A stretch of 64,000 nucleotides of DNA, taken from assembly GCF_017377795.1 (NCBI RefSeq), contig NZ_JAFRDR010000001.1:496001-560000 (forward strand). The letters run 5' to 3'. This DNA is from Williamsia soli. Its GTDB lineage: Bacteria; Actinomycetota; Actinomycetes; Mycobacteriales; Mycobacteriaceae. Below, one piece after another: positions 1-64,000 of the stretch. The translations under genes were made by a program, and so were the position numbers. The notes beneath the pieces were generated by a model. It made no database searches, was not told the DNA's origin, and saw only the letters and a list, made by a program, of their open reading frames with translations. Position 1 is the first letter of the stretch. Each line of letters starts with the position of its first letter.

Positions 1-214
1 GATCCTGAACGACGCCACTTACCAGCTGTTCCGTCCCGATCTCGCAGCACCGACCCGCGACGACTTCGAGGTCGCGGCGCGGGAGCTGAATGCCTTGCCG
101 ATCCCGATGGTCGAACCCGTGGACATCTCAGAGGCGGTCCTCTATCTGGTCTCCGATTCCGGCCGATACGTGACCGGGACCACCCATGTTGTCGATGCAG
201 GTGGAAGACTCTAG
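1..214 (+). CDS. SDR family oxidoreductase, C-terminal end (partial)
   Basis: The reading frame that enters at base 2 and stops with TAG at 212-214 gives about 70 residues ending in the typical C-terminus of short-chain dehydrogenases. The stretch IPMVEPVDISEAVLYLVSD followed by RYVTGTTHVVDAGG matches the SDR end where the last strand and the VTG-x-x-x-x-VDAG motif close the Rossmann fold. The spacing and wording resemble the mycofactocin-associated SDR subfamily of actinobacteria, but the cofactor motif and the YxxxK site lie outside the window, so the subfamily is an inference. The next gene starts 3 bases after the stop, so the two may be cotranscribed. Confidence 0.85.
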   Translation, partial: ILNDATYQLFRPDLAAPTRDDFEVAARELNALPIPMVEPVDISEAVLYLVSDSGRYVTGTTHVVDAGGRL

Positions 215-217
215 GGC

Positions 218-1171
218 GTGCAGAACAACGGCTCGGTGGTCGAAGCGGCGTCATTGTCGGAGGTGCGGTCTCGTATCGCGCACAAGGTGGTCGGCCGTGA
301 GCGGGAGACGGATCTTCTGCTCGCGGCGGTCGCCGCCGGCCGCGACCTGATGCTCGAGGGTCCGCCGGGTACGTCCAAGTCGACGCTGCTCGGCGCCATC
401 ACCTCCGAATGGGACATCCCGTTGGTGTTCGTCGAGGGCAACGCGGATCTGACACCGAGCCGTCTTGTCGGCCACCACAATCCGGCCCGGGTACTCCGGG
501 AGGATTACACGGCCGACAACTTCGTCGAGGGTCCGTTGATCGAGGCGATGCGCACCGGTGGGTTTCTCTACATCGAGGAGTTCAACCGAGCACCGGAGGA
601 CACCTTGAACACGCTCCTCACGGCGATGGCCGAGCGCGTGATCACCGTCCCGCGAGTGGGTAGCGTCACCGCGCTCCCGACGTTCCGCATCGTGGCGTCG
701 ATGAACCCGTACGACAACATCGGCACCACGAGGTTGTCGACGTCCGTTCACGACCGGATGTGCCGACTCGTCATCACCTACCAGGATGCGGCGGCCGAAC
801 GTGAGATCGTCGTACGGCGAACCGGAGTCGAGTCGGCGCGCGTGGTTGCCGATGCCGTCGCGGTGACCAGGGCGACGCGGGAGCGCGACGACATCCGTCA
901 GGGAAGCAGCGTCCGGGGTGCGATCGACGTCGCGTTGATGGTGGCGCAGCTCGCTCAGATGCGAGGCGTGGAGTTGCCTGCTGCCGATTCTGTGGAACCT
1001 CCGCGCGCATTGCCCGAGGACTACACGGCCGTGGTGCTCGACGCCATGCTGGTGGCCCTGTCCGGCCGAATTCATCTTGATGACACTGCTTTCGAGACAC
1101 CCGAAGCGGTATTGCACCAGATCTGGCAGGACCACTTCATTCTGTTGCCCGCCGCTGCCGAACCCGGTTGA
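218..1171 (+). CDS. MoxR-type AAA+ ATPase
   Basis: A 317-residue AAA+ ATPase with a GTG start 3 bp after the SDR stop. Walker A is GPPGTSKST (residues 48-56) and Walker B is FLYIEEFNRAP (about 116-126). A sensor-like segment, FRIVASMNPYDNIGTTRLS, follows; it is typical of MoxR/AAA_5 proteins, where it discriminates substrate state. MoxR ATPases usually act with VWA-domain proteins as chaperone-like modules that insert metals or cofactors or remodel complexes, and a VWA gene follows 69 bp downstream. The adjacency to a dehydrogenase suggests that this pair could mature that enzyme, which is an inference only. The start is fixed by the upstream stop; no strong ribosome binding site is seen. Confidence 0.88.
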   Translation: MQNNGSVVEAASLSEVRSRIAHKVVGRERETDLLLAAVAAGRDLMLEGPPGTSKSTLLGAITSEWDIPLVFVEGNADLTPSRLVGHHNPARVLREDYTADNFVEGPLIEAMRTGGFLYIEEFNRAPEDTLNTLLTAMAERVITVPRVGSVTALPTFRIVASMNPYDNIGTTRLSTSVHDRMCRLVITYQDAAAEREIVVRRTGVESARVVADAVAVTRATRERDDIRQGSSVRGAIDVALMVAQLAQMRGVELPAADSVEPPRALPEDYTAVVLDAMLVALSGRIHLDDTAFETPEAVLHQIWQDHFILLPAAAEPG

Positions 1172-1240
1172 AGAGCAGTTCCGGCCGACGGTCCGCTGTC
1201 GCGACCGGGGAGGAAGGGTGCCGGACACGATCGCGCCCAC

Positions 1241-2164
1241 ATGAAGCCGTTGCGGAGAAAACCGAAGCAGCTCGACGAAGAACCTGAGCTGCTGAAGCCT
1301 GCATCCGGCGGTCGTGGTGGGTTCACGCTGATCCCCAAAGGGGGCCCATCGGGTAAGCCGATGCAACTCCCCGGGTCGTCGGCTCCGGGGGAAACGAACG
1401 ATGACGGTGAGCTGTCGGCAATCGGCGGGGCCCTGGTCATCGATGAAGCCGGTCGCCGGCGGGCGAAGCAGATCGCGCGCAGACTCGCACTCGCGCAACC
1501 GATGCGGCAGCGTCGTGCGCGGCGTGCCAGTGCAGGCACCCTCACGACCATGCGCTGGCGCGGTGGGACCGACGAGCTCGATCTCGACGCGACCCTGGAA
1601 GCGATTGCCGGTAATCCGTTGCCCACCGACGACGACATCCTTGTTCGGGAGCGGGTCCGCAACCGACGGTCGATCGTACTCGTCGTCGACATCTCGGGCT
1701 CGACCAAAGGTGAACAGGTACGTACCGCGGCGGCCACGGTCGGCGCGATGGTCGGGGAGTTGGCGCGCGATGACGTTGCAGTGGTGGCGTTTTGGTCAGA
1801 CGCCGCGCTTCTGGTTCGGCTGGGGGAGCGGGTGGGTCCGGAGACCGTGCTCGATCAGCTGCTGACCCTGCCTACGCAGGGTCTGACCAACGTCGCGTTC
1901 GCGCTGGAGGTCGCGGCGCGTGAACTGGTCGGTGTGCCACCCGCCGATGCGAGGGTGCTGCTGCTCAGTGACTGCGTACACAACGCCGGGCCGGATCCGC
2001 GTGGTGTCGCGGCGCGGTTGCCGCGACTCGATGTACTGCTCGACACCTCGGGCGAGAACGATCTGGATCTCGGCCGCGATCTGGGGGTGATCGGCCGCGG
2101 ACGGTGTCGGGTGATCCGGGATCACCACGACGTGGCGCCCGCCTTGACCTCGATCTTTGGCTAA
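1241..2164 (+). CDS. VWA domain protein, partner of MoxR ATPase
   Basis: A 307-residue protein with a von Willebrand factor A domain in its C-terminal half. The MIDAS metal site reads LVVDISGSTKG (D150, S152, S154), and the later Thr and Asp positions fall in LPTQGLTNV and LLLSDCVHN. The N-terminal 100 residues are basic and probably extended. MoxR and VWA proteins encoded side by side form ATPase-adaptor pairs in many bacteria, so this gene most likely works with the upstream ATPase. There is no signal peptide or membrane helix, so it should be cytoplasmic. The substrate is unknown. Confidence 0.85.
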   Translation: MKPLRRKPKQLDEEPELLKPASGGRGGFTLIPKGGPSGKPMQLPGSSAPGETNDDGELSAIGGALVIDEAGRRRAKQIARRLALAQPMRQRRARRASAGTLTTMRWRGGTDELDLDATLEAIAGNPLPTDDDILVRERVRNRRSIVLVVDISGSTKGEQVRTAAATVGAMVGELARDDVAVVAFWSDAALLVRLGERVGPETVLDQLLTLPTQGLTNVAFALEVAARELVGVPPADARVLLLSDCVHNAGPDPRGVAARLPRLDVLLDTSGENDLDLGRDLGVIGRGRCRVIRDHHDVAPALTSIFG

Positions 2165-2189
2165 CTGAGGTCGATCTTCGGGCAGTAGG

Positions 2190-3047
2190 TCAGAACCCGC
2201 CGAAATCCCCGCCACCGAAATCCCCGCCACCGAAATCTCCGCCACCGCCGAAGTCTCCACCACCGAAATCTCCCCCGCCGCCGAAGTCCCCGCTGCCGTA
2301 ATCCCCGCCGCCGTTGTCGCCACCGGAATCTCCACCGAAGTCGCCGGAATCTCCACCGGAGTCACCGCCCGAGTCCAGACCGTCCTGATAGCCGTCGCCG
2401 TAGCCACTCTCGAAGGCCGCGCTGTCGTAGCCGACGCCCGCCATCCCGCCGAACATCGCGCTGAACAAGAAGACCGAGCCGACGCCCCAGGCGCCTGCCA
2501 CCAGCGCCGGCTTCCACCAGGGTTCGGAGTACCAGCCGGCCGGTACGGGGCGTCCTGCGACGCGGCCACCCGGGTAGTAGTTCGGGGTCTTGTCGGACGG
2601 GTTCGGTGACGCGGAGACCTGGCGGCCTTCGAACTCGATGTCGCGGCTCTCGGTGACCTCACCGGAGGACTTCTGTCCGTCTAGTGTGGCGATCTCCGGA
2701 CCCGGATCCATGTCCATCGCGAGTCGAGCTGCTCGGATATAGTAAAGACCTTCCAGCGCAGTCTGTTTGGCCAGCTGTGCCTGTTTGGGCGTGGTGGCCT
2801 GCTCGATCTGCGAACCGGCGGCGTTGAACCGTTCGGAGGCGTCGGACAACGCGGACTTGGCGGGTTCGTTGGAGCCGATCAGGGCGTAGACCTGCCCGCC
2901 GAGCCGCTCGATCGATTGGCGGGCATCAGCTTTCGCGTCAGCGAGGATGGACTCCTCGCTACGGCGACGGCTCGTGCCCTGACCCCGGGCCAGGACGACG
3001 ATGCCGACGACAACGGCGATCACGGCAAAGATCAGCAACAGCTCCAC
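2190..3047 (-). CDS. Glycine-rich membrane protein (DUF1542-like)
   Basis: A 285-residue protein with an N-terminal membrane helix (LLLIFAVIAVVVGIVVLA, residues 3-20), a helical, charged middle region, a second hydrophobic segment near residues 180-205 and a long C-terminal tail made of Gly, Asp, Ser and Phe. The tail repeats the unit GGGDF many times. The overall plan fits the actinobacterial family often annotated DUF1542, whose function is not established. It is convergent with the VWA gene, with only 25 bp between the stops. A role at the membrane or in the envelope is likely; nothing more can be said from sequence. Confidence 0.75.
   Translation of the reverse strand: MELLLIFAVIAVVVGIVVLARGQGTSRRRSEESILADAKADARQSIERLGGQVYALIGSNEPAKSALSDASERFNAAGSQIEQATTPKQAQLAKQTALEGLYYIRAARLAMDMDPGPEIATLDGQKSSGEVTESRDIEFEGRQVSASPNPSDKTPNYYPGGRVAGRPVPAGWYSEPWWKPALVAGAWGVGSVFLFSAMFGGMAGVGYDSAAFESGYGDGYQDGLDSGGDSGGDSGDFGGDSGGDNGGGDYGSGDFGGGGDFGGGDFGGGGDFGGGDFGGGDFGGF
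2200..2300. repeat. In-frame 15-bp coding repeats
   Basis: Repeats of a roughly 15-base unit (CCGCCACCGAAATCC and variants) encode the GGGDF repeats at the C-terminus of the minus-strand glycine-rich protein. Some units carry an extra triplet, as expected from slippage that keeps the frame. Length variation between strains is likely. Confidence 0.8.
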
Positions 3048-3162
3048 GATGGCACCTTTCGATTCTCACCCCCGGTGAAATCGGACATCTTCCACCCTAC
3101 CTGGGCGCCGAGTACCTCGATCCCCATCGTGGGGTGGGCCCCGGTGCTCTACATTGGCGTCC

Positions 3163-3729
3163 ATGTCGACAGCCGAGAGAATCATCGTCCAGCAGCAGGC
3201 AACGGTCGCGCAGGCGCACGACGTGTTCGACAGTGCTGCCCCCGTGGAACCCGATTTCATGATCGGTACCTGGAAGGGCGCGGAGTTGCGAACCGGCCAC
3301 CGGATGGACGGGATGCTCGGCGCGAGTGGCTGGTGGGGGAAGGCGTTCGTCGATGCCGAGACTGTGCATCCATTGCTGTTCCCGACTGCGGACGGTCGCG
3401 CGTTGTGGGCACTGGATCCGCGTCGGCTGCCGTTCGGGCTGTTGATGAGGGCGCCGCTGCCGTCGCTCGAGGGCCGGTCGCTGGCCGGACTGGTCGCCGC
3501 ATCAAGACCGGTGATGGGCACCAGAAAGCCCAAGGCCCGGTTGCGGACCACCGAGTACGGCGGCGTGGGGTCGGCGACGATGGTCTACGACGCGCATCCG
3601 ATCAATGACGTGTTCCGCAAGATCGACGACGACACCGTGATCGGTTTGATGGATCTGCGCGGCGCGCAGCCGTACTTTTTCTCGCTGCGGCGCGACGGCT
3701 CGCTACCGGTGCTGGCGCAGGGGCGCTAG
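3163..3729 (+). CDS. GXWXG / DUF4334 domain protein
   Basis: A 188-residue protein starting at ATG 3163; a TTG nine bases upstream is possible but less likely. The N-terminal half carries the GxWxG motif in FMIGTWKGAEL followed by TGH, and the C-terminal half (from about residue 125) has the DUF4334 pattern with RTTEYGGVGSATMVYDAHPINDVF and a final MDLRG-x-x-x-x-FFSL. Both domains usually occur together in small actinobacterial proteins of unknown biochemistry. It lies alone between convergent or divergent neighbours, and its stop overlaps the stop of the DUF4185 gene by 4 bp. No targeting signal is present. Confidence 0.85.
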   Translation: MSTAERIIVQQQATVAQAHDVFDSAAPVEPDFMIGTWKGAELRTGHRMDGMLGASGWWGKAFVDAETVHPLLFPTADGRALWALDPRRLPFGLLMRAPLPSLEGRSLAGLVAASRPVMGTRKPKARLRTTEYGGVGSATMVYDAHPINDVFRKIDDDTVIGLMDLRGAQPYFFSLRRDGSLPVLAQGR

Positions 3730-4997
3730 CTCGTCCGAACCTTGGTGAGGTCGGTGCGCAGCAACATCACGTTGTAGCTGCCCCAACTCGACGCGGTGAA
3801 GTACAGGTCTTTGCCCGTCGACGAGGGATGGATGAAGGGGGCATAGACCCCCGGCAATTGCAGCGAGTTGTACAGGGTCGTAGGCGGACCGAACGGGCCC
3901 TCCGGGTTGTCGGCTGTCCGGATCACCGTGCCGCCATTGAGGTCACTGGTCCCGTAGAGAACGATGTACTTCTGCAGGTACTCGTTCCAGGAGGCCGACA
4001 TCTCACTGACCGGTGCGGCGAGAACTGGCCTCAGGTTGCCGAGCTCTTCTTTCCATGGATCCACCGGGTCGTTGGTGTAGTACTCGTACGCGGCGAGGTT
4101 CACGAAGTCGGCCGGCTTCACCCGGGCGAGGTATGCGCTGCCGAAGCGGCCGTTCGGGGTCCCGTACTGATAGATGTACGGGTCGCCGGGCTTGCCCTTC
4201 GCGTACGCATTCATCTGGAACTTGTCGTTGTCCGCTTGGACTTGTCGAACTGTCGGAACGGTGACGGGTGCGTTGACACGTATCGTGTCGAGCTTGGTCT
4301 CCCAGGTCTGACCGTTGTCTCCCGATTCGGCGATCGCGGAATAGTTGGTGTCCCAGCGCCCCGCGTCGCCCCATTTACGGACAGACATGAAGTTGATGTA
4401 CTGCTTGTTCCCGATCGAGATCGCGGCGGTCGGGATCTTGGTGACCTCGACGTAATCGAGACCGACGGCTTCGATCAACTGCCGCGCAAAGTTCGGCCGG
4501 TCGGCCGAGACGACCGATCCGGACGTGACGTTCCCGGGCTGGGCGTTCGGGACCGTGATGCCATCTGCCAAGTCGTTGTCATTCGACCGCAACAGCACGT
4601 TGAAGCGCCATTCCTGGCCGGCCGCGTTGCAGTTGCCAAAGGTGTCGCCGTACGCCATCAGGGTCTGACCCTGTGCGTTCTTCCAGCTGATGCCGAGGTC
4701 GGTGCCAGAGATCCCGAATCTGTTGAGGGTGTCGTTCTCGCTGCGGGGTCCGGTCACCCACGAAACGGTCTTGGTGGTGGCGCCGTTGAACCGGGGCAGT
4801 GCTCCCTGAGGTCCGCGGCCGCTTTGTCCGCCGGGTCCGCCGCTGCTCCCGGTGCCCAACCCAGGGATGCCGCTCGAACCGCTGGTTCCCGGGTTCCCGC
4901 AGGGTGCGGCCGCAGCAGGTGCTGCCAGTGCGACGGTTCCCGCCGCAGCCAGGGCGAGCACAGTGGTTCCGATTGTTGCTGCCCGCAAAGCGCGCAT
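3726..4997 (-). CDS. Secreted DUF4185 domain protein
   Basis: A 423-residue exported protein. I chose the ATG at 4997 because a GAGGGG Shine-Dalgarno sits 4 bases before it and the product then begins directly with a signal peptide: MRALRAA, a hydrophobic Ala/Val/Leu core, and a cleavage region ending APAAAAP. After a Gly/Pro/Ser-rich linker, residues 75-420 follow the DUF4185 pattern, with a repeated beta-propeller-like character (for example SWKNAQGQTLMAYGDTFGN and YSAIAESGDNGQTWE). DUF4185 proteins are common in mycolata and their activity is not established, although the fold resembles five-bladed glycosidase-like propellers. An extended N-terminus to 5150 is possible but would bury the signal peptide. 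Confidence 0.85.
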   Translation of the reverse strand: MRALRAATIGTTVLALAAAGTVALAAPAAAAPCGNPGTSGSSGIPGLGTGSSGGPGGQSGRGPQGALPRFNGATTKTVSWVTGPRSENDTLNRFGISGTDLGISWKNAQGQTLMAYGDTFGNCNAAGQEWRFNVLLRSNDNDLADGITVPNAQPGNVTSGSVVSADRPNFARQLIEAVGLDYVEVTKIPTAAISIGNKQYINFMSVRKWGDAGRWDTNYSAIAESGDNGQTWETKLDTIRVNAPVTVPTVRQVQADNDKFQMNAYAKGKPGDPYIYQYGTPNGRFGSAYLARVKPADFVNLAAYEYYTNDPVDPWKEELGNLRPVLAAPVSEMSASWNEYLQKYIVLYGTSDLNGGTVIRTADNPEGPFGPPTTLYNSLQLPGVYAPFIHPSSTGKDLYFTASSWGSYNVMLLRTDLTKVRTS

Positions 4998-5150
4998 GGG
5001 TCCCCTCATCCGACGATCCGTGTTACCCCTGATGCTGAAGTGACTGATGGGGGTTAGATACGTCAGTGTTCCAGAGGTGTGAGGGTTTGCGAGTCTCGCT
5101 TCCGCAACGATCTGATGTTCGATGGAAGTACTCGGAGGAGAGGGGCGCAC

Positions 5151-5795
5151 GTGATCACACGGCCTGCGGAGCTGATCGATCGGATCGAACGGCTACGGAA
5201 GACACGTGAACGTGTGCTGATCGGGATCGTCGGTGAGCCGGGGTCCGGGAAGAGCACGGTGTCCGCTGCCGTGTCGGATGTGCTGGGCGTCGACGCGGTG
5301 GTGGTCCCGATGGACGGCTTTCACCTGTCGAATGAGCAACTCGCGCACCTCGGCAGATCCGGCCGGAAAGGGGCGATCGACACCTTTGACGCGTTCGGTT
5401 ATCTGCAGTTGGTGAGGCGGCTTCGCAGCCGGGACGAGCCTGTGGTCTATGCGCCCGACTACGTGCGCGGGGTAGAGGAGGCGATCGCGGGTTCGATCGC
5501 GGTCCCCGCAGACGTGCCGGTCGTGATTACGGAGGGTAACTACCTACTTGACGGCGACAAACCGTGGTCCGGGCTGCGTTCTCTGCTCGATGAGGTCTGG
5601 TATATCGAAGCGCCGCACCACCTTCGGCTCGAACGACTCGTGCAGCGACACATCCGGTTCGGAATGTCTGAATCCGCCGCGTGGCGTTGGGCCGAAGGTC
5701 CGGACGAGAGCAACGCACAGCGGACGAGGGCGAAGCGTCAGCTCGCCGATCTGGTCATCGACGTGACAGCGTTCGCTGCCGACGAACAGGACTGA
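5151..5795 (+). CDS. Nucleoside/nucleotide kinase family protein (P-loop)
   Basis: A 214-residue P-loop kinase. The GTG at 5151 is preceded by a very strong ribosome binding site (GGAGGAGAGG at 5135-5144), which decides the start. Walker A is GEPGSGKST near residue 27, followed by VVVPMDGFHLSN, the substrate-binding segment shared by the uridine kinase and pantothenate kinase-like families. DVPVVITEGNYLL and a C-terminal basic lid (RLVQRHIRFGMS) complete the family pattern. These proteins phosphorylate sugars, nucleosides or vitamin precursors; the substrate cannot be fixed here. The divergent upstream gene is the DUF4185 protein. Confidence 0.85.
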   Translation: MITRPAELIDRIERLRKTRERVLIGIVGEPGSGKSTVSAAVSDVLGVDAVVVPMDGFHLSNEQLAHLGRSGRKGAIDTFDAFGYLQLVRRLRSRDEPVVYAPDYVRGVEEAIAGSIAVPADVPVVITEGNYLLDGDKPWSGLRSLLDEVWYIEAPHHLRLERLVQRHIRFGMSESAAWRWAEGPDESNAQRTRAKRQLADLVIDVTAFAADEQD

Positions 5796-6419
5796 TCATG
5801 GGCGCAAGCCGAGGCCACGTGTCAGAGTGGTCGCAGCGAACTGTGCGGCGGCGTCCCAATCATGGGTGTGCAGGTGCTGCCGCGCACCGGTGAACTGGTC
5901 GGAAAGGCCGGTGATGGTGGCCCAGAGCAGCGTCAGAGCGCTTGTGATCTCGACTCTTTCGGCCTCGGGTTGTGCTGAATACATGCGATCGAGTGAAGTG
6001 TGGAGCACGGCCAGGACCTTGCGAGCAGCCGAGGCCAACGATTCCGTGTGGGCCGACGATTCGGCGGCCCCGATGTCGGCGAGCAGGGACCAGATGTTCA
6101 GCTCACGGCCGTAGATCCGGTACACGTCGAGGTACTCGGTGGCCACCAGGACGAACAGCGCGGCGGGATCGTCCGCTGACAAACATTCGGGCTCGATCAC
6201 GTTGTGCAGCAGATGGAGGCGCTCTGCGTAGAGCTCGGCGAACAGCGCCTCTTTGGTGGGAAAGTACGTGTAGATCGTGCCGGGACTGATGCCTGCGCCC
6301 TTCGCGACATCGCGCATCTGCAGTGCTGCATAGCCCTTGTCTGCGAGCAGTGCGGCGCCGGCGGTGAGGATGTCGCGGCGCCGTGCGTCGCGGTCACCCC
6401 ATTTGGTCGCCAACAACAC
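5796..6419 (-). CDS. TetR family regulator of the monooxygenase operon
   Basis: A 207-residue TetR-type repressor. The N-terminal helix-turn-helix is visible as ILTAGAALLADKGYAALQ, then MRDVAKGAGISPGTIYTYF and PTKEALFAEL. The rest is an all-helical ligand domain. The start overlaps the end of the upstream monooxygenase gene by 26 bp, so the two are translationally linked. A ribosome-binding GAGAGAGG lies immediately before GTG 6419, and the TTG codons just after it are alternative starts. The palindrome at 7907-7919 upstream of the operon is the likely operator, giving autorepression relieved by a monooxygenase substrate or product. Confidence 0.88.
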   Translation of the reverse strand: MLLATKWGDRDARRRDILTAGAALLADKGYAALQMRDVAKGAGISPGTIYTYFPTKEALFAELYAERLHLLHNVIEPECLSADDPAALFVLVATEYLDVYRIYGRELNIWSLLADIGAAESSAHTESLASAARKVLAVLHTSLDRMYSAQPEAERVEITSALTLLWATITGLSDQFTGARQHLHTHDWDAAAQFAATTLTRGLGLRP

Positions 6420-7872
6420 CTCTCTCGGGGTGCGTGATCAGGTAATCCGACGACAGAGGCTGTCCGAGGAACTGTTTCAGCGTGGCGAGATCAAACGGCC
6501 AGAGGTCGACCGTGCCGTCGTCCTTGAAATACCAACTCTCGCAGCCGGTGTTCCAGACGGTCGGCTGTAAGGCTTCCACCACATCGGAGTTGAAGCGCCG
6601 CGTTGCCTTCTCGGACACCTCGACAGTCGACATCTCCCCGTTTGCGAACGCCGAGATCCACCGGATGATGTGGTCGCAGGTCAGCTCGGCCGCGGTTTGC
6701 AGGTGGATGCTGCCGACGGGGCTGTTGGGGCCGAGGATGGTGAAGAAGTTGGGGAAGCCTGGGATGCTCGTCATCGCGAACGCGTGCGGCCCGCTCTTCC
6801 AGGCCTCGTCGATCGTGATGCCATCGCGTCCGGTCAGGTTCATGGGCCGCATGTAATTGTGGGCTTCGAATCCGGTGGCGAGGACGACGACGTCCACGTC
6901 GTGATGGTGGCCGTCGGCGGTGACGATGCCGGTCGCGTCGACGTGGTCGATGCGGTCGGTCACCACCTCGACGTTCGGCTGCTGGACGGCCCGGAAGTAG
7001 TTACCGGACAGCACCTGTCGCTTACACAGTGGTTGGTAGTCAGGGCGCAGTCGCTCGCGGAGGTCGCGGTCGCGGATCAGCCGTAGGCAGAGCCGGGCGT
7101 AGCCCTGCACCGCTCGCCGCTTGATGCCGGGATGGATGGTCAGGTCGGTGAACAGGGCGCTGGCGCGAACCCACGCTCGAAATGATGCCTGCGCCAGTGC
7201 GGGTTTCCGCTGGAACAACCTGGTCACGAACTTCGGCTGGGGAAGGGTGGTCGGTGCCCACAGCACCCATTGCGGACTGCGTTGGAAGAGTGTCAGTGTG
7301 CGCGCGGTGGGTTGCAGTGCGCCGGTGATCTGCACGCCCGTCGAGCCTCCGCCGATGATGGCGATGCGCTTGTCCACGGTGTCGAGGCCGCGATCCCATC
7401 GTGCGGTGTGGACAACGGGGCCGGCGAAGTCGTCGAGCCCCGGGATGTCGGGGTGGTTCGGGTGGTGCAGTACGCCCGTCGCGGCAACCAGGAAGTCCAC
7501 GGTGAACTCGTCGCCGGCGGCGGTGTCGACATGCCAGACGTCGTCGGCGAACCGAGCGGCGACGACCTCGGAGTCGAGCCGGATGTGAGGCCACAGGTCG
7601 TGATCGTCGGCGACGCCGCGGTGATAGGCCAGGATGTCGTCGCGCGAGGAGAAGATGTTCGGCCAGTCGGTCTTGTTCTGGAACGAGTACCGGTAGAGCA
7701 GCGATGGGACGTCGCACGCGAGGCCCGGATACCGGTTCCAGAACCACACCCCGCCGACGTCGGCACCCTTTTCGAGGATGGTGAAGTCGTCGAACCCGGC
7801 GGCCTTGAGTTTGACGCCCATCGCGAGTCCGGACATACCTGCGCCGATGACCAGCACCCTGGGGCCGGTCAT
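6394..7872 (-). CDS. Flavin-containing monooxygenase (Baeyer-Villiger type)
   Basis: A 492-residue FAD/NADPH monooxygenase. The first Rossmann motif, VLVIGAGMSGLAMG, starts at about residue 5; the second, IAIIGGGSTGVQI, lies near residue 170. The Baeyer-Villiger fingerprint F-x-G-x-x-x-H-x-x-x-W is intact as FAGPVVHTARW, so oxidation of a ketone or aldehyde to an ester is plausible. The ATG at 7872 begins directly with the FAD motif; an in-frame ATG at 7920 would add 16 residues and run through the operator, so I prefer 7872. The TetR gene overlaps its 3' end. Substrate unknown. Confidence 0.88.
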   Translation of the reverse strand: MTGPRVLVIGAGMSGLAMGVKLKAAGFDDFTILEKGADVGGVWFWNRYPGLACDVPSLLYRYSFQNKTDWPNIFSSRDDILAYHRGVADDHDLWPHIRLDSEVVAARFADDVWHVDTAAGDEFTVDFLVAATGVLHHPNHPDIPGLDDFAGPVVHTARWDRGLDTVDKRIAIIGGGSTGVQITGALQPTARTLTLFQRSPQWVLWAPTTLPQPKFVTRLFQRKPALAQASFRAWVRASALFTDLTIHPGIKRRAVQGYARLCLRLIRDRDLRERLRPDYQPLCKRQVLSGNYFRAVQQPNVEVVTDRIDHVDATGIVTADGHHHDVDVVVLATGFEAHNYMRPMNLTGRDGITIDEAWKSGPHAFAMTSIPGFPNFFTILGPNSPVGSIHLQTAAELTCDHIIRWISAFANGEMSTVEVSEKATRRFNSDVVEALQPTVWNTGCESWYFKDDGTVDLWPFDLATLKQFLGQPLSSDYLITHPERGVVGDQMG

Positions 7873-7906
7873 GAGAGAACCTGGTCTCGCGAACCGAGCC
7901 CCATTA

Positions 7907-7919
7907 TGAACATTGTTCA
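7907..7919. promoter_or_regulatory. TetR operator, perfect 13-bp palindrome
   Basis: TGAACA-T-TGTTCA is a perfect inverted repeat 35 bp upstream of the monooxygenase start, and TAAT just downstream on the minus strand could belong to a -10 element. The position and form fit a TetR operator serving the monooxygenase-TetR operon. Confidence 0.65.
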
Positions 7920-8013
7920 AAAGTAGAGACTCGACGCGTTCGAGTCAACGGTCGATGTCACCATTGCCGATTCCCGGGACGCCGGCGGCCTCGACCTTCG
8001 ATACTGTCGTGCC

Positions 8014-9885
8014 GTGACTGTTGCGCCGTACGGATCGTGGACCTCACCCATTGCCGCTGCCGACCTCGCCGCGAGTGGGCACCCCGTGTCCGGGGCCCGT
8101 TTCGTCGGGTCTGATGTCTGGTGGGCGGAGGGCCGACCCACCGAGCGCGGTCGCACCGCGATCAGGCGGGCCGGTGCCGACGGTGAGCCTGTCGACATCT
8201 TGGCTGCACCGTTCGACGCGCGCACGCGTGTCCATGAGTACGGCGGCGGGGCGTGGGCGGTCACCGAGGACGCGCGGCTCGTCTACGCCGAGTACTCCGA
8301 TCAGCGTCTCTACGTGGTGGAGGACGGGCACCGCACCGCGTTGACTCCCGAGACCAACTCGCAGGTGCGCTATGCGGACTTGGCGGTGCGCGACCACGAG
8401 GTCTGGTGTGTACGTGAGAGTCACGACGACGATGGAACTATCGTCCGGGACATCGTGGCGATCGGATTGGACGATGCCTCGGTCCGTTCGGTCGTGTCGG
8501 GCTCCGATTTTCTCGCCTATCCGCGGGTCTCGCCGGACGGTACGCGGCTGGCGTGGATCGCCTGGAACCATCCGCAGATGCCCTGGGACGGAACGGAACT
8601 ACGCGTGGCTTCGTTGGGTGCCGACGGGGTCGCCGGTGAGTGGATCGTCCTCGCGGGTGGCACCGACGAGTCCGTGCTGCAACCCGAATGGACGGGACCG
8701 GGTCAGGTTCTCGCGACCAGTGACCGCAGCGGCTGGTGGAACCTCTACACCTTCGATCTCGACGGTGGTGAGCCGCAGGCCGTCGGCGCCGTGGCGGCCG
8801 ACATAGGGGCGCCGTTGTGGCAGCTGGGCGCTGGGTGGTACCTGCAGTCGGACGACGCGACGTGGTTGACCGTTCGGACGCTCGGAACCGACACTCTCGC
8901 CCGACTCGACACGATCACAGGCGAATTCGATGACATCGACCTCGGTGATCACACGAGCATCGGGTTGCTCGACATCGACGGACCACGGGCCTTGCTGCGG
9001 TCCGCGGGCGCTCAGACGCCGGGCGGCATCCGGATCCTCGACCTCGCATCCGGTGAGCTCACGGATGTCCGGCTGTCCCTCGACGAGGTACCGCCCGAGC
9101 AGTATTTACCTGTAGCGCAGCAGATCACGTTCGACGGACCGAAACGCGAGGTGCACGCCGTCGTCTATCCACCTCGCAACCCGGACCACACCGGGCCCGA
9201 CGATGCACTGCCGCCGTACATCGCGTTCGTCCACGGTGGCCCGACCGCGCACGTGGCACCTCGGCTCGATCCGGTGTACGCGTTCTTCACCTCACGCGGC
9301 TACGGAGTCGTGGACGTCAACTACGGCGGATCGAGCGGGTACGGCCGGGAGTACCGCAATCGCCTGCGCGGGCAGTGGGGAATCGTCGACGTCGAGGACA
9401 CCGTCGCCGCCGTGGAGGGTCTCGCCGACCTCGGTTTGGCCGACCGTTCCCGGCTCGCCATCGAAGGTGGATCGGCCGGCGGGTGGACCGTCCTTGCTGC
9501 ATTGACGTCTTCCGACGTGTTCGCCTGCGGTGCCTCGTATTACGGTGTTGCCGAACTGGAGAAGTTCGTCGCGGAAACCCATGATTTCGAATCCCGCTAC
9601 ATCGACGGTCTCATCGGTCCGCTCCCCGAAGCCGCCGAGCTCTATCGCAGCCGCGCCCCGTTGAACAACGTGGACGGACTCAGCTGCCCGGTGCTGCTCC
9701 TACAAGGTCTCGACGACCCGATCGTTCCGCCGGCCCAGGCAGAACGTTTCCGTGATGCGCTGGTGGCAAAAGGGATTCCGCACCGGTACATCGCCTACGA
9801 AGGCGAGTCCCACGGTTTCCGCAAGGTTGAAACCATCATCGACGCACGCGAGTCGGAGCTGGCGTTCTACCGGGAGTACCTGTGA
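8014..9885 (+). CDS. S9 family serine peptidase (prolyl oligopeptidase-like)
   Basis: A 623-residue cytoplasmic peptidase with a GTG start. Residues up to about 350 form a beta-propeller, seen as repeats of the type SPDGTRLAWIAW. The C-terminal alpha/beta-hydrolase domain contains the nucleophile elbow GGSAGGW (Ser487), the acid in LQGLDDPIVPP (Asp567 or Asp568) and the catalytic histidine in GESHGF (His600), in the right order and at family spacing. Such enzymes cleave short peptides, or acyl-aminoacyl substrates, after entry through the propeller. No signal peptide is visible. The gene stands alone and is convergent with the next one. Confidence 0.92.
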   Translation: MTVAPYGSWTSPIAAADLAASGHPVSGARFVGSDVWWAEGRPTERGRTAIRRAGADGEPVDILAAPFDARTRVHEYGGGAWAVTEDARLVYAEYSDQRLYVVEDGHRTALTPETNSQVRYADLAVRDHEVWCVRESHDDDGTIVRDIVAIGLDDASVRSVVSGSDFLAYPRVSPDGTRLAWIAWNHPQMPWDGTELRVASLGADGVAGEWIVLAGGTDESVLQPEWTGPGQVLATSDRSGWWNLYTFDLDGGEPQAVGAVAADIGAPLWQLGAGWYLQSDDATWLTVRTLGTDTLARLDTITGEFDDIDLGDHTSIGLLDIDGPRALLRSAGAQTPGGIRILDLASGELTDVRLSLDEVPPEQYLPVAQQITFDGPKREVHAVVYPPRNPDHTGPDDALPPYIAFVHGGPTAHVAPRLDPVYAFFTSRGYGVVDVNYGGSSGYGREYRNRLRGQWGIVDVEDTVAAVEGLADLGLADRSRLAIEGGSAGGWTVLAALTSSDVFACGASYYGVAELEKFVAETHDFESRYIDGLIGPLPEAAELYRSRAPLNNVDGLSCPVLLLQGLDDPIVPPAQAERFRDALVAKGIPHRYIAYEGESHGFRKVETIIDARESELAFYREYL

Positions 9886-9900
9886 CGGAAGGGGCGCCCT

Positions 9901-10407
9901 CTAGCCGCCCTCGACCGTGAACCCGACGCGCTGGAAGTACTTCTCGAAGCCTTCGACGTGGTCGCCCAGGTGATGGATGAGTTTGGCAGTGTCGTGTTCG
10001 TGCTGAGTCGTTGCCAAACCGCGGATCTCCAGTGCCCACGGTAGGACCGCGCGACCGCCGTCGGCCACGACGTAGTTGAAGCGGTCGACGAGTGCGCCGC
10101 ACCAGAAGAAGTCGGCAAAGCAGAGTCTGACCGTCTTGTCGTTGAATGTTTTCGACCATTCGAAGATCCGGGCGTGGCTCTGGTCGCCTTCGTGCTCGAA
10201 ATCGAGGCCCATTCCCCAGGCGATCGTGATGTTGAGGTCGGGCTTGTAGGACGCGGTCGCGTAGTGACTGTTCACCTCCAGGCGATAGCCGTTCGCACCC
10301 GGAGAACCATCGAACCAGTTGTGGTAACTCGGGCCCTGGTGTTTGATCACGTTCCAGTCGTCCGGCCCCGAGCTCTGGATGATGCGACGGAAGTCTTCGA
10401 GATGCAA
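9901..10407 (-). CDS. Conserved hypothetical protein
   Basis: I do not recognise this 168-residue protein. The start is placed at TTG 10407 because GAAAGGAC lies 5 bases before it; the open frame continues upstream to 10545 but has no comparable ribosome binding site. The product begins LHLEDFRRIIQ, is rich in aromatic residues and histidine (KHQGPSYHNWFDG, HYATASYKPDLN), and has a segment, VRLCFADFFWCGALVDRFNY, that could be a buried beta/alpha core. No signal peptide, membrane helix or known catalytic motif is evident. It is convergent with the S9 peptidase gene, with 15 bp between stops. Confidence 0.7.
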   Translation of the reverse strand: MHLEDFRRIIQSSGPDDWNVIKHQGPSYHNWFDGSPGANGYRLEVNSHYATASYKPDLNITIAWGMGLDFEHEGDQSHARIFEWSKTFNDKTVRLCFADFFWCGALVDRFNYVVADGGRAVLPWALEIRGLATTQHEHDTAKLIHHLGDHVEGFEKYFQRVGFTVEGG

Positions 10408-10558
10408 TGCGCGTCCTTTCGTTGGTCGAAGGATAGCGTGGCGGATGGTCGCCAGGCGGCCGACATCTGAGTTCGCCTGCCGCACAGGCATGGTGACTTC
10501 GAATGAGGCATTAGCTGAACCAAATATGCTTCGTTTTGCTGACAAATCGGACGATGGG

Positions 10559-10569
10559 TGACATTGTCA
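10559..10569. promoter_or_regulatory. Small inverted repeat upstream of the 25-residue frame
   Basis: TGACA-T-TGTCA is an 11-bp perfect dyad in the 229-bp gap between the leftward hypothetical gene and the small frame at 10637. It could be an operator for either gene. The rest of this gap shows nothing else that I can name. Confidence 0.25.
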
Positions 10570-10636
10570 ACGCTGGTTGTCGAATGGAAGATCCTCGACC
10601 GCCGATCCAGTGAAACCGTTGCTGAAAGGAACTCCT

Positions 10637-10714
10637 GTGTCTTCTGAAATCGCCCTCACGGTTGTGTTCGCGTTTCTCGGTCCGCTGCTCGCGCTGTACG
10701 CGAACGGGAGCTAG
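10637..10714 (+). CDS. Possible 25-residue membrane peptide
   Basis: A GTG at 10637 opens a 25-codon frame ending in TAG at 10712-10714. It is preceded by GAAAGGA at 10624-10630, which is a good Shine-Dalgarno at 6 bases spacing. The product starts MSSEIALTVVF and is almost entirely one hydrophobic helix with a short polar end (LYANGS). Good spacing, a compact hydrophobic product and a hairpin 43 bp after the stop support a real small gene, but this length arises easily by chance. It sits just outside the left end of the tRNA-Gly island. Function unknown. Confidence 0.45.
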   Translation: MSSEIALTVVFAFLGPLLALYANGS

Positions 10715-10756
10715 CTGCGAGACCTGTCAGGCTCTGATGGGTTGAGCGTCAGTGCG

Positions 10757-10782
10757 CGCCCGGGTGCTGCAGACCCCGGGCG
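10757..10782. terminator. GC-rich hairpin
   Basis: CGCCCGGG at 10757-10764 pairs with CCCGGGCG at 10775-10782 across a 10-base loop. There is no T-run, which is usual for actinobacterial terminators. It could end transcription of the small frame at 10637. Confidence 0.4.
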
Positions 10783-10807
10783 TATGGCCTGGCAGGGAGC
10801 CTGTCGA

Positions 10808-10854
10808 ACGTGGAGCCGATGACGGGAATCGAACCCGCGTGTGCAGCTTGGGAA
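10808..10854. repeat. Left att-like repeat (displaced tRNA-Gly 3' half)
   Basis: Forty-seven bases identical to 13802-13848 and lying 2,994 bp away. The identity ends exactly inside the anticodon-stem region, after TTGGGAA on the plus strand. Neither an acceptor 5' strand nor a D-arm follows, so this copy is not a tRNA gene. Confidence 0.9.
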
Positions 10855-11040
10855 AGTGTTATTGGCGTTAGAACGAGCGTTCGCCTGGCCTGTAGTTAGG
10901 CGAACCGTGATCAGTCCTTTTACACTGCATAACAGTCACTTTGGAACGGTCGCACTCGTGCCGAAGCGTCTCACACGCGGGTCGTAAACAACCCACGGTT
11001 GCACCACGTGGAGTGCCTGGGGAGTGTACGGGCTGCGGCG

Positions 11041-11322
11041 CTACCGGTTGAGCGGGACGGCGAGCTTGCACTGCCAGCATTCGTATCCCGGGAGACTGGA
11101 GTCGACGTTTTGCTTCGCATTGCATCGAGGGCACACGACAGCTTTAGTTCCTTCTGGGGGCGGTGGGTCGCCGGGCGCGGCTAGCGCGGCGGCGAGGACG
11201 CCGATGAGCGGGAGCAGCAGGCCGAGCATAAAGAATGGTCCGGTGTCTCGGTTCTTGCTCTTCGCAATCAGGCTGGCAACGATCGCGCAAATGATGCCTG
11301 AAATTATCCAGACGAGCAGCAG
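11041..11322 (-). CDS. Membrane protein with C-terminal zinc ribbon, unclear start
   Basis: The frame ending in TAG at 11041-11043 encodes two hydrophobic helices and then a zinc ribbon, CPRCNAKQNV-(9)-CWQC. The first helix (VWIISGIICAIVASLIA) and the linker AKSKNRDTGPFF lie upstream of the only in-frame ATG (11229), whose product would be 62 residues and lack that helix. The frame stays open to 11376 but contains no ATG, GTG or TTG before 11229, so I mark a CTG at 11322 as a nominal start. The same layout, two helices plus a CxxC ribbon, is known in small actinobacterial and phage proteins of unknown role. It may be island cargo whose 5' end was altered. Confidence 0.6.
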   Translation of the reverse strand: MLLVWIISGIICAIVASLIAKSKNRDTGPFFMLGLLLPLIGVLAAALAAPGDPPPPEGTKAVVCPRCNAKQNVDSSLPGYECWQCKLAVPLNR

Positions 11323-11504
11323 AACGCCAGTGGCGTCTGATGCTGTGTCAACCTCGCTGATTTGGGGCCTCCAGATTCATAGCAACCCTTGCCGGGCTGC
11401 GCCGAGCGCAGTTTAAGTGCGATACAGCGCGCTGACCGGTGCATGCGGCGAGATTCATCTGCTCGATGTACTGCCATCGTCTGTCCAAGGTCGCCGGCTA
11501 AACC

Positions 11505-11739
11505 GTGAAGTTGCCGCCACCGCTCAAGTTCCACGCGCTGTGCCACACCTACGCCTCGCTCTGCGTTGCGGTGGGTATCCCACCGATGGAGATCGCCAGA
11601 TTCATGGGGCACGTACACGGTCACCACCACGCTGACCGTGTACGGGCACCTGTTCGAGGACGACCACCCCGACGCGATGGCCGCACTCGGAGCGATGGGC
11701 ACACCCCAGGCCGAGAACGTAGTCCAGCTGCGCGGTTAG
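11505..11739 (+). pseudogene. Tyrosine integrase C-terminus, frameshifted and mutated
   Basis: The frame from 11505 reads FHALCHTYASL and then GIPPMEIARFMGH, the core of a phage-type tyrosine recombinase. The conserved H-x-L-R-H has Cys in place of the catalytic Arg. After the MGH motif, one extra base shifts the frame: the continuation TTTLTVYGHLFEDDHPDAM, with the nucleophile Tyr, is in the next frame and ends at TAG 11737-11739. Typical relatives read MGHxxVTTTLxVYxHLF, so the shift falls at about 11612-11620. The N-terminal and central parts of the enzyme are missing. The remnant overlaps the 3' end of the DUF262 gene. Confidence 0.85.
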
Positions 11740-12869
11740 GCAGGTTTCTCAAACAATGCTCGACCACGCGGAAGAAATCTGCTCAGCCGAGTCTCCGTGC
11801 TGACACCAGTCGCGAAGCTAGTCGTCATGTCGGGGCTTTCCCAGAACTCTTTCACTACCGATTCGACATCAGTCCGATACGAATCTACCCGCCCGACGTG
11901 ATACCCCAGCCCCAGTGCGATCACCTCGTATGAAGTGTTCAAGAACGAGCCAGCAAATCTTCTGTCGGCGGGTATCCAACGACGGAATGCGTTCTCGGCA
12001 CAATCGTGCGCGATTAAATCGAAAGTCTTCTTGAATGTAGCCTCAAGTTTAGTGCGAACCCTCTTCGGTGCTGAGGCCAACGCAATAGTTTTATCGTCCA
12101 AATATGACGAGAAATTTTTGAGGTCTTTGGCTTTGATATTCGCCTCATTGTGCAAAACCAGGAACCGCAACACCAGTTCGATGTCGTATTGCTCATCAAT
12201 GAGCCGTTCGGGGATTTGAACTGAGTCACGAAACCCTCTGTACCGCGCGATTTTTTCAACCCACTGGAGGAACTCGGGATCCACGCTGACGAGCATGCAA
12301 CTGCGGAGCTCTTGGGTCGTGAGTTGCGAACCGTAGCTGTTGAGCCGCTGAAAAAGGTCATACTTCGTGTCACTGGAAGAATCGCGTTGGATAATCTGCA
12401 CGTCAATTCGAGAGCGCTTAATATCTCGCCGCTGAGCGGTGGCCAGAGCTAACGGCATGGCCTCCTCCTCTGGCCCAATTGGCCAGAAGTGCCCTTCGAG
12501 TGCAGGAAGGTATTTCGTAGCCGACAGAGTGAGACGCTTGATTGCCTTCCCGTCGGCGTCTTTCAGTAAGCCCTGAAGCTGCAGTAGCGTACTCACGCGT
12601 TGAAGCCCGTCGACGAGCTCCCATTCTCCGGATTTCGACGCCGCAACGAAAATGGAAGGCAGCGGTATTCCGAGGAGAATGCTCTCGATTAGGCGCGACT
12701 TCTGAAGGTCGTCCCAGCGAAAAAAGCGCTGAAATTCGGGATGAACAATTAGGTCTCCATCTGTGTATAGCGAGGTTAGCTCGCCTAGAGACATACCGTA
12801 TCGGTCGGTTGAAATTTCGCGGCGGCGTTCGAAAATTTCGGCCTCTAGGTTACTTGCGGACTCAACCAT
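11736..12869 (-). CDS. DUF262 domain protein
   Basis: A 377-residue protein with a DUF262 (ParB/sulfiredoxin-like NTPase-nuclease) domain. The characteristic motifs are HPEFQRFFRW (residues 43-52), SILLGIPLPSIFV (63-75) and VDGLQRVSTL (86-95), the latter matching the DGQQR-x-T signature. The C-terminal half is helical and does not show the DUF1524 HNH motif found in GmrSD-type type IV restriction enzymes, so it may need a partner. DUF262 domains occur in modification-dependent restriction and other defence proteins. The ATG overlaps the end of the FRG gene by 8 bp. Base composition is much more AT-rich than the chromosome average of the window. Confidence 0.88.
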   Translation of the reverse strand: MVESASNLEAEIFERRREISTDRYGMSLGELTSLYTDGDLIVHPEFQRFFRWDDLQKSRLIESILLGIPLPSIFVAASKSGEWELVDGLQRVSTLLQLQGLLKDADGKAIKRLTLSATKYLPALEGHFWPIGPEEEAMPLALATAQRRDIKRSRIDVQIIQRDSSSDTKYDLFQRLNSYGSQLTTQELRSCMLVSVDPEFLQWVEKIARYRGFRDSVQIPERLIDEQYDIELVLRFLVLHNEANIKAKDLKNFSSYLDDKTIALASAPKRVRTKLEATFKKTFDLIAHDCAENAFRRWIPADRRFAGSFLNTSYEVIALGLGYHVGRVDSYRTDVESVVKEFWESPDMTTSFATGVSTETRLSRFLPRGRALFEKPA

Positions 12870-13656
12870 CTGACGGCCACCCTTCGAGGATTGTTAGTTC
12901 TGCTGCCAAGCTCGACAAATCTGGGAAAATCATTGACTCGGTGAAGCCGAGGAACCTCAACTGGTTCATTAGGTCCGCCGAGCTACCTGAGAACACATAC
13001 TTAGTGAGGTAGCCCGCCCAGTTCGTGTCGTCGCACGGGAGCTCATCCATTCCGAGCCAGGTGTCGCCCGCGATAGTGAAGGTTCCCCGCTGAGCGACAA
13101 TCCGAGGACTGTTATGCACTCCGTACAGCGCAACCGGGTACTTCGCGCGCTTGGCTAGTCGGTCTCCGGTGGAGGTGGCTGGCTCCCAACGCTGCGCCTC
13201 GTCGTCGGCGACCGTGAGGACGCCTATGCCTGTGTCGCTCAGCTGCGGAACTCGTGAGTTCCAGCCCAGCGGATCGAGTGTCCACACCGTCGGCTTTCCT
13301 TCGCTTTGTGACGGCGGGGTTGTCGCTGCGAAATAAGTTGCCACCAGGAGATTTTCACTCCAGTCAAGCAGCCTCGTCGGAACGCCGTGGTGCTGCATCG
13401 AGAACAAGTGTTCCCAAGGTTGCTGGGGATAACCGGCGGGCCAGAATGGGAGGCTGCGCTCTCTGAAGCGAGCCACTAGACGCGCCTCGCGCTGATAGAC
13501 CTCGTCCATGGGTCGTGATGGCCCGCGCATCAATTTGGGTGTCAACTTGTATTCGTTGCTCGGCTGACCGCGAAACCAAAGTGGGCTGTCAGACAATCGG
13601 CCGACGACCTTGCTAACGAGGTCACTTACAGAGTCAAACTCAAGATCGTCGATCAT
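12862..13656 (-). CDS. FRG domain protein
   Basis: A 264-residue protein built on the FRG domain. The naming motif is LWFRGQPS (FRG at residues 28-30), and the second conserved block, MQHHGVPTRLLDWSENL, is at 87-103, followed by VATYFAA and later a VALYGVHNSPRIVAQRGTF segment that is typical of the family's end. GGAG lies 6 bases before ATG 13656. The biochemical function of FRG domains is not firmly established; they recur in defence-island proteins, and the conserved Arg/His/Asp pattern suggests an enzyme. It is the first gene of a two-gene operon with DUF262, which implies a joint role. Confidence 0.88.
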   Translation of the reverse strand: MIDDLEFDSVSDLVSKVVGRLSDSPLWFRGQPSNEYKLTPKLMRGPSRPMDEVYQREARLVARFRERSLPFWPAGYPQQPWEHLFSMQHHGVPTRLLDWSENLLVATYFAATTPPSQSEGKPTVWTLDPLGWNSRVPQLSDTGIGVLTVADDEAQRWEPATSTGDRLAKRAKYPVALYGVHNSPRIVAQRGTFTIAGDTWLGMDELPCDDTNWAGYLTKYVFSGSSADLMNQLRFLGFTESMIFPDLSSLAAELTILEGWPSDG

Positions 13657-13679
13657 GTGCTCCAGCCTGCGACTGTGGA

Positions 13680-13692
13680 CTTTACGTTAAAG
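13680..13692. promoter_or_regulatory. Dyad upstream of the FRG-DUF262 operon
   Basis: CTTTA-CGT-TAAAG is a 13-bp inverted repeat 24 bp before the FRG start, inside the only 148-bp gap that can hold the operon's promoter. The following bases on the minus strand are AT-rich for this genome. It may be an operator or part of the promoter. Confidence 0.35.
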
Positions 13693-13801
13693 CATATGGC
13701 ACGTCCTGACTTAGTCTGACGCTGCGCGCAGTCACGTGGGGGGTATGGGCAAGTGATAGACCATGGCGAGTCGAGGGCAAAAGCCGCTCTCCCCTGCGGT
13801 G

Positions 13802-13848
13802 ACGTGGAGCCGATGACGGGAATCGAACCCGCGTGTGCAGCTTGGGAA
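13802..13848. repeat. Right att-like repeat inside tRNA-Gly
   Basis: This is the second copy of the 47-bp repeat found at 10808. It covers the tRNA-Gly 3' half from the anticodon loop to the CCA end plus three flanking bases. Confidence 0.9.
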
Positions 13849-13878
13849 GCTGCCGTTCTGCCATTGAACTACATCGGC
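13805..13878 (-). tRNA. tRNA-Gly (anticodon CCC)
   Basis: Read on the minus strand, the acceptor arms GCCGATG (5') and CATCGGC (3') pair perfectly, followed by T and an encoded CCA. The anticodon stem GCAGC/GCTGC encloses the loop TTCCCAA, giving anticodon CCC. The T-arm contains GGTTCGATTCC. The length of 74 bases with CCA is normal for tRNA-Gly. It reads GGG codons and serves as the integration site of the island to its left, which restored the complete 3' half. Confidence 0.95.
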
Positions 13879-13982
13879 GTGCGGCCCGAAGGCTGCGAGA
13901 GCGATATTAACAGGCTGCCGGCATAGAGCGTTTGGCGACACCGTCTTGGCTGGTGAGCGCTGCTGCGGACCGTTGTCAGACC

Positions 13983-13998
13983 TCGAATGTATGTTCTA
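13983..13998. promoter_or_regulatory. SOS (LexA) box-like palindrome
   Basis: TCGAAT-GTAT-GTTCTA is close to the mycobacterial LexA consensus TCGAAC-N4-GTTCGA, with one mismatch in each half. It lies just before the DUF222/HNH gene. SOS boxes in front of 13E12/DUF222 genes are known in M. tuberculosis, which supports the call. Confidence 0.5.
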
Positions 13999-14019
13999 TT
14001 CATGGGGTGGGGCACGGCA

Positions 14020-15423
14020 GTGACTATGGATGCTGAGGCGTCGGAGTTGTTGTCGCGCGTGCAGTCTGGGACTCGTGAGGTGAATCAGGCGTGGGCGGCG
14101 CGTCTTGACGATGGTCTCGCCTATTACCGATATGTCTCCTCGATCGAGGATGAGCACGGGACGCGGGCAGCGGCGTGTGAGATCGCTGTGGCGTGGCGGT
14201 GCACGACCGGTCAGGCTGATCATCTGTTGCGGTGCCGGCGGTTGCTCGATCATCTGCCCGAGCTGGCGGAGGCGTTCTCGGCGGGGGAGCTGTCCATCGA
14301 AAAGTTGAAGGCTTTGTATCACCGCGCGTCACGGGGGTATAGGGACGCGTTGATGGATCTCGATGGCGTACTGGCTGAGGATGCGATGTTGTTGGGTGAC
14401 AACACCTTCGCCGAGGAGCTGGATCGCCATTTGATGCCGTTTGAACCGGACCGCCCTGATGATGATGGTGCGGCGGATCCGGCACGCCGGGTGAGCGTAC
14501 GTCGTCGGGCCGGTGGGATGGCGAGTCTGACCACGGGGTGCACGGCTGAGGAGGCGATCCGGGCCAAAGCTCAGCTCGAGGAGATGGCGCTCGATGACCC
14601 TGCGGGTGAGGTCGATGCGGTGCTCGATGCGATTGCGAAGGCCAACGCTGCAGCTACCGAGGATGCCGAGCCCGAGCCCGAGCCAGAAGTAGAACCCGAG
14701 CCCGAGCCTGCGGCCCGCCCGTCTGCTGCTGCACCTTCGCACACTGCCAAACGTGCCTGGACGGAGTTGGTACTCGATCTACCAACCCTGCTCGGGCTGT
14801 CGAGCAACCCCGGCTACTTGCTGGGGTACGGGTCGCTTGATTGTGATCAATCGCGGTCGTTGGCGGGTCGTTCCCGATGGAAAGCGCTGGTGACGATCGG
14901 CGAGGACGCGATCGCGGCGCTGATGCAGTTGATCAACTCCGCGCAGGGTCAGCCGGTGACGGCACAGGATGTCGCGACGGCGCTGATGAATGCCGTCGAC
15001 GGTGGTGATCGGGTGATTCTCGGGGAGAAGGATGTCGGCCCGGCCCCGCCGGTGAAAGCGCCGCCTTCCAAGGATGGTCACGGTGGGTGGAAGAGGCCTC
15101 CGCGGGGTGCGTTGAAATACAAGCCCGGGCGCAAGCTTGCCCGGATCATCCGAGCACTCGATGGGACGTGCCGATTCTCCGGGTGTAAGAAGCCGGCGAA
15201 GGATTGCGAGATCGACCACATCGTGCCGTTCAACCACAACAACCCCATGGCCGGCGGCTGGACGATCGAATCGAACCTGGCGTGCCTGTGCAAGGAGCAT
15301 CATGACCTCAAAACCCGGGGCATCATCCGGGTGGAGATGCGCGGCAACCGGGAATACTGGATCGACACCCGAGCCGGGCAAAGGGTTGTCACCACACCGG
15401 CTGTACGTAGGCCGTCAGGCTAG
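14020..15423 (+). CDS. DUF222 / HNH endonuclease (13E12 repeat family)
   Basis: A 467-residue member of the 13E12 family. The first 230 residues are the helical DUF222 domain (for example EIAVAWRCTTGQADHLLRCRR). An Ala/Glu/Pro-rich spacer follows, with a run of EPEPE-type residues near 218-235. The C-terminus holds an HNH nuclease: CRFSGCKKPAKDCEIDHI with VPFNHNNPMAGG, then NLACLCKEHHDLKT. These genes are abundant and mobile in mycolata; DNA cleavage is inferred. I placed the start at GTG 14020; ATG 14002 and ATG 14026 are alternatives. Earlier starts would lie within the SOS-like box. Confidence 0.85.
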   Translation: MTMDAEASELLSRVQSGTREVNQAWAARLDDGLAYYRYVSSIEDEHGTRAAACEIAVAWRCTTGQADHLLRCRRLLDHLPELAEAFSAGELSIEKLKALYHRASRGYRDALMDLDGVLAEDAMLLGDNTFAEELDRHLMPFEPDRPDDDGAADPARRVSVRRRAGGMASLTTGCTAEEAIRAKAQLEEMALDDPAGEVDAVLDAIAKANAAATEDAEPEPEPEVEPEPEPAARPSAAAPSHTAKRAWTELVLDLPTLLGLSSNPGYLLGYGSLDCDQSRSLAGRSRWKALVTIGEDAIAALMQLINSAQGQPVTAQDVATALMNAVDGGDRVILGEKDVGPAPPVKAPPSKDGHGGWKRPPRGALKYKPGRKLARIIRALDGTCRFSGCKKPAKDCEIDHIVPFNHNNPMAGGWTIESNLACLCKEHHDLKTRGIIRVEMRGNREYWIDTRAGQRVVTTPAVRRPSG

Positions 15424-16298
15424 ACAACTTCTGAGAAGTCGATACGTGCAAGCCTTTCCGGGTCCGAGATGATGTTCATCGCGACGACACGTCCGTCGGC
15501 GACCGTGAAAGCCGCGATCGCCGACACCGCGTCACCGTCGAACGACAACACACCGAAGCCGCCGTTCACCCGCACCATCTGACTGCGCGCCTTGGCGCGC
15601 CGGTAGATGATCGCCCCGCGGCCCACCTGCTGCGCGCCCACCAGTTCCATCGGTTGCTTGTCGGGGGCGCTGTCATTGCGTAGGACGACGTCGGGGTCGA
15701 GGACCCTCAACAGGGCGTCGAGATCCCCACCCTGAGCCGCGGCCAGGAAAGCCTCCACCACTCGTCGCTGCTCCGCCGGCTGCGGTGACCGGGGCGTTCC
15801 ACCCTGCACCCTCACCCGCGCTCTGCTCGCCAGCTTCCGTGCAGCTGCCGGTGTCTTACCGACGATGGGAGCGACCTCGTCGAACGGCATGGCGAACAGA
15901 TCATGCAGCACGAAGGCCAGGCGCTCGCTCGGCGTCAACGTCTCCAAGACCACCAGTAGTGCCACGCTCACCGAATCGGCCAGCAGCGCTTGACTTTCGG
16001 GATCGTCATCGGAGTGGAGCGGTGTCACGATCGGATCCGGGAGGTGCACTATCTCCGACGGTTCCTCGTTTCGGGTTCGCCGTGACCGCAATATGTTCAG
16101 GCATACCCGCGAGGTCACCGTGGTGAACCATCCGCCGATGTTTGCGATCTCATCGGTGTACGCTGCGGCAACCCTCAGCCAGGTCTCCTGCACCGCGTCC
16201 TCGGCCTCGGGCAGCGACCCCAGCATCCGGTATGCGACAGCTCGCAGATGCCCGCGATGCGCCTCGAACTCGCTGACCAAAAACTCGTTGTCGTTCAT
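15420..16298 (-). CDS. ECF sigma factor with SnoaL-like extension (ECF41 type)
   Basis: A 292-residue sigma factor. Region 2 reads LRAVAYRMLGSLPEAEDAVQETWLRV and GGWFTTVTSRVCLNILR; region 4 reads LTPSERLAFVLHDLFAMPF followed by PAAARKLASRARVRV. From about residue 170 comes a SnoaL-like domain (VVEAFLAAAQGGDLDALL through GRVVAMNII). A sigma factor with such an extension next to a carboxymuconolactone decarboxylase is the hallmark of group ECF41, where the extension takes the place of an anti-sigma factor. The linker has HLPDP, close to the group's WLPEP motif. It is divergent from its presumed target gene. The stop overlaps the HNH gene's 3' end by 4 bp. Confidence 0.9.
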   Translation of the reverse strand: MNDNEFLVSEFEAHRGHLRAVAYRMLGSLPEAEDAVQETWLRVAAAYTDEIANIGGWFTTVTSRVCLNILRSRRTRNEEPSEIVHLPDPIVTPLHSDDDPESQALLADSVSVALLVVLETLTPSERLAFVLHDLFAMPFDEVAPIVGKTPAAARKLASRARVRVQGGTPRSPQPAEQRRVVEAFLAAAQGGDLDALLRVLDPDVVLRNDSAPDKQPMELVGAQQVGRGAIIYRRAKARSQMVRVNGGFGVLSFDGDAVSAIAAFTVADGRVVAMNIISDPERLARIDFSEVV

Positions 16299-16299
16299 C

Positions 16300-16326
16300 G
16301 GTCACATATCCCTTCCCCGGAGTGTC
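16300..16326 (+). promoter_or_regulatory. Possible ECF41-type promoter for the decarboxylase gene
   Basis: GGTCACA (16300-16306), 16 bases, then TGTC (16323-16326) differs by one base in each box from the ECF41 promoter TGTCACA-N16-CGTC. It points at the carboxymuconolactone decarboxylase gene, leaving a leader of about 60 bases. Confidence 0.35.
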
Positions 16327-16334
16327 AGAGCTAT

Positions 16335-16361
16335 GAACCGCCCGACACCGACGATGTGACA
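16335..16361 (-). promoter_or_regulatory. Possible ECF41-type promoter for the sigma gene
   Basis: On the minus strand, TGTCACA (16361-16355) is a perfect ECF41 -35 box, followed after 16 bases by GTTC (16338-16335), one mismatch from CGTC. It would drive the sigma gene 37 bp downstream. As far as I recall, ECF41 factors are not generally autoregulated, so this is tentative. Confidence 0.3.
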
Positions 16362-16392
16362 AGACGTCGCCGGTCAACCTGAGGAGCACCCC

Positions 16393-16854
16393 ATGTCTGC
16401 ACGTATGACCAACCCCGCCACCATCCTGCCGCAGGCGTACGCGGCTGTCCCGGCCCTGCTCGGTGCCATCGAGCAGGGCGGGGTTTCCACAACGTTGCGT
16501 GAGATCATCATGCTTCGCGCCAGCCAGATCAACGGCTGCGCCGCCTGCGTGTACGCACATTCGGCGACCCTGCGGAAAGAAGGGGAATCCGACGACCGGA
16601 TCGACACGGTTGCGGTGTGGCGGGAATCGCCATTCTTCACCGACTCCGAACGTGCCGCGTTGAATCTGGCCGAAGCGGCAACGCGTCTCGCCGATTCCCG
16701 CGGCGCTGCGGTGCCCGACGCCATCTGGGACGACGCCGCCGATCACTTCGACGAAAAAGAACTCGCGGGCATCGTCTTGGCGATCGGGACCATCAACTTC
16801 TTCAACCGCATCAACGTCACCATTCAGGAACCCGCAGGCACGACGTGGAGCTGA
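16393..16854 (+). CDS. Carboxymuconolactone decarboxylase / AhpD family protein
   Basis: A 153-residue protein with GAGGAG 8 bases before its ATG. The AhpD-type redox motif is present as NGCAACVYAH (CxxC with the following His), preceded by LREIIMLRASQI and followed by LNLAEAATRLAD, all typical of the family. Such proteins act as alkylhydroperoxidases or decarboxylases; the CxxC-x-x-x-H arrangement favours a thiol redox role. It is divergent from an ECF41 sigma factor and is presumably its main target, as in other ECF41 loci. Confidence 0.9.
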   Translation: MSARMTNPATILPQAYAAVPALLGAIEQGGVSTTLREIIMLRASQINGCAACVYAHSATLRKEGESDDRIDTVAVWRESPFFTDSERAALNLAEAATRLADSRGAAVPDAIWDDAADHFDEKELAGIVLAIGTINFFNRINVTIQEPAGTTWS

Positions 16855-16878
16855 GGGTAGAGCGGCTAACCTCGTCGT

Positions 16879-17448
16879 GTGCTGCTCTCAGACCGCGACA
16901 TCCGCGCCCAGATCGCTGATGGCCGTCTGGCCATCGAGCCCTTCGACCCCGTGCTGGTCCAACCGTCCAGCATCGACGTCCGGCTCGATGGCCTGTTCCG
17001 GGTCTTCAACAACACCCGGTACACCCACATCGATCCCGCGCTACGGCAGGACGAGCTGACCACGCTGGTCGAGCGCACCGAGGGCGAGCCGTTCGTGCTA
17101 CACCCCGGCGAGTTCGTCCTCGGGTCCACGCTCGAGGTGTGCACCCTGCCGGATGACCTGGCAGGCCGGCTCGAGGGCAAGTCCTCGCTCGGCCGACTCG
17201 GGCTGCTGACGCACTCGACCGCCGGCTTCATCGATCCCGGGTTCACCGGTCACATCACGCTCGAGCTCTCGAACGTCGCGAACCTCCCGATCACCCTGTG
17301 GCCGGGCATGAAAATCGGTCAGCTCTGCCTGATCAAACTGTCGAGTCCGGCAGAAAACCCCTACGGCAGCGCGTCGGTGGGATCCAAATATCAGGGTCAG
17401 CGCGGACCGACCCCGTCCAAGGCGTATCTGAACTTTCCGCAGGACTAG
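16879..17448 (+). CDS. dcd: dCTP deaminase (probably bifunctional, dUMP-forming)
   Basis: A 189-residue enzyme with a GTG start. It follows the Dcd family throughout: [12 protein letters not shown] at the start, [26 protein letters not shown], the active-site stretch [20 protein letters not shown], and [19 protein letters not shown] near the end. The homotrimeric enzyme converts dCTP, and in actinobacteria also dUTP, to dUMP for thymidylate synthesis. In M. tuberculosis dcd is followed by udgA, and the same order is seen here. Confidence 0.95.
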
Positions 17449-17542
17449 TGACCGCGGCGGCCCTGGTCGCACAACTTTCGCCGGATGATGGCCGGCACGT
17501 CACCCAAAGTGCGCCGGTTGGACAGACATACTCCGTACGCAC

Positions 17543-18916
17543 ATGGGTATGACCACGGGTATGAGAGTGACAGTGTTCGGCTGCGGCTATCTCGGGGCAA
17601 CCCACGCTGCATGCCTGGCCGAGTTGGGCCACGAGGTACTCGGAGTGGACGTCGACGAGAAGAAGATCGCGACGCTGACGTCGGGGGAGTTGCCCTTCTA
17701 CGAACCAGGGCTGGTCGACGTGCTGCGGCGCAATCTGGAATCAGGGCGCCTGCGCTTCACGTCGGACTACGACGACGCTGCCGCGTTCGCCGACATCCAC
17801 TTCCTCGGCGTCGGCACGCCGCAGAAGAAAGGCGAATACGCGGCGGATCTGCGCCACGTGTACTCGATGGTCGAGGATCTCGTCCCACGACTGCGCGGTG
17901 AACATCTGATCATCGGCAAGTCGACGGTCCCGGTGGGAACTGCGAGTGAGCTGCAGCGTCGCGCCGACGCTGCGGCGTCTGCGGGCACCACGGTCGAGGT
18001 CGCCTGGAATCCGGAGTTCCTGCGAGAGGGTTATGCGGTCAAGGACACACTGCATCCCGATCGGATCGTGCTCGGTTTCTCTGGGGAGAAGAGCACAGCC
18101 GAGGCCAAGGTGCGTGCGCTGTACGCCCAGCTACTCGACGAGCAGATTCCGTTTCTGTGCACGGATCTGGCAACCGCCGAGATGGTCAAGGTCTCCGCCA
18201 ACGCCTTCCTGGCCACCAAGATCTCGTTCATCAACGCGATCAGCGAGGTCTGCGAGGCCGCGGGCGCCGACGTCACGATGCTCGCGGACGCCATCGGTCA
18301 CGACAACCGCATCGGGCGCCGATTTCTCAACGCGGGGCTCGGCTTCGGCGGCGGGTGCCTGCCGAAAGACATCCGCGCCTTCATGGCCCGCGCCGGCGAA
18401 CTCGGTGCCGACCAGGCACTGACCTTCCTCCGTGAGGTCGACTCGATCAACATGCGTCGCCGGACCGCGATGGTGGAGCTCGCGACCGAGGTGTGCGGTG
18501 GCAGCCTTCTCGGCAGCAACATCGCCGTACTGGGCGCGGCCTTCAAACCCGAGAGCGACGACGTGCGCGATTCGCCCGCATTGAATGTCGCCGGCCAGTT
18601 GCAGCTGAAGGGAGCTGCGGTCAGTGTGTTCGATCCCAAGGCGATGGCGAACTCACGCAACGTCTTCCCGACACTGAGCTACGCCGACACTGCCCGCGAG
18701 GCATGCGATCAAGCGGACGCTGTCCTGGTGCTGACGGAGTGGGATGAGTTCGTTCACATGGACCCCGAGGAGCTCGCTCCCGTGGTCCGCCGGACCAACA
18801 TCGTCGATGGCCGTCGGTGCCTCGATGCGGGCGTCTGGCGGCGGGCAGGCTGGCACTATTCGAGCCTTGGTGGGCCGGTACGCAGCACCGACGTTCGAGA
18901 TCCGATTCTGATGTGA
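17543..18916 (+). CDS. udgA: UDP-glucose/GDP-mannose dehydrogenase family protein
   Basis: A 457-residue sugar-nucleotide dehydrogenase. The N-terminal NAD motif is VTVFGCGYLGATHAACLA. The middle contains EMVKVSANAFLATKISFINA, and the catalytic cysteine is in GLGFGGGCLPKD. The C-terminal domain shows AVLGAAFKPESDDVRDSPAL. The enzyme oxidises the C6 hydroxyl of a nucleotide sugar to an acid using 2 NAD, feeding uronic acid or envelope glycan synthesis. Starts at 17543, 17549 and 17561 are all in frame, none with a good ribosome binding site; the conserved part begins at 17561. It sits 94 bp after dcd, as in M. tuberculosis. Confidence 0.9.
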   Translation: MGMTTGMRVTVFGCGYLGATHAACLAELGHEVLGVDVDEKKIATLTSGELPFYEPGLVDVLRRNLESGRLRFTSDYDDAAAFADIHFLGVGTPQKKGEYAADLRHVYSMVEDLVPRLRGEHLIIGKSTVPVGTASELQRRADAAASAGTTVEVAWNPEFLREGYAVKDTLHPDRIVLGFSGEKSTAEAKVRALYAQLLDEQIPFLCTDLATAEMVKVSANAFLATKISFINAISEVCEAAGADVTMLADAIGHDNRIGRRFLNAGLGFGGGCLPKDIRAFMARAGELGADQALTFLREVDSINMRRRTAMVELATEVCGGSLLGSNIAVLGAAFKPESDDVRDSPALNVAGQLQLKGAAVSVFDPKAMANSRNVFPTLSYADTAREACDQADAVLVLTEWDEFVHMDPEELAPVVRRTNIVDGRRCLDAGVWRRAGWHYSSLGGPVRSTDVRDPILM

Positions 18917-18992
18917 TGCGGACACCGGCCATCGGCGGGTGCACAATGACGAAACAAGCTAACTGGCCGGGGAGGGCGAGAGAAGGCAGAGA

Positions 18993-20180
18993 TTGTCGGT
19001 AACGACGGGCACGGGAACCGATCCCGAAGTCAACGAGGTGCACGCACGTGGCCACCTCGCAGCACCACTGCTCGCCGAGATACGCGGCGCACTGGCCGAC
19101 ATCACCTCCGCGGCCGGCTGGCCGGCGTTTGTGCTGGTCAGACTTGATGACACCGGCCTGCGGGCCAGCGCAGTCGACGCCGAGACCGGTGAGAGGCTGA
19201 TCGAGTTGTGCGAGCCGCTGGTGGAGCCGGCGGCGCTGGACCGGATGCTCGCCGACCACCTCGTCCGCACCGGCCGGGCGAAGTCGCCGGAGACGAGGTC
19301 CGAGGCGCTCGAACTCATCGGCCTGATGCCCCTCGTGCGGATCAAGCTCGCCGGTGCCAGCGGCGCCTTCGTGATCGGGCGCAACAGTGTCGGGCTTGTC
19401 CGGGTGACCCACCACGACCTCGACGAGGCTCTGGCGCCGGCTCTGTCTCGGGCCGCCAGCCTGGCCCGATCGGTCACCATCGGGTCTCCGGAGCCGGTGA
19501 CGTCGCTGGTCGTCATGCCCGGCCACACCCGTTGGCCCGGGCTCCTCGAGGGGCTGACCGCCGCCATGGGGTCAGAGCGCGTCGGTCGGCTGCCCGTGGT
19601 CGCGCTGCGGTCTGCTCCTCTGCGGCAGTCGCTCGGCAGGCATGACGCGGACTGGTCGACGAATCCCGATGGCGGCGCGATCGCCCCGAATCGGCGCGCG
19701 CGGTTCTACCTGCCCGCCCCTGCGGCGCCCGATCCGGAAGAAACCAGAAAGATTCAGACGCAGAACAGGAAGGTGCTTGCAGGCGCGGTGGCTGCGGCAC
19801 TCATCGCGATCGGCGGTGCAGCTGCTTGGGCGGCGCCATGGCAAGATGCGGAACACGTCGAATCGCGGCCGCTGAGCATCGAGCGAGTCCTCGAGGGACC
19901 GGCCGATCGGCCGTCACCGACAACCCCTGCGCCGCAGACACCTTCACCAAGCCGGATAATTCCGGGGGCGCCGGTCGATCCGCCGACCACTGCGATTCCG
20001 CCGATCGACACCGCCAGGGCCCTGGCACCCGCGGTGCAATACGAGGCACCCGTTCCTCCGCCGACGACCCCGCCGTCGGTGACACAGGCACCGCCTCCGC
20101 CGCGGCAGGGTCCGCCCGCTCCGGCGCCGAGAACTCTGCCCATTCCGATCCCGGGTCTGCCGCCGATCCTGCTGCCGTAG
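18993..20180 (+). CDS. Degenerate Hsp70-like membrane protein, proline-rich tail (paralog 1)
   Basis: A 395-residue protein, TTG start after GAGAGAAGG. I do not know a named family. Residues 1-195 resemble the C-terminal lobe of an Hsp70 ATPase: DRMLADHLVRTG, then a helical LELIGLMPLVRIKL, a segment ending VGLVRVTHHDLDEAL that parallels the TR-x-x-F-E block, and VTSLVVMPGHTRWPGL that parallels [11 protein letters not shown] of DnaK. The N-lobe phosphate motifs are absent, so ATP hydrolysis is unlikely. A membrane helix (about 252-273, GAVAAALIAIGGAAAW) is followed by about 120 residues rich in Pro and Thr that end in PIPGLPPILLP, probably outside the cell. A close paralog lies at 21150. Confidence 0.75.
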   Translation: MSVTTGTGTDPEVNEVHARGHLAAPLLAEIRGALADITSAAGWPAFVLVRLDDTGLRASAVDAETGERLIELCEPLVEPAALDRMLADHLVRTGRAKSPETRSEALELIGLMPLVRIKLAGASGAFVIGRNSVGLVRVTHHDLDEALAPALSRAASLARSVTIGSPEPVTSLVVMPGHTRWPGLLEGLTAAMGSERVGRLPVVALRSAPLRQSLGRHDADWSTNPDGGAIAPNRRARFYLPAPAAPDPEETRKIQTQNRKVLAGAVAAALIAIGGAAAWAAPWQDAEHVESRPLSIERVLEGPADRPSPTTPAPQTPSPSRIIPGAPVDPPTTAIPPIDTARALAPAVQYEAPVPPPTTPPSVTQAPPPPRQGPPAPAPRTLPIPIPGLPPILLP

Positions 20181-20203
20181 GGCACGGTGTCAGTGCAGGT
20201 GGG

Positions 20204-20950
20204 TCAGGGAAGGTCCGCCGGATCGACGTCGGCGCGTTCGAGGTAGTCCTTGAGCTGATGCGCGAGATCGCGGTCGAGGGCACGGTCGAGCGCGCTGTGT
20301 GCCGAGATGGTCGCGGTGCGCCGCATCTCACTTAGCAGTTCAGCAAGCCAGTCGGTTTCGGAACCGCTCGCCGGCACCCAGCCGTCACCGTGTTCGGCAG
20401 CCACCACCGAACGGCCAGCGGAGATCAGAGTTGTCGCGACGGCCGCCATTTCCCGCTCGACGTGCCCGTGCACATCGAGAATCGTGCTGAGCGAGAGCCC
20501 GAGCTTGGTCAACCGACCGAAGGCATAGACCGTTTCGCGATCGAGCAACACGTAATCGTCACCGTCGGGCTCGATCAATCCGAACTCTTCGAGCTTGAGA
20601 TAGTGAGACGGGTTGCCGGAGTTCAGCAAAGACTTGAGGGCTTCGGCCGAGAGGGTCTCGGACTTGGCCTTCGACCAGGGTTCGGTGACCACCTCGCGAA
20701 TACCCAGCACGTCGGCCAGATCATCGCCTCGCTGGATCCCGAGCAGAAAATCGGCGATGTGCCGGATGGTGAACCCGCGATGCAGCAGGTCGTTGATGAC
20801 CTTCAGGCGGGCGAGGTGGGTGTCGGTGTAGATGGCGATGCGACCGCGACGTGTGGGCCTGGGCAGCAGTCCGCGGTCCTGATAGCCGCGAACGTTGCGG
20901 GTGGTGGTTCCCGCCGCCCGTGCCAGATCGTCGATCCGGTATTCGGTCAT
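20204..20950 (-). CDS. MerR family transcriptional regulator
   Basis: A 248-residue MerR regulator. The winged helix starts at the N-terminus with YRIDDLARAAGTTTRNVRGY and QDRGLLPRPTRRGRIAIY, then HLARLKVINDLLHRGFTIRHI. The long C-terminal region is helical, without the cysteines of metal sensors, so an organic or protein signal is likely. It lies between two paralogous Hsp70-like membrane proteins and is divergent from the second; the palindrome at 21020-21034 in the shared upstream region is a plausible binding site. That arrangement suggests control of one or both paralogs. Confidence 0.88.
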   Translation of the reverse strand: MTEYRIDDLARAAGTTTRNVRGYQDRGLLPRPTRRGRIAIYTDTHLARLKVINDLLHRGFTIRHIADFLLGIQRGDDLADVLGIREVVTEPWSKAKSETLSAEALKSLLNSGNPSHYLKLEEFGLIEPDGDDYVLLDRETVYAFGRLTKLGLSLSTILDVHGHVEREMAAVATTLISAGRSVVAAEHGDGWVPASGSETDWLAELLSEMRRTATISAHSALDRALDRDLAHQLKDYLERADVDPADLP

Positions 20951-21019
20951 CGCTCGCCTTCGCCTTACGCCGTTGCTGGTGGTAGCAGCCGATTCTAGCG
21001 AATCGAAATGCGACCTTAA

Positions 21020-21034
21020 TCAATGTCACATTGA
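21020..21034. promoter_or_regulatory. Perfect 15-bp palindrome, MerR operator candidate
   Basis: TCAATGT-C-ACATTGA is a perfect inverted repeat located 70 bp upstream of the MerR start and 116 bp upstream of the divergent Hsp70-like gene. Its size and AT-rich halves fit MerR-type operators, which usually sit between the -35 and -10 boxes. Confidence 0.55.
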
Positions 21035-21149
21035 GCAGTGATATTCAGAAATCTGCGGAACTCAGTGTGAAGGGGCCGGCGCTGTGGTCGTACGGGGCCG
21101 GCAACGAATTCGCACCGCAACCGCGACACCCGTGCGGTGTCAGGGCAGA

Positions 21150-22277
21150 ATGACCCCGATGTACGGGGAATCGGGCAGGTCACGGACGCCGAGTCGCGTG
21201 ATCTGGTTGGAAGAATCTCTGCTGCGCGACGTTCGTGAGTTGCTCATGGCCACGGTTGGTCACGTCGGTCCGGCGTTCACCCTCATCGATCTGGACGAGA
21301 ACGGCCTGCGCGGCGCGGCCGTAGACGCCGCGACTGGTCAGTGCCTGATCGAGCTGAACGATCACACCCTCCAGGCGACGGCATTCGATCGGGCGATCGC
21401 CGACTACCTGGTGAGGGTCGGCAAGGCTCAGATGCCCGAGACGGCCGAGTGGGCGCGGGAGCTGCTCGATCTCGTGCCCCAGGCCAGGATGTTGCTGAGT
21501 ACATCGCCGGGCACGTTCGTGATGGGGCAGCAGTACGTAGGCCTGCTTCGTGTGACGCGCGCCGACCTCGACGAGGCGCTGGGGGCGTCGATCGTTCGAG
21601 CCGTCAGCGTGGCTCGTTCGGTGTCCATCGCCTCGCCGCTGCCGGTGACGGCCGCGGTGGTCATGCCCAACCACGTCGAGTGGCCTGGACTCCTGGATGG
21701 TCTCGGGGTGGCGTTGTCGGGCGCCGTGCCGCCGACCATGGCCGTCGCACCCCTGAAGAACCCCCACTCGACGGTGCGGCCGAGCAGGCACGCTCGGGCT
21801 GTGGACGGGGAGGCTGCGGCCGCCGTGCCGCTCCCGGCGACACAGCTTCCGTTTCCACCTCCGCCACCGTCACCGCCGCCTGCCTCCGTCCCGGCACCCG
21901 CCATCGAACCGGCGGTAACGGCAGATCGCCGAAAGCAGAACCGTCTGGTTCTCGTCGGTGCAGCGTTGTTGTCGGTCCTGATCTTGGTCGGCGGCACGAC
22001 CCTGGTGACCACCCCGTGGCGCGACGACGCCACCCAGCCGCAGTCGCAGCGCTATCTCACGACGCCGGACCCGACAGGCGCGACCATCACGACCACCACG
22101 GCGCCGAGCTCGACCCCTGCGGTTCCGCCGATCAACACCGCGGCTGCCCTCGCGCCGGTGGTCAAATACACCACGCCGCCACCACCCCCGCCGACCACGA
22201 GGCGCCCCGCCCCGCGACCGCGACAGAACACGATCCCGAATCCGATTCCCGGACAACCACCGATCGTCCTGCCCTAG
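21150..22277 (+). CDS. Degenerate Hsp70-like membrane protein, proline-rich tail (paralog 2)
   Basis: A 375-residue paralog of the protein at 18993, with the same order of parts. DRAIADYLVRVGKAQMPE, LLDLVPQARMLLS, VGLLRVTRADLDEAL and VTAAVVMPNHVEWPGLLDGL match it nearly block for block and again recall the rear lobe of Hsp70. A Pro-rich stretch follows, then a membrane helix (RLVLVGAALLSVLILVGGT), then a Thr/Pro tail that ends in PNPIPGQPPIVLP, parallel to the first paralog. ATG 21150 is preceded by AGGGCAGA. The N-lobe is missing. The conserved final motif suggests that the extracytoplasmic end has a binding function. Confidence 0.75.
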   Translation: MTPMYGESGRSRTPSRVIWLEESLLRDVRELLMATVGHVGPAFTLIDLDENGLRGAAVDAATGQCLIELNDHTLQATAFDRAIADYLVRVGKAQMPETAEWARELLDLVPQARMLLSTSPGTFVMGQQYVGLLRVTRADLDEALGASIVRAVSVARSVSIASPLPVTAAVVMPNHVEWPGLLDGLGVALSGAVPPTMAVAPLKNPHSTVRPSRHARAVDGEAAAAVPLPATQLPFPPPPPSPPPASVPAPAIEPAVTADRRKQNRLVLVGAALLSVLILVGGTTLVTTPWRDDATQPQSQRYLTTPDPTGATITTTTAPSSTPAVPPINTAAALAPVVKYTTPPPPPPTTRRPAPRPRQNTIPNPIPGQPPIVLP

Positions 22278-22281
22278 GGGG

Positions 22282-22875
22282 TCAGGGAGCCACGCCGCGG
22301 CTGATGAGATCGAGGGTCTGCTGATAGATGAAGGACCAGTGCGTTTCGGTGCCCGGAGGTCCACTGCTGTCGAGTTCGAGGCTGACGGCTCCGTGCACGC
22401 ACGCCCACACCTGCAGTGTGAGGTCGAAGGGTTCACCCGCCCGGATGGTTCCGGCCGCCTGGCCGTATCGGATGATCTCGGTGAGTGAACCGAGCGCACT
22501 GTCCGCGACGTCGCTTTCGGGTGTGCATTGGCCGGAGAACATCATCCGGTAGAGGGTCGGGGAGCGCAGGGCGAATGCGCGGTAGGCGACGCCCGCCTGC
22601 TGGAGTCGTACGTGCGAATCGGTGTCGACGACAGCGGCAACTGCGTTGCGGAGCTGGGCGAAGCCCTCGGTGACCAACGCGGTCATCAACCCGGTCTTGC
22701 CGTCGAAATGGTTGTACACACCCATCGGCGCGACGTTGGCCGCGGTCGCGACAGCGCGAACCGTGAGGCCCTTCTCCCCGTTCTCGTCGAGGACGCGCAG
22801 GGCCGCTGCCAGCAGCAACCCGCGTACATCTCCGGCCGGAGTGCGGGTTGCCGTACCTGCAGGCTTCGATGCCAC
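22282..22875 (-). CDS. TetR/AcrR regulator, divergent from MFS pump
   Basis: A 197-residue TetR regulator. I place the start at GTG 22875 because GAAAGGATC lies just before it. The helix-turn-helix reads LTVRAVATAANVAPMGVYNHF, and DGKTGLMTALVTEGF follows. The C-terminal domain resembles the WHG type (YRAFALRSPTLYRMMF). It is divergently transcribed from a DHA2 transporter with a 40-bp dyad between them, the standard layout for a ligand-relieved repressor of efflux. Confidence 0.9.
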   Translation of the reverse strand: MASKPAGTATRTPAGDVRGLLLAAALRVLDENGEKGLTVRAVATAANVAPMGVYNHFDGKTGLMTALVTEGFAQLRNAVAAVVDTDSHVRLQQAGVAYRAFALRSPTLYRMMFSGQCTPESDVADSALGSLTEIIRYGQAAGTIRAGEPFDLTLQVWACVHGAVSLELDSSGPPGTETHWSFIYQQTLDLISRGVAP

Positions 22876-22920
22876 GACGTCGATCCTTTCACACGCCTCG
22901 GGGATATCCCTTGACATCTT

Positions 22921-22960
22921 TGTAGCACACTGTTCTTCTTGAATAGAACGTCGTACTACA
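22921..22960. promoter_or_regulatory. 40-bp imperfect dyad, TetR operator
   Basis: Two nested inverted repeats share one centre (22940.5): TGTAG/CTACA on the outside and GTTCT/AGAAC inside, with 14 of 20 base pairs matching overall. It lies between the TetR start (22875) and the transporter start (22994), so one site could repress both promoters, possibly by binding two repressor dimers. Confidence 0.65.
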
Positions 22961-22993
22961 ACAGTGGGACGACATCCTATTCGAGGAGTATCG

Positions 22994-24592
22994 ATGAGAA
23001 CGACACATCGGATCGAACCCGGCGGCACGTCATCGCCGGACAAAACCCCAGCCGACCGGCGCTGGTGGGCCCTCGTCGCGCTGTGCGGCGCAGTCCTGCT
23101 GGTGATGATCGACAACACGATCGTCAACGTGGCGCTGCCGACCATCAGTCGCGATCTCGCGGCGAGCAACTCCGGACTGCAGTGGGTTGTCGACGCCTAC
23201 ACCCTCACGTTCGCGGGCTTGCTCCTCACCGCAGGACACTTTGCCGACCGTTTCGGGCGCCGCAGGCTCTTGGTCATCGGCGTGGTGGGATTCGCTGCGG
23301 TGTCCGTTCTTGCCGCGGAGTCGTCGACTCTCGGTCAGCTGATCGCCACCAGGGCCGGCCTGGGCCTCTTTGCCGCGATGGTCTTCCCGGCGACCCTCGC
23401 CATTCTGATCGGGTTGTTCCCCGACCTGAAGGAACGGGCGATCGCCGTGGGTATCTGGGCAGGTACGTCGGGCATCTCCGTGGCTGTCGGCCCGGTCCTC
23501 GGCGGCTGGTTGCTCGAGCACTACTCCTGGTCGTCCGTGTTCTGGGTCAATCTTCCCATCGCAGCTGCCGTGCTCGCCGGGATCGCTGCCGTGGTGCCCA
23601 GTGGCGGGAAAGCCCAGCCGGGACCGTTCGATCTGGTCGGAGCGGTGACGTCGATCGCGGGTGTTTCGCTGCTCGTCTACACCCTGATCGAAGGGCCCAA
23701 CCACGGCTGGGGGTCGATGCGGACGATTGTGGGATTCGTCGGCGCCGCAGTGATTCTCGCGGTCTTCGTGCTGCGAGAGCTCCGTTCGGCGCATCCGATC
23801 CTGAACGTGCGGTTGTTCAAGAATCGTCCGTTCGCCGTCGCGTCGGGCCTGATCGCGGTCGCGTTCTTCAGCCTGTTCGGCTTCATCTTCCTGATCACCC
23901 AGTACTTCCAGGCCGTGAAGGGATACGGACCGCTCGACGCGGGCCTGCACACGTTGCCGTTCGCAATCGTGATGGCCGTGTTCTCCCCACTGGCGATGAT
24001 CCTTGCCCGGACGCTCGGGCCCGGACGGGTGGCCGCACTCGGATCAGCCGTCATGGCATCGGGATTCGCGCTGGTGCTCCTCGCGGGCCGCGACGCCTCG
24101 TACTGGGGGTTGATCGTCTGGTCGATGAGCCTGATGGCCATGGGTCTCGCGTTCGTACAGGGCCCGGCGACCAACATCATCATGAACTCCCTTGCGCCGC
24201 ACGAAGCCGGTGCCGGATCAGCGGTCAACGACGTGACCCGCGAACTCGGCGGAACGCTCGGAGTCGCGGTGCTGGGCTCGGTGCTCTCGTCGGTCTACAC
24301 CACACAGATCGGCGACCAACTCGATCGCAGCGGCCTACCTGCAGAGGCGGTAGAGGCATCCAAGAACTCGGTGATGGCGGGCGTCCAGGTGGCGACAGGA
24401 ATACCGGGACCGGACGGGCGGCAGATGCTGATCACCATCCAGGACGCCTTCGTCGACGGCCTGCACAGCTCGGTCATCGTCGCAATCGTCGCGGCCGGAC
24501 TGGCCGCACCCATTGCCTGGATCACTCTGCGTAACAGGCAACTAGGGGACCCCGTCGTCGCCGAGCCCGAACTCGTCCAGCAAAAAGCTTGA
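22994..24592 (+). CDS. MFS transporter, DHA2 (EmrB/QacA) drug:H+ antiporter
   Basis: A 532-residue, 14-helix transporter. ATG 22994 has GAGGAG 5 bases upstream; an earlier in-frame start would overlap the operator. Motif D1 appears as MIDNTIVNVALPTI in helix 1, motif A as GHFADRFGRRRLL, and motif C as SGISVAVGPVLGGWL in helix 5. DHA2 proteins export hydrophobic drugs, dyes or cell-envelope precursors using the proton gradient. Regulation by the adjacent TetR protein is strongly suggested. The C-terminus is followed after 3 bp by the first copy of a palindromic repeat. Confidence 0.92.
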   Translation: MRTTHRIEPGGTSSPDKTPADRRWWALVALCGAVLLVMIDNTIVNVALPTISRDLAASNSGLQWVVDAYTLTFAGLLLTAGHFADRFGRRRLLVIGVVGFAAVSVLAAESSTLGQLIATRAGLGLFAAMVFPATLAILIGLFPDLKERAIAVGIWAGTSGISVAVGPVLGGWLLEHYSWSSVFWVNLPIAAAVLAGIAAVVPSGGKAQPGPFDLVGAVTSIAGVSLLVYTLIEGPNHGWGSMRTIVGFVGAAVILAVFVLRELRSAHPILNVRLFKNRPFAVASGLIAVAFFSLFGFIFLITQYFQAVKGYGPLDAGLHTLPFAIVMAVFSPLAMILARTLGPGRVAALGSAVMASGFALVLLAGRDASYWGLIVWSMSLMAMGLAFVQGPATNIIMNSLAPHEAGAGSAVNDVTRELGGTLGVAVLGSVLSSVYTTQIGDQLDRSGLPAEAVEASKNSVMAGVQVATGIPGPDGRQMLITIQDAFVDGLHSSVIVAIVAAGLAAPIAWITLRNRQLGDPVVAEPELVQQKA

Positions 24593-24595
24593 CGA

Positions 24596-24663
24596 CAGAT
24601 GCACACCGTTCAGCCATTTGCACACGTTCAAACGTATGCACATGACTCAACGGTGTGCATCTG
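24596..24663. repeat. Palindromic repeat, copy A
   Basis: A 68-bp element with perfect 15-bp inverted arms, CAGATGCACACCGTT (24596-24610) and its complement (24649-24663), and smaller nested inverted repeats inside (ACGTT/AACGT). Fifty-six of 64 bases match copy B, exactly 1,100 bp downstream. It starts 3 bp after the transporter stop and could fold into a long hairpin, so it may also end transcription. No transposase is nearby. Confidence 0.85.
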
Positions 24664-24862
24664 CCTTTGTCCACAGTGTGACGCGTGATCCACAAGCACG
24701 GCGTCAACAGGGGTTTGCGGTCTGGTCGGTCCTATCGGGCCGGTCAAGATCGGGTCCACGGACTTCACGCCAGATCCCGAGGACGGTCTCGTCCGTCGAA
24801 AAGAATTCGTTCACAATGGTGGTGATGCCGCCCAACTTCGGCGTGACCACCGTCGAGGAAGG

Positions 24863-25693
24863 TTGGTACGCGTCACTCGTGGTGTGTACCGGACGGTCGA
24901 CCCCGACGAGGACACCGCAGAACCGGTCTACGACGAGGCCTACCGGCAACTCGTGATCGCCATTGCCGGCCGATCCACGGAACGGGTGGTCAGCCATTCG
25001 TCAGCTGCGGTGATGCACGGGCTGAACCAGCTGGATCCGGATCAGAGGCGGGTTCACTTCTACGTTCGGGCCGGTGGGCGCCGGGGCCGTGAGGTGCATC
25101 TCCACACTGGTTCTCTGACGAGGTCCGATGTGACCGTGGTCGACGGGGTCCTGTTGACAAAGCTGGGGATCACGGCATGCGATGTGGCTCGGCAGGGGTC
25201 TTTTCCGCAGGCAGTTGTGGTCCTCGACCACGCGCTGCGTTTGGGGGTCGATAAAGCAGAGCTGACGTCGATCGTCGGGCGATCAGCAAAGAGTTCCGGC
25301 ATTGCTGTGTTGCGTCGGGCAATGGACGTTGCCGACCGAAACTCGGAGTCGGTGGGTGAGTCGTTGAGCCGAAGCCTGTTCATCGAATGGGCCGACATTC
25401 CATTGCCGACGCTGCAGACGGAGTTTCACGACGAGAAGGGAATCCTGATCGCACGAGTGGACTTCGACTGGGAAGGAAAGGTGGTGGGTGAGTTCGACGG
25501 CAAGGTGAAGTACGAGAAGCACCGGTGGCCAGGCGAATCCATGTCAGATGCGGTGATCCGGGAGAAACGTCGAGAGGACCGGTTGCGCGAGGAGGGGATC
25601 ATGGTCATCAGGTGGGTGTGGGACGACGTCAGGACTCCGCAGTTGTTGCGCAGTCGAATTCGGAAGGTGCTCCATGGCGCCGGGGTGATCTGA
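24863..25693 (+). CDS. AbiEi-like / DUF559 protein, start uncertain
   Basis: Residues from TTG 24863 to the stop at 25693 give 276 codons. Coding similarity continues upstream: LVRRKEFVHNGG, then LRRDHRRGRLVRVTRGVYR, is the usual winged-helix start of AbiEi-type antitoxin domains, but the frame offers no ATG, GTG or TTG between a stop at 24686 and 24863. The C-terminus carries a PD-(D/E)xK nuclease-like block, ARVDFDWEGKVVGEFDGK, followed by EKRREDRLREEGIMVIRW, as in DUF559/Vsr-fold proteins. Such solitary genes are frequent in mycolata; toxin-antitoxin activity is unproven. It is bracketed by two palindromic repeats. Confidence 0.7.
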   Translation: MVRVTRGVYRTVDPDEDTAEPVYDEAYRQLVIAIAGRSTERVVSHSSAAVMHGLNQLDPDQRRVHFYVRAGGRRGREVHLHTGSLTRSDVTVVDGVLLTKLGITACDVARQGSFPQAVVVLDHALRLGVDKAELTSIVGRSAKSSGIAVLRRAMDVADRNSESVGESLSRSLFIEWADIPLPTLQTEFHDEKGILIARVDFDWEGKVVGEFDGKVKYEKHRWPGESMSDAVIREKRREDRLREEGIMVIRWVWDDVRTPQLLRSRIRKVLHGAGVI

Positions 25694-25694
25694 C

Positions 25695-25758
25695 ACAGAT
25701 GCACACCGTCGAGTCATTTACACACGTTCAAACGTGTGCATTTGACTCAACGGTGTGC
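25695..25758. repeat. Palindromic repeat, copy B
   Basis: The arms 25701-25716 and 25743-25758 are inverted with one mismatch over 16 bp; CACACGTT/AACGTGTG form an inner repeat. It begins 2 bp after the AbiEi-like stop, between two convergent genes, and is 1,100 bp from copy A. Confidence 0.85.
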
Positions 25759-25774
25759 TTTTGTGGCATCGGGG

Positions 25775-27265
25775 TCAGGCGGAGTACTCGTAGCCACTCT
25801 TGAGGGCTTTGCGCAGCGAGATGATGGACTCGACGCGGCTCGACGGGCGAAGGTACGGCGAATCACCCTGGGCGTTGATGTAGTAGGTGTTCGAACCGGC
25901 GCAGCGCGGGCTCGCAAAGACCGTGCTGCGCACCCTTTTACGCATCTTCTCGACGAACTCGTCCGTCTGTTCGTCGGTGGCGCTCACCCGGTTCGACCCG
26001 GCGGCAACCGCCTTGGCCACCACCTGCACGGCGTGCGTGACACACAATTCGATGGTGTCGAACCAGGAGAAGCCGATGACGCCGTACGGTCCCGGTGCCA
26101 GGAACAGGTTGGGGAAGTTCGGCACCGTGATCCCCTCGTAGGCGTGCATCCGCTCCGAATCCCACGTCCGCCCCAGATCTTGCCCGCCGACCCCTCGAAT
26201 CTCGTACGGCAGGTCGAAGATCTTGAAACCGGTGGCGAGGATCAGCGCATCCAGTTCCAGATCGTGGCCATCGGCGAACTCGATTCCGGTGGCGGTGATC
26301 TGGGCGATGGGGGAGGTCTCCAGGTCCACGTTGTCCCGGTTGAAGGTGGGGAAGTAGTCGTTCGAGAACGACGGACGCTTGCAGGCGTAGCCGTAGTGCG
26401 GCGTGAGCTTCTCGCGGGTCTCGGCGTCCTTGACCTGAGCCCGCAGGTGACGCAGACACAGCTTCTCCATGCCGCGGGTGATCGCGGGAAGTTGCTTGTT
26501 GTAGACCACGCCGAGCGTTTCGGCGATCTCGAACGTCGAGTCGATCAGGAAGCGCGGCAGTAGTTGCAGTTTCGGGATCCGGCGGTACACCGACCGGAGG
26601 AATCCGGGGACGACGGCGTTCGGCTTGGGCAGCACCCAGATCGCAGTGCGCTGGATGACAGTGAGCTGCTCGACGTCGGGCGCTATGGTGGGGATGATCT
26701 GGATACCGGTGGCGCCGGTGCCGACGATGGCGACCTTCTTGCCGGTCAGATCGTAGTCGTGGTCCCAGGACGCCGATCGCAACACCTTGCCGGAGAAGTT
26801 CTCCAGGCCGGGCAGGTTCGGGGTGGCAGGCGTCGACAACGCGCCATGGCACGAGATCAGGAACCGGGCGGTCACCGTGTCACCGGCGGCGGTGGTGATG
26901 GTCCACACATCCGCGTCGTCATCGAAATCCGCGGCGACGACGGCCGTGCCGAACCGGATGTGTTCGCGGATGCCGTACCGCTCGGCGATGTCGCGGGCAT
27001 ACTGCAGCAGCTCAGAACCCGGGGCGAAAATCTGCGACCACTCGGGATTCAAGGCGAACTTGTACGAATACGTGACCGAGGGGATGTCGACCTCGACTCC
27101 GGGGTACCGGTTGGCGAGCCACGTTCCGCCCACGTCGTCGTTGCGGTCGAAGATGACGTAATCGTCGATTCCGCGTTCTTGCAGTTTGATTCCGGCGGCG
27201 AGGCCGCCGAAGCCCGCGCCGACGATGGCGACGGTGTGGTCAGGGTTGGTGGCGGTTGACGCCAT
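25775..27265 (-). CDS. Flavin-containing monooxygenase (Baeyer-Villiger-like)
   Basis: A 496-residue monooxygenase with FAD motif VAIVGAGFGGLAAGIKL near residue 12 and NADPH motif VAIVGTGATGIQII near 182. WLANRYPGVEVDIPS and NYFPTFNRDNVDLE-like segments fit the family. The Baeyer-Villiger fingerprint reads FSGKVLRSASW, with Arg where the conserved His belongs, so the reaction may differ from classical Baeyer-Villiger oxidation. It is the last gene of a minus-strand operon with a ferredoxin reductase, a PF10118 hydrolase and an EphD-like fusion, 42 bp downstream of the reductase. A role in fatty acid, ketone or envelope-lipid oxidation is inferred. Confidence 0.88.
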   Translation of the reverse strand: MASTATNPDHTVAIVGAGFGGLAAGIKLQERGIDDYVIFDRNDDVGGTWLANRYPGVEVDIPSVTYSYKFALNPEWSQIFAPGSELLQYARDIAERYGIREHIRFGTAVVAADFDDDADVWTITTAAGDTVTARFLISCHGALSTPATPNLPGLENFSGKVLRSASWDHDYDLTGKKVAIVGTGATGIQIIPTIAPDVEQLTVIQRTAIWVLPKPNAVVPGFLRSVYRRIPKLQLLPRFLIDSTFEIAETLGVVYNKQLPAITRGMEKLCLRHLRAQVKDAETREKLTPHYGYACKRPSFSNDYFPTFNRDNVDLETSPIAQITATGIEFADGHDLELDALILATGFKIFDLPYEIRGVGGQDLGRTWDSERMHAYEGITVPNFPNLFLAPGPYGVIGFSWFDTIELCVTHAVQVVAKAVAAGSNRVSATDEQTDEFVEKMRKRVRSTVFASPRCAGSNTYYINAQGDSPYLRPSSRVESIISLRKALKSGYEYSA

Positions 27266-27307
27266 GGGGTGCTCCTTGGGCTGGGGGCAGTGTGGGCGGA
27301 GAACGCT

Positions 27308-28444
27308 CTAGAGGTCGAGGCGGAGGTGATCGCCCTCGGCCCGGGAGACACAGGTGAGCATCACTCCGGCGTCACGTTCGGGTTCGGTCAGAATGTTGTC
27401 GCGATGCTCGACAGCACCCGCGAGGACGCGGACCTTGCACGTGCCGCAGAATCCCTGCTGGCATGAGTACGGCACCGACGGCAGGTCGCGGCGGATCGCG
27501 GCGAGTGCTGATTCCGTTGCGCTGACCGGAACCTGCGTTCCGGACGACGCGAGGGTGACGGTGAACGGTCGGCCGTCCTCCACCGGCGGTGGGCTGAACC
27601 GCTCGAAGTGCAGTTCCACATCCGCGCGGCCGACCAGCGCGATGCGAATGCCCCCGAGCATCGGGACCGGGCCACAGCAGTAGACAGCGGTCCCGGAGGC
27701 CATGGGGCCCAGGAGATCTGCCGGGGTGGGGAGTCCGTGCTCGTCGTCGGTGCGGATCGTGATCTTGTCGCCGTAGCGGGACAGCTCATCGAGGAAAGGC
27801 AGGGAATCGGTACTCCGGCCGGTGTAGACCATCGTCCAGTCCAGACCCAGTCGGTCGGCGGCCGCGAGCATCGGCAGGATCGGTGTGATCCCGATGCCGC
27901 CTGCGATGAAACGCAGGCTGCGGGCAGGCGATCCGTACCCGGGCAGGGCCAATGGGAACGCGTTGCGAGGACCCTTGATCCGCAGGACGTCGCCCTCGTT
28001 GAGGTCGTCGTGGACCTCGATCGAACCGCCTCCGCCGCCGGGGATCCGGCGGACCGCGATGCGGTAGTGGTGGCGATCGGCGGGATCACCGCAGAGTGAG
28101 TACTCCCGCATTCGGCCAGACGGCAGCAGCAGGTCGAGATGGGCTCCGGCGTACCACGGCGTGAGCTCTCCGCCGTCGAGTGCGCCGAGCGTGAGTGCCA
28201 CCACGTTGTCGTCACTGGCAACGACATCGCGCCGGACGATTTTGACCGCGGTGACGCGGCTGATCTGGTCGGGCAGATCGAGGTGGGTCAGTTTGCCCCA
28301 CAACGGAAACCAGACCTTGCCGATCACACTGGCCAGGCGCATCGCCGGGTCGTGCCGGTACCGGCCCCACAGGTGCGGAGGCGGCGCCGTCATGGTGGTG
28401 GTGTGGGGATGGTGACGGTGATCAGAGTGGGTCGGGGAATTCAC
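27308..28444 (-). CDS. Ferredoxin reductase with C-terminal 2Fe-2S domain
   Basis: A 378-residue electron-transfer protein of the phthalate dioxygenase reductase/VanB type. Order: a flavin-binding beta-barrel (LLLPSGRMREYSLCGD at about 90-105), an NAD domain (RFIAGGIGITPILPML, then YCCGPVPML), and a plant-type ferredoxin whose cysteines are in PYSCQQGFCGTCKV and MLTC. The GTG at 28444 overlaps the upstream stop in the form GTGA, so translation is coupled. It can pass electrons from NAD(P)H to an oxygenase; the neighbouring PF10118 di-iron-like hydrolase is a candidate partner, by inference. Confidence 0.88.
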   Translation of the reverse strand: MNSPTHSDHRHHPHTTTMTAPPPHLWGRYRHDPAMRLASVIGKVWFPLWGKLTHLDLPDQISRVTAVKIVRRDVVASDDNVVALTLGALDGGELTPWYAGAHLDLLLPSGRMREYSLCGDPADRHHYRIAVRRIPGGGGGSIEVHDDLNEGDVLRIKGPRNAFPLALPGYGSPARSLRFIAGGIGITPILPMLAAADRLGLDWTMVYTGRSTDSLPFLDELSRYGDKITIRTDDEHGLPTPADLLGPMASGTAVYCCGPVPMLGGIRIALVGRADVELHFERFSPPPVEDGRPFTVTLASSGTQVPVSATESALAAIRRDLPSVPYSCQQGFCGTCKVRVLAGAVEHRDNILTEPERDAGVMLTCVSRAEGDHLRLDL

Positions 28445-29346
28445 TTGTGCGCGGCCCTTGCTGCCGGCGACGACGCGAGATACGCCACCGCCTGGGACGT
28501 CGACCCGACCTGGCTGGGCCGGAACGACGGCTTGAAGTAGGTGAACGTCGCGAAGATGATGGACCGCATGGTGGGCAGCAGACCTTTGCGGGCACCTCGG
28601 AAGTATCCGAACCACTGTCCGACGTAACCGGTCCGGCCGGCAGGGTCGTTGAGTGCGATGAAGCGGGTTCCGCGGTTGATCACGAAGAGCAGGGCGGGAA
28701 GCACCGCGAGCATGGCCCGCCCGCGCTTTAGGTAGCTGTCACCGAAATAGCTCGCCACGTCGTGCGCGACCTCCCGGTGTTCGACTTCTTCGGCGCCGTG
28801 CCACCGGAACAGATCGGTCATCGCGGGGTCGGCATCGTGTTCGGACCACGTGTTGTTCAGAGCGAAATCACCGAGGACCGCCGTGTAGTGCTCGATGGCG
28901 GCGATCAGCCACAGCCGTTCGACGAGGTGCTTGTGCCGCACAGTGGGGTCCGGGTGGTTCGACGGCCCGAGGACCTTGCGGAACACCCATTCCATCTGTC
29001 GCTGGAAGGGCGTCGGATCGACTCCGTTGTTCTTCAGGAATTCCCACAGCACCCGGTCGTGGGTCTCCGCGTGCATCGCTTCCTGACCGATGAATCCGCG
29101 CATGGCCGAGGCGAGTTCCTCGTCCTTGACCAGCGGCAAGGTCTCGTTGTAGGTCTGCACAAACCAGCGCTCGCCCTCTGGCAGGAGCAGGTTGAGCATG
29201 CTGATCACGTTGGACGAGACCGGATGATTCGGGATCCAGTGCAGCGGCGTGTCTTCCCATTCGAACTCCACATTGCGGGCGTGCAGTTCGACAGGACCCG
29301 GGTCGAAGTCGTCTGATTCGTGGTGCGCGTAGGCGGCGTTGGACAT
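28441..29346 (-). CDS. PF10118-type metal-dependent hydrolase
   Basis: A 301-residue protein of the predicted metal-dependent hydrolase family. Conserved Glu/His clusters look like a helical di-metal centre: FIGQEAMHAETHD, then IAAIEHYTAVL, then WHGAEEVEHREVAHDV. The ExxH repeats recall ferritin-like di-iron oxygenases, so an oxygenase role with the adjacent reductase is possible despite the family name. It begins 11 bp after the EphD-like gene and overlaps the reductase by 4 bp. Confidence 0.85.
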   Translation of the reverse strand: MSNAAYAHHESDDFDPGPVELHARNVEFEWEDTPLHWIPNHPVSSNVISMLNLLLPEGERWFVQTYNETLPLVKDEELASAMRGFIGQEAMHAETHDRVLWEFLKNNGVDPTPFQRQMEWVFRKVLGPSNHPDPTVRHKHLVERLWLIAAIEHYTAVLGDFALNNTWSEHDADPAMTDLFRWHGAEEVEHREVAHDVASYFGDSYLKRGRAMLAVLPALLFVINRGTRFIALNDPAGRTGYVGQWFGYFRGARKGLLPTMRSIIFATFTYFKPSFRPSQVGSTSQAVAYLASSPAARAAHK

Positions 29347-29357
29347 CGTCGTCCTCC

Positions 29358-31145
29358 CTAGAACAGTTTGGTGCGCGCCATTCGGCGCGACAGGCCGGGT
29401 ACGAAGCGGTAGATGCGGTAACCGACCTTCGCTTCGACGGTGACCGGGACGACCGGCGCGTTGGACTCGATCGCGTCGACGATGGCGGCAGCGACGCGGT
29501 CGGGCGTGAAGTTCCGCTTGTGGTACATGCCGCTCATCTTGTCCTGCAACTGTTTCTGGCCATCGGCGGAAGCCCCGGCGAACTCCGTTGCCGCCACGAT
29601 GTTCGTGTCGACGATGCCCGGACAGATCGCGGAGACCCCGATGCGGTGCTCGGCCAGTTCGGCCCGCAGCGATTCGCTGAACATCAGCACGCCCGCCTTG
29701 GTCGCGGAGTAGCCACCGAGGCCCTGTTGGGGTGTGAAGGCAGCCGCAGAGGCGAGATTGACGATCTGGCCGCCCAATCCGCGCTCCACCATCTTGCGGC
29801 CGAACACCCGGCTACCCGTCATCACACCCATGAGGTTGATGTCGACGAGTCGGCGAATCTGCTCATCGGTGGCGTCGAGGACGTGCCCGGCGAGTCCGAT
29901 GCCCGCATTGTTGATGACGATGTCGGCGACCCCGTGTCTCTTCGTCACCTCCTCGGCGAATGCTCCGAAGCCGTCGGTGTCGGCGACGTCGAGACGGTAG
30001 GCGTGTGCGCTACCTCCACCGGAAGTGATTGTTGCGGCGGTCGTCTCGGCGGCGTCGAGGTTGATGTCGGCGAGAATCACCTCGGCGCCCTGTGCCGAGA
30101 GCAGGTAGGCGGTCTCGCGGCCGATCCCGCTTCCTGCACCGGTGATCACGGCCAGTTTGCCGGACTGCGGCTGGTGCGCACCGCGTTGGCGAGCCCGATC
30201 GATGATCGGTGATGAATCGGCTCCGCGGATCGACTCGATGAACTGTGTCGCGATGTCCGCCAGGTAGCCCGGATTCGTATAGGGCAGCCAGTGGCCGGTC
30301 GGGGTGTCGATACGCCAGAGGAGGTCGGTGTACTCGTGTGTGTTCGCGAAGATCGCCTTCCTCAGTGCGATGTCGCGAGTGTTGACGACCTCGAACACGG
30401 GAACCTTAGTGCTGCGCGGGTTCGGAGTGCCGAGGCGTTCACGGATGTTGGCGCGGTAGTAGCGCAGCCCCGACACCGCGTCGGCGCGGAAGGTGGGCGC
30501 GAACTCGAGGTTTTTCGGGTCGGTGCCCTCGAGGGTGGTGAGGAACTGTCGCCAGATCGCTGGCCGCATACCGGCGGCGAACAGCACCTTCGGGACAACC
30601 GGGAGCTGGAAAACCGCGGTGTATGCCGAGGACAGGGCTTGGGACAGCGCCTGCGCGAGAGCCTTCGGCGTCGGACGTCGCAACTGCCGGCGGGTCCAGG
30701 CGCCGAGATGATCGAGGTTGGGCCCCGACACCGACACGAACGACGCGATGCGGTCTTCGGCGCCAGGGGTGGTGACGGCCTCCCAGGTCTGCACCGATCC
30801 CCAGTCGTGCGCGACCACGTGGACCGGTTCGTCGGGACTGACCGCATCGGCGACCGCGAAGAGGTCTGCGGCCAACTCGGGCAGCCGGTAGGGCGCATCG
30901 CCGTTCGGGGCGTCGCTCTCGCCGTAGCCGCGGGTGTCGTAGGCCACGAGGTGGTAGCGGGATGCGATGGCGTCGGCAACAGGTGCCCACAGCGCGTGGG
31001 TATCGGGCCAGCCGTGGACGAGCAGAACGGTCGGACGATCCGCGGCGGGCTCGCCGAGTTCGAAGACGGCGAGCCGGACGCCGTCGCGTTCAACCGTGCG
31101 CCGGCGCCACCCGATCTGTGGCTTGTGATCGATTGCGGTCATCAA
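29358..31145 (-). CDS. ephD: Alpha/beta-hydrolase–SDR fusion (EphD-like epoxide hydrolase)
   Basis: A 595-residue two-domain enzyme. Residues 35-305 form an epoxide-hydrolase-type alpha/beta fold: oxyanion HGWPD (44-48), nucleophile in VAHDWGS (Asp114) and GHWLPY near 284-289 with the catalytic His. Residues 328-595 are a complete short-chain dehydrogenase: TGAGSGIG (335-342), NNAG (412-415), Ser466, and YSATK (Tyr479, Lys483). The same fusion, about 590 residues, is EphD in M. tuberculosis, linked to mycolic-acid epoxide metabolism. It leads the operon that includes a reductase and a monooxygenase, so modification of long-chain lipids is a reasonable inference. Confidence 0.88.
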   Translation of the reverse strand: MMTAIDHKPQIGWRRRTVERDGVRLAVFELGEPAADRPTVLLVHGWPDTHALWAPVADAIASRYHLVAYDTRGYGESDAPNGDAPYRLPELAADLFAVADAVSPDEPVHVVAHDWGSVQTWEAVTTPGAEDRIASFVSVSGPNLDHLGAWTRRQLRRPTPKALAQALSQALSSAYTAVFQLPVVPKVLFAAGMRPAIWRQFLTTLEGTDPKNLEFAPTFRADAVSGLRYYRANIRERLGTPNPRSTKVPVFEVVNTRDIALRKAIFANTHEYTDLLWRIDTPTGHWLPYTNPGYLADIATQFIESIRGADSSPIIDRARQRGAHQPQSGKLAVITGAGSGIGRETAYLLSAQGAEVILADINLDAAETTAATITSGGGSAHAYRLDVADTDGFGAFAEEVTKRHGVADIVINNAGIGLAGHVLDATDEQIRRLVDINLMGVMTGSRVFGRKMVERGLGGQIVNLASAAAFTPQQGLGGYSATKAGVLMFSESLRAELAEHRIGVSAICPGIVDTNIVAATEFAGASADGQKQLQDKMSGMYHKRNFTPDRVAAAIVDAIESNAPVVPVTVEAKVGYRIYRFVPGLSRRMARTKLF

Positions 31146-31218
31146 CTCCCCTTTGAGCTCGTGATGGACTAGACGTTACCAGCCGTCACACTTAAATCAA
31201 GGGGCGCTGAACTGCGAA

Positions 31219-31249
31219 AACCCACCCGGAGCGACCTCGCAGGTGGGTT
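31219..31249 (-). terminator. Terminator downstream of aspC
   Basis: On the minus strand, AACCCACC pairs with GGTGGGTT around a 15-base loop, followed by TTTTC. It lies 20 bp after the aminotransferase stop and fits an intrinsic terminator. Confidence 0.65.
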
Positions 31250-31268
31250 CGGTGGTGAATCGCAGGTA

Positions 31269-32522
31269 CTACTGCTTGTAGCTCGACAAGAAATTGCCCA
31301 TCCGTTCCACAGCGTCGGACAGATCCCGGGCCCACGGCAGTGTCACGACCCGGAAATGATCAGGGCTCGGCCAGTTGAAGCCCGTGCCCTGCACGACGAG
31401 GATCTTCTCGCGCAGCAGCAGATCGGTCACGAACTTCTCGTCGTTGTGTATCTCGTGGACCTCGGGGTCGAGTCGGGGGAAGGCGTACAGCGCGCCCATC
31501 GGCTTCACGCAGCTGACCCCGGGAATCTCGTTGAGCTTCTCCCACGTAACGTTGCGCTGCTCGAGCAACCTGCCGCCGGGAAGGACCAGCGCATCGATGC
31601 TCTGATAACCGCCGAGGGCGACCTGGATGGCGTGCTGTCCGGGCACGTTCGAGCACAATCGGGTGGATGCCAGCATCTTCATACCGTCGACGAACCCGCG
31701 GGCGTGGTCCTGAGGCCCGGTGATCGCGACCCAGCCGGCCCGGTACCCGCATACCCGGTAGGCCTTCGACAGGCCGTTGAAGGTGAGGCACAGCAGGTCC
31801 GGCGCGAGCGAGGCCAGGTTGATGTGCTTGGCGTCGTCGTAGAGGATCTTGTCGTAGATCTCGTCCGCGAGCAGCAGCAGCGAGTGCTTGCGTGCCAGTT
31901 CGACGATCTGCGTGAGGATCTCGCGCGAATAGACCGCGCCGGTGGGGTTGTTCGGATTGATCACGAGCAACGCCTTGGTCCGAGGCGTGATCTTGGACTC
32001 GATGTCGGCGATGTCGGGATTCCAGTCGTTCGCCTCGTCGCACATGTAGTGGATGGCCTTGCCGCCGGACAGGGCCGTCATCGCGGTCCACAGCGGGTAG
32101 TCCGGCGACGGGATGAGGACCTCGTCACCGTCGTCGAGCAATGCCTGCATCGTCATGGTGATGAGCTCGGACACGCCGTTGCCGAGGATCACGTCATCGA
32201 CGTCGAAGTAAGGGAAGTCGGGAAGCAGTTCATACCGGGTGACCACTGCCCGGCGAGCCGGCAGGACACCCATGGATTCGCTGTATCCCTGTGAGTACGG
32301 CAGGGCGTGGATCATGTCGCGCATGATGACGTCCGGGGCCTCGAAGCCGAACTGGGCGGGATTGCCGATGTTCAGCTTGAGGATCCGGTGGCCCTCGGCC
32401 TCGAGTCGCGCGGCCTGGGCGGTCACCGGGCCGCGGATCTCATAGGCGACGTTGCGAAGCTTCGCCGATTGCTCGAGGGGTTTGAGGTCGCTGTGCACAT
32501 GCGAAACGTGGGGTCTGCTCAC
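31269..32522 (-). CDS. aspC: PLP-dependent aminotransferase (AspC/AlaA type)
   Basis: A 417-residue class I aminotransferase if started at GTG 32522; an ATG at 32570 is in frame but has no ribosome binding site. Family blocks are clear: KLNIGNPAQFGFEAPD, DDVILGNGVSELI, LVINPNNPTGAVYS, the PLP-binding lysine in TFNGLSKAYRVCGYRAGW, and RVVTLPW near the end. It should transfer amino groups between glutamate and pyruvate or oxaloacetate. In M. tuberculosis aspC (Rv0337c) stands beside the large Fe-S protein Rv0338c; here a GGDEF gene lies between them. Confidence 0.9.
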   Translation of the reverse strand: MSRPHVSHVHSDLKPLEQSAKLRNVAYEIRGPVTAQAARLEAEGHRILKLNIGNPAQFGFEAPDVIMRDMIHALPYSQGYSESMGVLPARRAVVTRYELLPDFPYFDVDDVILGNGVSELITMTMQALLDDGDEVLIPSPDYPLWTAMTALSGGKAIHYMCDEANDWNPDIADIESKITPRTKALLVINPNNPTGAVYSREILTQIVELARKHSLLLLADEIYDKILYDDAKHINLASLAPDLLCLTFNGLSKAYRVCGYRAGWVAITGPQDHARGFVDGMKMLASTRLCSNVPGQHAIQVALGGYQSIDALVLPGGRLLEQRNVTWEKLNEIPGVSCVKPMGALYAFPRLDPEVHEIHNDEKFVTDLLLREKILVVQGTGFNWPSPDHFRVVTLPWARDLSDAVERMGNFLSSYKQ

Positions 32523-32714
32523 GCCTCTTATGGTGCCAGCACTGGGCAAGTAGGTTTTGGTCCACGGCATTATTGGTAACGAAAAGGGTCCCGCGGACCG
32601 CTTTCGTGTCAGGAATTGTCTTTACTTCAAACCTGGGTCACTATAGAAAATCGGCGGATGAGCGGGTCGGGGTCCCAGTTGTCATCAGCACTATTGGAAG
32701 CACCACGAGGTCCG

Positions 32715-33839
32715 ATGCCGAACCGTTTTGACGATCTGCAGCGCGAGCAGCGGCATGTCCTCAATCAGATTCGCGTTCGCGAGCGTCTCATCCGCTACAG
32801 CATTGCGGCGTTCGTGCCGGTCTTCGGTGCCGTCGCGGTGCTGGCCATGTTCGCCGACGACGGCGAGGCGTCGACACTCCGGATCGTGATCGTGTCCGTG
32901 ACAGCGCTGTCGACCCTTCCCATGGCCGTGCTCATGAGTCGCGTCGACCTGGGTCCGGTGTGGTGGTCGAAGCAGGCTTCGATCCCGGGCATCAACACGG
33001 CCTTTCTCGCCTATGCGGACATCGGCGTCACCGTCATCCTGATCACGTTCGTCAACCCGTCGGTGGCACTGCACGGCACCGCACTGTTCGCGATCATCGG
33101 TTGTTACGCGGCGCATTTCGTGACGCACCGGGTGCGCATCGTCCACATGGTCTTCACCAGCGTCGTCGTCTGCGCTCTCGGCCTCGAGATGTGGTTGATC
33201 GGGGACGATCTCGGCGGGGCCTGCTACCGGGTCGCGGTGTCGTTGCTGGCGATCAACGGAACCGTCTTCCTGCTCAGCATCTATACGGACGACTTTCAGC
33301 ACGCCCTTCGCACGCAGTTGAAGTTGGCGAACACCGATTCGCTGACGGGCCTGTTCAACCGCCGTGGCTTCGAGTACTGGGCCGGCTCGATGGTTGTACC
33401 CGCGACCCGCAACTTCGGCGTGGTGGTCGCTGACATCGACAACTACAAACTGCTCAACGATCGGTTCGGACACGACGTCGGCGACCAGATCCTCCGGCGA
33501 ATCGCCGACAGCCTTCGCGGCGTGACCGGAGAGTATGCCGTGTTGGCGCGCGTGGGCGGCGACGAGTTCGCGTTCGCCACCGACCTCGACCGCGATGCGC
33601 TCGTGGCACTCGCCGAGCGGATGCGTATGCGGTCCTCGAGTTCTTGGCACGGACAACCGGTCACCATCAGTGTCGGTGTCGCTTCCTGCCTGCTGCAGGG
33701 CGCCACCACGCGTACGGACGCGCGGAAGGTCCTCGACGTCGCGATCAACGCCGCGGACGAGGCTCTCTACGTGGCAAAACAGGCCGGCCGCAACCATGTC
33801 CGTGTGGTGGACGTGGATGCGGCCGGAAATCCTGCCTGA
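32715..33839 (+). CDS. Membrane diguanylate cyclase (GGDEF)
   Basis: A 374-residue protein. ATG 32715 follows ACGAGG by 4 bases; earlier in-frame starts at 32616 and 32658 lack ribosome binding sites. About six membrane helices (from SIAAFVPVFGAVAVLAMF) precede a GGDEF domain that starts at LANTDSLTGLFNRRGF. The catalytic motif is intact in RVGGDEFAF, and the metal site in VVADIDNYKLLND is normal. There is no RxxD inhibitory site at the expected place just before GGDEF, so product inhibition may be absent. It makes c-di-GMP in response to an unknown membrane signal. It is convergent with the Fe-S gene. Confidence 0.9.
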   Translation: MPNRFDDLQREQRHVLNQIRVRERLIRYSIAAFVPVFGAVAVLAMFADDGEASTLRIVIVSVTALSTLPMAVLMSRVDLGPVWWSKQASIPGINTAFLAYADIGVTVILITFVNPSVALHGTALFAIIGCYAAHFVTHRVRIVHMVFTSVVVCALGLEMWLIGDDLGGACYRVAVSLLAINGTVFLLSIYTDDFQHALRTQLKLANTDSLTGLFNRRGFEYWAGSMVVPATRNFGVVVADIDNYKLLNDRFGHDVGDQILRRIADSLRGVTGEYAVLARVGGDEFAFATDLDRDALVALAERMRMRSSSSWHGQPVTISVGVASCLLQGATTRTDARKVLDVAINAADEALYVAKQAGRNHVRVVDVDAAGNPA

Positions 33840-33848
33840 CCTTCGACC

Positions 33849-36800
33849 TCAGCGTTTGCCGGGACGCTTCTTACCCGCCGCGATTCCGAAGCCCTTTGCC
33901 TTACTGGCGCCGGTCTCCGTGAGCGTCGCGGCGTCAGCCGGACCTGAGCCATTGGTGGTCGGCTCCTCGGGTGCAGGCTCGGGCGCTGCTTCGGCTTCAG
34001 CCTCGGGCTGGGCCTCCGGTTCTGCAGGCGTGGCCGGCTCTGGCTCCGGCTCTGGGTCGGCCTGCGCCTCAGGCTCGGGCTCGGGCTCGGGCTTCGATTC
34101 TGCCTTCGCCGCGGCCTTGGGAGCGCCCGGACGCTTCGCCCTGCCACCCATTGCCAGGCCCTTGACCGGCACTGCCGGCTCCGCTGCAGGCTCGGGTTCG
34201 GCAGCCGCCTCCGGTGCACCAGCGCTCGATTCCGGGGTGGCCTGGGCCGCCTCGGGCTCAGACTCGGCGGCCGGCGCCGTTGCCTTCGCGCCGGGCTTGG
34301 GAGCTCCCGGACGCTTCGCCTTGCCGCCGATGGCGAGTCCCTTGACCGGGACCGCAGGCTTGTCGTCGACCTGTGCCTCCTCGGTGGCGGGGGCCTGTTC
34401 GGTGACTGTGGCGTCTTCGGTGACCGGCGCTTCGTCGGTCGCCGGTCCCGAATCGGCTTCTGGTGCAGCTTTCTTGGCTGCCGCACCCGGCTTCTTCGCC
34501 GCGCCTCCCGGTTTCGGTGCTCCAGGACGCTTCGCGCCGCCACCGATGGCGAGACCCTTCACCGGTGCGGCCGGCTTCTCGGCGGCTTCCTCGGTTGCGG
34601 TGTCGCTCGCCGCCGCGGTGGCCTCTGTGGTCTCGGTGTCCGCAGGCTTGGCCTCTGCGGCCGGCTTGGCTCCGCCAGGCTTCTTCGCCGCACCACCGGG
34701 TTTCGGTGCTCCGGGACGCTTGGCGCCGCCGCCGATCGACAGTCCCTTCGCCGGTGCTGCTGCCTTCTCTTCGGCTGCGGGGGCTTCGGGTTCTGCTACC
34801 TTCGCGGCACCAGGCTTCGGGGCTCCGCCGCCGGGCTTTTTCGCTGCGCCACCCGGTTTGGGGGCTCCGCCGCCGGGCTTCTTGGCGCCGCCACCGATGC
34901 CGAGACCGCCGCCGACCTTCGGCTTGTCGGCTGCAGGCTTCTCTTCAGTGATCGTCGCCGTAGGCGCTGATGCCTTCGCGGGCTCGGGAGCCTTCTCCGC
35001 GGGAGCGGCTTCGGGCTCGATTGTCGGAGCCGACAGGCCCAGCGAGGCTGCGCCGAGGAATCGTCCGCCACGCTTGATCTCGGGGGCGCCGCGCTTGACG
35101 GCCTCGAGGATCAACTGGGAGACGTCGACGACCTCGACCTTGCCTTCCTGCTCGGTGCCCGAGGTCTGCGCGGTCACGCCGTCGCTCAACATCACCTTGC
35201 AGAACGGGCAACCGGTGGCGACCTTCTTGGGATTGGTGCTCAGCGCTTCATCGACCCGGTCGATGTTGATGCGCTTGCCGATGCTCTCTTCCATCCACAT
35301 GCGAGCACCGCCGGCGCCACAGCACATGGACCGCTCGCCGTGGCGAGGCATTTCCTTGAGCTTCGCGCCCGACGCCGCCATCAGTTCACGAGGCGCGTCA
35401 TAGACCTTGTTGTGCCGGCCCAGGAAGCAGGGGTCGTGGTAGGTGATGTCCTCGTTCACCTCGGCGACCGGGATCAGTCGCTTGTCGCGGATCAGCCGGT
35501 TCAGCAGCTGCGTGTGGTGCACGACCTCGTACTTGCCGCCGACCTGCGGGTACTCGTTGCCCAGGGCGTTGAAGCAGTGGGCGCAGGTAACGACGATCTT
35601 CTTCTTCTGCTGCGGTGCTGTCGCGAACACTTCGCCGAGCATCTCGATGTTCTGTTGCGCGAGCATCTGGAACAGGAACTCGTTGCCCGCGCGGCGAGCG
35701 GAGTCACCGGTACAGGTCTCGCCTTCGCCGAGGACGAGGAAGTCGACGGCTGCGATGTCGAGGAGCTCGGCGACAGCCTTGGTGGTCTTCTTCGCACGGT
35801 CTTCGTAGGCGCCGGCGCAGCCGACCCAGAACAGGTACTCGAAGCCTTCGAAGCTCTCGACGTCCTGACCGAAGACCGGGATCTCGATGTCCATCTCATC
35901 GATCCACTTGGTGCGGTCCTTCGAGTTCTGGCCCCAGGGGTTGCCCTTGTTCTCGAGGTTCTTGAACAGCCCGGCGAGCTCGGACGGGAAGTCCGACTCG
36001 ATCAGCACCTGGTAGCGGCGCATGTCGATGATGTGGTCGACGTGCTCGATGTCGACGGGGCACTGCTCCACGCAGGCACCACACGACGTGCAACTCCACA
36101 GCGTCTCGTTGTCGATGACGGCACCGGTGGCACCTTCGCTCTCGCCGACGAGCTTGCGCTCGGCCTCGAGACGGGCGGCCTCGGGGATGGCGTCGAGCTT
36201 GTCCTGGAGGACGTTGCCGTCGGCGTCGACGAGGCCTACCTCGTCACCGCCCAGGTCTTTCTTGCCGCCGGCGAGCAGGTACGGGGCCTTGGCCTGACCG
36301 TGGTCACGCAACGACATGATGAGCAGCTTGGGAGAGAGCGGCTTACCGGTGTTCCACGCCGGGCACTGGCTCTGGCAGCGGCCGCACTCGGTGCAGGTGG
36401 AGAAGTCGAGCCAGCCCTTCCACGAGAAATCCTCGATCTTGCCTGCGCCGAATGCGTCGACGTCGGGGTCGGCGCTCTCCATGTCGAGGACCTTGCCCGC
36501 CGACATCATCGGCTTGGCCGCGCCGAGAGCGACACCGCCGTCTGCCTCACGCTTGAAGTAGATGTTGAAGAAAGCGGAGAACCGGTGCCAGGCGACGCCC
36601 CAGTTGATGTTCTGTCCGACGACCGCGAGCCAGATCATGCCGGACATCAGCTTGATCAGCGCGAAGATCGAGACCATGATCGCGCTCGCCGGCAGGAGCT
36701 TGGCGACCTGCATCGTGAAGAAGTCGGATCCGGCATTGGCGTGGCCGTACGTGGCGATCTTGCCGGCCTTCACGAAGACCATGCCGAGGCCCTCGAGCAG

Positions 36801-37286
36801 CACCACGATCTCGACGAAGTACGCCGCGCCGAAGTTGGAGCCGCTGAAGCGCGACAGCCGCTCGGGCACCCGGGGGTGATTGAGCTGGCGGATCACGATG
36901 AGGGCCAGGACGCCGATGACGGTGCCGAGTCCCAGGATCTCGTCCAGTAGGTGCCAGGCGAAGGTGTCGCCGAACAGCGGCCAGTGGAACTCAGGATCGA
37001 ACACCTGACCGTAGGCCTCGAACCACAGCAGCGCGCCGAGGAGGAAGCCGACCATCACCAGCCAGTGCGCCCAGCCGACCGTCCGGAATTTGGCCATACG
37101 CGTGTGAGCGATGAACTCGATCATCATCTGCTTGAAACGGGGCCAGATCGGGAAAATCCTGGTGGTGTCCTTCTGCCCCTGGGCGATGGTGCGGATCATT
37201 CTCCACACCCCACCGAAGAACAGGGCCCAGCACACCAGGCTGGCCAGGGCGGCAATGGTGCCGATGGTGATCGTCGCGGTCGTCAC
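33849..37286 (-). CDS. Membrane (Fe-S) heterodisulfide-reductase-like protein with repetitive tail
   Basis: A 1,145-residue homolog of Rv0338c. Residues 1-230 hold about five membrane helices of a NarI/HdrE-like cytochrome module. Two 4Fe-4S ferredoxin motifs follow, CTECGRCQSQCP (298-309) and CTSCGACVEQCP further on. Then come two CCG (HdrD-type) blocks with CTGDSARR, VTCAHCFNALGNEYP, YHDPCFLGRHN and SMCCGAGGARMWMEE. The last 400 residues are Ala/Pro/Lys/Glu-rich with repeats of KGLAIGGGAKRPGAPKPG. It probably moves electrons between the quinone pool and a cytoplasmic thiol or disulfide partner. The Rv0338c homolog is thought to be essential; that is from memory. Confidence 0.9.
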   Translation of the reverse strand: MTTATITIGTIAALASLVCWALFFGGVWRMIRTIAQGQKDTTRIFPIWPRFKQMMIEFIAHTRMAKFRTVGWAHWLVMVGFLLGALLWFEAYGQVFDPEFHWPLFGDTFAWHLLDEILGLGTVIGVLALIVIRQLNHPRVPERLSRFSGSNFGAAYFVEIVVLLEGLGMVFVKAGKIATYGHANAGSDFFTMQVAKLLPASAIMVSIFALIKLMSGMIWLAVVGQNINWGVAWHRFSAFFNIYFKREADGGVALGAAKPMMSAGKVLDMESADPDVDAFGAGKIEDFSWKGWLDFSTCTECGRCQSQCPAWNTGKPLSPKLLIMSLRDHGQAKAPYLLAGGKKDLGGDEVGLVDADGNVLQDKLDAIPEAARLEAERKLVGESEGATGAVIDNETLWSCTSCGACVEQCPVDIEHVDHIIDMRRYQVLIESDFPSELAGLFKNLENKGNPWGQNSKDRTKWIDEMDIEIPVFGQDVESFEGFEYLFWVGCAGAYEDRAKKTTKAVAELLDIAAVDFLVLGEGETCTGDSARRAGNEFLFQMLAQQNIEMLGEVFATAPQQKKKIVVTCAHCFNALGNEYPQVGGKYEVVHHTQLLNRLIRDKRLIPVAEVNEDITYHDPCFLGRHNKVYDAPRELMAASGAKLKEMPRHGERSMCCGAGGARMWMEESIGKRINIDRVDEALSTNPKKVATGCPFCKVMLSDGVTAQTSGTEQEGKVEVVDVSQLILEAVKRGAPEIKRGGRFLGAASLGLSAPTIEPEAAPAEKAPEPAKASAPTATITEEKPAADKPKVGGGLGIGGGAKKPGGGAPKPGGAAKKPGGGAPKPGAAKVAEPEAPAAEEKAAAPAKGLSIGGGAKRPGAPKPGGAAKKPGGAKPAAEAKPADTETTEATAAASDTATEEAAEKPAAPVKGLAIGGGAKRPGAPKPGGAAKKPGAAAKKAAPEADSGPATDEAPVTEDATVTEQAPATEEAQVDDKPAVPVKGLAIGGKAKRPGAPKPGAKATAPAAESEPEAAQATPESSAGAPEAAAEPEPAAEPAVPVKGLAMGGRAKRPGAPKAAAKAESKPEPEPEPEAQADPEPEPEPATPAEPEAQPEAEAEAAPEPAPEEPTTNGSGPADAATLTETGASKAKGFGIAAGKKRPGKR
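33850..34950. repeat. Coding repeats of the Fe-S protein tail
   Basis: At least five copies of a block encoding KGLAIGGGAKRPGAPKPG (variants KGLSIGG, KGLAMGG, KGFGIAAG) and shorter GGAPKPG/AAKKPGG units, separated by acidic Ala/Glu/Pro spacers. Each basic block ends a spacer, so the tail alternates acidic and basic segments. Confidence 0.85.
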
Positions 37287-37471
37287 GGCGTCACGGCCTT
37301 TCTCTATGGAACTTCACGGCCAGTGGTACGGCTCTTTCGCACACGGCCGTTCGTTCACCCGGATGGCAGAACACGGCTTGCGCAGTGTTCTCCACTAGGT
37401 ACGTTAAGGCTTGTCTTCGCAGCACTATTGCGCAGGTTGGCCTAAGTTACTAATCGGTAAGATCGTTTGTG

Positions 37472-38077
37472 ATGTCCGCCATAACTCGCACAAGAATTCT
37501 ACTGCTGATCGGCGCTTCGATGGCGACCGTCCAGTTCGCGATCGCGAGCGCTGCAACGTGGATCTATGTCATGGCATTTGATCGCGAGTTCGACGTTGCC
37601 GATGCCCCCACGGTGCCGGTCGCGCTGGTGCTCGGCTCCAAGGTTTCCGATGGTGAACCCGGGTCGTACGTACGCGGCAGGCTGGATTCGGCGCTCGAGC
37701 TGTACCGGGAGGGGCGGGTCCAGCAGATCTTGAACTCGGGTAACGGAGACCGTGCTGCGGGGGACGAACCGCAGGTCATGCGTAGTTACCTGGAGCAGCG
37801 TGGCGTTCCCGCAGGCGCGATCATCGACGACCCCGAGGGGTTCGACACTGCAGAAAGTTGTCGGCGCGCCCGCGATGTCTACGACGTCGAGGCGGTGCTG
37901 ATCGTCACGCAGGACTTCCATCTCGCTCGGGCGATCGGATTGTGCCGGGACATCGGGATCGATGCGCGGGGCGTCTACGCCGAGTGCGAGTGCGCACCGT
38001 GGACGGTCGCCCGCAACCACATTCGCGAGACCGTGCTGGCGGGGCCTCGTGCGCTGCTCACCTCACTGACGAACTGA
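37472..38077 (+). CDS. SanA/YdcF family membrane protein (DUF218)
   Basis: A 201-residue protein with one N-terminal membrane anchor (ILLLIGASMATVQFAIASA) and a DUF218 domain: VALVLGSKVSDGEPGSYV, LNSGNGDRAAGDEP, VMRSYLEQRGVP and VLIVTQDFHLARAIGLCRDI. SanA of E. coli affects the envelope barrier to vancomycin at high temperature; the reaction is unknown. GTG 37469 is an alternative start. The 3' end overlaps the convergent acyltransferase gene by 15 bp. Confidence 0.85.
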   Translation: MSAITRTRILLLIGASMATVQFAIASAATWIYVMAFDREFDVADAPTVPVALVLGSKVSDGEPGSYVRGRLDSALELYREGRVQQILNSGNGDRAAGDEPQVMRSYLEQRGVPAGAIIDDPEGFDTAESCRRARDVYDVEAVLIVTQDFHLARAIGLCRDIGIDARGVYAECECAPWTVARNHIRETVLAGPRALLTSLTN

Positions 38078-39328
38078 GCTGGGCTCTTCGATCTCGGTGA
38101 CGACGTCGTCGTCCTGGGTCTCGGCAGTTGTGGGGCGCTCACGCTTCTTCTTCAGTGGCAGGCGGGGGCGGCCGGTCAGGTAGGACGAGCCCGGGAGGCG
38201 GCGAAGGATCTCGACGAGAAACAGCGAGCAGGCGATCGTGCCGACGTACATCAGGATGGTCGCCCAGGGTGCGCCGAGGGTGTTGATCCAGGGCTCACCG
38301 TTCTTCTGCGGGTACAGGATGAAGAAGATGAAGATGGCGTGGCACAAAAAGACGCTGAAAGACCGGTTGGAGGCGTACTTGACCACGCGGTCGAAACGCG
38401 GGGTGCTCTCTCGGTGGCTGTCGGCCCAGTGCTGGCCGATCGCGTAGAGGCACCCGATCGCGACGACGATGAACGGGATCAGCGTCGGCTGGAATGCTGC
38501 GCTCGCGTAAATTGCGCGCTCGCCGTCCGCGACCCGCATCAGGTAGGTGACCTGGGCAAACGCGCCGGTCACGACCAACGCGGCGAACAGCCACCAGCCT
38601 TTGCCTCGGAGCCAGAGCCGGATTGCTTCTCGGTGCACGGCGACGACGGCGCCGAGGAAGATCATGAACTGATACGGCACGAATGTCGCGTAGTAGTGCC
38701 ACCAGATTCCCGCGATGCTCGCCGGCGGCTGCCAGTAGGTGATGACCGATGTGACGGCGATGTGGACGCCCAGGCTGGCCGCGAGCAGCGCGACGTGGTG
38801 GTTACGCGTTTTTCGGAGAACCCACAGCACCACTGGGAACAGCAGGTAGACCTGGAGCATCACGAACAGGAAGTACATGTGGAAGCCCGACAGGCCCCAC
38901 TTGAGCAGGTCCCAGAACTCGTCGAGGCTTCCCGGGATGTCGGTTGTACGTCCGTGGGCCCACATGTCCTCGACCGCCCAGTAGACGAACGACCAGATCA
39001 GGTACGGGAAGATCACCAGCTTCATGCGGCGGCGCCAGAAGTCCGTCGACCGGAAATCGACCTTGTCGAAGTTCTGGTGCATGAGCACAAAACCAGTCAG
39101 CGCAAAAAAGGTGTTGCGGGTGAAATGCAGCAGCAGAGTCGTCGAATTGACGGGGACGCTGTCCCACTCATCCGTCGTCGCAGTCAGGCAGTGCACGAAG
39201 ATGACCAGTGAAAACGTGGTGGCCCGGATCAGATCCACGTGGTGAAGATAAGTTCGCTTATCAGATTTTCGGGGGGTTCGTGCGACAGATCCTGCGTCAC
39301 AGGTGCGGGCGGAGGTCGAGGCAGTCAT
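38063..39328 (-). CDS. Acyltransferase 3 family membrane protein
   Basis: A 421-residue integral membrane acyltransferase starting at ATG 39328. The family signature is near the N-terminus: HHVDLIRATTFSLVIFVH, with the catalytic-type His, and NTFFALTGFVLMH. Roughly ten helices follow and the C-terminal 45 residues are charged (PLKKKRERPTT). There is no SGNH domain, unlike the two acyltransferases at 43430-47712. Such enzymes transfer acyl groups to sugars or lipids at the envelope. Neighbours give no clue to the substrate. Confidence 0.85.
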   Translation of the reverse strand: MTASTSARTCDAGSVARTPRKSDKRTYLHHVDLIRATTFSLVIFVHCLTATTDEWDSVPVNSTTLLLHFTRNTFFALTGFVLMHQNFDKVDFRSTDFWRRRMKLVIFPYLIWSFVYWAVEDMWAHGRTTDIPGSLDEFWDLLKWGLSGFHMYFLFVMLQVYLLFPVVLWVLRKTRNHHVALLAASLGVHIAVTSVITYWQPPASIAGIWWHYYATFVPYQFMIFLGAVVAVHREAIRLWLRGKGWWLFAALVVTGAFAQVTYLMRVADGERAIYASAAFQPTLIPFIVVAIGCLYAIGQHWADSHRESTPRFDRVVKYASNRSFSVFLCHAIFIFFILYPQKNGEPWINTLGAPWATILMYVGTIACSLFLVEILRRLPGSSYLTGRPRLPLKKKRERPTTAETQDDDVVTEIEEPSSVRQ

Positions 39329-39421
39329 CGCGGTACAGCATGCCGTATAACCCTGAGTTTTCGCTGGGCGGGAGGGGTTCCTCACATCAGGTGGTTACCG
39401 TGACCCAGTGCGTTGTGACGG

Positions 39422-40204
39422 ATGTGCCCGATGATCCCTGACTGGGATGTTCTGGTTCTGCTGCTTGCCGCTGCGGGCGTCGCCGGGTGGATCGACGCGG
39501 TGATCGGCGGCGGTGGGCTGGTGCTCATTCCTGCGCTGCTGATCGCCTTTCCCGGAGCGCCGCCCGCGAGTGCACTGGGGACCAACAAACTCGCGGCGAT
39601 CTGGGGGACAGGTGCCGCGGCCATCGCCTACTCACGTGTCACGGCCATCCCGCGCCGACTGGCGCTGATCTCTGTGCCGATCGCGTTCGTGTGTTCGGCG
39701 GCCGGCGCGCTGTCGGCGAAAGCGGTGTCGACCGAGATCATCCGACCGGTCGTGATCGTGCTGATGCTCGCGGTGGGCATCTTCGTCGCAGTTCGCCCGT
39801 CGTTCGGGAGCAACACCGGCGAGAGCCCGCCCCTCACGCGGAAACAGACCGTTGCAGGATGTGTCGCCTTCGCTGTGATCGGTTACTACGACGGCATTTT
39901 CGGACCCGGCACCGGCATGTTCCTGATCATCGCGCTGACGGCGCTGCTGTCTCGGAACTTCATCGAGAGTGCCGCGCTGGCGAAGATTGCCAACACCGCC
40001 ACGAACCTGGGTGCGCTCGTCGTGTTCTCGATCGGCGGAAATATCTGGTGGGCACTGGGTTTCATGCTCGCGGTCGCCAACACCGGCGGTTCGCTGCTCG
40101 GATCACGGACGGTACTGAACCGCGGCACCGGCGTGATCCGAGTCGCGTTGCTCGTGGTCGTGGTGGTGATGTCCGCGAAACTCGCCTGGGATCAGTGGGG
40201 CTGA
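39422..40204 (+). CDS. TauE/SafE-type sulfite or sulfonate exporter family protein
   Basis: A 260-residue membrane protein with about eight helices and the two internal repeats of the TauE/SafE family: WIDAVIGGGGLVLIPALL with TNKLAAIWGTGAAAIAY in the first half, YYDGIFGPGTGMFLII with AKIANTATNLGALVVF in the second. Family members export sulfite, sulfoacetate or other organic anions; no sulfur genes are nearby, so the substrate is open. ATG 39431 is an alternative start. The stop is followed at once by a tandem repeat array. Confidence 0.9.
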   Translation: MCPMIPDWDVLVLLLAAAGVAGWIDAVIGGGGLVLIPALLIAFPGAPPASALGTNKLAAIWGTGAAAIAYSRVTAIPRRLALISVPIAFVCSAAGALSAKAVSTEIIRPVVIVLMLAVGIFVAVRPSFGSNTGESPPLTRKQTVAGCVAFAVIGYYDGIFGPGTGMFLIIALTALLSRNFIESAALAKIANTATNLGALVVFSIGGNIWWALGFMLAVANTGGSLLGSRTVLNRGTGVIRVALLVVVVVMSAKLAWDQWG

Positions 40205-40207
40205 CCT

Positions 40208-40350
40208 GCCGACCGTGCCGAACCAACCGCCGACCGTGCCGAACCAAACCGCCGACCGTGCCGAACCGGCCGTCGATCGTGCCGAACCAGCCGCCGACCG
40301 TGCCGAACCAAACCGCCGACCGTGCCGAACCAGCCGTCGATCGTGCCGAA
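40208..40350. repeat. Seven tandem 21/22-bp intergenic repeats
   Basis: Seven units of GCCGACCGTGCCGAACC (units 4 and 7 read GTCGATCGTGCCGAA) start at 40208, 40229, 40251, 40272, 40293, 40315 and 40336. The spacing of 21, 22, 21, 21, 22 and 21 bp puts every unit on the same face of the helix. The units directly adjoin one another in the gap between two convergent genes. Confidence 0.92.
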
Positions 40351-40411
40351 ACTCGCTCCGAATGTGCTCTTTTCCCGTTCCGGGGCGCTCGTGGGACCGA
40401 GTGGACCGCCG

Positions 40412-40846
40412 CTACCCGGCTGCTCCGCGCTCCCACATGAGAGGGCAGTATTTCCACGTCCCTGCCTCGCGAACGAAGTTCCAGGTGAAGTTGATATGTT
40501 CGGCGTCCGAAGCCGATTCGCCTGGCGCACTGTGGAGGGTCTCTGCGTCGACGCGTGCGTTGGCACCCTCAATCGTGATCACTCGAACGTCGACCACGGT
40601 GGTGGTCCTCGGTTCAGGCGGAATCGAAGGTGCCAATTCGCAGGAGAGCGCCTCGATCGTCTGCGTCTCCCCTCTGTTCATTGCGTCGATGAAGGCCGTG
40701 AACGCACGGCGTACCTCCTCGCTCCCCGGCGCCGACGAAGCTCGGCTGTCGTCGGTGTTCAGCCTTTCGTCAGGTGAGCAACCCACCAAGAAGGACGCGG
40801 TAACAATCGCGACACCCGTCATCGCTCCGAGTGGTGTATCCCTCAT
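40412..40846 (-). CDS. Predicted lipoprotein, NTF2/SnoaL-like
   Basis: A 144-residue exported lipoprotein. A short N-terminus and hydrophobic stretch lead to the lipobox SFLVGC, whose Cys (residue 23) would carry the lipid. The mature part, AFTAFIDAMNRGETQTIEAL and later INFTWNFVREAGTWKYC, follows the pattern of NTF2-like domains found in many mycobacterial lipoproteins. It has no recognisable catalytic residues. It is divergent from the second DUF222/HNH gene. Confidence 0.8.
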   Translation of the reverse strand: MRDTPLGAMTGVAIVTASFLVGCSPDERLNTDDSRASSAPGSEEVRRAFTAFIDAMNRGETQTIEALSCELAPSIPPEPRTTTVVDVRVITIEGANARVDAETLHSAPGESASDAEHINFTWNFVREAGTWKYCPLMWERGAAG

Positions 40847-40930
40847 GACCTGAAGTCTCTCATCAGATCGCGATCAGCTGGTCGATTCTGGCGTCGCCTG
40901 ATTGTCGGAGGGTGCTGATAGAAATATCTC

Positions 40931-42493
40931 ATGAGCACGGGCATGGCTGATCTGATCGGCCGCATCGAGGGCATGGCTCTCGACGCGTTGGAGATCGTTG
41001 CTGTCCGTGAGGTGTTGTCGCGCAAATTGATCGACGTCCCATTGGCAATGATGTCGGACAAAGAAGCCGTGGAGTTGGCGCAGACCGTCGAGATGCAGAC
41101 CCGCCGTGACGAGGCCGTCAAGATGAGGCTGTCGGCCGAGCTGACGGAGCGCAGGGTTGCTGCCAAGTTAGGACACAAGCACAACAATTTCCTGCGATTG
41201 GTGCTACGCATCTCAGCTGCACAGGCGTCCGCCAGATCGAAGCGGGCTGAGCGAACAGGGATCTGGCACAGCATCACCGGTGAAGTAACCGAACCGAGGT
41301 ACCCCCACACCGCCAAAGCCCTGCGGGACGGTGCTATTGGCCTCGCGCACGAGAAGGTCATCTTCGAGACGATGACCGCGCTGCCGGCGAGTATTCGCAG
41401 CGATCTCGGGTTGTGGGCGAAGGGCGAGAGGTCGATGGCCGATGCTGCCCGGACCATGGACCCTGACGAGCTGAAAAAGGTCGGATTGCACCTCCACGCG
41501 TATCTGAATCCCGACGGAACGTTCGACGATGTCGACCGCAAGCAGAAGCGAGAATTGAACACCTCCAAGCAGGGTGCCGATCACATGGCGGGGATCAAGG
41601 GCAACCTCGATCCGGCGACGAAGGCGTTGTGGGACATGGTCGCTGAGAAATGGGCGGCGAAAGGCATGAACAATCCGGAGGACCCGCAGTCGCCGAGCGG
41701 AAATGTCGACAAGGCCGACCCGCAAGCCATCAAAGAAGCTGCAGCGCGCGACAGTCGCAGCCAGGGGCAACGCAACCACGATGCGTTCCGCCGATTGCTG
41801 GAAATGGTCGTCGGGCAAGGAAAACTCGGTCAGCACCGCGGATTGCCCGCTCGGGTGATCGTGACCATGACCCTCGAGCAACTCGAATCCGAAACCGGCC
41901 TCGCTACCACTGCGTCCGGAGGCGTGATCCCCGTTCGCGATGCGCTCGCTCTGGCTGGGGTGACGCGCAAGTTCTTGGCGCTGCTCGACAACAAACATCG
42001 TCCGCTGTTCCTGGGCCGCCAAGCCAGGCTGGCGTCAGCCGACCAGCGGCTGGCATTGATCGCCGCCGACCGCGGGTGCAGCCGCCCGGGGTGTGACCAA
42101 CCCGCCACCCGAACAGCGGTTCATCACCTCACGGAATGGTCCAAGGGCGGACGGACCGACATCACGGCGCTCGCCCTGGTCTGCGACGGCGACCACGCAC
42201 AAGTTCACGACGGGGATGATGGCTGGCTCACCGAGATCATCACCAACCGCACTGGACCACCGGGCTGGCAAGGCCGGATCGGATGGCGCCAACGCGGCAC
42301 AGCCGATCCGCCGCGTCCCAACAACACACACTTCTCGGAGCTGTTCTTCACGCATCCGGAGATGTGGAATCCCGACGGTGAAGACGATGTCGCATGGTTC
42401 AAAGAACGCGCGCGTGAGGCTTTCGGAGCACCACGGTTGGAACCACGCATTCGCACCGTCGACTACGGATGGCGACGGCCGCTGGCTGCCTGA
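40931..42493 (+). CDS. DUF222 / HNH endonuclease (13E12 repeat family)
   Basis: A 520-residue 13E12-family protein. The DUF222 part spans about residues 40-330 (for example MRLSAELTERRVAAKLGH and ALTRKFLALLDNKH-like endings). The HNH nuclease lies near residue 385: CSRPGCDQPATRTAVHHL, TEWSKGGRTDI and LVCDGDHAQVHDG. It is longer than, and clearly different from, the family member at 14020, and has no SOS-like box upstream. Probably a mobile or selfish nuclease gene. Confidence 0.88.
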   Translation: MSTGMADLIGRIEGMALDALEIVAVREVLSRKLIDVPLAMMSDKEAVELAQTVEMQTRRDEAVKMRLSAELTERRVAAKLGHKHNNFLRLVLRISAAQASARSKRAERTGIWHSITGEVTEPRYPHTAKALRDGAIGLAHEKVIFETMTALPASIRSDLGLWAKGERSMADAARTMDPDELKKVGLHLHAYLNPDGTFDDVDRKQKRELNTSKQGADHMAGIKGNLDPATKALWDMVAEKWAAKGMNNPEDPQSPSGNVDKADPQAIKEAAARDSRSQGQRNHDAFRRLLEMVVGQGKLGQHRGLPARVIVTMTLEQLESETGLATTASGGVIPVRDALALAGVTRKFLALLDNKHRPLFLGRQARLASADQRLALIAADRGCSRPGCDQPATRTAVHHLTEWSKGGRTDITALALVCDGDHAQVHDGDDGWLTEIITNRTGPPGWQGRIGWRQRGTADPPRPNNTHFSELFFTHPEMWNPDGEDDVAWFKERAREAFGAPRLEPRIRTVDYGWRRPLAA

Positions 42494-42523
42494 ACATGGC
42501 GGTACGAGCAATAGACTCGCCCC

Positions 42524-42949
42524 ATGGCGATGAGCCCTGGGGAAGATCAGAACCGGCGGCTGCTCCGCGCCCGCGACACGATGGACCGCGACTATGCGCA
42601 GGAACTCGACATCCCGAAGCTGGCCGCCATCGCGTACATGTCACCGGCGCACTTCACCAGGACGTTCCGCGCCACCTTCGGGGAGACGCCCCATCGTCAT
42701 CTGCAGCGGCGCCGGATCGAACGTGCGATGGCATTGCTGCGAGGGACGGACACCTCGGTCACCGACGTCGCGCGCCTGGTCGGGTTCGAAAGCCTCGGAA
42801 CCTTCAGCCGCACGTTCAGGGCGGTCACCGGTAGTTCGCCCAGCGAGTTTCGGCGCGGGACCGAGGCAGTGAATGTGCCGGTGTGCTTCGTGAAGAGCTG
42901 GTCGAAGCCGAGCAGTTTCGGAGAAGCCTCATCGACGCACAGCAACTAG
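42524..42949 (+). CDS. AraC-type DNA-binding protein
   Basis: A 141-residue protein consisting almost only of the two helix-turn-helix motifs of AraC regulators: LDIPKLAAIAYMSPAHFTR with TFRATFGETPHRHL, and DTSVTDVARLVGFESLGTF with SRTFRAVTGSSPSEF. There is no separate ligand domain. It starts 31 bp after the HNH gene and is followed 11 bp later by a VOC gene, a common pairing in which the regulator controls the VOC enzyme. Confidence 0.88.
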   Translation: MAMSPGEDQNRRLLRARDTMDRDYAQELDIPKLAAIAYMSPAHFTRTFRATFGETPHRHLQRRRIERAMALLRGTDTSVTDVARLVGFESLGTFSRTFRAVTGSSPSEFRRGTEAVNVPVCFVKSWSKPSSFGEASSTHSN

Positions 42950-42959
42950 CGTCAGCGGC

Positions 42960-43424
42960 ATGTTCAACAAGATCACCATTCACTCCATCCAGGTACTCGA
43001 CCAGGACGAAGCGCTCGACTTCTATGTGGACAAACTCGGCTTCGAGATCGCCGACGACGTCGACATGGGCTTCATGCGCTGGCTGACCATTGCACTGCCC
43101 TCTGATCCGGACCGGCAGATTCTTCTCGAAGTCCCGGGACCTCCCGCGCTGACGGAAGAGGTGGCCGCGCAGGTGCGCGACCTGGTGACCAAGGGTGCGC
43201 TCGGGGCCGCCGCGATCCTCACCACCGACGACTGCCGGAAGACCTTCCAGGAGCTGTCGACGAAGGGCGTCGAATTCACAGAGGAGCCCGTCGAGCAGCC
43301 CTACGGCATCGACTGCGCACTACGAGATCCCTTCGGCAACCACATTCGGATCACGCAGCCCGCGACAGGTCCGGTCGAGATCACCGACGCCGACAAGGCC
43401 AGGTGGGCGGGCGAGAACGCCTGA
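42960..43424 (+). CDS. VOC family (glyoxalase/bleomycin-resistance-like) protein
   Basis: A 154-residue protein with two beta-alpha-beta-beta-beta modules. The first begins ITIHSIQVLDQDEALDFYVDKLGFE, the second ends YGIDCALRDPFGNHIRI. His and Glu residues suited to metal binding are present (SIQVL, LLEVPG, FGNHI). Substrate unknown; such proteins detoxify electrophiles or bind antibiotics. Cotranscription with the AraC gene is likely. Confidence 0.88.
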   Translation: MFNKITIHSIQVLDQDEALDFYVDKLGFEIADDVDMGFMRWLTIALPSDPDRQILLEVPGPPALTEEVAAQVRDLVTKGALGAAAILTTDDCRKTFQELSTKGVEFTEEPVEQPYGIDCALRDPFGNHIRITQPATGPVEITDADKARWAGENA

Positions 43425-43429
43425 CGCCG

Positions 43430-45547
43430 TCACCACCATTCGGACAAGGTGTCTCGCATGCTCTCCTCCAGCGCCGGCACGAGCGTGCGCATGAAGCTGG
43501 TCGTCAGGTGGTGGAAGTCGTGCCACACCAGCACGTTCCCGACGATCGCGGGGCACGTTGTGTCATCGCACATGGCGTCTGTGAAGTCGAGGAAGGTCAT
43601 GTTCGGGAAGTCGGCTGTCACCTCCGCTGTGGGGTCGGCGGGGGACAGTGCGTGCTCTCTGTCGACACCGCACTCGGACGCGGACCGACCTTCCGCGAGG
43701 CACTCCGGCGGAGTGAGCGTCGGCCCGAGGGCCCACGGGGTGTCGCGTACCGCGATGACCTGCTGGCCGCGGTCGCGGAACTCGGCGAAGATCTCGAGGT
43801 AGTCGCCGGGGATGTGGTCGCCGGACCCGTCTCCCTCGGTCGGTCGGGTGCTCGTGGTGAAGACGACGTCCGGCCGATCGATGGACAAGCGGTCCATCAC
43901 GTCCCGCGACCACACGTTGCACTCCGGATACGGGGTGCCGATGGGCGCCAGGATCGTGGTGGTGATCAGTGGGCAGCCGGCCTTCAAGTAGGTCTTGACC
44001 TGGAAGCCGCGGTCGCGTCCGATCTCGTCGAGTGCGGTCAGCCAATGCTCGGAATGCGATCCGCCGACAAGGGCGACGGTCCGCGCCGCTCCGGGAGTGC
44101 CGTAGACACCGATGCGCACCAGCGGATCGTCGAAACCCGACACGTATCCCTGCTGCGACGAGATCGGCCAGTCGTCCTTGACCGCAAGCGGATCGGGCTG
44201 CGGATCCACCAGCGGCACAGGTGCATCCGCCCAGAACGCCCGGGCGCCGGGGTAGAGCTCGGGGTCGAGCGCCGCGGCATCGACCTTGATCTGCTGACCT
44301 TGGGAGCGCCAGTCGTTGACGACCCAGCCCGCGGTGACGGAGGTCGCGAGGAGGAGGCACGTCATGACGGCTGCGTACGTCGGCACGAACCGGCGCGTCC
44401 GGTGTTCGGCCAGTCGACCGGACCGCAGCGGAACTTCGACGAATCGCGTTGTCAGGTATGCGAGTACTACTGACACCGCGATGATGGCCGCGCCTTCGAG
44501 GAAGGTCACGTCTCGCTGGTAACGCCAGGCGAGATAGAAGATCAGAAGCGGCCAGTGCCAGAGATAGAGCGCGTAGGCGATCGAGCCGAGCCAGACCGCC
44601 CACGGGTGTGCCAGCCAGGAACTCGCCATGGATGGCCCCACGTCTGAGGTCGCCGTACGCGTTGACCCGACCCAGATCAACACCAGGGCGGCGCCGACCG
44701 GCACCAGTGCCATCGCGGACGGAAACTGTTCCACTCCGGCGATCCACCACCCACTGGTCACGATGACGGCCAACGCCGCCACGCTCAGCGCGGTCCGCAA
44801 CCATTGCGCCATCGCGAACCGTGGCATCCAGAGTGCGAGCAGCCCGCCGGCCAGCGGTTCCCATGCGCGGGCGACTGTGTCGTAGTAGTTGAACGGCTGA
44901 TCGACGCCGTGGCGGTGGACGGCCCATACAAAGGACGTCACCGCGGCGGTGCCGAGTACCGCAGCGAGCACACCGCGGATCACCGCCGGATTGCGGAACG
45001 CCGTAGCTCTGGTGCCGAGCGCTTTCAGAAGTCCGCCGACCAGCAGCAGCGCGACGAGGGTTGCGACGAAGAATTGACCCTGCACCGACATCGACCACAG
45101 GTGCTGCATGGGACTGTTCGCAGAATCAGCTGCCGCGTAGTCCTGAGACTCGAGCGCCAGATGCCAGTTCTGGTAGTACAGCGCGGAGGCAATCATCTCG
45201 CCGCTCAACGATTCCCACCGAGCACGCGGCAGTATCAGCAACGTCAACGCGACGATGGTCGCCAGCACGACGAGCAAGGCAGGCACCAGTCGTCGAGCAA
45301 GGCGCCACAGGCGGGCACACGGATTGATCGCCGACATCCATGAGGCGTCAGGGCGACTGGTCGCGATCACGTGCTTGCACAGTGATGCGACGAAAAAATA
45401 TCCGGACAACGTCAAGAAGACATCGACGCCGCCGGAGACGCGATCGAACCAGACGTGGAACACGACCACCAGGGAGATGGCCAGGCCTCGCAGGCCGTCG
45501 AGGTCGGTCCGGTAGGTGGTGCCCGGAGCGGCGTGTGAAGCGATCAC
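43430..45547 (-). CDS. Acyltransferase 3–SGNH hydrolase fusion (second of pair)
   Basis: A 705-residue OafA-like protein. The N-terminal half is an acyltransferase 3 membrane domain: YRTDLDGLRGLAISLVVVFH and GGVDVFLTLSGYFFVASL, then about ten helices. The C-terminal part faces outward and is SGNH-like, with VALVGGSHSEHWLTALDE and a final VWHDFHHLT. GTG 45547 overlaps the stop of the upstream paralog as GTGA. It probably O-acylates envelope glycans or glycolipids. It parallels the upstream gene over nearly its full length, so the pair arose by duplication. Confidence 0.9.
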   Translation of the reverse strand: MIASHAAPGTTYRTDLDGLRGLAISLVVVFHVWFDRVSGGVDVFLTLSGYFFVASLCKHVIATSRPDASWMSAINPCARLWRLARRLVPALLVVLATIVALTLLILPRARWESLSGEMIASALYYQNWHLALESQDYAAADSANSPMQHLWSMSVQGQFFVATLVALLLVGGLLKALGTRATAFRNPAVIRGVLAAVLGTAAVTSFVWAVHRHGVDQPFNYYDTVARAWEPLAGGLLALWMPRFAMAQWLRTALSVAALAVIVTSGWWIAGVEQFPSAMALVPVGAALVLIWVGSTRTATSDVGPSMASSWLAHPWAVWLGSIAYALYLWHWPLLIFYLAWRYQRDVTFLEGAAIIAVSVVLAYLTTRFVEVPLRSGRLAEHRTRRFVPTYAAVMTCLLLATSVTAGWVVNDWRSQGQQIKVDAAALDPELYPGARAFWADAPVPLVDPQPDPLAVKDDWPISSQQGYVSGFDDPLVRIGVYGTPGAARTVALVGGSHSEHWLTALDEIGRDRGFQVKTYLKAGCPLITTTILAPIGTPYPECNVWSRDVMDRLSIDRPDVVFTTSTRPTEGDGSGDHIPGDYLEIFAEFRDRGQQVIAVRDTPWALGPTLTPPECLAEGRSASECGVDREHALSPADPTAEVTADFPNMTFLDFTDAMCDDTTCPAIVGNVLVWHDFHHLTTSFMRTLVPALEESMRDTLSEWW

Positions 45548-47712
45548 CACCAGCCGGGCAACGCCTTCTGCAGGTCCACGGTCAGAGCCGGGATCAAGCT
45601 GCGGACGAAGGTGGCGGTCAGGTGGTGAAAGTCGTGCCACAGCAGGATGTTGCCCACCACGGCGGGGCAGTAGGTGGCGTCGCACATGGCGTCGGTGTAG
45701 TCGAGAAAACTCATGTTCGGGAAGTCGGGAGCGATCGCCAGGGCGGGGTCGGTCGGGGCCATCACCAGCGACCTCTCGACGCCGCACACCGACGGTTTCT
45801 TCCCCAGGGCCAGGCACTCGGGTGGGCTCTCCTGCCCCACCGACCACGGGTTGTCGCGTACTGCAACGACTTTCTGGCCGCGGTCGCGGAACTCACTGAA
45901 GACGTCGATGTAGTCCTTGGGCACGAAATCGCCGGTGATCTGACCCTCGACCGGGCGAGTGCTGTTGGTGAAGACCACATCCGGTTTGTCGACGGCGAGG
46001 CGTGCCATCACGTCGCGGGACCACTCGTTGCACTGGTAGTACTTCTGGCCGAACCAAGTGAAGACGTGATCTGTCGTCAACGGACACCCGACCTTGAGGT
46101 ACGTGGTGACCTTGAACCCGTGGGCCTTGCCGATCGCGTCGAGCGCGGTGATCCAGTACTCGGCGTGCGATCCACCGACCAGCGCGACTGTGCGGGTCGC
46201 GGTGGGGTCGCCGTACTGCCCGACGATGATCGAGCCGTCCTTCCAGCCGGAGATCACCGAGTCATACGACGTGATCGGCCAATCCTTGTCCACCACCTGG
46301 GGGCTGGGTTCGGCTTCCACCCGCGGCACCGGAGCATTGTCGAGGAAGGCGCGGGCGCCGGGATAGAGCCGCGGATCGAGGTTTTCGGTATCGACGGTCA
46401 GATTCTTGACATGGTCGTTCCAGCGCCAGATCCCGACGCCGGTGACCGCGGTCAAGACGACCAGAATGGAGGTGAGCACCGTCGCGTAGCTGAGCCAGCG
46501 CGGGTTCCGATTAGGTGTCTGGGCGGACGCGGCGGGCTTGCTCTTTCCTGATCGCAGCGGCGACTCGATGTACTTGGCCGTCGCCCACGCCAGCATCAGT
46601 GAGACGGCGATGATGCCGGCGCCCTCGATGACATTCGCCCGATCCTTGTACTGCCAGGTCAGGTAGAAGATGAGCAGCGGCCAGTGCCAGAGGTACAGCG
46701 CGTATGCGATGGAGCCCAGCCAGACGATCGACGGATGTGCGAGCCACGAACTCACAGCGCCGGGCGCTGCGGCATCTCCGGGCGCGGTCTGGCGTGATCC
46801 ACTCCAGATCAGCAGCAGGGTTGCGCCGACGGGCACCAACGCCATTGTCGAGGGATACTGCTGCACGCCGACGATCCACCAACCACAGCTGATGATCAGC
46901 CCCAGTGCGATCAGACCCAGCAGGTTGCGCATCCACTGCGGCATCCGGACGCGCGGCATCCACACCGCGAGCAGACCGCCGACGATGGGTTCCCACGTGC
47001 GGGCGATGGTGTCGTAGTAGTTGAAGGGCTGATTGATGCCGTGTCGGTGGTGCGCCCAGGCGAAGGACACCGCGGCAACGGCGAGCAGCGCCGCGAAGAC
47101 GATGCCGCGGATCACCGGCGGCCTGCGGAAGACGGCGAATCGCGTCGCCAACATCTTGAGGATCCCGCCGAGCGCAAAGGCGGCCAGCATCGTCACCACG
47201 AAGAACTGACCTTGCACCGACATCGACCAGAGATGCTGCATCGGGCTGTTGGCGGAATCGGCAGCCGCGTAATCCTGCGAGGCCAGAGCGAGATGCCAGT
47301 TCTGGTAGTACAGCGCCGAGGCGATGGCCTCATTGCCCAGCGGTGACCAGCGGGTCCGCGGCATCAGGATCAGGCACATCACCACGATGAACAGCAGCAC
47401 GGTCAGCAAGGCGGGCAACAGCCGTCGGGCCAGTCGCCACAAGCGCGGCCCGGGGTTGAGCGCTTCGGCCCAGTTCTCGGTGGTCGGATTGGTCGCGAGT
47501 ACGTGTTTGAGCAGCGACGCCACGAAGAAATAACCTGACAGCGTCAGGAAGACATCGACACCACCAGAAACCCTTCCGAACCAGATGTGGAAGACCGCGA
47601 CGAGCGTGATCGCGATACCACGCAAACCGTCGAGGTCCAGGCGATAGTCGCTACCCGAGGAGCGCTTGAGAGGGCTGGACTCGACGACGGGGTCGGTCAC
47701 AGTCGCGCTCAC
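45544..47712 (-). CDS. Acyltransferase 3–SGNH hydrolase fusion (first of pair)
   Basis: A 722-residue paralog of the protein encoded just downstream. YRLDLDGLRGIAITLVAVFH and SGGVDVFLTLSGYFFVASLL open the membrane domain; NSPMQHLWSMSVQGQFFV and the repeated LWHWPLLIFYL are shared with the partner. The SGNH-type domain contains VALVGGSHAEYWITALD and LWHDFHHLTATF near the end. Two acylation specificities on one envelope glycan, or a heteromeric pair, are possible. Confidence 0.9.
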   Translation of the reverse strand: MSATVTDPVVESSPLKRSSGSDYRLDLDGLRGIAITLVAVFHIWFGRVSGGVDVFLTLSGYFFVASLLKHVLATNPTTENWAEALNPGPRLWRLARRLLPALLTVLLFIVVMCLILMPRTRWSPLGNEAIASALYYQNWHLALASQDYAAADSANSPMQHLWSMSVQGQFFVVTMLAAFALGGILKMLATRFAVFRRPPVIRGIVFAALLAVAAVSFAWAHHRHGINQPFNYYDTIARTWEPIVGGLLAVWMPRVRMPQWMRNLLGLIALGLIISCGWWIVGVQQYPSTMALVPVGATLLLIWSGSRQTAPGDAAAPGAVSSWLAHPSIVWLGSIAYALYLWHWPLLIFYLTWQYKDRANVIEGAGIIAVSLMLAWATAKYIESPLRSGKSKPAASAQTPNRNPRWLSYATVLTSILVVLTAVTGVGIWRWNDHVKNLTVDTENLDPRLYPGARAFLDNAPVPRVEAEPSPQVVDKDWPITSYDSVISGWKDGSIIVGQYGDPTATRTVALVGGSHAEYWITALDAIGKAHGFKVTTYLKVGCPLTTDHVFTWFGQKYYQCNEWSRDVMARLAVDKPDVVFTNSTRPVEGQITGDFVPKDYIDVFSEFRDRGQKVVAVRDNPWSVGQESPPECLALGKKPSVCGVERSLVMAPTDPALAIAPDFPNMSFLDYTDAMCDATYCPAVVGNILLWHDFHHLTATFVRSLIPALTVDLQKALPGWW

Positions 47713-47763
47713 CGGTGAGATTGTTCCAGACGAAGCTGTGGATTCCGCTGTCGACGCACGCGT

Positions 47764-48024
47764 TTATGAGGCAGATCTCTGTGGCTCGGCGAGGGCAACG
47801 GCCAGCTGATCCATCGATAGGGACAGTTCCTCGGCCAAGGCCGCGATGGTGAAGAAGGCCGGTGTCGGGATGCGTCCGGTCTCGATTTTCCGCAGGGTCT
47901 CCACGGAGATGCCGGCGGCAACCGCCACCTGACCCATGCTGCGATCGCCACGCGCTGCGCGCAGAACTGCGCCGAGCCGGCGACCCCGGTCGACTTCGCC
48001 GGGGGTGAGGGGTACGCGGACCAT
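47764..48024 (-). CDS. XRE-family helix-turn-helix regulator
   Basis: An 86-residue DNA-binding protein: LGAVLRAARGDRSMGQVAVA and AGISVETLRKIETGRIPTPAF form the Cro/CI-type helix-turn-helix, followed by FTIAALAEELSLSMDQL. It is divergent from map with 45 bp between the starts, and a perfect palindrome lies in that gap. Repression of itself and map is the natural inference. The 51-bp gap to the acyltransferase gene downstream is unremarkable. Confidence 0.88.
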   Translation of the reverse strand: MVRVPLTPGEVDRGRRLGAVLRAARGDRSMGQVAVAAGISVETLRKIETGRIPTPAFFTIAALAEELSLSMDQLAVALAEPQRSAS

Positions 48025-48036
48025 GACCCGTATAGT

Positions 48037-48048
48037 AATACCGGTATT
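48037..48048. promoter_or_regulatory. Perfect 12-bp palindrome between XRE gene and map
   Basis: AATACC-GGTATT lies 13 bp before the XRE start and 22 bp before the map start, inside an AT-rich patch that must hold both promoters. It is the likely XRE operator. Confidence 0.6.
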
Positions 48049-48069
48049 TTAATTCGCGCAAAGGACGGT

Positions 48070-48843
48070 GTGGGCGTGGTCGACCTCAAGACTCCCGGTG
48101 AGATCGAGATGATGCGTGAGGCGGGCAACATTGTTGCCCGAGCGCTTGCCGCGGTGAAGGGTGCAGCCGTCATCGGGACAACCCTCAAGGAGCTCGACGA
48201 CGTCGCTGCCGCGGTCATCTCCGGTGCCGGCGCTGAGCCGGTGTTCCTGAACTACCACCCGAAATGGGCGCCGACACCGTTCGCCGGCGTCATCTGCGCC
48301 AGCGTCAACGACGCTGTGGTGCACGGGATACCTGATCAGCGGGTGATCAGAGACGGTGATCTGGTGAGCATCGACTGCGGCGCACGACTGGACGGGTGGT
48401 GCGGCGACGCCGCGATCAGCTTTGTCGTCGGAGAGGCGGACCAAGCGGACCTCGACCTCATCGCCGCGACCGACGCCGCCCTGATGCGGGGTATCGAGGC
48501 TGCACAACCCGGCGCCACGATGGGCGACATCGGGCACGCGATCGCCGGTCCGGCCCGGATCGCCGGTTACGGAATGCTCGAAAGTCACGGGGGACACGGC
48601 ATCGGACGCACCATGCACGAGGCGCCGCCCGTTCCGAACGAGGGACGCGCCGGGCGGGGGCTGACGTTGAAGCCGGGACTCGTGATCGCCATCGAACCCA
48701 TGCTGATCCGCGGGGGGACCGACGAGTACGTCCACGCCCCGGATGGCTGGGAACTGCGCACTGCCTCCGGCGCCCGCGCGGCGCACTCGGAACACACCGT
48801 CGCGATCACCGAAACCGGTCCGCAGATCCTGACGACGCTCTGA
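48070..48843 (+). CDS. map: Type I methionine aminopeptidase
   Basis: A 257-residue enzyme with a GTG start (a second in-frame GTG is 6 bases on). The five metal ligands are in place: LVSIDCGARLDGWCGDAA (two Asp), GGHGIGR (His), VIAIEPML (Glu) and AAHSEHTVAIT (Glu). NYHPKWAPTPFAGVICASVND is the usual substrate pocket. It removes the initiator Met from nascent proteins. It has no N-terminal SH3-binding extension. The divergent XRE regulator suggests that this copy is regulated rather than purely housekeeping. Confidence 0.93.
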   Translation: MGVVDLKTPGEIEMMREAGNIVARALAAVKGAAVIGTTLKELDDVAAAVISGAGAEPVFLNYHPKWAPTPFAGVICASVNDAVVHGIPDQRVIRDGDLVSIDCGARLDGWCGDAAISFVVGEADQADLDLIAATDAALMRGIEAAQPGATMGDIGHAIAGPARIAGYGMLESHGGHGIGRTMHEAPPVPNEGRAGRGLTLKPGLVIAIEPMLIRGGTDEYVHAPDGWELRTASGARAAHSEHTVAITETGPQILTTL

Positions 48844-48894
48844 TCGGCCTTCGGACCAATCGTGCCATTTGTCCTGTACAGCTGACGCAAGGGC

Positions 48895-48910
48895 TGTAAC
48901 TTCTCTTACA
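48895..48910. promoter_or_regulatory. Dyad upstream of the secreted protein gene
   Basis: TGTAA-N6-TTACA is an inverted repeat 24 bp before the start of the secreted protein, where an operator or promoter element would be expected. No known regulator is assigned. Confidence 0.35.
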
Positions 48911-48933
48911 CTTCAGCAGAGAGGGCATATCGC

Positions 48934-50136
48934 ATGGCGCGAGCGGCGAAATCGGCAGGCAGGCACAAGAAGTCGAAGTCGGTTCGCCGGCGGCAGCGCG
49001 CGGCGGTTGCCACCTCGGCAATGGTGACCGCTGCGTTGGGCGCGACGGTGACGCTCGGGGCGGCGCCGGCGTCGGCGGTGAGTATCTGGCCAATGGTCGA
49101 ATGCGCGGCGGGTGAGGCTTCCGAGTACTCATCGGTCGACTGCGAGGGCGCGTCCCCGCCTCTGCTACTCGACGTTCTCGATCAACTCGGTATCTCGCTG
49201 CCACTGACAAGCACTGCAGCCGCCAGGCAGCCGTTTCTCCTCGATCCGGGAGCGACCGCCACAATCTCCGGCCCAGGAGTTGCGATAGCGAACTCCCAGC
49301 TCGGCTTGGGACATGCTGAAGCAAACGCCTTGGGTTTCGTGAGCGGTGCGGTCGCGATCAAGGTCCCTCAGAATCCCTTCAAGCCGGGCGGATCGGCGAC
49401 GGCGACGTCGTTGCCACTGGGTCTGACGATCGCTGTGTCCGGTGAAGGGACTGCCAAAGCGGTTGCGCTGGGCGGAGTTGCCACGGCAATCGGCGATCTC
49501 GGTGGGTTGATCGAAAACGTCAGTTGCATGGCCCTGTTCGCCCAGGCGTCGCATACCGACGTCGGATCCTGTACAGGCTTGCTTTTCATCTTCACCGTCT
49601 CGCAGGAAAATGGCGTACCGGGATACGTCTTCGCGATCGCTGACCCGACCTCACTCGAGATACTCGACAACCAGGGTCTGATCCCGCTGCCCATTCCGAA
49701 CTTCGCCCGCGACATCCTGCGAATCAAGTTCGGTGGGCCAGGTGGTATCTCGTTCGAGAGCGACCTCGTGCCGCCGTCCACGCCGTCCACGACGTCCACG
49801 ACGGCTTCTGCCAGGGTCGCCGCGCCGCAGCCCAATGTCACAGCTGTCGCGGATGAGTCTGAGGTCCCTGCCGAACCGGAGCACGAGTATGTCGGCAAGC
49901 ACCGGGCGGCCGAGCCGAATGCTGCCGTAGAAGAGGAACTGGCCGAGTCGGCACCTGCGGCTGAAACCGAGCCCGCACCCGAGTCGGAACCGGTGGTCTC
50001 GGAGAAGCCCGACACCGCGGTCTCGACCTCGACGCCTGTCCCGTCGGCCACAGAAACCTCGCCCGACGCTCTGGCCGACAAGGAAACCCCGGAACCAGAC
50101 GCGTCAGTGGAGGAAACGGCCTCAGACGTGGAGTGA
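48934..50136 (+). CDS. Secreted protein with acidic, proline-rich tail
   Basis: A 400-residue exported protein of no family I recognise. The start is basic (RHKKSKSVRRRQR) and leads into a long signal peptide, VATSAMVTAALGATVTLGAAPASAVS, cleaved near residue 48. Residues 90-270 are a Gly/Ala/Val-rich, probably beta-structured domain (ATATSLPLGLTIAVSGEG, TAKAVALGGVATAIGDL) with two or more cysteines. From about 280 the tail is Pro/Glu/Ser/Thr-rich. The gene lies alone; the AGAGAGGG site before ATG 48934 is good. It may be an envelope or adhesin-like protein. Confidence 0.75.
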   Translation: MARAAKSAGRHKKSKSVRRRQRAAVATSAMVTAALGATVTLGAAPASAVSIWPMVECAAGEASEYSSVDCEGASPPLLLDVLDQLGISLPLTSTAAARQPFLLDPGATATISGPGVAIANSQLGLGHAEANALGFVSGAVAIKVPQNPFKPGGSATATSLPLGLTIAVSGEGTAKAVALGGVATAIGDLGGLIENVSCMALFAQASHTDVGSCTGLLFIFTVSQENGVPGYVFAIADPTSLEILDNQGLIPLPIPNFARDILRIKFGGPGGISFESDLVPPSTPSTTSTTASARVAAPQPNVTAVADESEVPAEPEHEYVGKHRAAEPNAAVEEELAESAPAAETEPAPESEPVVSEKPDTAVSTSTPVPSATETSPDALADKETPEPDASVEETASDVE

Positions 50137-50225
50137 CAAGTGCTCGCGCATCGTTTGGAGTGTCGCGCATCGGATCAATCCGGTGCGCCACGCACCAGCC
50201 AGTGCGGGAGCGATTGGCTCGCGGG

Positions 50226-52691
50226 TCAGCGAGGAGCCGTTGGACCGTAACCGGCTGCTCGGAGCATGGAAAGCATCTCGGACCGCGATCCTGCGCCGAT
50301 GCGCCGCCTGATCCGTGCCACGTGATGCTCGACGGTCTTCGCCGAGATGTACAGCGCTGCACCGATCTCGCGGTAGGTGTGGCCGAGGAGCAGGTGCCGT
50401 GCGACCTCTGCTTCTCGTTCGGACAGCTGGCTGGCAGTGGCCTGATCAGTCGGCCCCGCCGCCGGCGCAGGGGCAGCTGAGCCCGAGGGCCCCGACACCA
50501 GACGAGCGACCTGCAGCAGTGTCGTGGCCGACTGCGTGTCCCCGACCCTGAGGGCGGCCTCGCCCGCCAACCGGGCGGCGTCCCAGGACAATCCGGCGGT
50601 CTCGAGCCTGCGGGCGGCCGATTCGACCTCGACGACGTCGGGGCTCCCCTGCATCACTCGCAGCCACGCCCGGCCGGCGTCGGCGAGCGCTGCGGCGAAA
50701 GCGTCATCGCCTGCTGCCTGGCCGAGCATGCGGGCGTAGGGAACCAGGGCGGCCGGATCGTCGGACAGGATCGCAGCCTGCACGCCGTACCAGCTCCACG
50801 ACGTGGCCCACGCCGGCGGCGACCCCAGGTCGGTGAGCAGACGATCGGCCTCGTCGACGAGATGAGTGAGCCGGGTGATCTCGTCCAATCGCACTGCGGC
50901 GAGCCAGAGTTCACCGACCGGTAGGAGGTTGAAGAGGTCGACCTCCATCTCCGCGACAACAGGTGCAGCATCCTTCCAGGCGCTGCGCAGGCCACCGGCG
51001 TCGCCGCGCCGTCGGGCGATCGCCACGGTGAGAGCATGAGCCACCACGTCGTCCCGGAACTCCTTCGGCTCGCAGGATCGGACGATGTCGGCGGCACCGG
51101 CGAGGTCGCCGCCGAGCATCACGGTCCAGCCGTACAGCAGCTTTTCGCGGGTCGTGCCGGCGTTGGCGGATCGGGTGAGCGCGGAGCGGGCGCCGACGAG
51201 GTCACCGCCGTGTAGCGCAAGGAGGGCTGCGATCGCGGTGGCCGACTCCGGCTCTGCCCGGTCGTGCGGGCGGGACAGGGACGCGGACCGCAGCACGCTG
51301 CCGATCGCGGCGGCTCGAGACGTGGTCAACGAGGCCACCAGTCCGGTGGACAGCAGCAGCGCCCTCGAGTTCTCGGTGGTCGGAGGTGCGCTGGCCGCTG
51401 CGGCAGTGAACTCGTCGGCGCCGGTCCGGTCACCGGTGGCGATCAGGGCCAGGGCACCTAGCGGGGCGTCGGCGCCCGCTTGCGCGGGCCCGAGCCACCG
51501 ATAGAGCGCCGCGCATCTGGAGTAACTGCCGCGCCTCGCGGCCACCGACGTCGCGATACGCACGGCGTCACGTCGTGTGTCTGGGGAGCCGTCGGCGAGG
51601 ACCGTGTCGACGAGAGCAGTTGCGGTGTCGAGGTCTCCGGCACGTACAGCGGCATCGGCAAGGGGGAGTTGGGCGACGCCGGGGTCGGTGCCTGCGGCGA
51701 GCGCGGCCGTCCACAGCGTGACGGCTCGAGGGGCAGGTGCGAGGGCCGCGGCGTCCGAGAGCATCTGCGCGAGGGCAGGCGTGGTGATACCAGCGTGCGC
51801 CGCGGTGATGGCGGTGTCTTCGCGCAGCACACCGTGGGCGAGCAATACGTCCACCAGGGCCCGGTGGATCGAGGCCACGACGTGCTCGCCTCGCACCACC
51901 CGAAGTCTCGGCGCCGCCGAGGCGAGCAAGGCGTCTGTGGCACCGAGAAATCCACTGCCACGCGCCCGATCGACTGCGCTGCACGCGCTCTCGAGGTCGA
52001 TTCCGAGGGTTTCGGCGACCGTGTTCGGGTCCGGCGCGGGATGGAGGCCGGCGATGGTGAGCACGTCCAGGGTGGTCGGATCCAGTTCCCGGAGGCGTCG
52101 CTGTTGCCACTGGGAGATGGCCTCGCGGGCGGCCACTTCGGGCTCTCCCGAACCGTCCGCGGCCGATCGGGCGGCAACCAGGGCGGCATTCACCGCGGCC
52201 CGGACGCCACCGCTCTCGACCCGGATCGCTTCGGCGACAACAGGGGTGATCGTCCCACCGGCGCGCGCGACGATTTCCGTACGCGACAAGGGTGCGAGGG
52301 TGAAAGCGGAACCGGCCGTGCCGATCGTGCGGCGCAGTTCCTTCACAGCGGGGTCGTGGAAGCGCGGTTCGGAGGCGACGATCACGGTCGCTTGCGAGGA
52401 TTCGGCGAATCGGGCTATGCGACCCAGTGTCTCGGGGTCGCGGCTGTGGGCGTCGTCGACGACGATCGCGGAACCGGCCTGTTCGTCGGGTGTCGGCGAC
52501 ACCGGGGTCCCGGCTCGTTGCAACACCGATCGACACGCGTCGAGCAGTTCGGTTTTCCCGCTACCGGACACCCCGGTCACGAAGGCGACCGTTGGTTTAC
52601 CGGCTTGCAGTCGCGACAGCAACACCTGCGGGGCCGGAGACGACGCGGAGCGGAGATCGACCGATGACACAGGCATGCCTGCCGTTGTCAC
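50226..52691 (-). CDS. Large LuxR-type ATPase regulator (LAL-like)
   Basis: An 821-residue regulator. A P-loop GVSGSGKT (40-47) and Walker B SAIVVDDAHSRD (about 74-85) form a STAND-type ATPase, followed by a long helical region and a C-terminal LuxR helix-turn-helix: SEREAEVARHLLLGHTYREI and LYISAKTVEHHVARIRR. GTG 52691 overlaps the stop of the Hsp70-like gene (GTGA). It lies in the place of Rv0339c beside iniBAC in M. tuberculosis and probably controls the divergent ini genes in response to envelope stress; the signal may pass through its Hsp70-like partner. Confidence 0.88.
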   Translation of the reverse strand: MTTAGMPVSSVDLRSASSPAPQVLLSRLQAGKPTVAFVTGVSGSGKTELLDACRSVLQRAGTPVSPTPDEQAGSAIVVDDAHSRDPETLGRIARFAESSQATVIVASEPRFHDPAVKELRRTIGTAGSAFTLAPLSRTEIVARAGGTITPVVAEAIRVESGGVRAAVNAALVAARSAADGSGEPEVAAREAISQWQQRRLRELDPTTLDVLTIAGLHPAPDPNTVAETLGIDLESACSAVDRARGSGFLGATDALLASAAPRLRVVRGEHVVASIHRALVDVLLAHGVLREDTAITAAHAGITTPALAQMLSDAAALAPAPRAVTLWTAALAAGTDPGVAQLPLADAAVRAGDLDTATALVDTVLADGSPDTRRDAVRIATSVAARRGSYSRCAALYRWLGPAQAGADAPLGALALIATGDRTGADEFTAAAASAPPTTENSRALLLSTGLVASLTTSRAAAIGSVLRSASLSRPHDRAEPESATAIAALLALHGGDLVGARSALTRSANAGTTREKLLYGWTVMLGGDLAGAADIVRSCEPKEFRDDVVAHALTVAIARRRGDAGGLRSAWKDAAPVVAEMEVDLFNLLPVGELWLAAVRLDEITRLTHLVDEADRLLTDLGSPPAWATSWSWYGVQAAILSDDPAALVPYARMLGQAAGDDAFAAALADAGRAWLRVMQGSPDVVEVESAARRLETAGLSWDAARLAGEAALRVGDTQSATTLLQVARLVSGPSGSAAPAPAAGPTDQATASQLSEREAEVARHLLLGHTYREIGAALYISAKTVEHHVARIRRRIGAGSRSEMLSMLRAAGYGPTAPR

Positions 52692-54439
52692 CCGAGGACG
52701 CCGCCGAGCAGTCCGCCGACACCGTCGCCGACGCCACCGACCACGCCGCCGACGCCGTCACCGACACCACCGACCGCGCCACCGACGCCGTTGCCCACAT
52801 CGGCTGGGGTCCCGCCGACCCCACCACCGCCGGTGTCTCCACCGGGCGCCTGGCCGCCGCCTGACGTGTCCCCGCCGGTGCCCCCGCCTGAGGTGTCTCC
52901 GCCTCCCGAGGTGTCACCACCGCCGGGCTGTGCGGGTGGGGCGCCCGCGACCGGTGCGTTCTCGACGGGCGCGGAACCGGTTTGACCTGCGGCCGGCGGT
53001 GCGCCTCCCGCGGTGTTCGCCGGCGCACCCGAGGTGCCCCCGGCACCGGGGCGGCCGGGAGTCGAGGCGGTTCCGGGGGTGCCGTCAGGATTGCGAGCAG
53101 CAGTTCCGGTGGTAGCACCTGCCGTGGTCGACGGCGACGACACACTCTTCGCCGGGGCCGTGGACTCCGAGGAACCGGCTGTCGGCTTGTCGTTGTCGGT
53201 CAACGCGGTCCCGACCGACAGGCCGCCCGCGGTCAAGAGGGCGATGGCGGCGGCGACTCCGACGACGACGGCGATCCGTTTGGGGCGCGACATGGTCTTT
53301 GGCTCGGCGACAAGGGTTCTCGGGGCGGGGGTGATCGCCCGGGTCGCCGACGGGACCATCTCTGCCGACGCTGCGGCGGGTGCGGCGAGTGCAACATTCG
53401 CCTGTGCAGCAACAATATTTGCCGCCGCGATCGTCGCAGCGCCGGTGGCGGAGGTGATGGTGGGATCTGCGTTGACGGCCACCGGTAGTCGCAACGTCGA
53501 CGACACCAGTTCGCTCACCAACGGTGTTGCCGAACCGCCACCGATCAGGACGATGGTCGAGACCCCGGCCAAGTCGGTCTCTGCCAGGTGAAGGGCTTCG
53601 CCGATCAGCGACATCGACGAGGTCAGTGGTCCGCGCAGCAACTCCTCGAGTTCGGAACGCACCAAGCGGGCCTCGGTGCGCAGACCGGGCAGGTCGATGG
53701 AGACGACTGTCTCGGTGTCGACGGACAGAGCCTCGCGGGCAGCTGCGCAACGGGTGCGGAGTTCGGTCAAAGCGGTGATCGTGGCGGGATCGAACGGATC
53801 GATCGCGTCCGCGGCACCGACCGAGGCGAGCACGTGGCCCAGCACCAGATGGTCGAACTGCGCGCCGCTCACCTCTTCGGAACGCAGTGGCCGTCCGAGG
53901 ATCCGCGAATCCGGTCCACCGGTCACGACCGCGACGTCGAGAGCAGAACCGCCCAGGTCGTAGACGACCTGCACGCCGTCGACAGGTCCGCGCCGGGCCT
54001 CGAGGGCGGCGACGGCCGCGACAGCTTCGGTGACAACGGTGACCGGGGGAAGGGCCTGGTCGTCGGCGGCTGACCGGAGAGCCTCGATCGCGTGCGCCTG
54101 CCAATCGTTGGGGATGGCCACCACGATCTGGTCGGCGTTCCAGCGGTTGGCCTCGGCGGCCAGCGAGCTCATCGCAGCGGCGTAGAGGTCCTGACCGGTG
54201 TACTGCGTGCCGTCGTCGCTGAGGAGCGCCACCGGATCGCCGACGCGATCGGCGAAGCCGGTGATGCGGTGCGCGCCCGCGGTGTCGGCAAGGCGGGGCT
54301 CCTGGTCGGGCGTGAGGTCGAGATACGGCCCGGTGACCACGACGTCACCCACAGGTCCGGCCTCGTCCGCCGGTGCCGCGACACACGTGGTGCTTCCGAT
54401 CTTCAACCCGAGCGCGGTCCCCATCTGCGATGTGGCCAT
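52688..54439 (-). CDS. Hsp70-like membrane protein coupled to LuxR
   Basis: A 583-residue protein; ATG 54439 has AGAGGGAG 8 bases upstream, and earlier in-frame ATGs add only low-quality sequence. The actin-like ATPase core is nearly complete: LGLKIGSTTCVAA (phosphate 1, compare [13 protein letters not shown] of DnaK), VVTEAVAAVAALEARRG (connect 1), VVYDLGGSALDVAVV (phosphate 2) and IVLIGGGSATPLVSEL (adenosine). A membrane helix (RIAVVVGVAAAIALLTAGGL) precedes about 120 residues of Gly/Ser/Thr/Pro repeats. There is no peptide-binding domain. It is cotranscribed with LuxR, and a sensor or adaptor role is inferred. Confidence 0.85.
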   Translation of the reverse strand: MATSQMGTALGLKIGSTTCVAAPADEAGPVGDVVVTGPYLDLTPDQEPRLADTAGAHRITGFADRVGDPVALLSDDGTQYTGQDLYAAAMSSLAAEANRWNADQIVVAIPNDWQAHAIEALRSAADDQALPPVTVVTEAVAAVAALEARRGPVDGVQVVYDLGGSALDVAVVTGGPDSRILGRPLRSEEVSGAQFDHLVLGHVLASVGAADAIDPFDPATITALTELRTRCAAAREALSVDTETVVSIDLPGLRTEARLVRSELEELLRGPLTSSMSLIGEALHLAETDLAGVSTIVLIGGGSATPLVSELVSSTLRLPVAVNADPTITSATGAATIAAANIVAAQANVALAAPAAASAEMVPSATRAITPAPRTLVAEPKTMSRPKRIAVVVGVAAAIALLTAGGLSVGTALTDNDKPTAGSSESTAPAKSVSSPSTTAGATTGTAARNPDGTPGTASTPGRPGAGGTSGAPANTAGGAPPAAGQTGSAPVENAPVAGAPPAQPGGGDTSGGGDTSGGGTGGDTSGGGQAPGGDTGGGGVGGTPADVGNGVGGAVGGVGDGVGGVVGGVGDGVGGLLGGVLG

Positions 54440-54570
54440 GTCGACGACTCCCTCTGCGAACGTTGCGTATGCGTCGGCGTGCTGTGATGCCGTCCCCCAT
54501 TGTGTCGCTGCAGGTGAGGCCGGTGTTACCCATTCGGGGAATCGGTTCATCAGGAAGGGGGCAATGCACC

Positions 54571-54624
54571 GATCCCCGGTCCCCGTACGCCCCGGATCCC
54601 CTAATGCCCCGGCACCCGATCCCC
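54571..54624. promoter_or_regulatory. Three GATCCCC repeats in the ini control region
   Basis: GATCCCC occurs at 54571-54577, 54595-54601 and 54618-54624, 24 and 23 bp apart, within the 304-bp gap between the Hsp70-like gene and iniB. Near copies of CCCCGG separate them. They may be binding sites for the adjacent LuxR regulator. Confidence 0.4.
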
Positions 54625-54743
54625 TATGGAGGGTTCGAAAAGCCTGGGGCATCAACCCGTTGGGCACGGGGCCCGGACTTCGTAGCGTTGTAGTCACTCA
54701 CCGCGGATCCGATACCTGGATCTGCCCGGATACAGGAGATCCC

Positions 54744-57707
54744 ATGGCCAGCAACGCAGTACTCGATTTCATCCTCGGGCTCCTTCGCGACGATCAGGCG
54801 GCCTCGGCCTACTGCCTCAATCCGCAGGGCGCACTCGACGCGGCCGGTTTGCCCGACCTCAGCCACGCAGACATCGTCGCTGCCGCTCCGCTGGTGGCCG
54901 ACTCCGCTCTCTTCGACGGTGGCTCCAGGCTCACCCAGATCGTCAACGCCGGCGGAGGCGCAGGCGTGGTCAACGTCGTGAACATCGGCAACATAGGAAC
55001 CATCGGGGCGATCGGTGGCGGTATCGCGGCGGGTGGCCTCGAGTTCGGCAACGTCGATTTCGGCGACCTGGTCTTCGGCGGCATCGACTTCGGCAACCTC
55101 GAGTTCGGCAACCTCGGTGGCATCAACCTCGGTGGCATCGACCTGGGTGCCATCGATCTGGGTGCCATCGACCTCGGCTCGCTCGACCTGGGCGCCATCA
55201 ACTTCGGTGATCTCGACTTCACCGCCCAGTTCGCGGCAATCCTCGCCGCGAGCCTGTCGGCCGCTCTGACCGTCGGCGGCGAGCTCGCGGCCGGCTTCGG
55301 CGCGGTACTCGGCGGCGTGATCGAGGCGGCCCTCGAACTCGGTGGCGACCTGACCGGCGTCCTCGACCTCGACGGCGTCCTCGACATCGGCGCCACGGTC
55401 GCCGCGATCATCGGCGGCGGACTGGGTGTCACGGCCGGCCTGACCGGGCAGCTGGCCGCGGCCATCAACGCGGCGCTCGCCGCGGCCGGTGGTCTCGACC
55501 TCGATGCAGCACTCGCTGCCGGCGGCGCGATTTCCGCGGCGCTCTCCGGGGCTCTCGCGCTCGGCGGCGATGTCGCAGCTGCGGTCGGCGCGACCTTCGG
55601 TGCGGTGCTCGGTGCCGGTATCGGCGCGAGTGCCGACCTCGTGGGTGACCTCGCCGGTGCCCTGATCGCCGGAGTCGACGTCGGTGCCGCCATCGGTGCT
55701 GTCGTGGGCGGCGCGATCGGGGTCGGCGCAGATCTCGCAGGTGGATTCGGTGGAACCCTCACCGGCCTCCTCGGTGCCACCGGCGCTCTCGAAGGAGCCC
55801 TGGCTGCAGTCCTCGACGCGGACGTCGTCGCAGGACTGGTCGGCGGGTTGACCACCACGTTGCAGACCACCTTGGCCGGTGTACTGGCGGCCGGCGGTGA
55901 GATCGGGGCGGACCTCGGTCTCGCAGTCGGTGCCCTCCTCGGCGGCGCACTCGATCTCGACGTCCTCGATCTCGAGGCGATACTGGGTGCCGACGCCACG
56001 ATCGCTGCGGTGCTCGCCGGCGCCCTCGAGCTCGGTGGCGGCGTCACCGCGGGGTTGACCGGTGCCCTGACCGCGATCATCGGCGCAGGCGGCGGGATCG
56101 ACATCGATGGCGTCCTCGGAGCCGGTGGCGACCTGGGTCTCGCGGTCGGCACGGTGCTCTCGGGGGCGCTCGCGGCCGGTGGCGACCTGAGTGGACTGTT
56201 CGGTGTAGCACTCGGCGGAGTCGTCGGCAGCGTCCTGACGGGCGACCTCGGCGCCCAGCTGACCGGCCTGTTGGAGGGCGGCGTGGATCTCGGTCTCGCA
56301 CTGGCGACAGTGTTCGACGGCGCTCTCGATCTTGCCGGGGCGGCCGATCTCACCGCAGGCCTCACCGCTGCATTCGGCGGGGCACTGGCCACAGCGCTCG
56401 GCGCGGGCGGCCTGCTCGACGTCGACGTCGCCGGACTGCTGGCCGGCGGGCTCAGTGCTCAACTCGCCGCCGCGCTGGCCACCACTCTCGCGGCAGGCGG
56501 CGACCTCGCCGCAGATCTCGGCGCGTCGCTGAGCGCAGTTCTCGCAGCGACCACCGGACTTGCTGCCGCAACTGATCTTTCCGGGTTGCTGAACCCGGAA
56601 CTCGGGCTGGGCCTGGCCACCGACCTGGTCGGCGCCCTAGGTGTCGGCGGGGTCCTGGATACCGATCTGGACCTCGCCGGCATCCTCTCCGCAGGCGGCG
56701 ACGTGGCAGCAACCCTCGGCGCCACCGTGGGAACGACCCTGGGTGGCGTCCTCTCCGGTGAACTCGGCACGCAGCTCCTCGGCGTCCTCGACGGGGGCGT
56801 CGATCTCGGGACCGGCCTCGGCGTCGTCCTCGAGAGCACGCTCGCGCTCGACGGTGGCCTGGCCGCAGGGCTCGGCACGCAGCTCGGCGCTGCGCTCGCT
56901 GCGGGCGGTGTGGTCGCAGCTGACGTCACCGGACTCCTCGAAACCGAACTCGAGACCGGCCTCGACACCTCGCTCCTCGCGGCCGGCGCGCTCGCCGGAG
57001 GCGCCGGCACTGTGGTCGACGGTGGACTGGCGGGCACACTCGGCGCCGCCGGGGCACTGGCAACCGGCCTGAACACCGCGGTCGACGGCGGAGTGGGCGG
57101 CGGCCTCGCAGCAGCAGGAGCGGTCGCAGGCGGACTCGAAACAGGTCTCGGCGCAGCGATCTCCACCGGCGGTGGTGTGATCGCCGGGGGCGACGTCGTC
57201 GCAGGTGGCGTCCTCGACACCGCACTGGACACCACGGCGGGCCTCGACACCGGCATCGTCGGTTCGGTCACCGGAGGACTCGCCGGCACCGCGGGCGGCG
57301 GCCTGGACCTGGGTGGTCTCGGCTCGGGTGGTCTGGATACGGGCCTCGGTGGCGGCGCCACGACCGAATTGCAGGGCGCCCTGGATGATCTCGCCCCGAC
57401 CGCTGACGTCACCGGCGGACTGGCCGACCCGACAGCACCTCTCAGCGGCACTGCAGACATCGCTGCGGACACTGCTGGGGGCCTGACGGGATCGCTGACC
57501 GAGACCACCACCGGTGTGGTCGGCGGGAGCACCTGGTCGGACATCGATGCCGACAACACCTTCGGCGCCGGAGGCGGCACCGACACAGGGCTCGACGCAG
57601 GTGGCCTGACCGGCAACCTCACCGGTGGTCTGCTCGGCGGAGCGGGAGTCGGTGGCGACACCGACGCCGGCGCGACCTCGACGGTCGACGACGGTATCGA
57701 CGACTAG
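54744..57707 (+). CDS. iniB: IniB-like Gly/Ala-rich repeat protein
   Basis: A 987-residue protein; ATG 54744 follows ACAGGAGAT. Residues 1-60 match the IniB N-terminal domain (VLDFILGLLRDDQAASAYC through HADIVAAAPLVADSALF). Residues 97-159 are pentapeptide-type repeats with period 5 (FGNLE, FGDLV, GIDLG, AIDLG). The rest is an almost uninterrupted array of Gly/Ala/Leu/Asp-rich helical units such as LAAGGDLAADLGA, ending in an acidic TSTVDDGIDD. There is no signal peptide. M. tuberculosis IniB is 479 residues, so this one is about twice as long. It heads the isoniazid-inducible-type operon and its role is unknown. Confidence 0.85.
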   Translation: MASNAVLDFILGLLRDDQAASAYCLNPQGALDAAGLPDLSHADIVAAAPLVADSALFDGGSRLTQIVNAGGGAGVVNVVNIGNIGTIGAIGGGIAAGGLEFGNVDFGDLVFGGIDFGNLEFGNLGGINLGGIDLGAIDLGAIDLGSLDLGAINFGDLDFTAQFAAILAASLSAALTVGGELAAGFGAVLGGVIEAALELGGDLTGVLDLDGVLDIGATVAAIIGGGLGVTAGLTGQLAAAINAALAAAGGLDLDAALAAGGAISAALSGALALGGDVAAAVGATFGAVLGAGIGASADLVGDLAGALIAGVDVGAAIGAVVGGAIGVGADLAGGFGGTLTGLLGATGALEGALAAVLDADVVAGLVGGLTTTLQTTLAGVLAAGGEIGADLGLAVGALLGGALDLDVLDLEAILGADATIAAVLAGALELGGGVTAGLTGALTAIIGAGGGIDIDGVLGAGGDLGLAVGTVLSGALAAGGDLSGLFGVALGGVVGSVLTGDLGAQLTGLLEGGVDLGLALATVFDGALDLAGAADLTAGLTAAFGGALATALGAGGLLDVDVAGLLAGGLSAQLAAALATTLAAGGDLAADLGASLSAVLAATTGLAAATDLSGLLNPELGLGLATDLVGALGVGGVLDTDLDLAGILSAGGDVAATLGATVGTTLGGVLSGELGTQLLGVLDGGVDLGTGLGVVLESTLALDGGLAAGLGTQLGAALAAGGVVAADVTGLLETELETGLDTSLLAAGALAGGAGTVVDGGLAGTLGAAGALATGLNTAVDGGVGGGLAAAGAVAGGLETGLGAAISTGGGVIAGGDVVAGGVLDTALDTTAGLDTGIVGSVTGGLAGTAGGGLDLGGLGSGGLDTGLGGGATTELQGALDDLAPTADVTGGLADPTAPLSGTADIAADTAGGLTGSLTETTTGVVGGSTWSDIDADNTFGAGGGTDTGLDAGGLTGNLTGGLLGGAGVGGDTDAGATSTVDDGIDD

Positions 57708-57757
57708 TGCTTCGAGCACAGACACGAGGGGTGTAGTTGTCGAGAGACTTCCGCGCC

Positions 57758-57806
57758 ATCGGTCCCGATCACGGTGCCTCATCGAGATACTGTGAGCGGG
57801 ACCGAT
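57758..57806 (+). other. Inverted repeat between iniB and iniA
   Basis: ATCGGTCCCG (57758-57767) and CGGGACCGAT (57797-57806) are perfect 10-bp inverted arms with a 29-base loop, in the 171-bp gap between the two genes. In RNA this could reduce iniA/iniC transcription relative to iniB, or stabilise the iniB messenger. No T-run follows. Confidence 0.5.
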
Positions 57807-57878
57807 TGGCGTGTGCCCCGAACCCGGCGGGTGTGGCCACATCGGGTTGCTCTCGTTGACGAACAGGTCGGATGCCGG

Positions 57879-59720
57879 ATGAAAAGCGAAGTGGCCACAG
57901 TGCCCGAGACCACGGGCGAGCTCGGGGAGCTTCTCGGTCGGATGGGTGAGATCGCGTCCCGGTCGGGTAGGCAGGATCTCGTGGCGCGTCTGGACGGCGC
58001 CCGGACCAGGGTCACCGACCCCCGGCTGCGCATCGTCGTCGTCGGACCACTCAAGCAAGGTAAGAGCCAGTTCGTGAACTCGCTGCTCGGCATCGACGTC
58101 TGTTCGGTGGGCGACGATGAGACGACGGCCGTCCCGACCTTGGCCGCGCATGCCGCCGAGGCGTCGGCGCAACTGGTGCTCGACCGCCCCGGCTCCGAGC
58201 CGGAGCGGGTGACGGTGCCGCTCGATCAGGTCAACGCGATCACCCCGGACCATCCGCTGGCGGGTGGGTCGACCGTGTTGCGGCTCGAGGTGAACGTGCC
58301 GAGTCCGCTGCTCGCGGACGGTCTCGTCCTCGTCGACACGCCCGGCGTCGGAGGGCATGGGAATCCGCATGCGGCAAGCACTCTCGGCCTCCTCCCCGCA
58401 GCAGATGCGGTTTTCGTCGTCTCGGACGCCAGTCAGGAGTTCACCGAGCCCGAGGTGGCGTTTCTCAAACAGGTTGTCGGTTTGTGCCCGACCGTGGCGT
58501 GCCTGATCACCAAGACCGACCTGTATCCACATTGGCGGGCCATCGTCGACGCCGATCAGGCGCACCTGCGCCGTGAAGGCGTCGACGTTCCGCTGCTGCC
58601 GGTGTCGTCGCTGCTGCGCTCACATGCCCTGCGGCTCAAGGACGATTCGCTCAACGCCGAGGCCGGGTTCGTCGAGGTCTACCAGTTCTTGCGCGATCGG
58701 GTGGTCGCCAGAGCGGCCGAGTCGACGAAAGCTTCCGTGGCACTCGATCTACGGTCTGTCTCCGAGCACCTCGCCCTGACGTTGGGTAGCGAGCTCGCGG
58801 CGTTGCGCGATCCGGAGAAGGCGGCCGCGGCGGTCGCCGAACTGCAGCGGGCCAAGGCGACGGCCGACGAGATGAAGAAGCGGACGGCCCTGTGGCAGCA
58901 GACGCTCTCCGACGGCATCACCGATCTCGCCGCCGATATCGACCACGACCTTCGCGACCGACTCCGGGCCGTCACCAGGGAAGCCGAGGAAGCCGTCGAC
59001 CAAGGCGACCCCGGTAAGGACTGGGCGCAACTCGGTGAATGGCTCGAAGACCAGATAGCGGTGGTGGTCGGCGACAACTTCGTCTGGGCACACGATCGCG
59101 CGATCTGGCTCTCGGAACGGATCGCCGAGCACTTCGCCGACTCTGCCGAAGCGCATCTGCCCTCACTCGACATCACCGACATCGACGGCGTCTTCGACAC
59201 CGTGACCGAACTGTCCGAACTCGAATCAGGGCGCGTCGGGATCACCCAGAAGGTGCTGATCGGGATGAGGGGCTCCTACGGTGGAGTCCTGATGTTCGGG
59301 CTCATCGGCACCTTCGCCGGCCTGGCCCTGATCAACCCGATCTCGGTCGGCGCCGGACTGTTGCTGGGTACCAAGGCATACAAGGACGACAAGGAAGCCC
59401 GGACGGTCGATCGGCGGCAGAAGGCCAAGGCCGCGATCCGCAAGTACACCGACGACGTCAGCTTCCAGGTGGGCAAGGAATCCAAGGATCGGCTGCGCCA
59501 CGTCCACCGCGCGCTGCGCGATCACTTCACCGAGATCGCAGAGCAGTCCGCGCGATCGATCAGCGACTCGCTGCAGGCCGCGCAGGAAGGTGCGGCACTG
59601 GCCACGTCTGAGCAGCGACAGCGGACCGCGCAGCTCGAAGGAGAGATCAAAGCGGTTGCGGCGCTGCGGAAACTGGCCTTGCAACTCGACCCCGCGGTCT
59701 CGCAGGGAGAGCAGTCGTGA
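57879..59720 (+). CDS. iniA: IniA-type bacterial dynamin-like GTPase
   Basis: A 613-residue dynamin family GTPase. ATG 57879 is the first good start before the conserved domain. G1 is VVGPLKQGKSQFVN, the switch Thr is in DDETTAVPT, G3 is LVDTPGVGG and G4 is LITKTDLYPH. A helical neck and stalk follow, with a hydrophobic paddle of two segments near 465-500 (GGVLMFGLIGTFAGLALI, ISVGAGLLLGTKAY). M. tuberculosis IniA is a dynamin-like protein that binds and remodels membranes and contributes to isoniazid and ethambutol tolerance. The gene overlaps iniC by 4 bp. Confidence 0.92.
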   Translation: MKSEVATVPETTGELGELLGRMGEIASRSGRQDLVARLDGARTRVTDPRLRIVVVGPLKQGKSQFVNSLLGIDVCSVGDDETTAVPTLAAHAAEASAQLVLDRPGSEPERVTVPLDQVNAITPDHPLAGGSTVLRLEVNVPSPLLADGLVLVDTPGVGGHGNPHAASTLGLLPAADAVFVVSDASQEFTEPEVAFLKQVVGLCPTVACLITKTDLYPHWRAIVDADQAHLRREGVDVPLLPVSSLLRSHALRLKDDSLNAEAGFVEVYQFLRDRVVARAAESTKASVALDLRSVSEHLALTLGSELAALRDPEKAAAAVAELQRAKATADEMKKRTALWQQTLSDGITDLAADIDHDLRDRLRAVTREAEEAVDQGDPGKDWAQLGEWLEDQIAVVVGDNFVWAHDRAIWLSERIAEHFADSAEAHLPSLDITDIDGVFDTVTELSELESGRVGITQKVLIGMRGSYGGVLMFGLIGTFAGLALINPISVGAGLLLGTKAYKDDKEARTVDRRQKAKAAIRKYTDDVSFQVGKESKDRLRHVHRALRDHFTEIAEQSARSISDSLQAAQEGAALATSEQRQRTAQLEGEIKAVAALRKLALQLDPAVSQGEQS

Positions 59721-61186
59721 CCCCGAGCACTCTCGATCGTGCCCGGGAATTGATCAATGCCACCGAATCGGTGTGCGCGGGTGATCGCTGGGCTGCCGAG
59801 CGGCTCGCCGAGTGTTCCCATCGGCTCGAGGAGCCCCTGCGGATCGCCATCGCGGGGTCGCTCAAGGCCGGGAAGTCGACGTTGCTCAACGCGATGGTCG
59901 GCCAGGACATCGCGCCGACGGACGCGACCGAGTGCACCCGCGTGGTGACCTGGTACCGGCGGGGGATCAATCCGAAGGTCACCGCCCACTACGACGGCGA
60001 CCGGTCTGCGGGCATCCCGGTGTTGCGCCGCGACGGGCACCTCACCTTCGACTTCGGGGAGCTGACCGCCGAACGAGTGGACCGCCTCGACGTCGAATGG
60101 CCGGCCCGGGCCCTGCGGACGACCACGATCATCGACACCCCCGGCACTGCGTCGCTCTCGCGGGACGTCTCCGCTCTGACTGTCGACATGCTCACCCCGG
60201 ACGACGCGGAGTCCGGGGCGGACGCGGTGGTCTACCTCCTGCGGACGCTGACCAACACGGACACCTCGTTCCTCGGCCGGCTCGGGGATTCGATCGGCGG
60301 GGACTCCGGACCTCTCGGGGTGATCGGGGTGGTGTCGCGGGCCGATGAGATCGGTGCCGGGCGGATGGACGCGATGATGTCCGCGAAGCAGGTGGCGGCG
60401 CGGTTCGCCACCGAGCTCGAGCGCACCGGTCTGTGCCAGGCGGTGGTACCGGTCGCCGGGCTGCTGGCCTTGGGTGCGCGAACGTTGCGCCAGGTGGAGT
60501 TCGTCGCCTTCGAGGCGCTCGCGGCCGTGCCGCCGGAAGACCTGCAACTCGCGATGTTGTCGGCAGACAGATTTGTACGGGCCGAGACGGCGCTGCCGGT
60601 GGAGCCGCAGCTGCGCGCCGAAATCCTCGATCGGTTCGGTATGTACGGGATACGGCTGGCCGTCACCCTGATCAGGCTGGGTACTTCCGATTCGCCCACG
60701 CTCGCAACGGAACTGGTCGATCGCAGTGGCCTGACCGAGCTGCGCCAGATCATCGACGTCCAGTTCGGGCAGCGGGCCGATCAGTTGAAATCGCACACAG
60801 CGCTGATCGCACTCGATCGGATTCTGTCCCACTACGATTCGGCGGACACCGCTGCGTTGCGACGCGCCACCGCACACCTGCTCGCCGACACCCACGGGTT
60901 CGCCGAACTCCGGTTGCTCGGCAGGCTGCGAGCTGAGGAAACCGCATTGCCGCCCGCCGAACGCGATGATCTGCAGCGGATCATCGGTGGACAGGGAACC
61001 CAGCCGTGGGCCCGGCTCGGGATCGCCCCCGACGATCCGCTCGACTTGCACCGCACCGCCGCAATGGACGAAGTTCGACGCTGGCGCACCAGGGCGGCGC
61101 ATCCGTTGTTCGACCGGCAGACCTCGGTGGCCTGCACCGTCGCCGCTCGCAGTGCCGAAGGCATTCTCGCGGAACTCGGTACATGA
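59717..61186 (+). CDS. iniC: IniC-type dynamin-like GTPase
   Basis: A 489-residue partner of IniA with a GTG start overlapping the iniA stop (GTGA). G1 is IAGSLKAGKSTLLN, the switch region is DATECTRVVTW and G3 is IIDTPGTASLS. The G4 place reads GVVSRADEIG, without the Lys of NKxD, so guanine recognition may be weaker. No hydrophobic paddle as clear as that of IniA is present. It probably acts with IniA at the membrane. It is followed by a small coupled gene. Confidence 0.9.
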   Translation: MTPSTLDRARELINATESVCAGDRWAAERLAECSHRLEEPLRIAIAGSLKAGKSTLLNAMVGQDIAPTDATECTRVVTWYRRGINPKVTAHYDGDRSAGIPVLRRDGHLTFDFGELTAERVDRLDVEWPARALRTTTIIDTPGTASLSRDVSALTVDMLTPDDAESGADAVVYLLRTLTNTDTSFLGRLGDSIGGDSGPLGVIGVVSRADEIGAGRMDAMMSAKQVAARFATELERTGLCQAVVPVAGLLALGARTLRQVEFVAFEALAAVPPEDLQLAMLSADRFVRAETALPVEPQLRAEILDRFGMYGIRLAVTLIRLGTSDSPTLATELVDRSGLTELRQIIDVQFGQRADQLKSHTALIALDRILSHYDSADTAALRRATAHLLADTHGFAELRLLGRLRAEETALPPAERDDLQRIIGGQGTQPWARLGIAPDDPLDLHRTAAMDEVRRWRTRAAHPLFDRQTSVACTVAARSAEGILAELGT

Positions 61187-61785
61187 GCAGGTTGCGCTTC
61201 GACGGCGACATCTCCGGCATCGGGACCACGAGCGGCACCCGGATCGTCATCGGTCATTGGCCGCGCTCGCACCTCGGTGAGTTCGCCGACGCGATGGTCG
61301 AGTTCGCGGACGGCGAGCGGCTGTTGATCGCGCCGAGCGAGGATGTTCGCGAATTCGTCACGGCCACCTACACCTTCGACCGGACCGTCATCGCTGAGGT
61401 GACCTACCGCTCCGAGGGAACCTGGACCCATGTGGTGGCAGGGGAGTTGAAGGTGGCCTTCGAGGTCGGATCCCCCACTCTGCTCGGCCGACTGCTGTCG
61501 ATCATGCCGAGAGCGGTGGTCACCGCGCCGTGGTTCTGTGCGATCAGCGATCCCATCGCCCGCGTCTTCCTCCGCGGGGTCCGGACCCGGGGAACAGCCG
61601 GTGGTGGCAGGCGTGAGTATTACGGCGCCCGCGGTCAGCGGCGCATCACAAGGGCGACGGTGACGTGGCAGGGGAAGGATCTCGGCGTCCTGACACCGGT
61701 GGATCCGCCCGTCCGGTTCGGGTTCGGCTCCACCCCGAAGGCCCCGTCGACGACCCTGATCACGACGACGATCGATCAGGAATAA
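61183..61785 (+). CDS. Uncharacterised protein translationally coupled to iniC
   Basis: A 200-residue protein whose ATG overlaps the iniC stop (ATGA). I know no family name. It is beta-rich at the start (RLRFDGDISGIGTTSGTRIVIGHW), then EFADAMVEFADGERLLIAP and TYTFDRTVIAEVTYR. A central LLGRLLSIMPRAVVTAPWF may lie at the membrane surface, and a basic segment (RREYYGARGQRRITRATV) follows. No signal peptide. Tight coupling suggests a role with the two dynamins, for example as a membrane-side adaptor. Confidence 0.8.
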   Translation: MSRLRFDGDISGIGTTSGTRIVIGHWPRSHLGEFADAMVEFADGERLLIAPSEDVREFVTATYTFDRTVIAEVTYRSEGTWTHVVAGELKVAFEVGSPTLLGRLLSIMPRAVVTAPWFCAISDPIARVFLRGVRTRGTAGGGRREYYGARGQRRITRATVTWQGKDLGVLTPVDPPVRFGFGSTPKAPSTTLITTTIDQE

Positions 61786-61798
61786 GCCGGTCCCTGGA

Positions 61799-62359
61799 TC
61801 AGCGTCGCGGCGGTGCGGCTTTGAGCCACGTGCCGACGCCGGGCGCATAGAGCAACGCGGTCCCGATGAGCGCGGCGCCGGCCGTCACCAGGGGAAGAAT
61901 CGAGATCACCGGTCCGACGGCGTCCCTGGCAGGCTCGGCCACCAGCCAGAACTGGATGCCGACGGCCACCGCCAGCGCACCCACCACCGTGAGCATCGTG
62001 CGACCCGAACTGATTCGGTCGCGGACCCGGATGATCCCGACCACCGCGACGGCGAGGATCACCAGCGCTGCGGCGCCGTTGCCGACCATGATGATGGTGA
62101 CGGTGTCGTCGATGTCGCTGCGCTTGGTCGCGGGGTGGTCGGCGGCGAGTGAGTCGCTGATCGCGGCGCGGACGGCGACGTGATTGAACGCCTGCCAGAT
62201 GGCGGCGATCGCCAGAGCCGCGAGCGCGACCAGCCACACGATCACCGCGGTGTCGACGACGCGGGGTCGCTCATCGGCGACGGGCTCACGCAGTGGGACG
62301 ATCCGGATCTCCGGCCGGCCCGGACGCGGGGGCGGGGGTGGCCGTCCGGGTTCGGTCAT
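61799..62359 (-). CDS. Four-helix membrane protein
   Basis: A 186-residue protein with a Pro/Arg-rich cytoplasmic start (GRPPPPPRPGRPEIR) and four hydrophobic segments: TAVIVWLVALAALAIAAIW, IIMVGNGAAALVILAVAVV, MLTVVGALAVAVGIQFWLV and ILPLVTAGAALIGTALLY. It is convergent with the gene coupled to iniC, with 13 bp between stops, and divergent from dnaK. Conserved membrane proteins of this size occur in mycolata without known function. Confidence 0.8.
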   Translation of the reverse strand: MTEPGRPPPPPRPGRPEIRIVPLREPVADERPRVVDTAVIVWLVALAALAIAAIWQAFNHVAVRAAISDSLAADHPATKRSDIDDTVTIIMVGNGAAALVILAVAVVGIIRVRDRISSGRTMLTVVGALAVAVGIQFWLVAEPARDAVGPVISILPLVTAGAALIGTALLYAPGVGTWLKAAPPRR

Positions 62360-62482
62360 AGCGCGATGTTACGCCGGGGAGCCCCCGGCACCCCCGATGA
62401 TGTGCTGTTTTGGCGATGCCGACCTGGGCTTCCGTTCGCCAGAAGGGCCCATTTCCGGGGGTGGGGGAGCGTCCAATCTCGA

Positions 62483-62503
62483 CTTGAGTGGACTGCACTC
62501 AAG
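62483..62503. promoter_or_regulatory. HAIR element 1 (HspR operator) upstream of dnaK
   Basis: CTTGAGT-N7-ACTCAAG matches the HspR-associated inverted repeat exactly. HspR with DnaK as corepressor binds such sites and represses the dnaK operon until heat or proteotoxic stress removes DnaK. Confidence 0.92.
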
Positions 62504-62517
62504 TTTTTTGAGGAATC

Positions 62518-62544
62518 GGGAACACTTTGCGACCGGGGCCCGTT
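62518..62544 (+). promoter_or_regulatory. SigH-like promoter of dnaK
   Basis: GGGAAC (62518-62523), 17 bases, then CGTT (62541-62544) fits the GGAAC-N16/17-CGTT promoter of SigH/SigE-type ECF sigma factors. It lies between the two HspR sites and would start a leader of about 160 bases before the dnaK ATG. Confidence 0.6.
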
Positions 62545-62559
62545 ACACCTCTCGAGAGA

Positions 62560-62580
62560 CCTGAGCGGCCAAGACTCAAG
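62560..62580. promoter_or_regulatory. HAIR element 2 (degenerate HspR operator)
   Basis: CCTGAGC-N7-ACTCAAG has a perfect right half and two mismatches in the left half of the HAIR consensus. It is 77 bp downstream of the first site and just after the SigH-like promoter, so bound HspR could block initiation or escape. Confidence 0.75.
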
Positions 62581-62711
62581 CCGGTTTGACGGAAGGTACC
62601 GTCGGTCGGTAGAAGTTGAGTCGATCGCGCTGAGGTCTCAGACAGAAACCACAAACGTGAACACACCGTGCCCCCGCCCGTAGCGGCGGCACTGCTTATA
62701 GGAGGCAACAA

Positions 62712-64000
62712 ATGGCTCGTGCTGTTGGAATCGACCTGGGCACCACCAACTCGGTGGTCGCAGTGCTCGAAGGTGGAGAACCCACCGTCATCGCCAACGC
62801 CGAGGGCGCCCGCACCACCCCGTCGGTGGTTGCTTTCGCCCGCAACGGCGAGGTTCTGGTCGGACAGCCGGCCAAGAACCAGGCAGTCACCAACGTCGAT
62901 CGCACCATCCGTTCCGTCAAGCGCCACATGGGCGAAGAGTGGAACCAGTCGATCGACGACAAGAACTACACCCCGCAGGAGATCAGCGCTCGTACGCTGA
63001 TGAAGCTCAAGCGGGACGCGGAGAGCTACCTCGGTGACGAGGTCGTGGACGCGGTCATCACCGTGCCGGCCTACTTCAACGACGCCCAGCGTCAGGCGAC
63101 CAAGGAAGCCGGTCAGATCGCCGGCCTCAACGTGCTCCGCATCGTCAACGAGCCGACCGCTGCCGCACTGGCATACGGCCTGGACAAAGGCGAGAAGGAA
63201 CAGACCATCCTGGTCTTCGACCTCGGCGGCGGCACGTTCGACGTGTCCCTGCTCGAGATCGGCGACGGCGTCGTCGAGGTCCGCGCGACCTCCGGCGACA
63301 ACCACCTCGGTGGCGACGACTGGGATCAGCGCGTGGTCGACTGGCTCGTCGAGAAGTTCAAGGCTCAGAACGGCATCGATCTGACCAAGGACAAGATGGC
63401 TCTGCAGCGTCTGCGTGAGGCTGCCGAGAAGGCGAAGATCGAATTGTCCTCGGGACAGAGCACCTCGATCAACCTGCCGTACATCACGGTCGACGCGGAC
63501 AAGAACCCGCTCTTCCTCGATGAGCAGCTCACCCGCAGTGAGTTCCAGAAGATCACCAACGATCTGCTCGAGCGCACTCGCGCCCCGTTCCAGGCCGTGG
63601 TCAAGGACGCCGGCATCTCCGTCGGTGACATCGACCATGTCGTGCTGGTCGGTGGCTCGACCCGCATGCCCGCAGTGAGCGAACTGGTCAAGGAACTGAC
63701 CGGTGGACAGGACCCCAACAAGGGTGTGAACCCGGACGAGGTCGTGGCCGTCGGTGCCGCCCTGCAGGCCGGTGTTCTCCGTGGCGAGGTCAAGGACGTT
63801 CTGCTCCTCGACGTCACCCCGCTGTCCCTCGGCATCGAGACCAAGGGCGGCGTGATGCACAAGCTGATCGAGCGCAACACCACGATCCCGACCAAGCGGT
63901 CCGAGACCTACACGACGGCAGAGGACAACCAGCCGTCGGTGCAGATCCAGGTCTATCAGGGCGAGCGTGAGATCGCTTCGCACAACAAGCTGCTCGGATC
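62712..64000 (+). CDS. dnaK: Chaperone DnaK (Hsp70), 5' part
   Basis: ATG 62712 follows TAGGAGGCAACAA, an ideal ribosome binding site. The 429 visible residues give the whole ATPase domain and the start of the substrate domain: [74 protein letters not shown], the interdomain linker [16 protein letters not shown], and [15 protein letters not shown]. The gene runs off the window, where grpE, dnaJ and hspR normally follow in this group. It is the housekeeping and heat-shock Hsp70, distinct from the Hsp70-like proteins at 18993, 21150 and 52688. Confidence 0.98.

Follow-up and report, generated by a model that had tools for sequence, protein, structure and literature searches.

Organization of the locus

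The window, that is, the whole stretch of 64,000 nucleotides of the Williamsia soli genome that was analysed, contains beside a tRNA-Gly gene two overlapping genes that encode an FRG-domain protein and a DUF262 (GmrSD_N) protein (Table 1). The FRG protein matches the Pfam family PF08867 with an E-value of 3.7e-21 (76.3 bits, as compared to a curated cut-off of 25), and a search of the genome with a threshold of 0.001 gave a single FRG match. Residues 31-192 of the DUF262 protein match PF03235 (5e-24). Neither protein gave a Pfam match to DUF1524/HNH, the DUF262 protein having been scanned at E up to 1. The overlap, the two domains and the lack of a DUF1524/HNH domain had all been noticed in a previous sequence-only reading of this DNA, with which the ORF coordinates and the profile searches agree. 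From the 8-bp overlap we infer that FRG and DUF262 are likely translationally coupled.

Table 1. Coordinates of the gene pair and of the element that carries it (positions in the window).
Feature	Position	Strand	Description
FRG-domain gene	12862-13656	-	264 aa; first gene; candidate effector, ART-superfamily enzyme by prediction
DUF262 / GmrSD_N gene	11736-12869	-	377 aa; second of the pair; proposed NTP-dependent sensor or switch
8-bp overlap between the end of FRG and the start of DUF262	12862-12869	-	
tRNA-Gly(CCC), integration site	13805-13878	-	Intact; ARAGORN
Attachment repeat, tRNA-side copy, 47 bp	13802-13848		Perfect direct repeat; single copy in the G298 empty site (L192 from 1516)
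Attachment repeat, far-end copy, 47 bp	10808-10854		Perfect direct repeat
Tyrosine integrase C-terminus remnant	11505-11739	+	Frame broken; weak PF00589 match, 0.014

The pair is carried by an element of about 3.0 kb, bounded by perfect 47-bp direct repeats that correspond to the 3' half of the tRNA-Gly gene and lie 2994 bp apart from start to start. FRG and DUF262 are its only intact large genes, as had been claimed for a tRNA-Gly island whose ends are now set by the repeats. The only other recognisable gene inside the element is the frame-broken integrase C-terminus. Its counterpart is a C-terminal integrase ORF in the island of the congener G299 (L191, 9958-10392; PF00589, 1.5e-7), with which window positions 11528-11748 share 77% DNA identity. 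The G+C content of the island is 57.1%, whereas two flanking genes have 66.4% and 64.8%. The strong AT bias that had been reported therefore holds relative to the flanks, but not in absolute terms, with a G+C content of 58.5% in the FRG gene and 52.6% in the DUF262 gene. None of the seven flanking window ORFs scanned gave a match in PADLOC, so the window itself shows no defence island beyond the pair. The gene at 13987-15423, which has a sub-threshold HNH match in Pfam, was considered as the missing nuclease and rejected: it lies outside the element, across the tRNA, in a region that is also found beside the empty site described below.

The same site in related genomes

An exact empty site, with the tRNA intact, is present in the congener G298. 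Positions 4500-1516 and 1562-1 of its locus (L192) match window positions 7870-10854 and 13802-15369, respectively, and the two matches overlap by exactly the 47-bp core. Of the marks of a tRNA-integrated element, attachment repeats and an empty site in a congener were thus found, together with an integrase that is present as a remnant only.

At the same tRNA-Gly, G299 (L191) carries a diverged pair, with an FRG gene (7128-7928) that is 62% identical and a DUF262 gene (7932-9077) that is 61% identical to those of the window, an extra gene with no family match and the integrase C-terminus. No second copy of the 47-bp core was found there at five or fewer mismatches. The flanks of this island are 93.5-95% identical to the window, and a diverged pair between such similar flanks indicates that the pair was replaced, or separately acquired, at one site. 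A third genome, G304, has other sequence at the site, including a RecQ-like helicase gene. The viral contig L140 contains an integrase and the same tRNA-Gly core (95.7%), followed about 120 bp on by an FRG gene that is 59% identical in the best segment and is cut by the contig end. A relative of the window DUF262 gene was detected in two of nine genomes of the genus, namely this one and G299, and a search across the phylum at E 1e-20 retrieved three genomes out of 396: two that are distant, besides that of the window. A housekeeping function was rejected because of the empty site and the scattered occurrence.

Conserved residues and coding pattern

An alignment of 80 FRGs (the window FRG, 78 from paired loci and the one of L140 that is cut by the contig end) showed, among other invariant residues, R29, G30, Q88, H89, T94, R95, D98, W99, R185, Q189, G191 and F193. 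In 51 DUF262 sequences, the invariant residues are Q47, P71, D87, G88, R91, F173, R175, N177, E187 and R189, in agreement with the DUF262 motifs QR, DGQQR and FxxxN as given in PMC11411939. FRG R29 and DUF262 D87, singled out in the sequence-only reading, had been numbered correctly and are among the invariant positions. Substitutions with respect to the nearest relative at codon positions 1, 2 and 3 amount to 0.21, 0.11 and 0.64 in FRG and to 0.17, 0.12 and 0.62 in DUF262. This is a pattern such as purifying selection would leave in both genes; dS is saturated against the relatives compared. When the PDB was searched by sequence, nothing reliable was obtained for FRG, nor for the window DUF262 as a single query, and a DUF262 profile at E up to 1 gave six chains, of which five are DUF262 or SspE proteins and one is a designed protein (0.9).

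Distribution of the FRG-DUF262 pair

A DUF262 ORF is found within 100 nt downstream of FRG, on the same strand, in 72 of 80 FRG loci, pairing being judged from distances between stop-to-stop ORFs. The loci examined are the best 80 of 419 confirmed, that is, those with the FRGs most like that of the window, and were retrieved with an alignment of four FRGs, all taken from pairs, so that the search favours the paired subfamily. The 72 paired loci span 15 named phyla, with two unplaced. Co-occurrence beyond this genome and its relatives, which the sequence-only reading had proposed as a check, is therefore established. As for the eight loci without a pair, L097 ends at a contig edge and the others (L099, L109, L119, L121, L126, L133 and L135) lack DUF262, which makes 7 unpaired among the 79 uncut genome loci from this best 80.

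Pairing was less frequent in wider samples. In a sample covering the order (298 genomes, 1.5 kb flanks), 3 of 13 FRG-bearing genomes had the pair. It was present in 1 of the 10 plasmid FRG loci fetched (out of 100 records with a match) and in 10 of 31 loci on viral contigs; four others of the latter were cut, so that 17 of 27 uncut viral loci are unpaired. This result indicates that pairing is a property of one large FRG subfamily and not of FRG in general and, since many FRGs in the wider samples are unpaired, FRG does not everywhere depend on DUF262.

FRG and DUF262 genes thus occur apart too, as they would if they were chance neighbours, or ordinary housekeeping genes with no joint function. 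Such an explanation can hardly be credited when the same order of genes recurs in 72 of the best 80 of 419 loci and in 15 phyla, when the codon-position pattern of both genes looks like that of purifying selection, and when only two of nine genomes of the genus contain the DUF262-like gene. The recurrence across loci, together with the third-position bias of the differences, places the adjacency beyond chance, and there is very little doubt that the pair is a real, mobile and widely conserved module.

Genomic surroundings of the paired loci

The G+C content of the pair is lower than that of its flanks in all 63 loci with enough flanking sequence (of 72), with a median difference of -12.1 points. 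Of the 68 loci for which upstream sequence is available, 8 have a tRNA end near the start of the FRG ORF, from 600 nt ahead of it to 200 nt past it; the 20 control regions, each 12.7 kb long, contain four tRNAs in total. Only one of these eight tRNA-adjoining loci (L105) was found to have the tRNA end repeated within the locus.

The nearest genes of the 72 paired loci (69 upstream and 64 downstream, 133 in total) include five Eco29kI-type restriction endonucleases, four C5 methylases, four integrases and four AAA_21 proteins. For comparison, 123 control genes were taken from 20 regions lying far away on the contigs that carry 20 of these 72 loci; neighbour and control ORFs were chosen by length and not by a gene caller, and the control left out the 17 longest of 140 genes picked, whereas the nearest-gene set kept long genes. 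The four Pfam families are absent among the 25 listed of 146 control families, and each of them therefore has at most one member in the control. At 1e-10, the nearest genes match 213 PADLOC families and the control genes nine, none of them related to restriction-modification; these figures count families and not proteins, one methylase matching many models, and their ratio should not be read as one of defence-gene numbers. The pair is thus located in mobile, low-G+C, defence-rich surroundings.

Indications of an exchange of partners between FRG, HEPN and DUF262

Relatives of the window DUF262 that lack FRG are often followed by a HEPN gene. DUF262-HEPN pairs were found on plasmids of Corynebacterium (two), Psychrobacter, Leptospira and E. 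coli, on an Enterobacter plasmid across the start of the record, and in L003, L004, L005, L006, L007 and two viral loci. The three HEPN partners scanned belong to PF18737/PF18735. In the order sample, many of the more distantly related DUF262s had neither an FRG nor a HEPN profile match nearby. PD-T4-2 is stated in PMC10952713 to contain DUF262 and HEPN, and a HEPN protein, MAE_28990, is described in PMC3710099 as being "in operon with a ParB nuclease".

Trees of both proteins were built by a quick method; they are unrooted and their long branches were flagged. The DUF262 tree has 74 rows, 31 of which were chosen from the common FRG-linked type, and five fragment or outlier loci were left out. 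Thirty of the 31 common-type rows group in one clade (99), and the remaining one, L139, lies elsewhere on a long branch. The eight window-type rows fall within a different clade of 15, with eight FRG-linked and seven HEPN-linked DUF262s (SH-aLRT 99). A single clade of all 38 FRG-linked rows, L139 excluded, was rejected (AU p 3e-10), so that the FRG-linked DUF262s make up no fewer than two distinct clades. The FRG tree has 63 rows; in it, one clade (100) comprises the window-type FRGs together with that of L140 and is nested in a 30-row set that otherwise consists of FRGs paired with common-type DUF262s (97). Judging from these trees, the window FRG belongs to the widespread FRG-DUF262 lineage, but the window DUF262 is PD-T4-2-like, not of the type found with most paired FRGs.

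The trees indicate an exchange of partners between FRG and DUF262. The simplest history, whose direction we infer, would have an FRG from the common operon gain a PD-T4-2-like DUF262 as its new partner. A reversal from FRG to HEPN in the Corynebacterium plasmids is suggested by the tree (100), but was not retained, because the AU test does not reject grouping the eight FRG-linked DUF262s of the window type in a single clade (p 0.39). As FRG-linked DUF262s are found in at least two clades, their adjacency must have been re-established, or kept through exchange, which again argues against chance neighbours. The occurrence of one DUF262 clade with either partner suggests that both FRG and HEPN are effectors acting on a common sensor.

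Proposed function of the pair

These observations make it quite probable that, as predicted, the pair defends against phages or other mobile DNA. The reading that we prefer, with a probability of roughly 0.6, is that of a mobile two-gene defence module in which DUF262 is the sensor and FRG the effector. By analogy to GmrSD, BrxU, SspE, GrwAB and TgvAB, DUF262 is likely an NTP-dependent sensor or switch: PMC10952713 and PMC11411939 describe it as the half that, in GmrSD, BrxU and SspE, likely serves in recognition and as NTPase, and defence by GrwAB and TgvAB is lost in mutants of the DUF262 motifs according to PMC12137116 and PMC11411939. As for FRG, it is classed in PMC9503650 as a member of the ART superfamily and a potential NADase. 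Comparison by hhalign gave no signal between FRG and either RES or KptA, and likewise none between RES and KptA, which are both ARTs, so that this comparison had no power.

In the proposed mechanism, DUF262 would perceive a sign of infection, which may be DNA that is modified or foreign in some other way, and binding or hydrolysis of NTP would alter its state. This change may release or activate the co-translated FRG, most likely an ART-superfamily enzyme, which would consume NAD+ or ADP-ribosylate a target; the predicted substrate, NAD+, has about an even chance of being the right one. Phage replication would be halted as a result, or the infected cell killed. On related DUF262s, a HEPN protein would take the seat of FRG, as in the PD-T4-2 architecture.

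A different possibility is that the two proteins make up a single DNA-cleaving enzyme, type IV-like and dependent on modification, with DUF262 recognising modified phage DNA and FRG being a nuclease in place of DUF1524. The recognition role ascribed to DUF262 would fit, as would the restriction-modification genes near paired loci and the existence of two-gene GmrSD-like systems, GrwAB and TgvAB (PMC12137116, PMC11411939). The FRG side fits poorly: neither protein has a DUF1524/HNH match, and a scan of 80 FRGs at E up to 10 yielded, beyond FRG itself, only weak matches of single members and no nuclease catalytic family, the nearest being Neil1-DNA_bind (0.27, one member). The ART assignment in PMC9503650 also points away from a nuclease, and so does HEPN, a ribonuclease-associated group, in the same seat on sister DUF262s. 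We consider a DNA-cleaving enzyme of this kind improbable.

It could also be argued that the pair is a toxin-antitoxin module that stabilises mobile elements, in which FRG is the toxin, DUF262 the antitoxin and any effect on phages secondary. Two overlapping co-directional genes, in an att-bounded island where almost nothing else is intact, would suit such a role, and the pair is found on viral contigs and on a plasmid. An antitoxin, in contrast, would not need the invariant residues of the DUF262 nucleotide-pocket motifs. Moreover, GrwAB and TgvAB depend on related DUF262s as active components (PMC12137116, PMC11411939), and defence genes lie among the neighbours of the paired loci. An addiction role is therefore unlikely.

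The sensor-effector reading can be extended to a more specific proposal, which we put forward tentatively and at somewhat less than even odds. DUF262 would be a plug-in immune sensor whose effector seat is filled interchangeably by a HEPN ribonuclease or an FRG ADP-ribosyltransferase/NADase; the FRG-DUF262 pair would be a distinct, phylum-spanning anti-phage system that targets NAD+ (or ADP-ribosylates), and the window operon a natural chimera with PD-T4-2. If FRG is an NAD+-using effector, a widespread two-gene system (72 paired loci, 15 phyla) would join prokaryotic immunity, and this would help to explain the frequent reuse of the DUF262 module. The role of FRG and that of a DUF262 with no DUF1524 nuclease become testable together and, because one DUF262 clade occurs with HEPN or FRG, sensing could be separated from killing by partner swaps.

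Comparison with known systems

The window DUF262 resembles its counterparts in GmrSD, BrxU and SspE in that its QR, DGQQR-type and FxxxN motifs keep their invariant residues, but differs from them in standing alone with an FRG partner and without DUF1524/HNH. As regards membership of GmrSD, the DUF262 (GmrS) domain is present and DUF1524/HNH (GmrD) is absent, fused or adjacent. All 14 PADLOC models matched by the window FRG bear the name PDC-S15 (2.5e-44), in which the S presumably denotes a single-gene candidate. In PADLOC, the window DUF262 scores best against NsnA (5.2e-52), a Menshen gene. The Menshen gene set consists of an NsnA-type gene plus further Nsn partners, and no further Nsn-named match was found by PADLOC in the 11 window ORFs scanned. 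Menshen includes a DUF262 gene, as stated in PMC10952713.

A close architecture is that of PD-T4-2 (Vassallo 2022), which natively protects E. coli from T4, its deletion raising T4 plating (PMC9519451). The window DUF262 lies within the clade that holds HEPN-followed DUF262s and matches PD-T4-2_A in PADLOC (8.6e-25). In PD-T4-2, HEPN is located downstream of DUF262, whereas the window pair has FRG upstream instead; no HEPN match, which a B component would give, was obtained from Pfam or PADLOC in four window ORFs scanned, the pair included.

No PADLOC model matched by either protein is named for an FRG-DUF262 pair, and no paper with both "FRG domain" and "DUF262" was found in the literature searched, whose scope stops short of bioRxiv and most subscription papers. 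The earlier statement that no characterised system with exactly this pair is known thus stands as far as the combination is concerned, but the two halves are separately represented in PADLOC. Since two-gene DUF262 defence systems are already known, FRG-DUF262 is apparently an undescribed variant among them rather than a new kind of system.

Additional genes in the tRNA-Gly islands

In the island of the congener G299 (locus L191), the additional gene, which gave no match to Pfam or PADLOC, is a candidate further cargo gene. The small ORF within the window element, likewise without a match in PADLOC, was read by eye as having a hydrophobic stretch at its N-terminus and a CxxC...CxxC zinc-ribbon-like motif.

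FRG and DUF262 genes in other contexts

The split DUF262 gene of L049 is apparently a broken copy. The plasmid loci L054 and L051 have no DUF262. In L054 the HEPN and FRG genes are close together, with a small gene and an IS3 transposase between them. The FRG region of the Agrobacterium tumefaciens plasmid locus L051 is defence-like, with ABC-three-component and AbiEi/AbiEii genes close to the FRG gene.

At L035, the gene next after FRG, on the same strand and about 440 bp away, is SIR2-like, another defence-type neighbour that may be NAD+-related. On the viral contig (L149), the gene adjoining FRG presumably resembles a DGQHR/DndB-type protein, and may represent another ParB-like partner.

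Coordinates of the additional genes and of FRG, DUF262 and HEPN genes in other contexts
Feature	Locus	Position	Strand	Remark
Extra gene, 287 aa	L191	9085-9948	-	between DUF262 and integrase remnant
Small ORF, 62 aa	window	11041-11229	-	inside element
DUF262 gene in two ORFs	L049, Leptospira noguchii	4992-6119		precedes HEPN
HEPN gene	L054, Burkholderia latens plasmid	2344-3246		
FRG gene	L054	4947-5747		
FRG gene	L035 (G080)	1468-2262	-	
SIR2-like gene	L035 (G080)	2-1024	-	PF13289
FRG gene	L149, viral contig	5872-6684	+	unpaired
Gene adjoining FRG	L149	4815-5840	-	divergent from FRG
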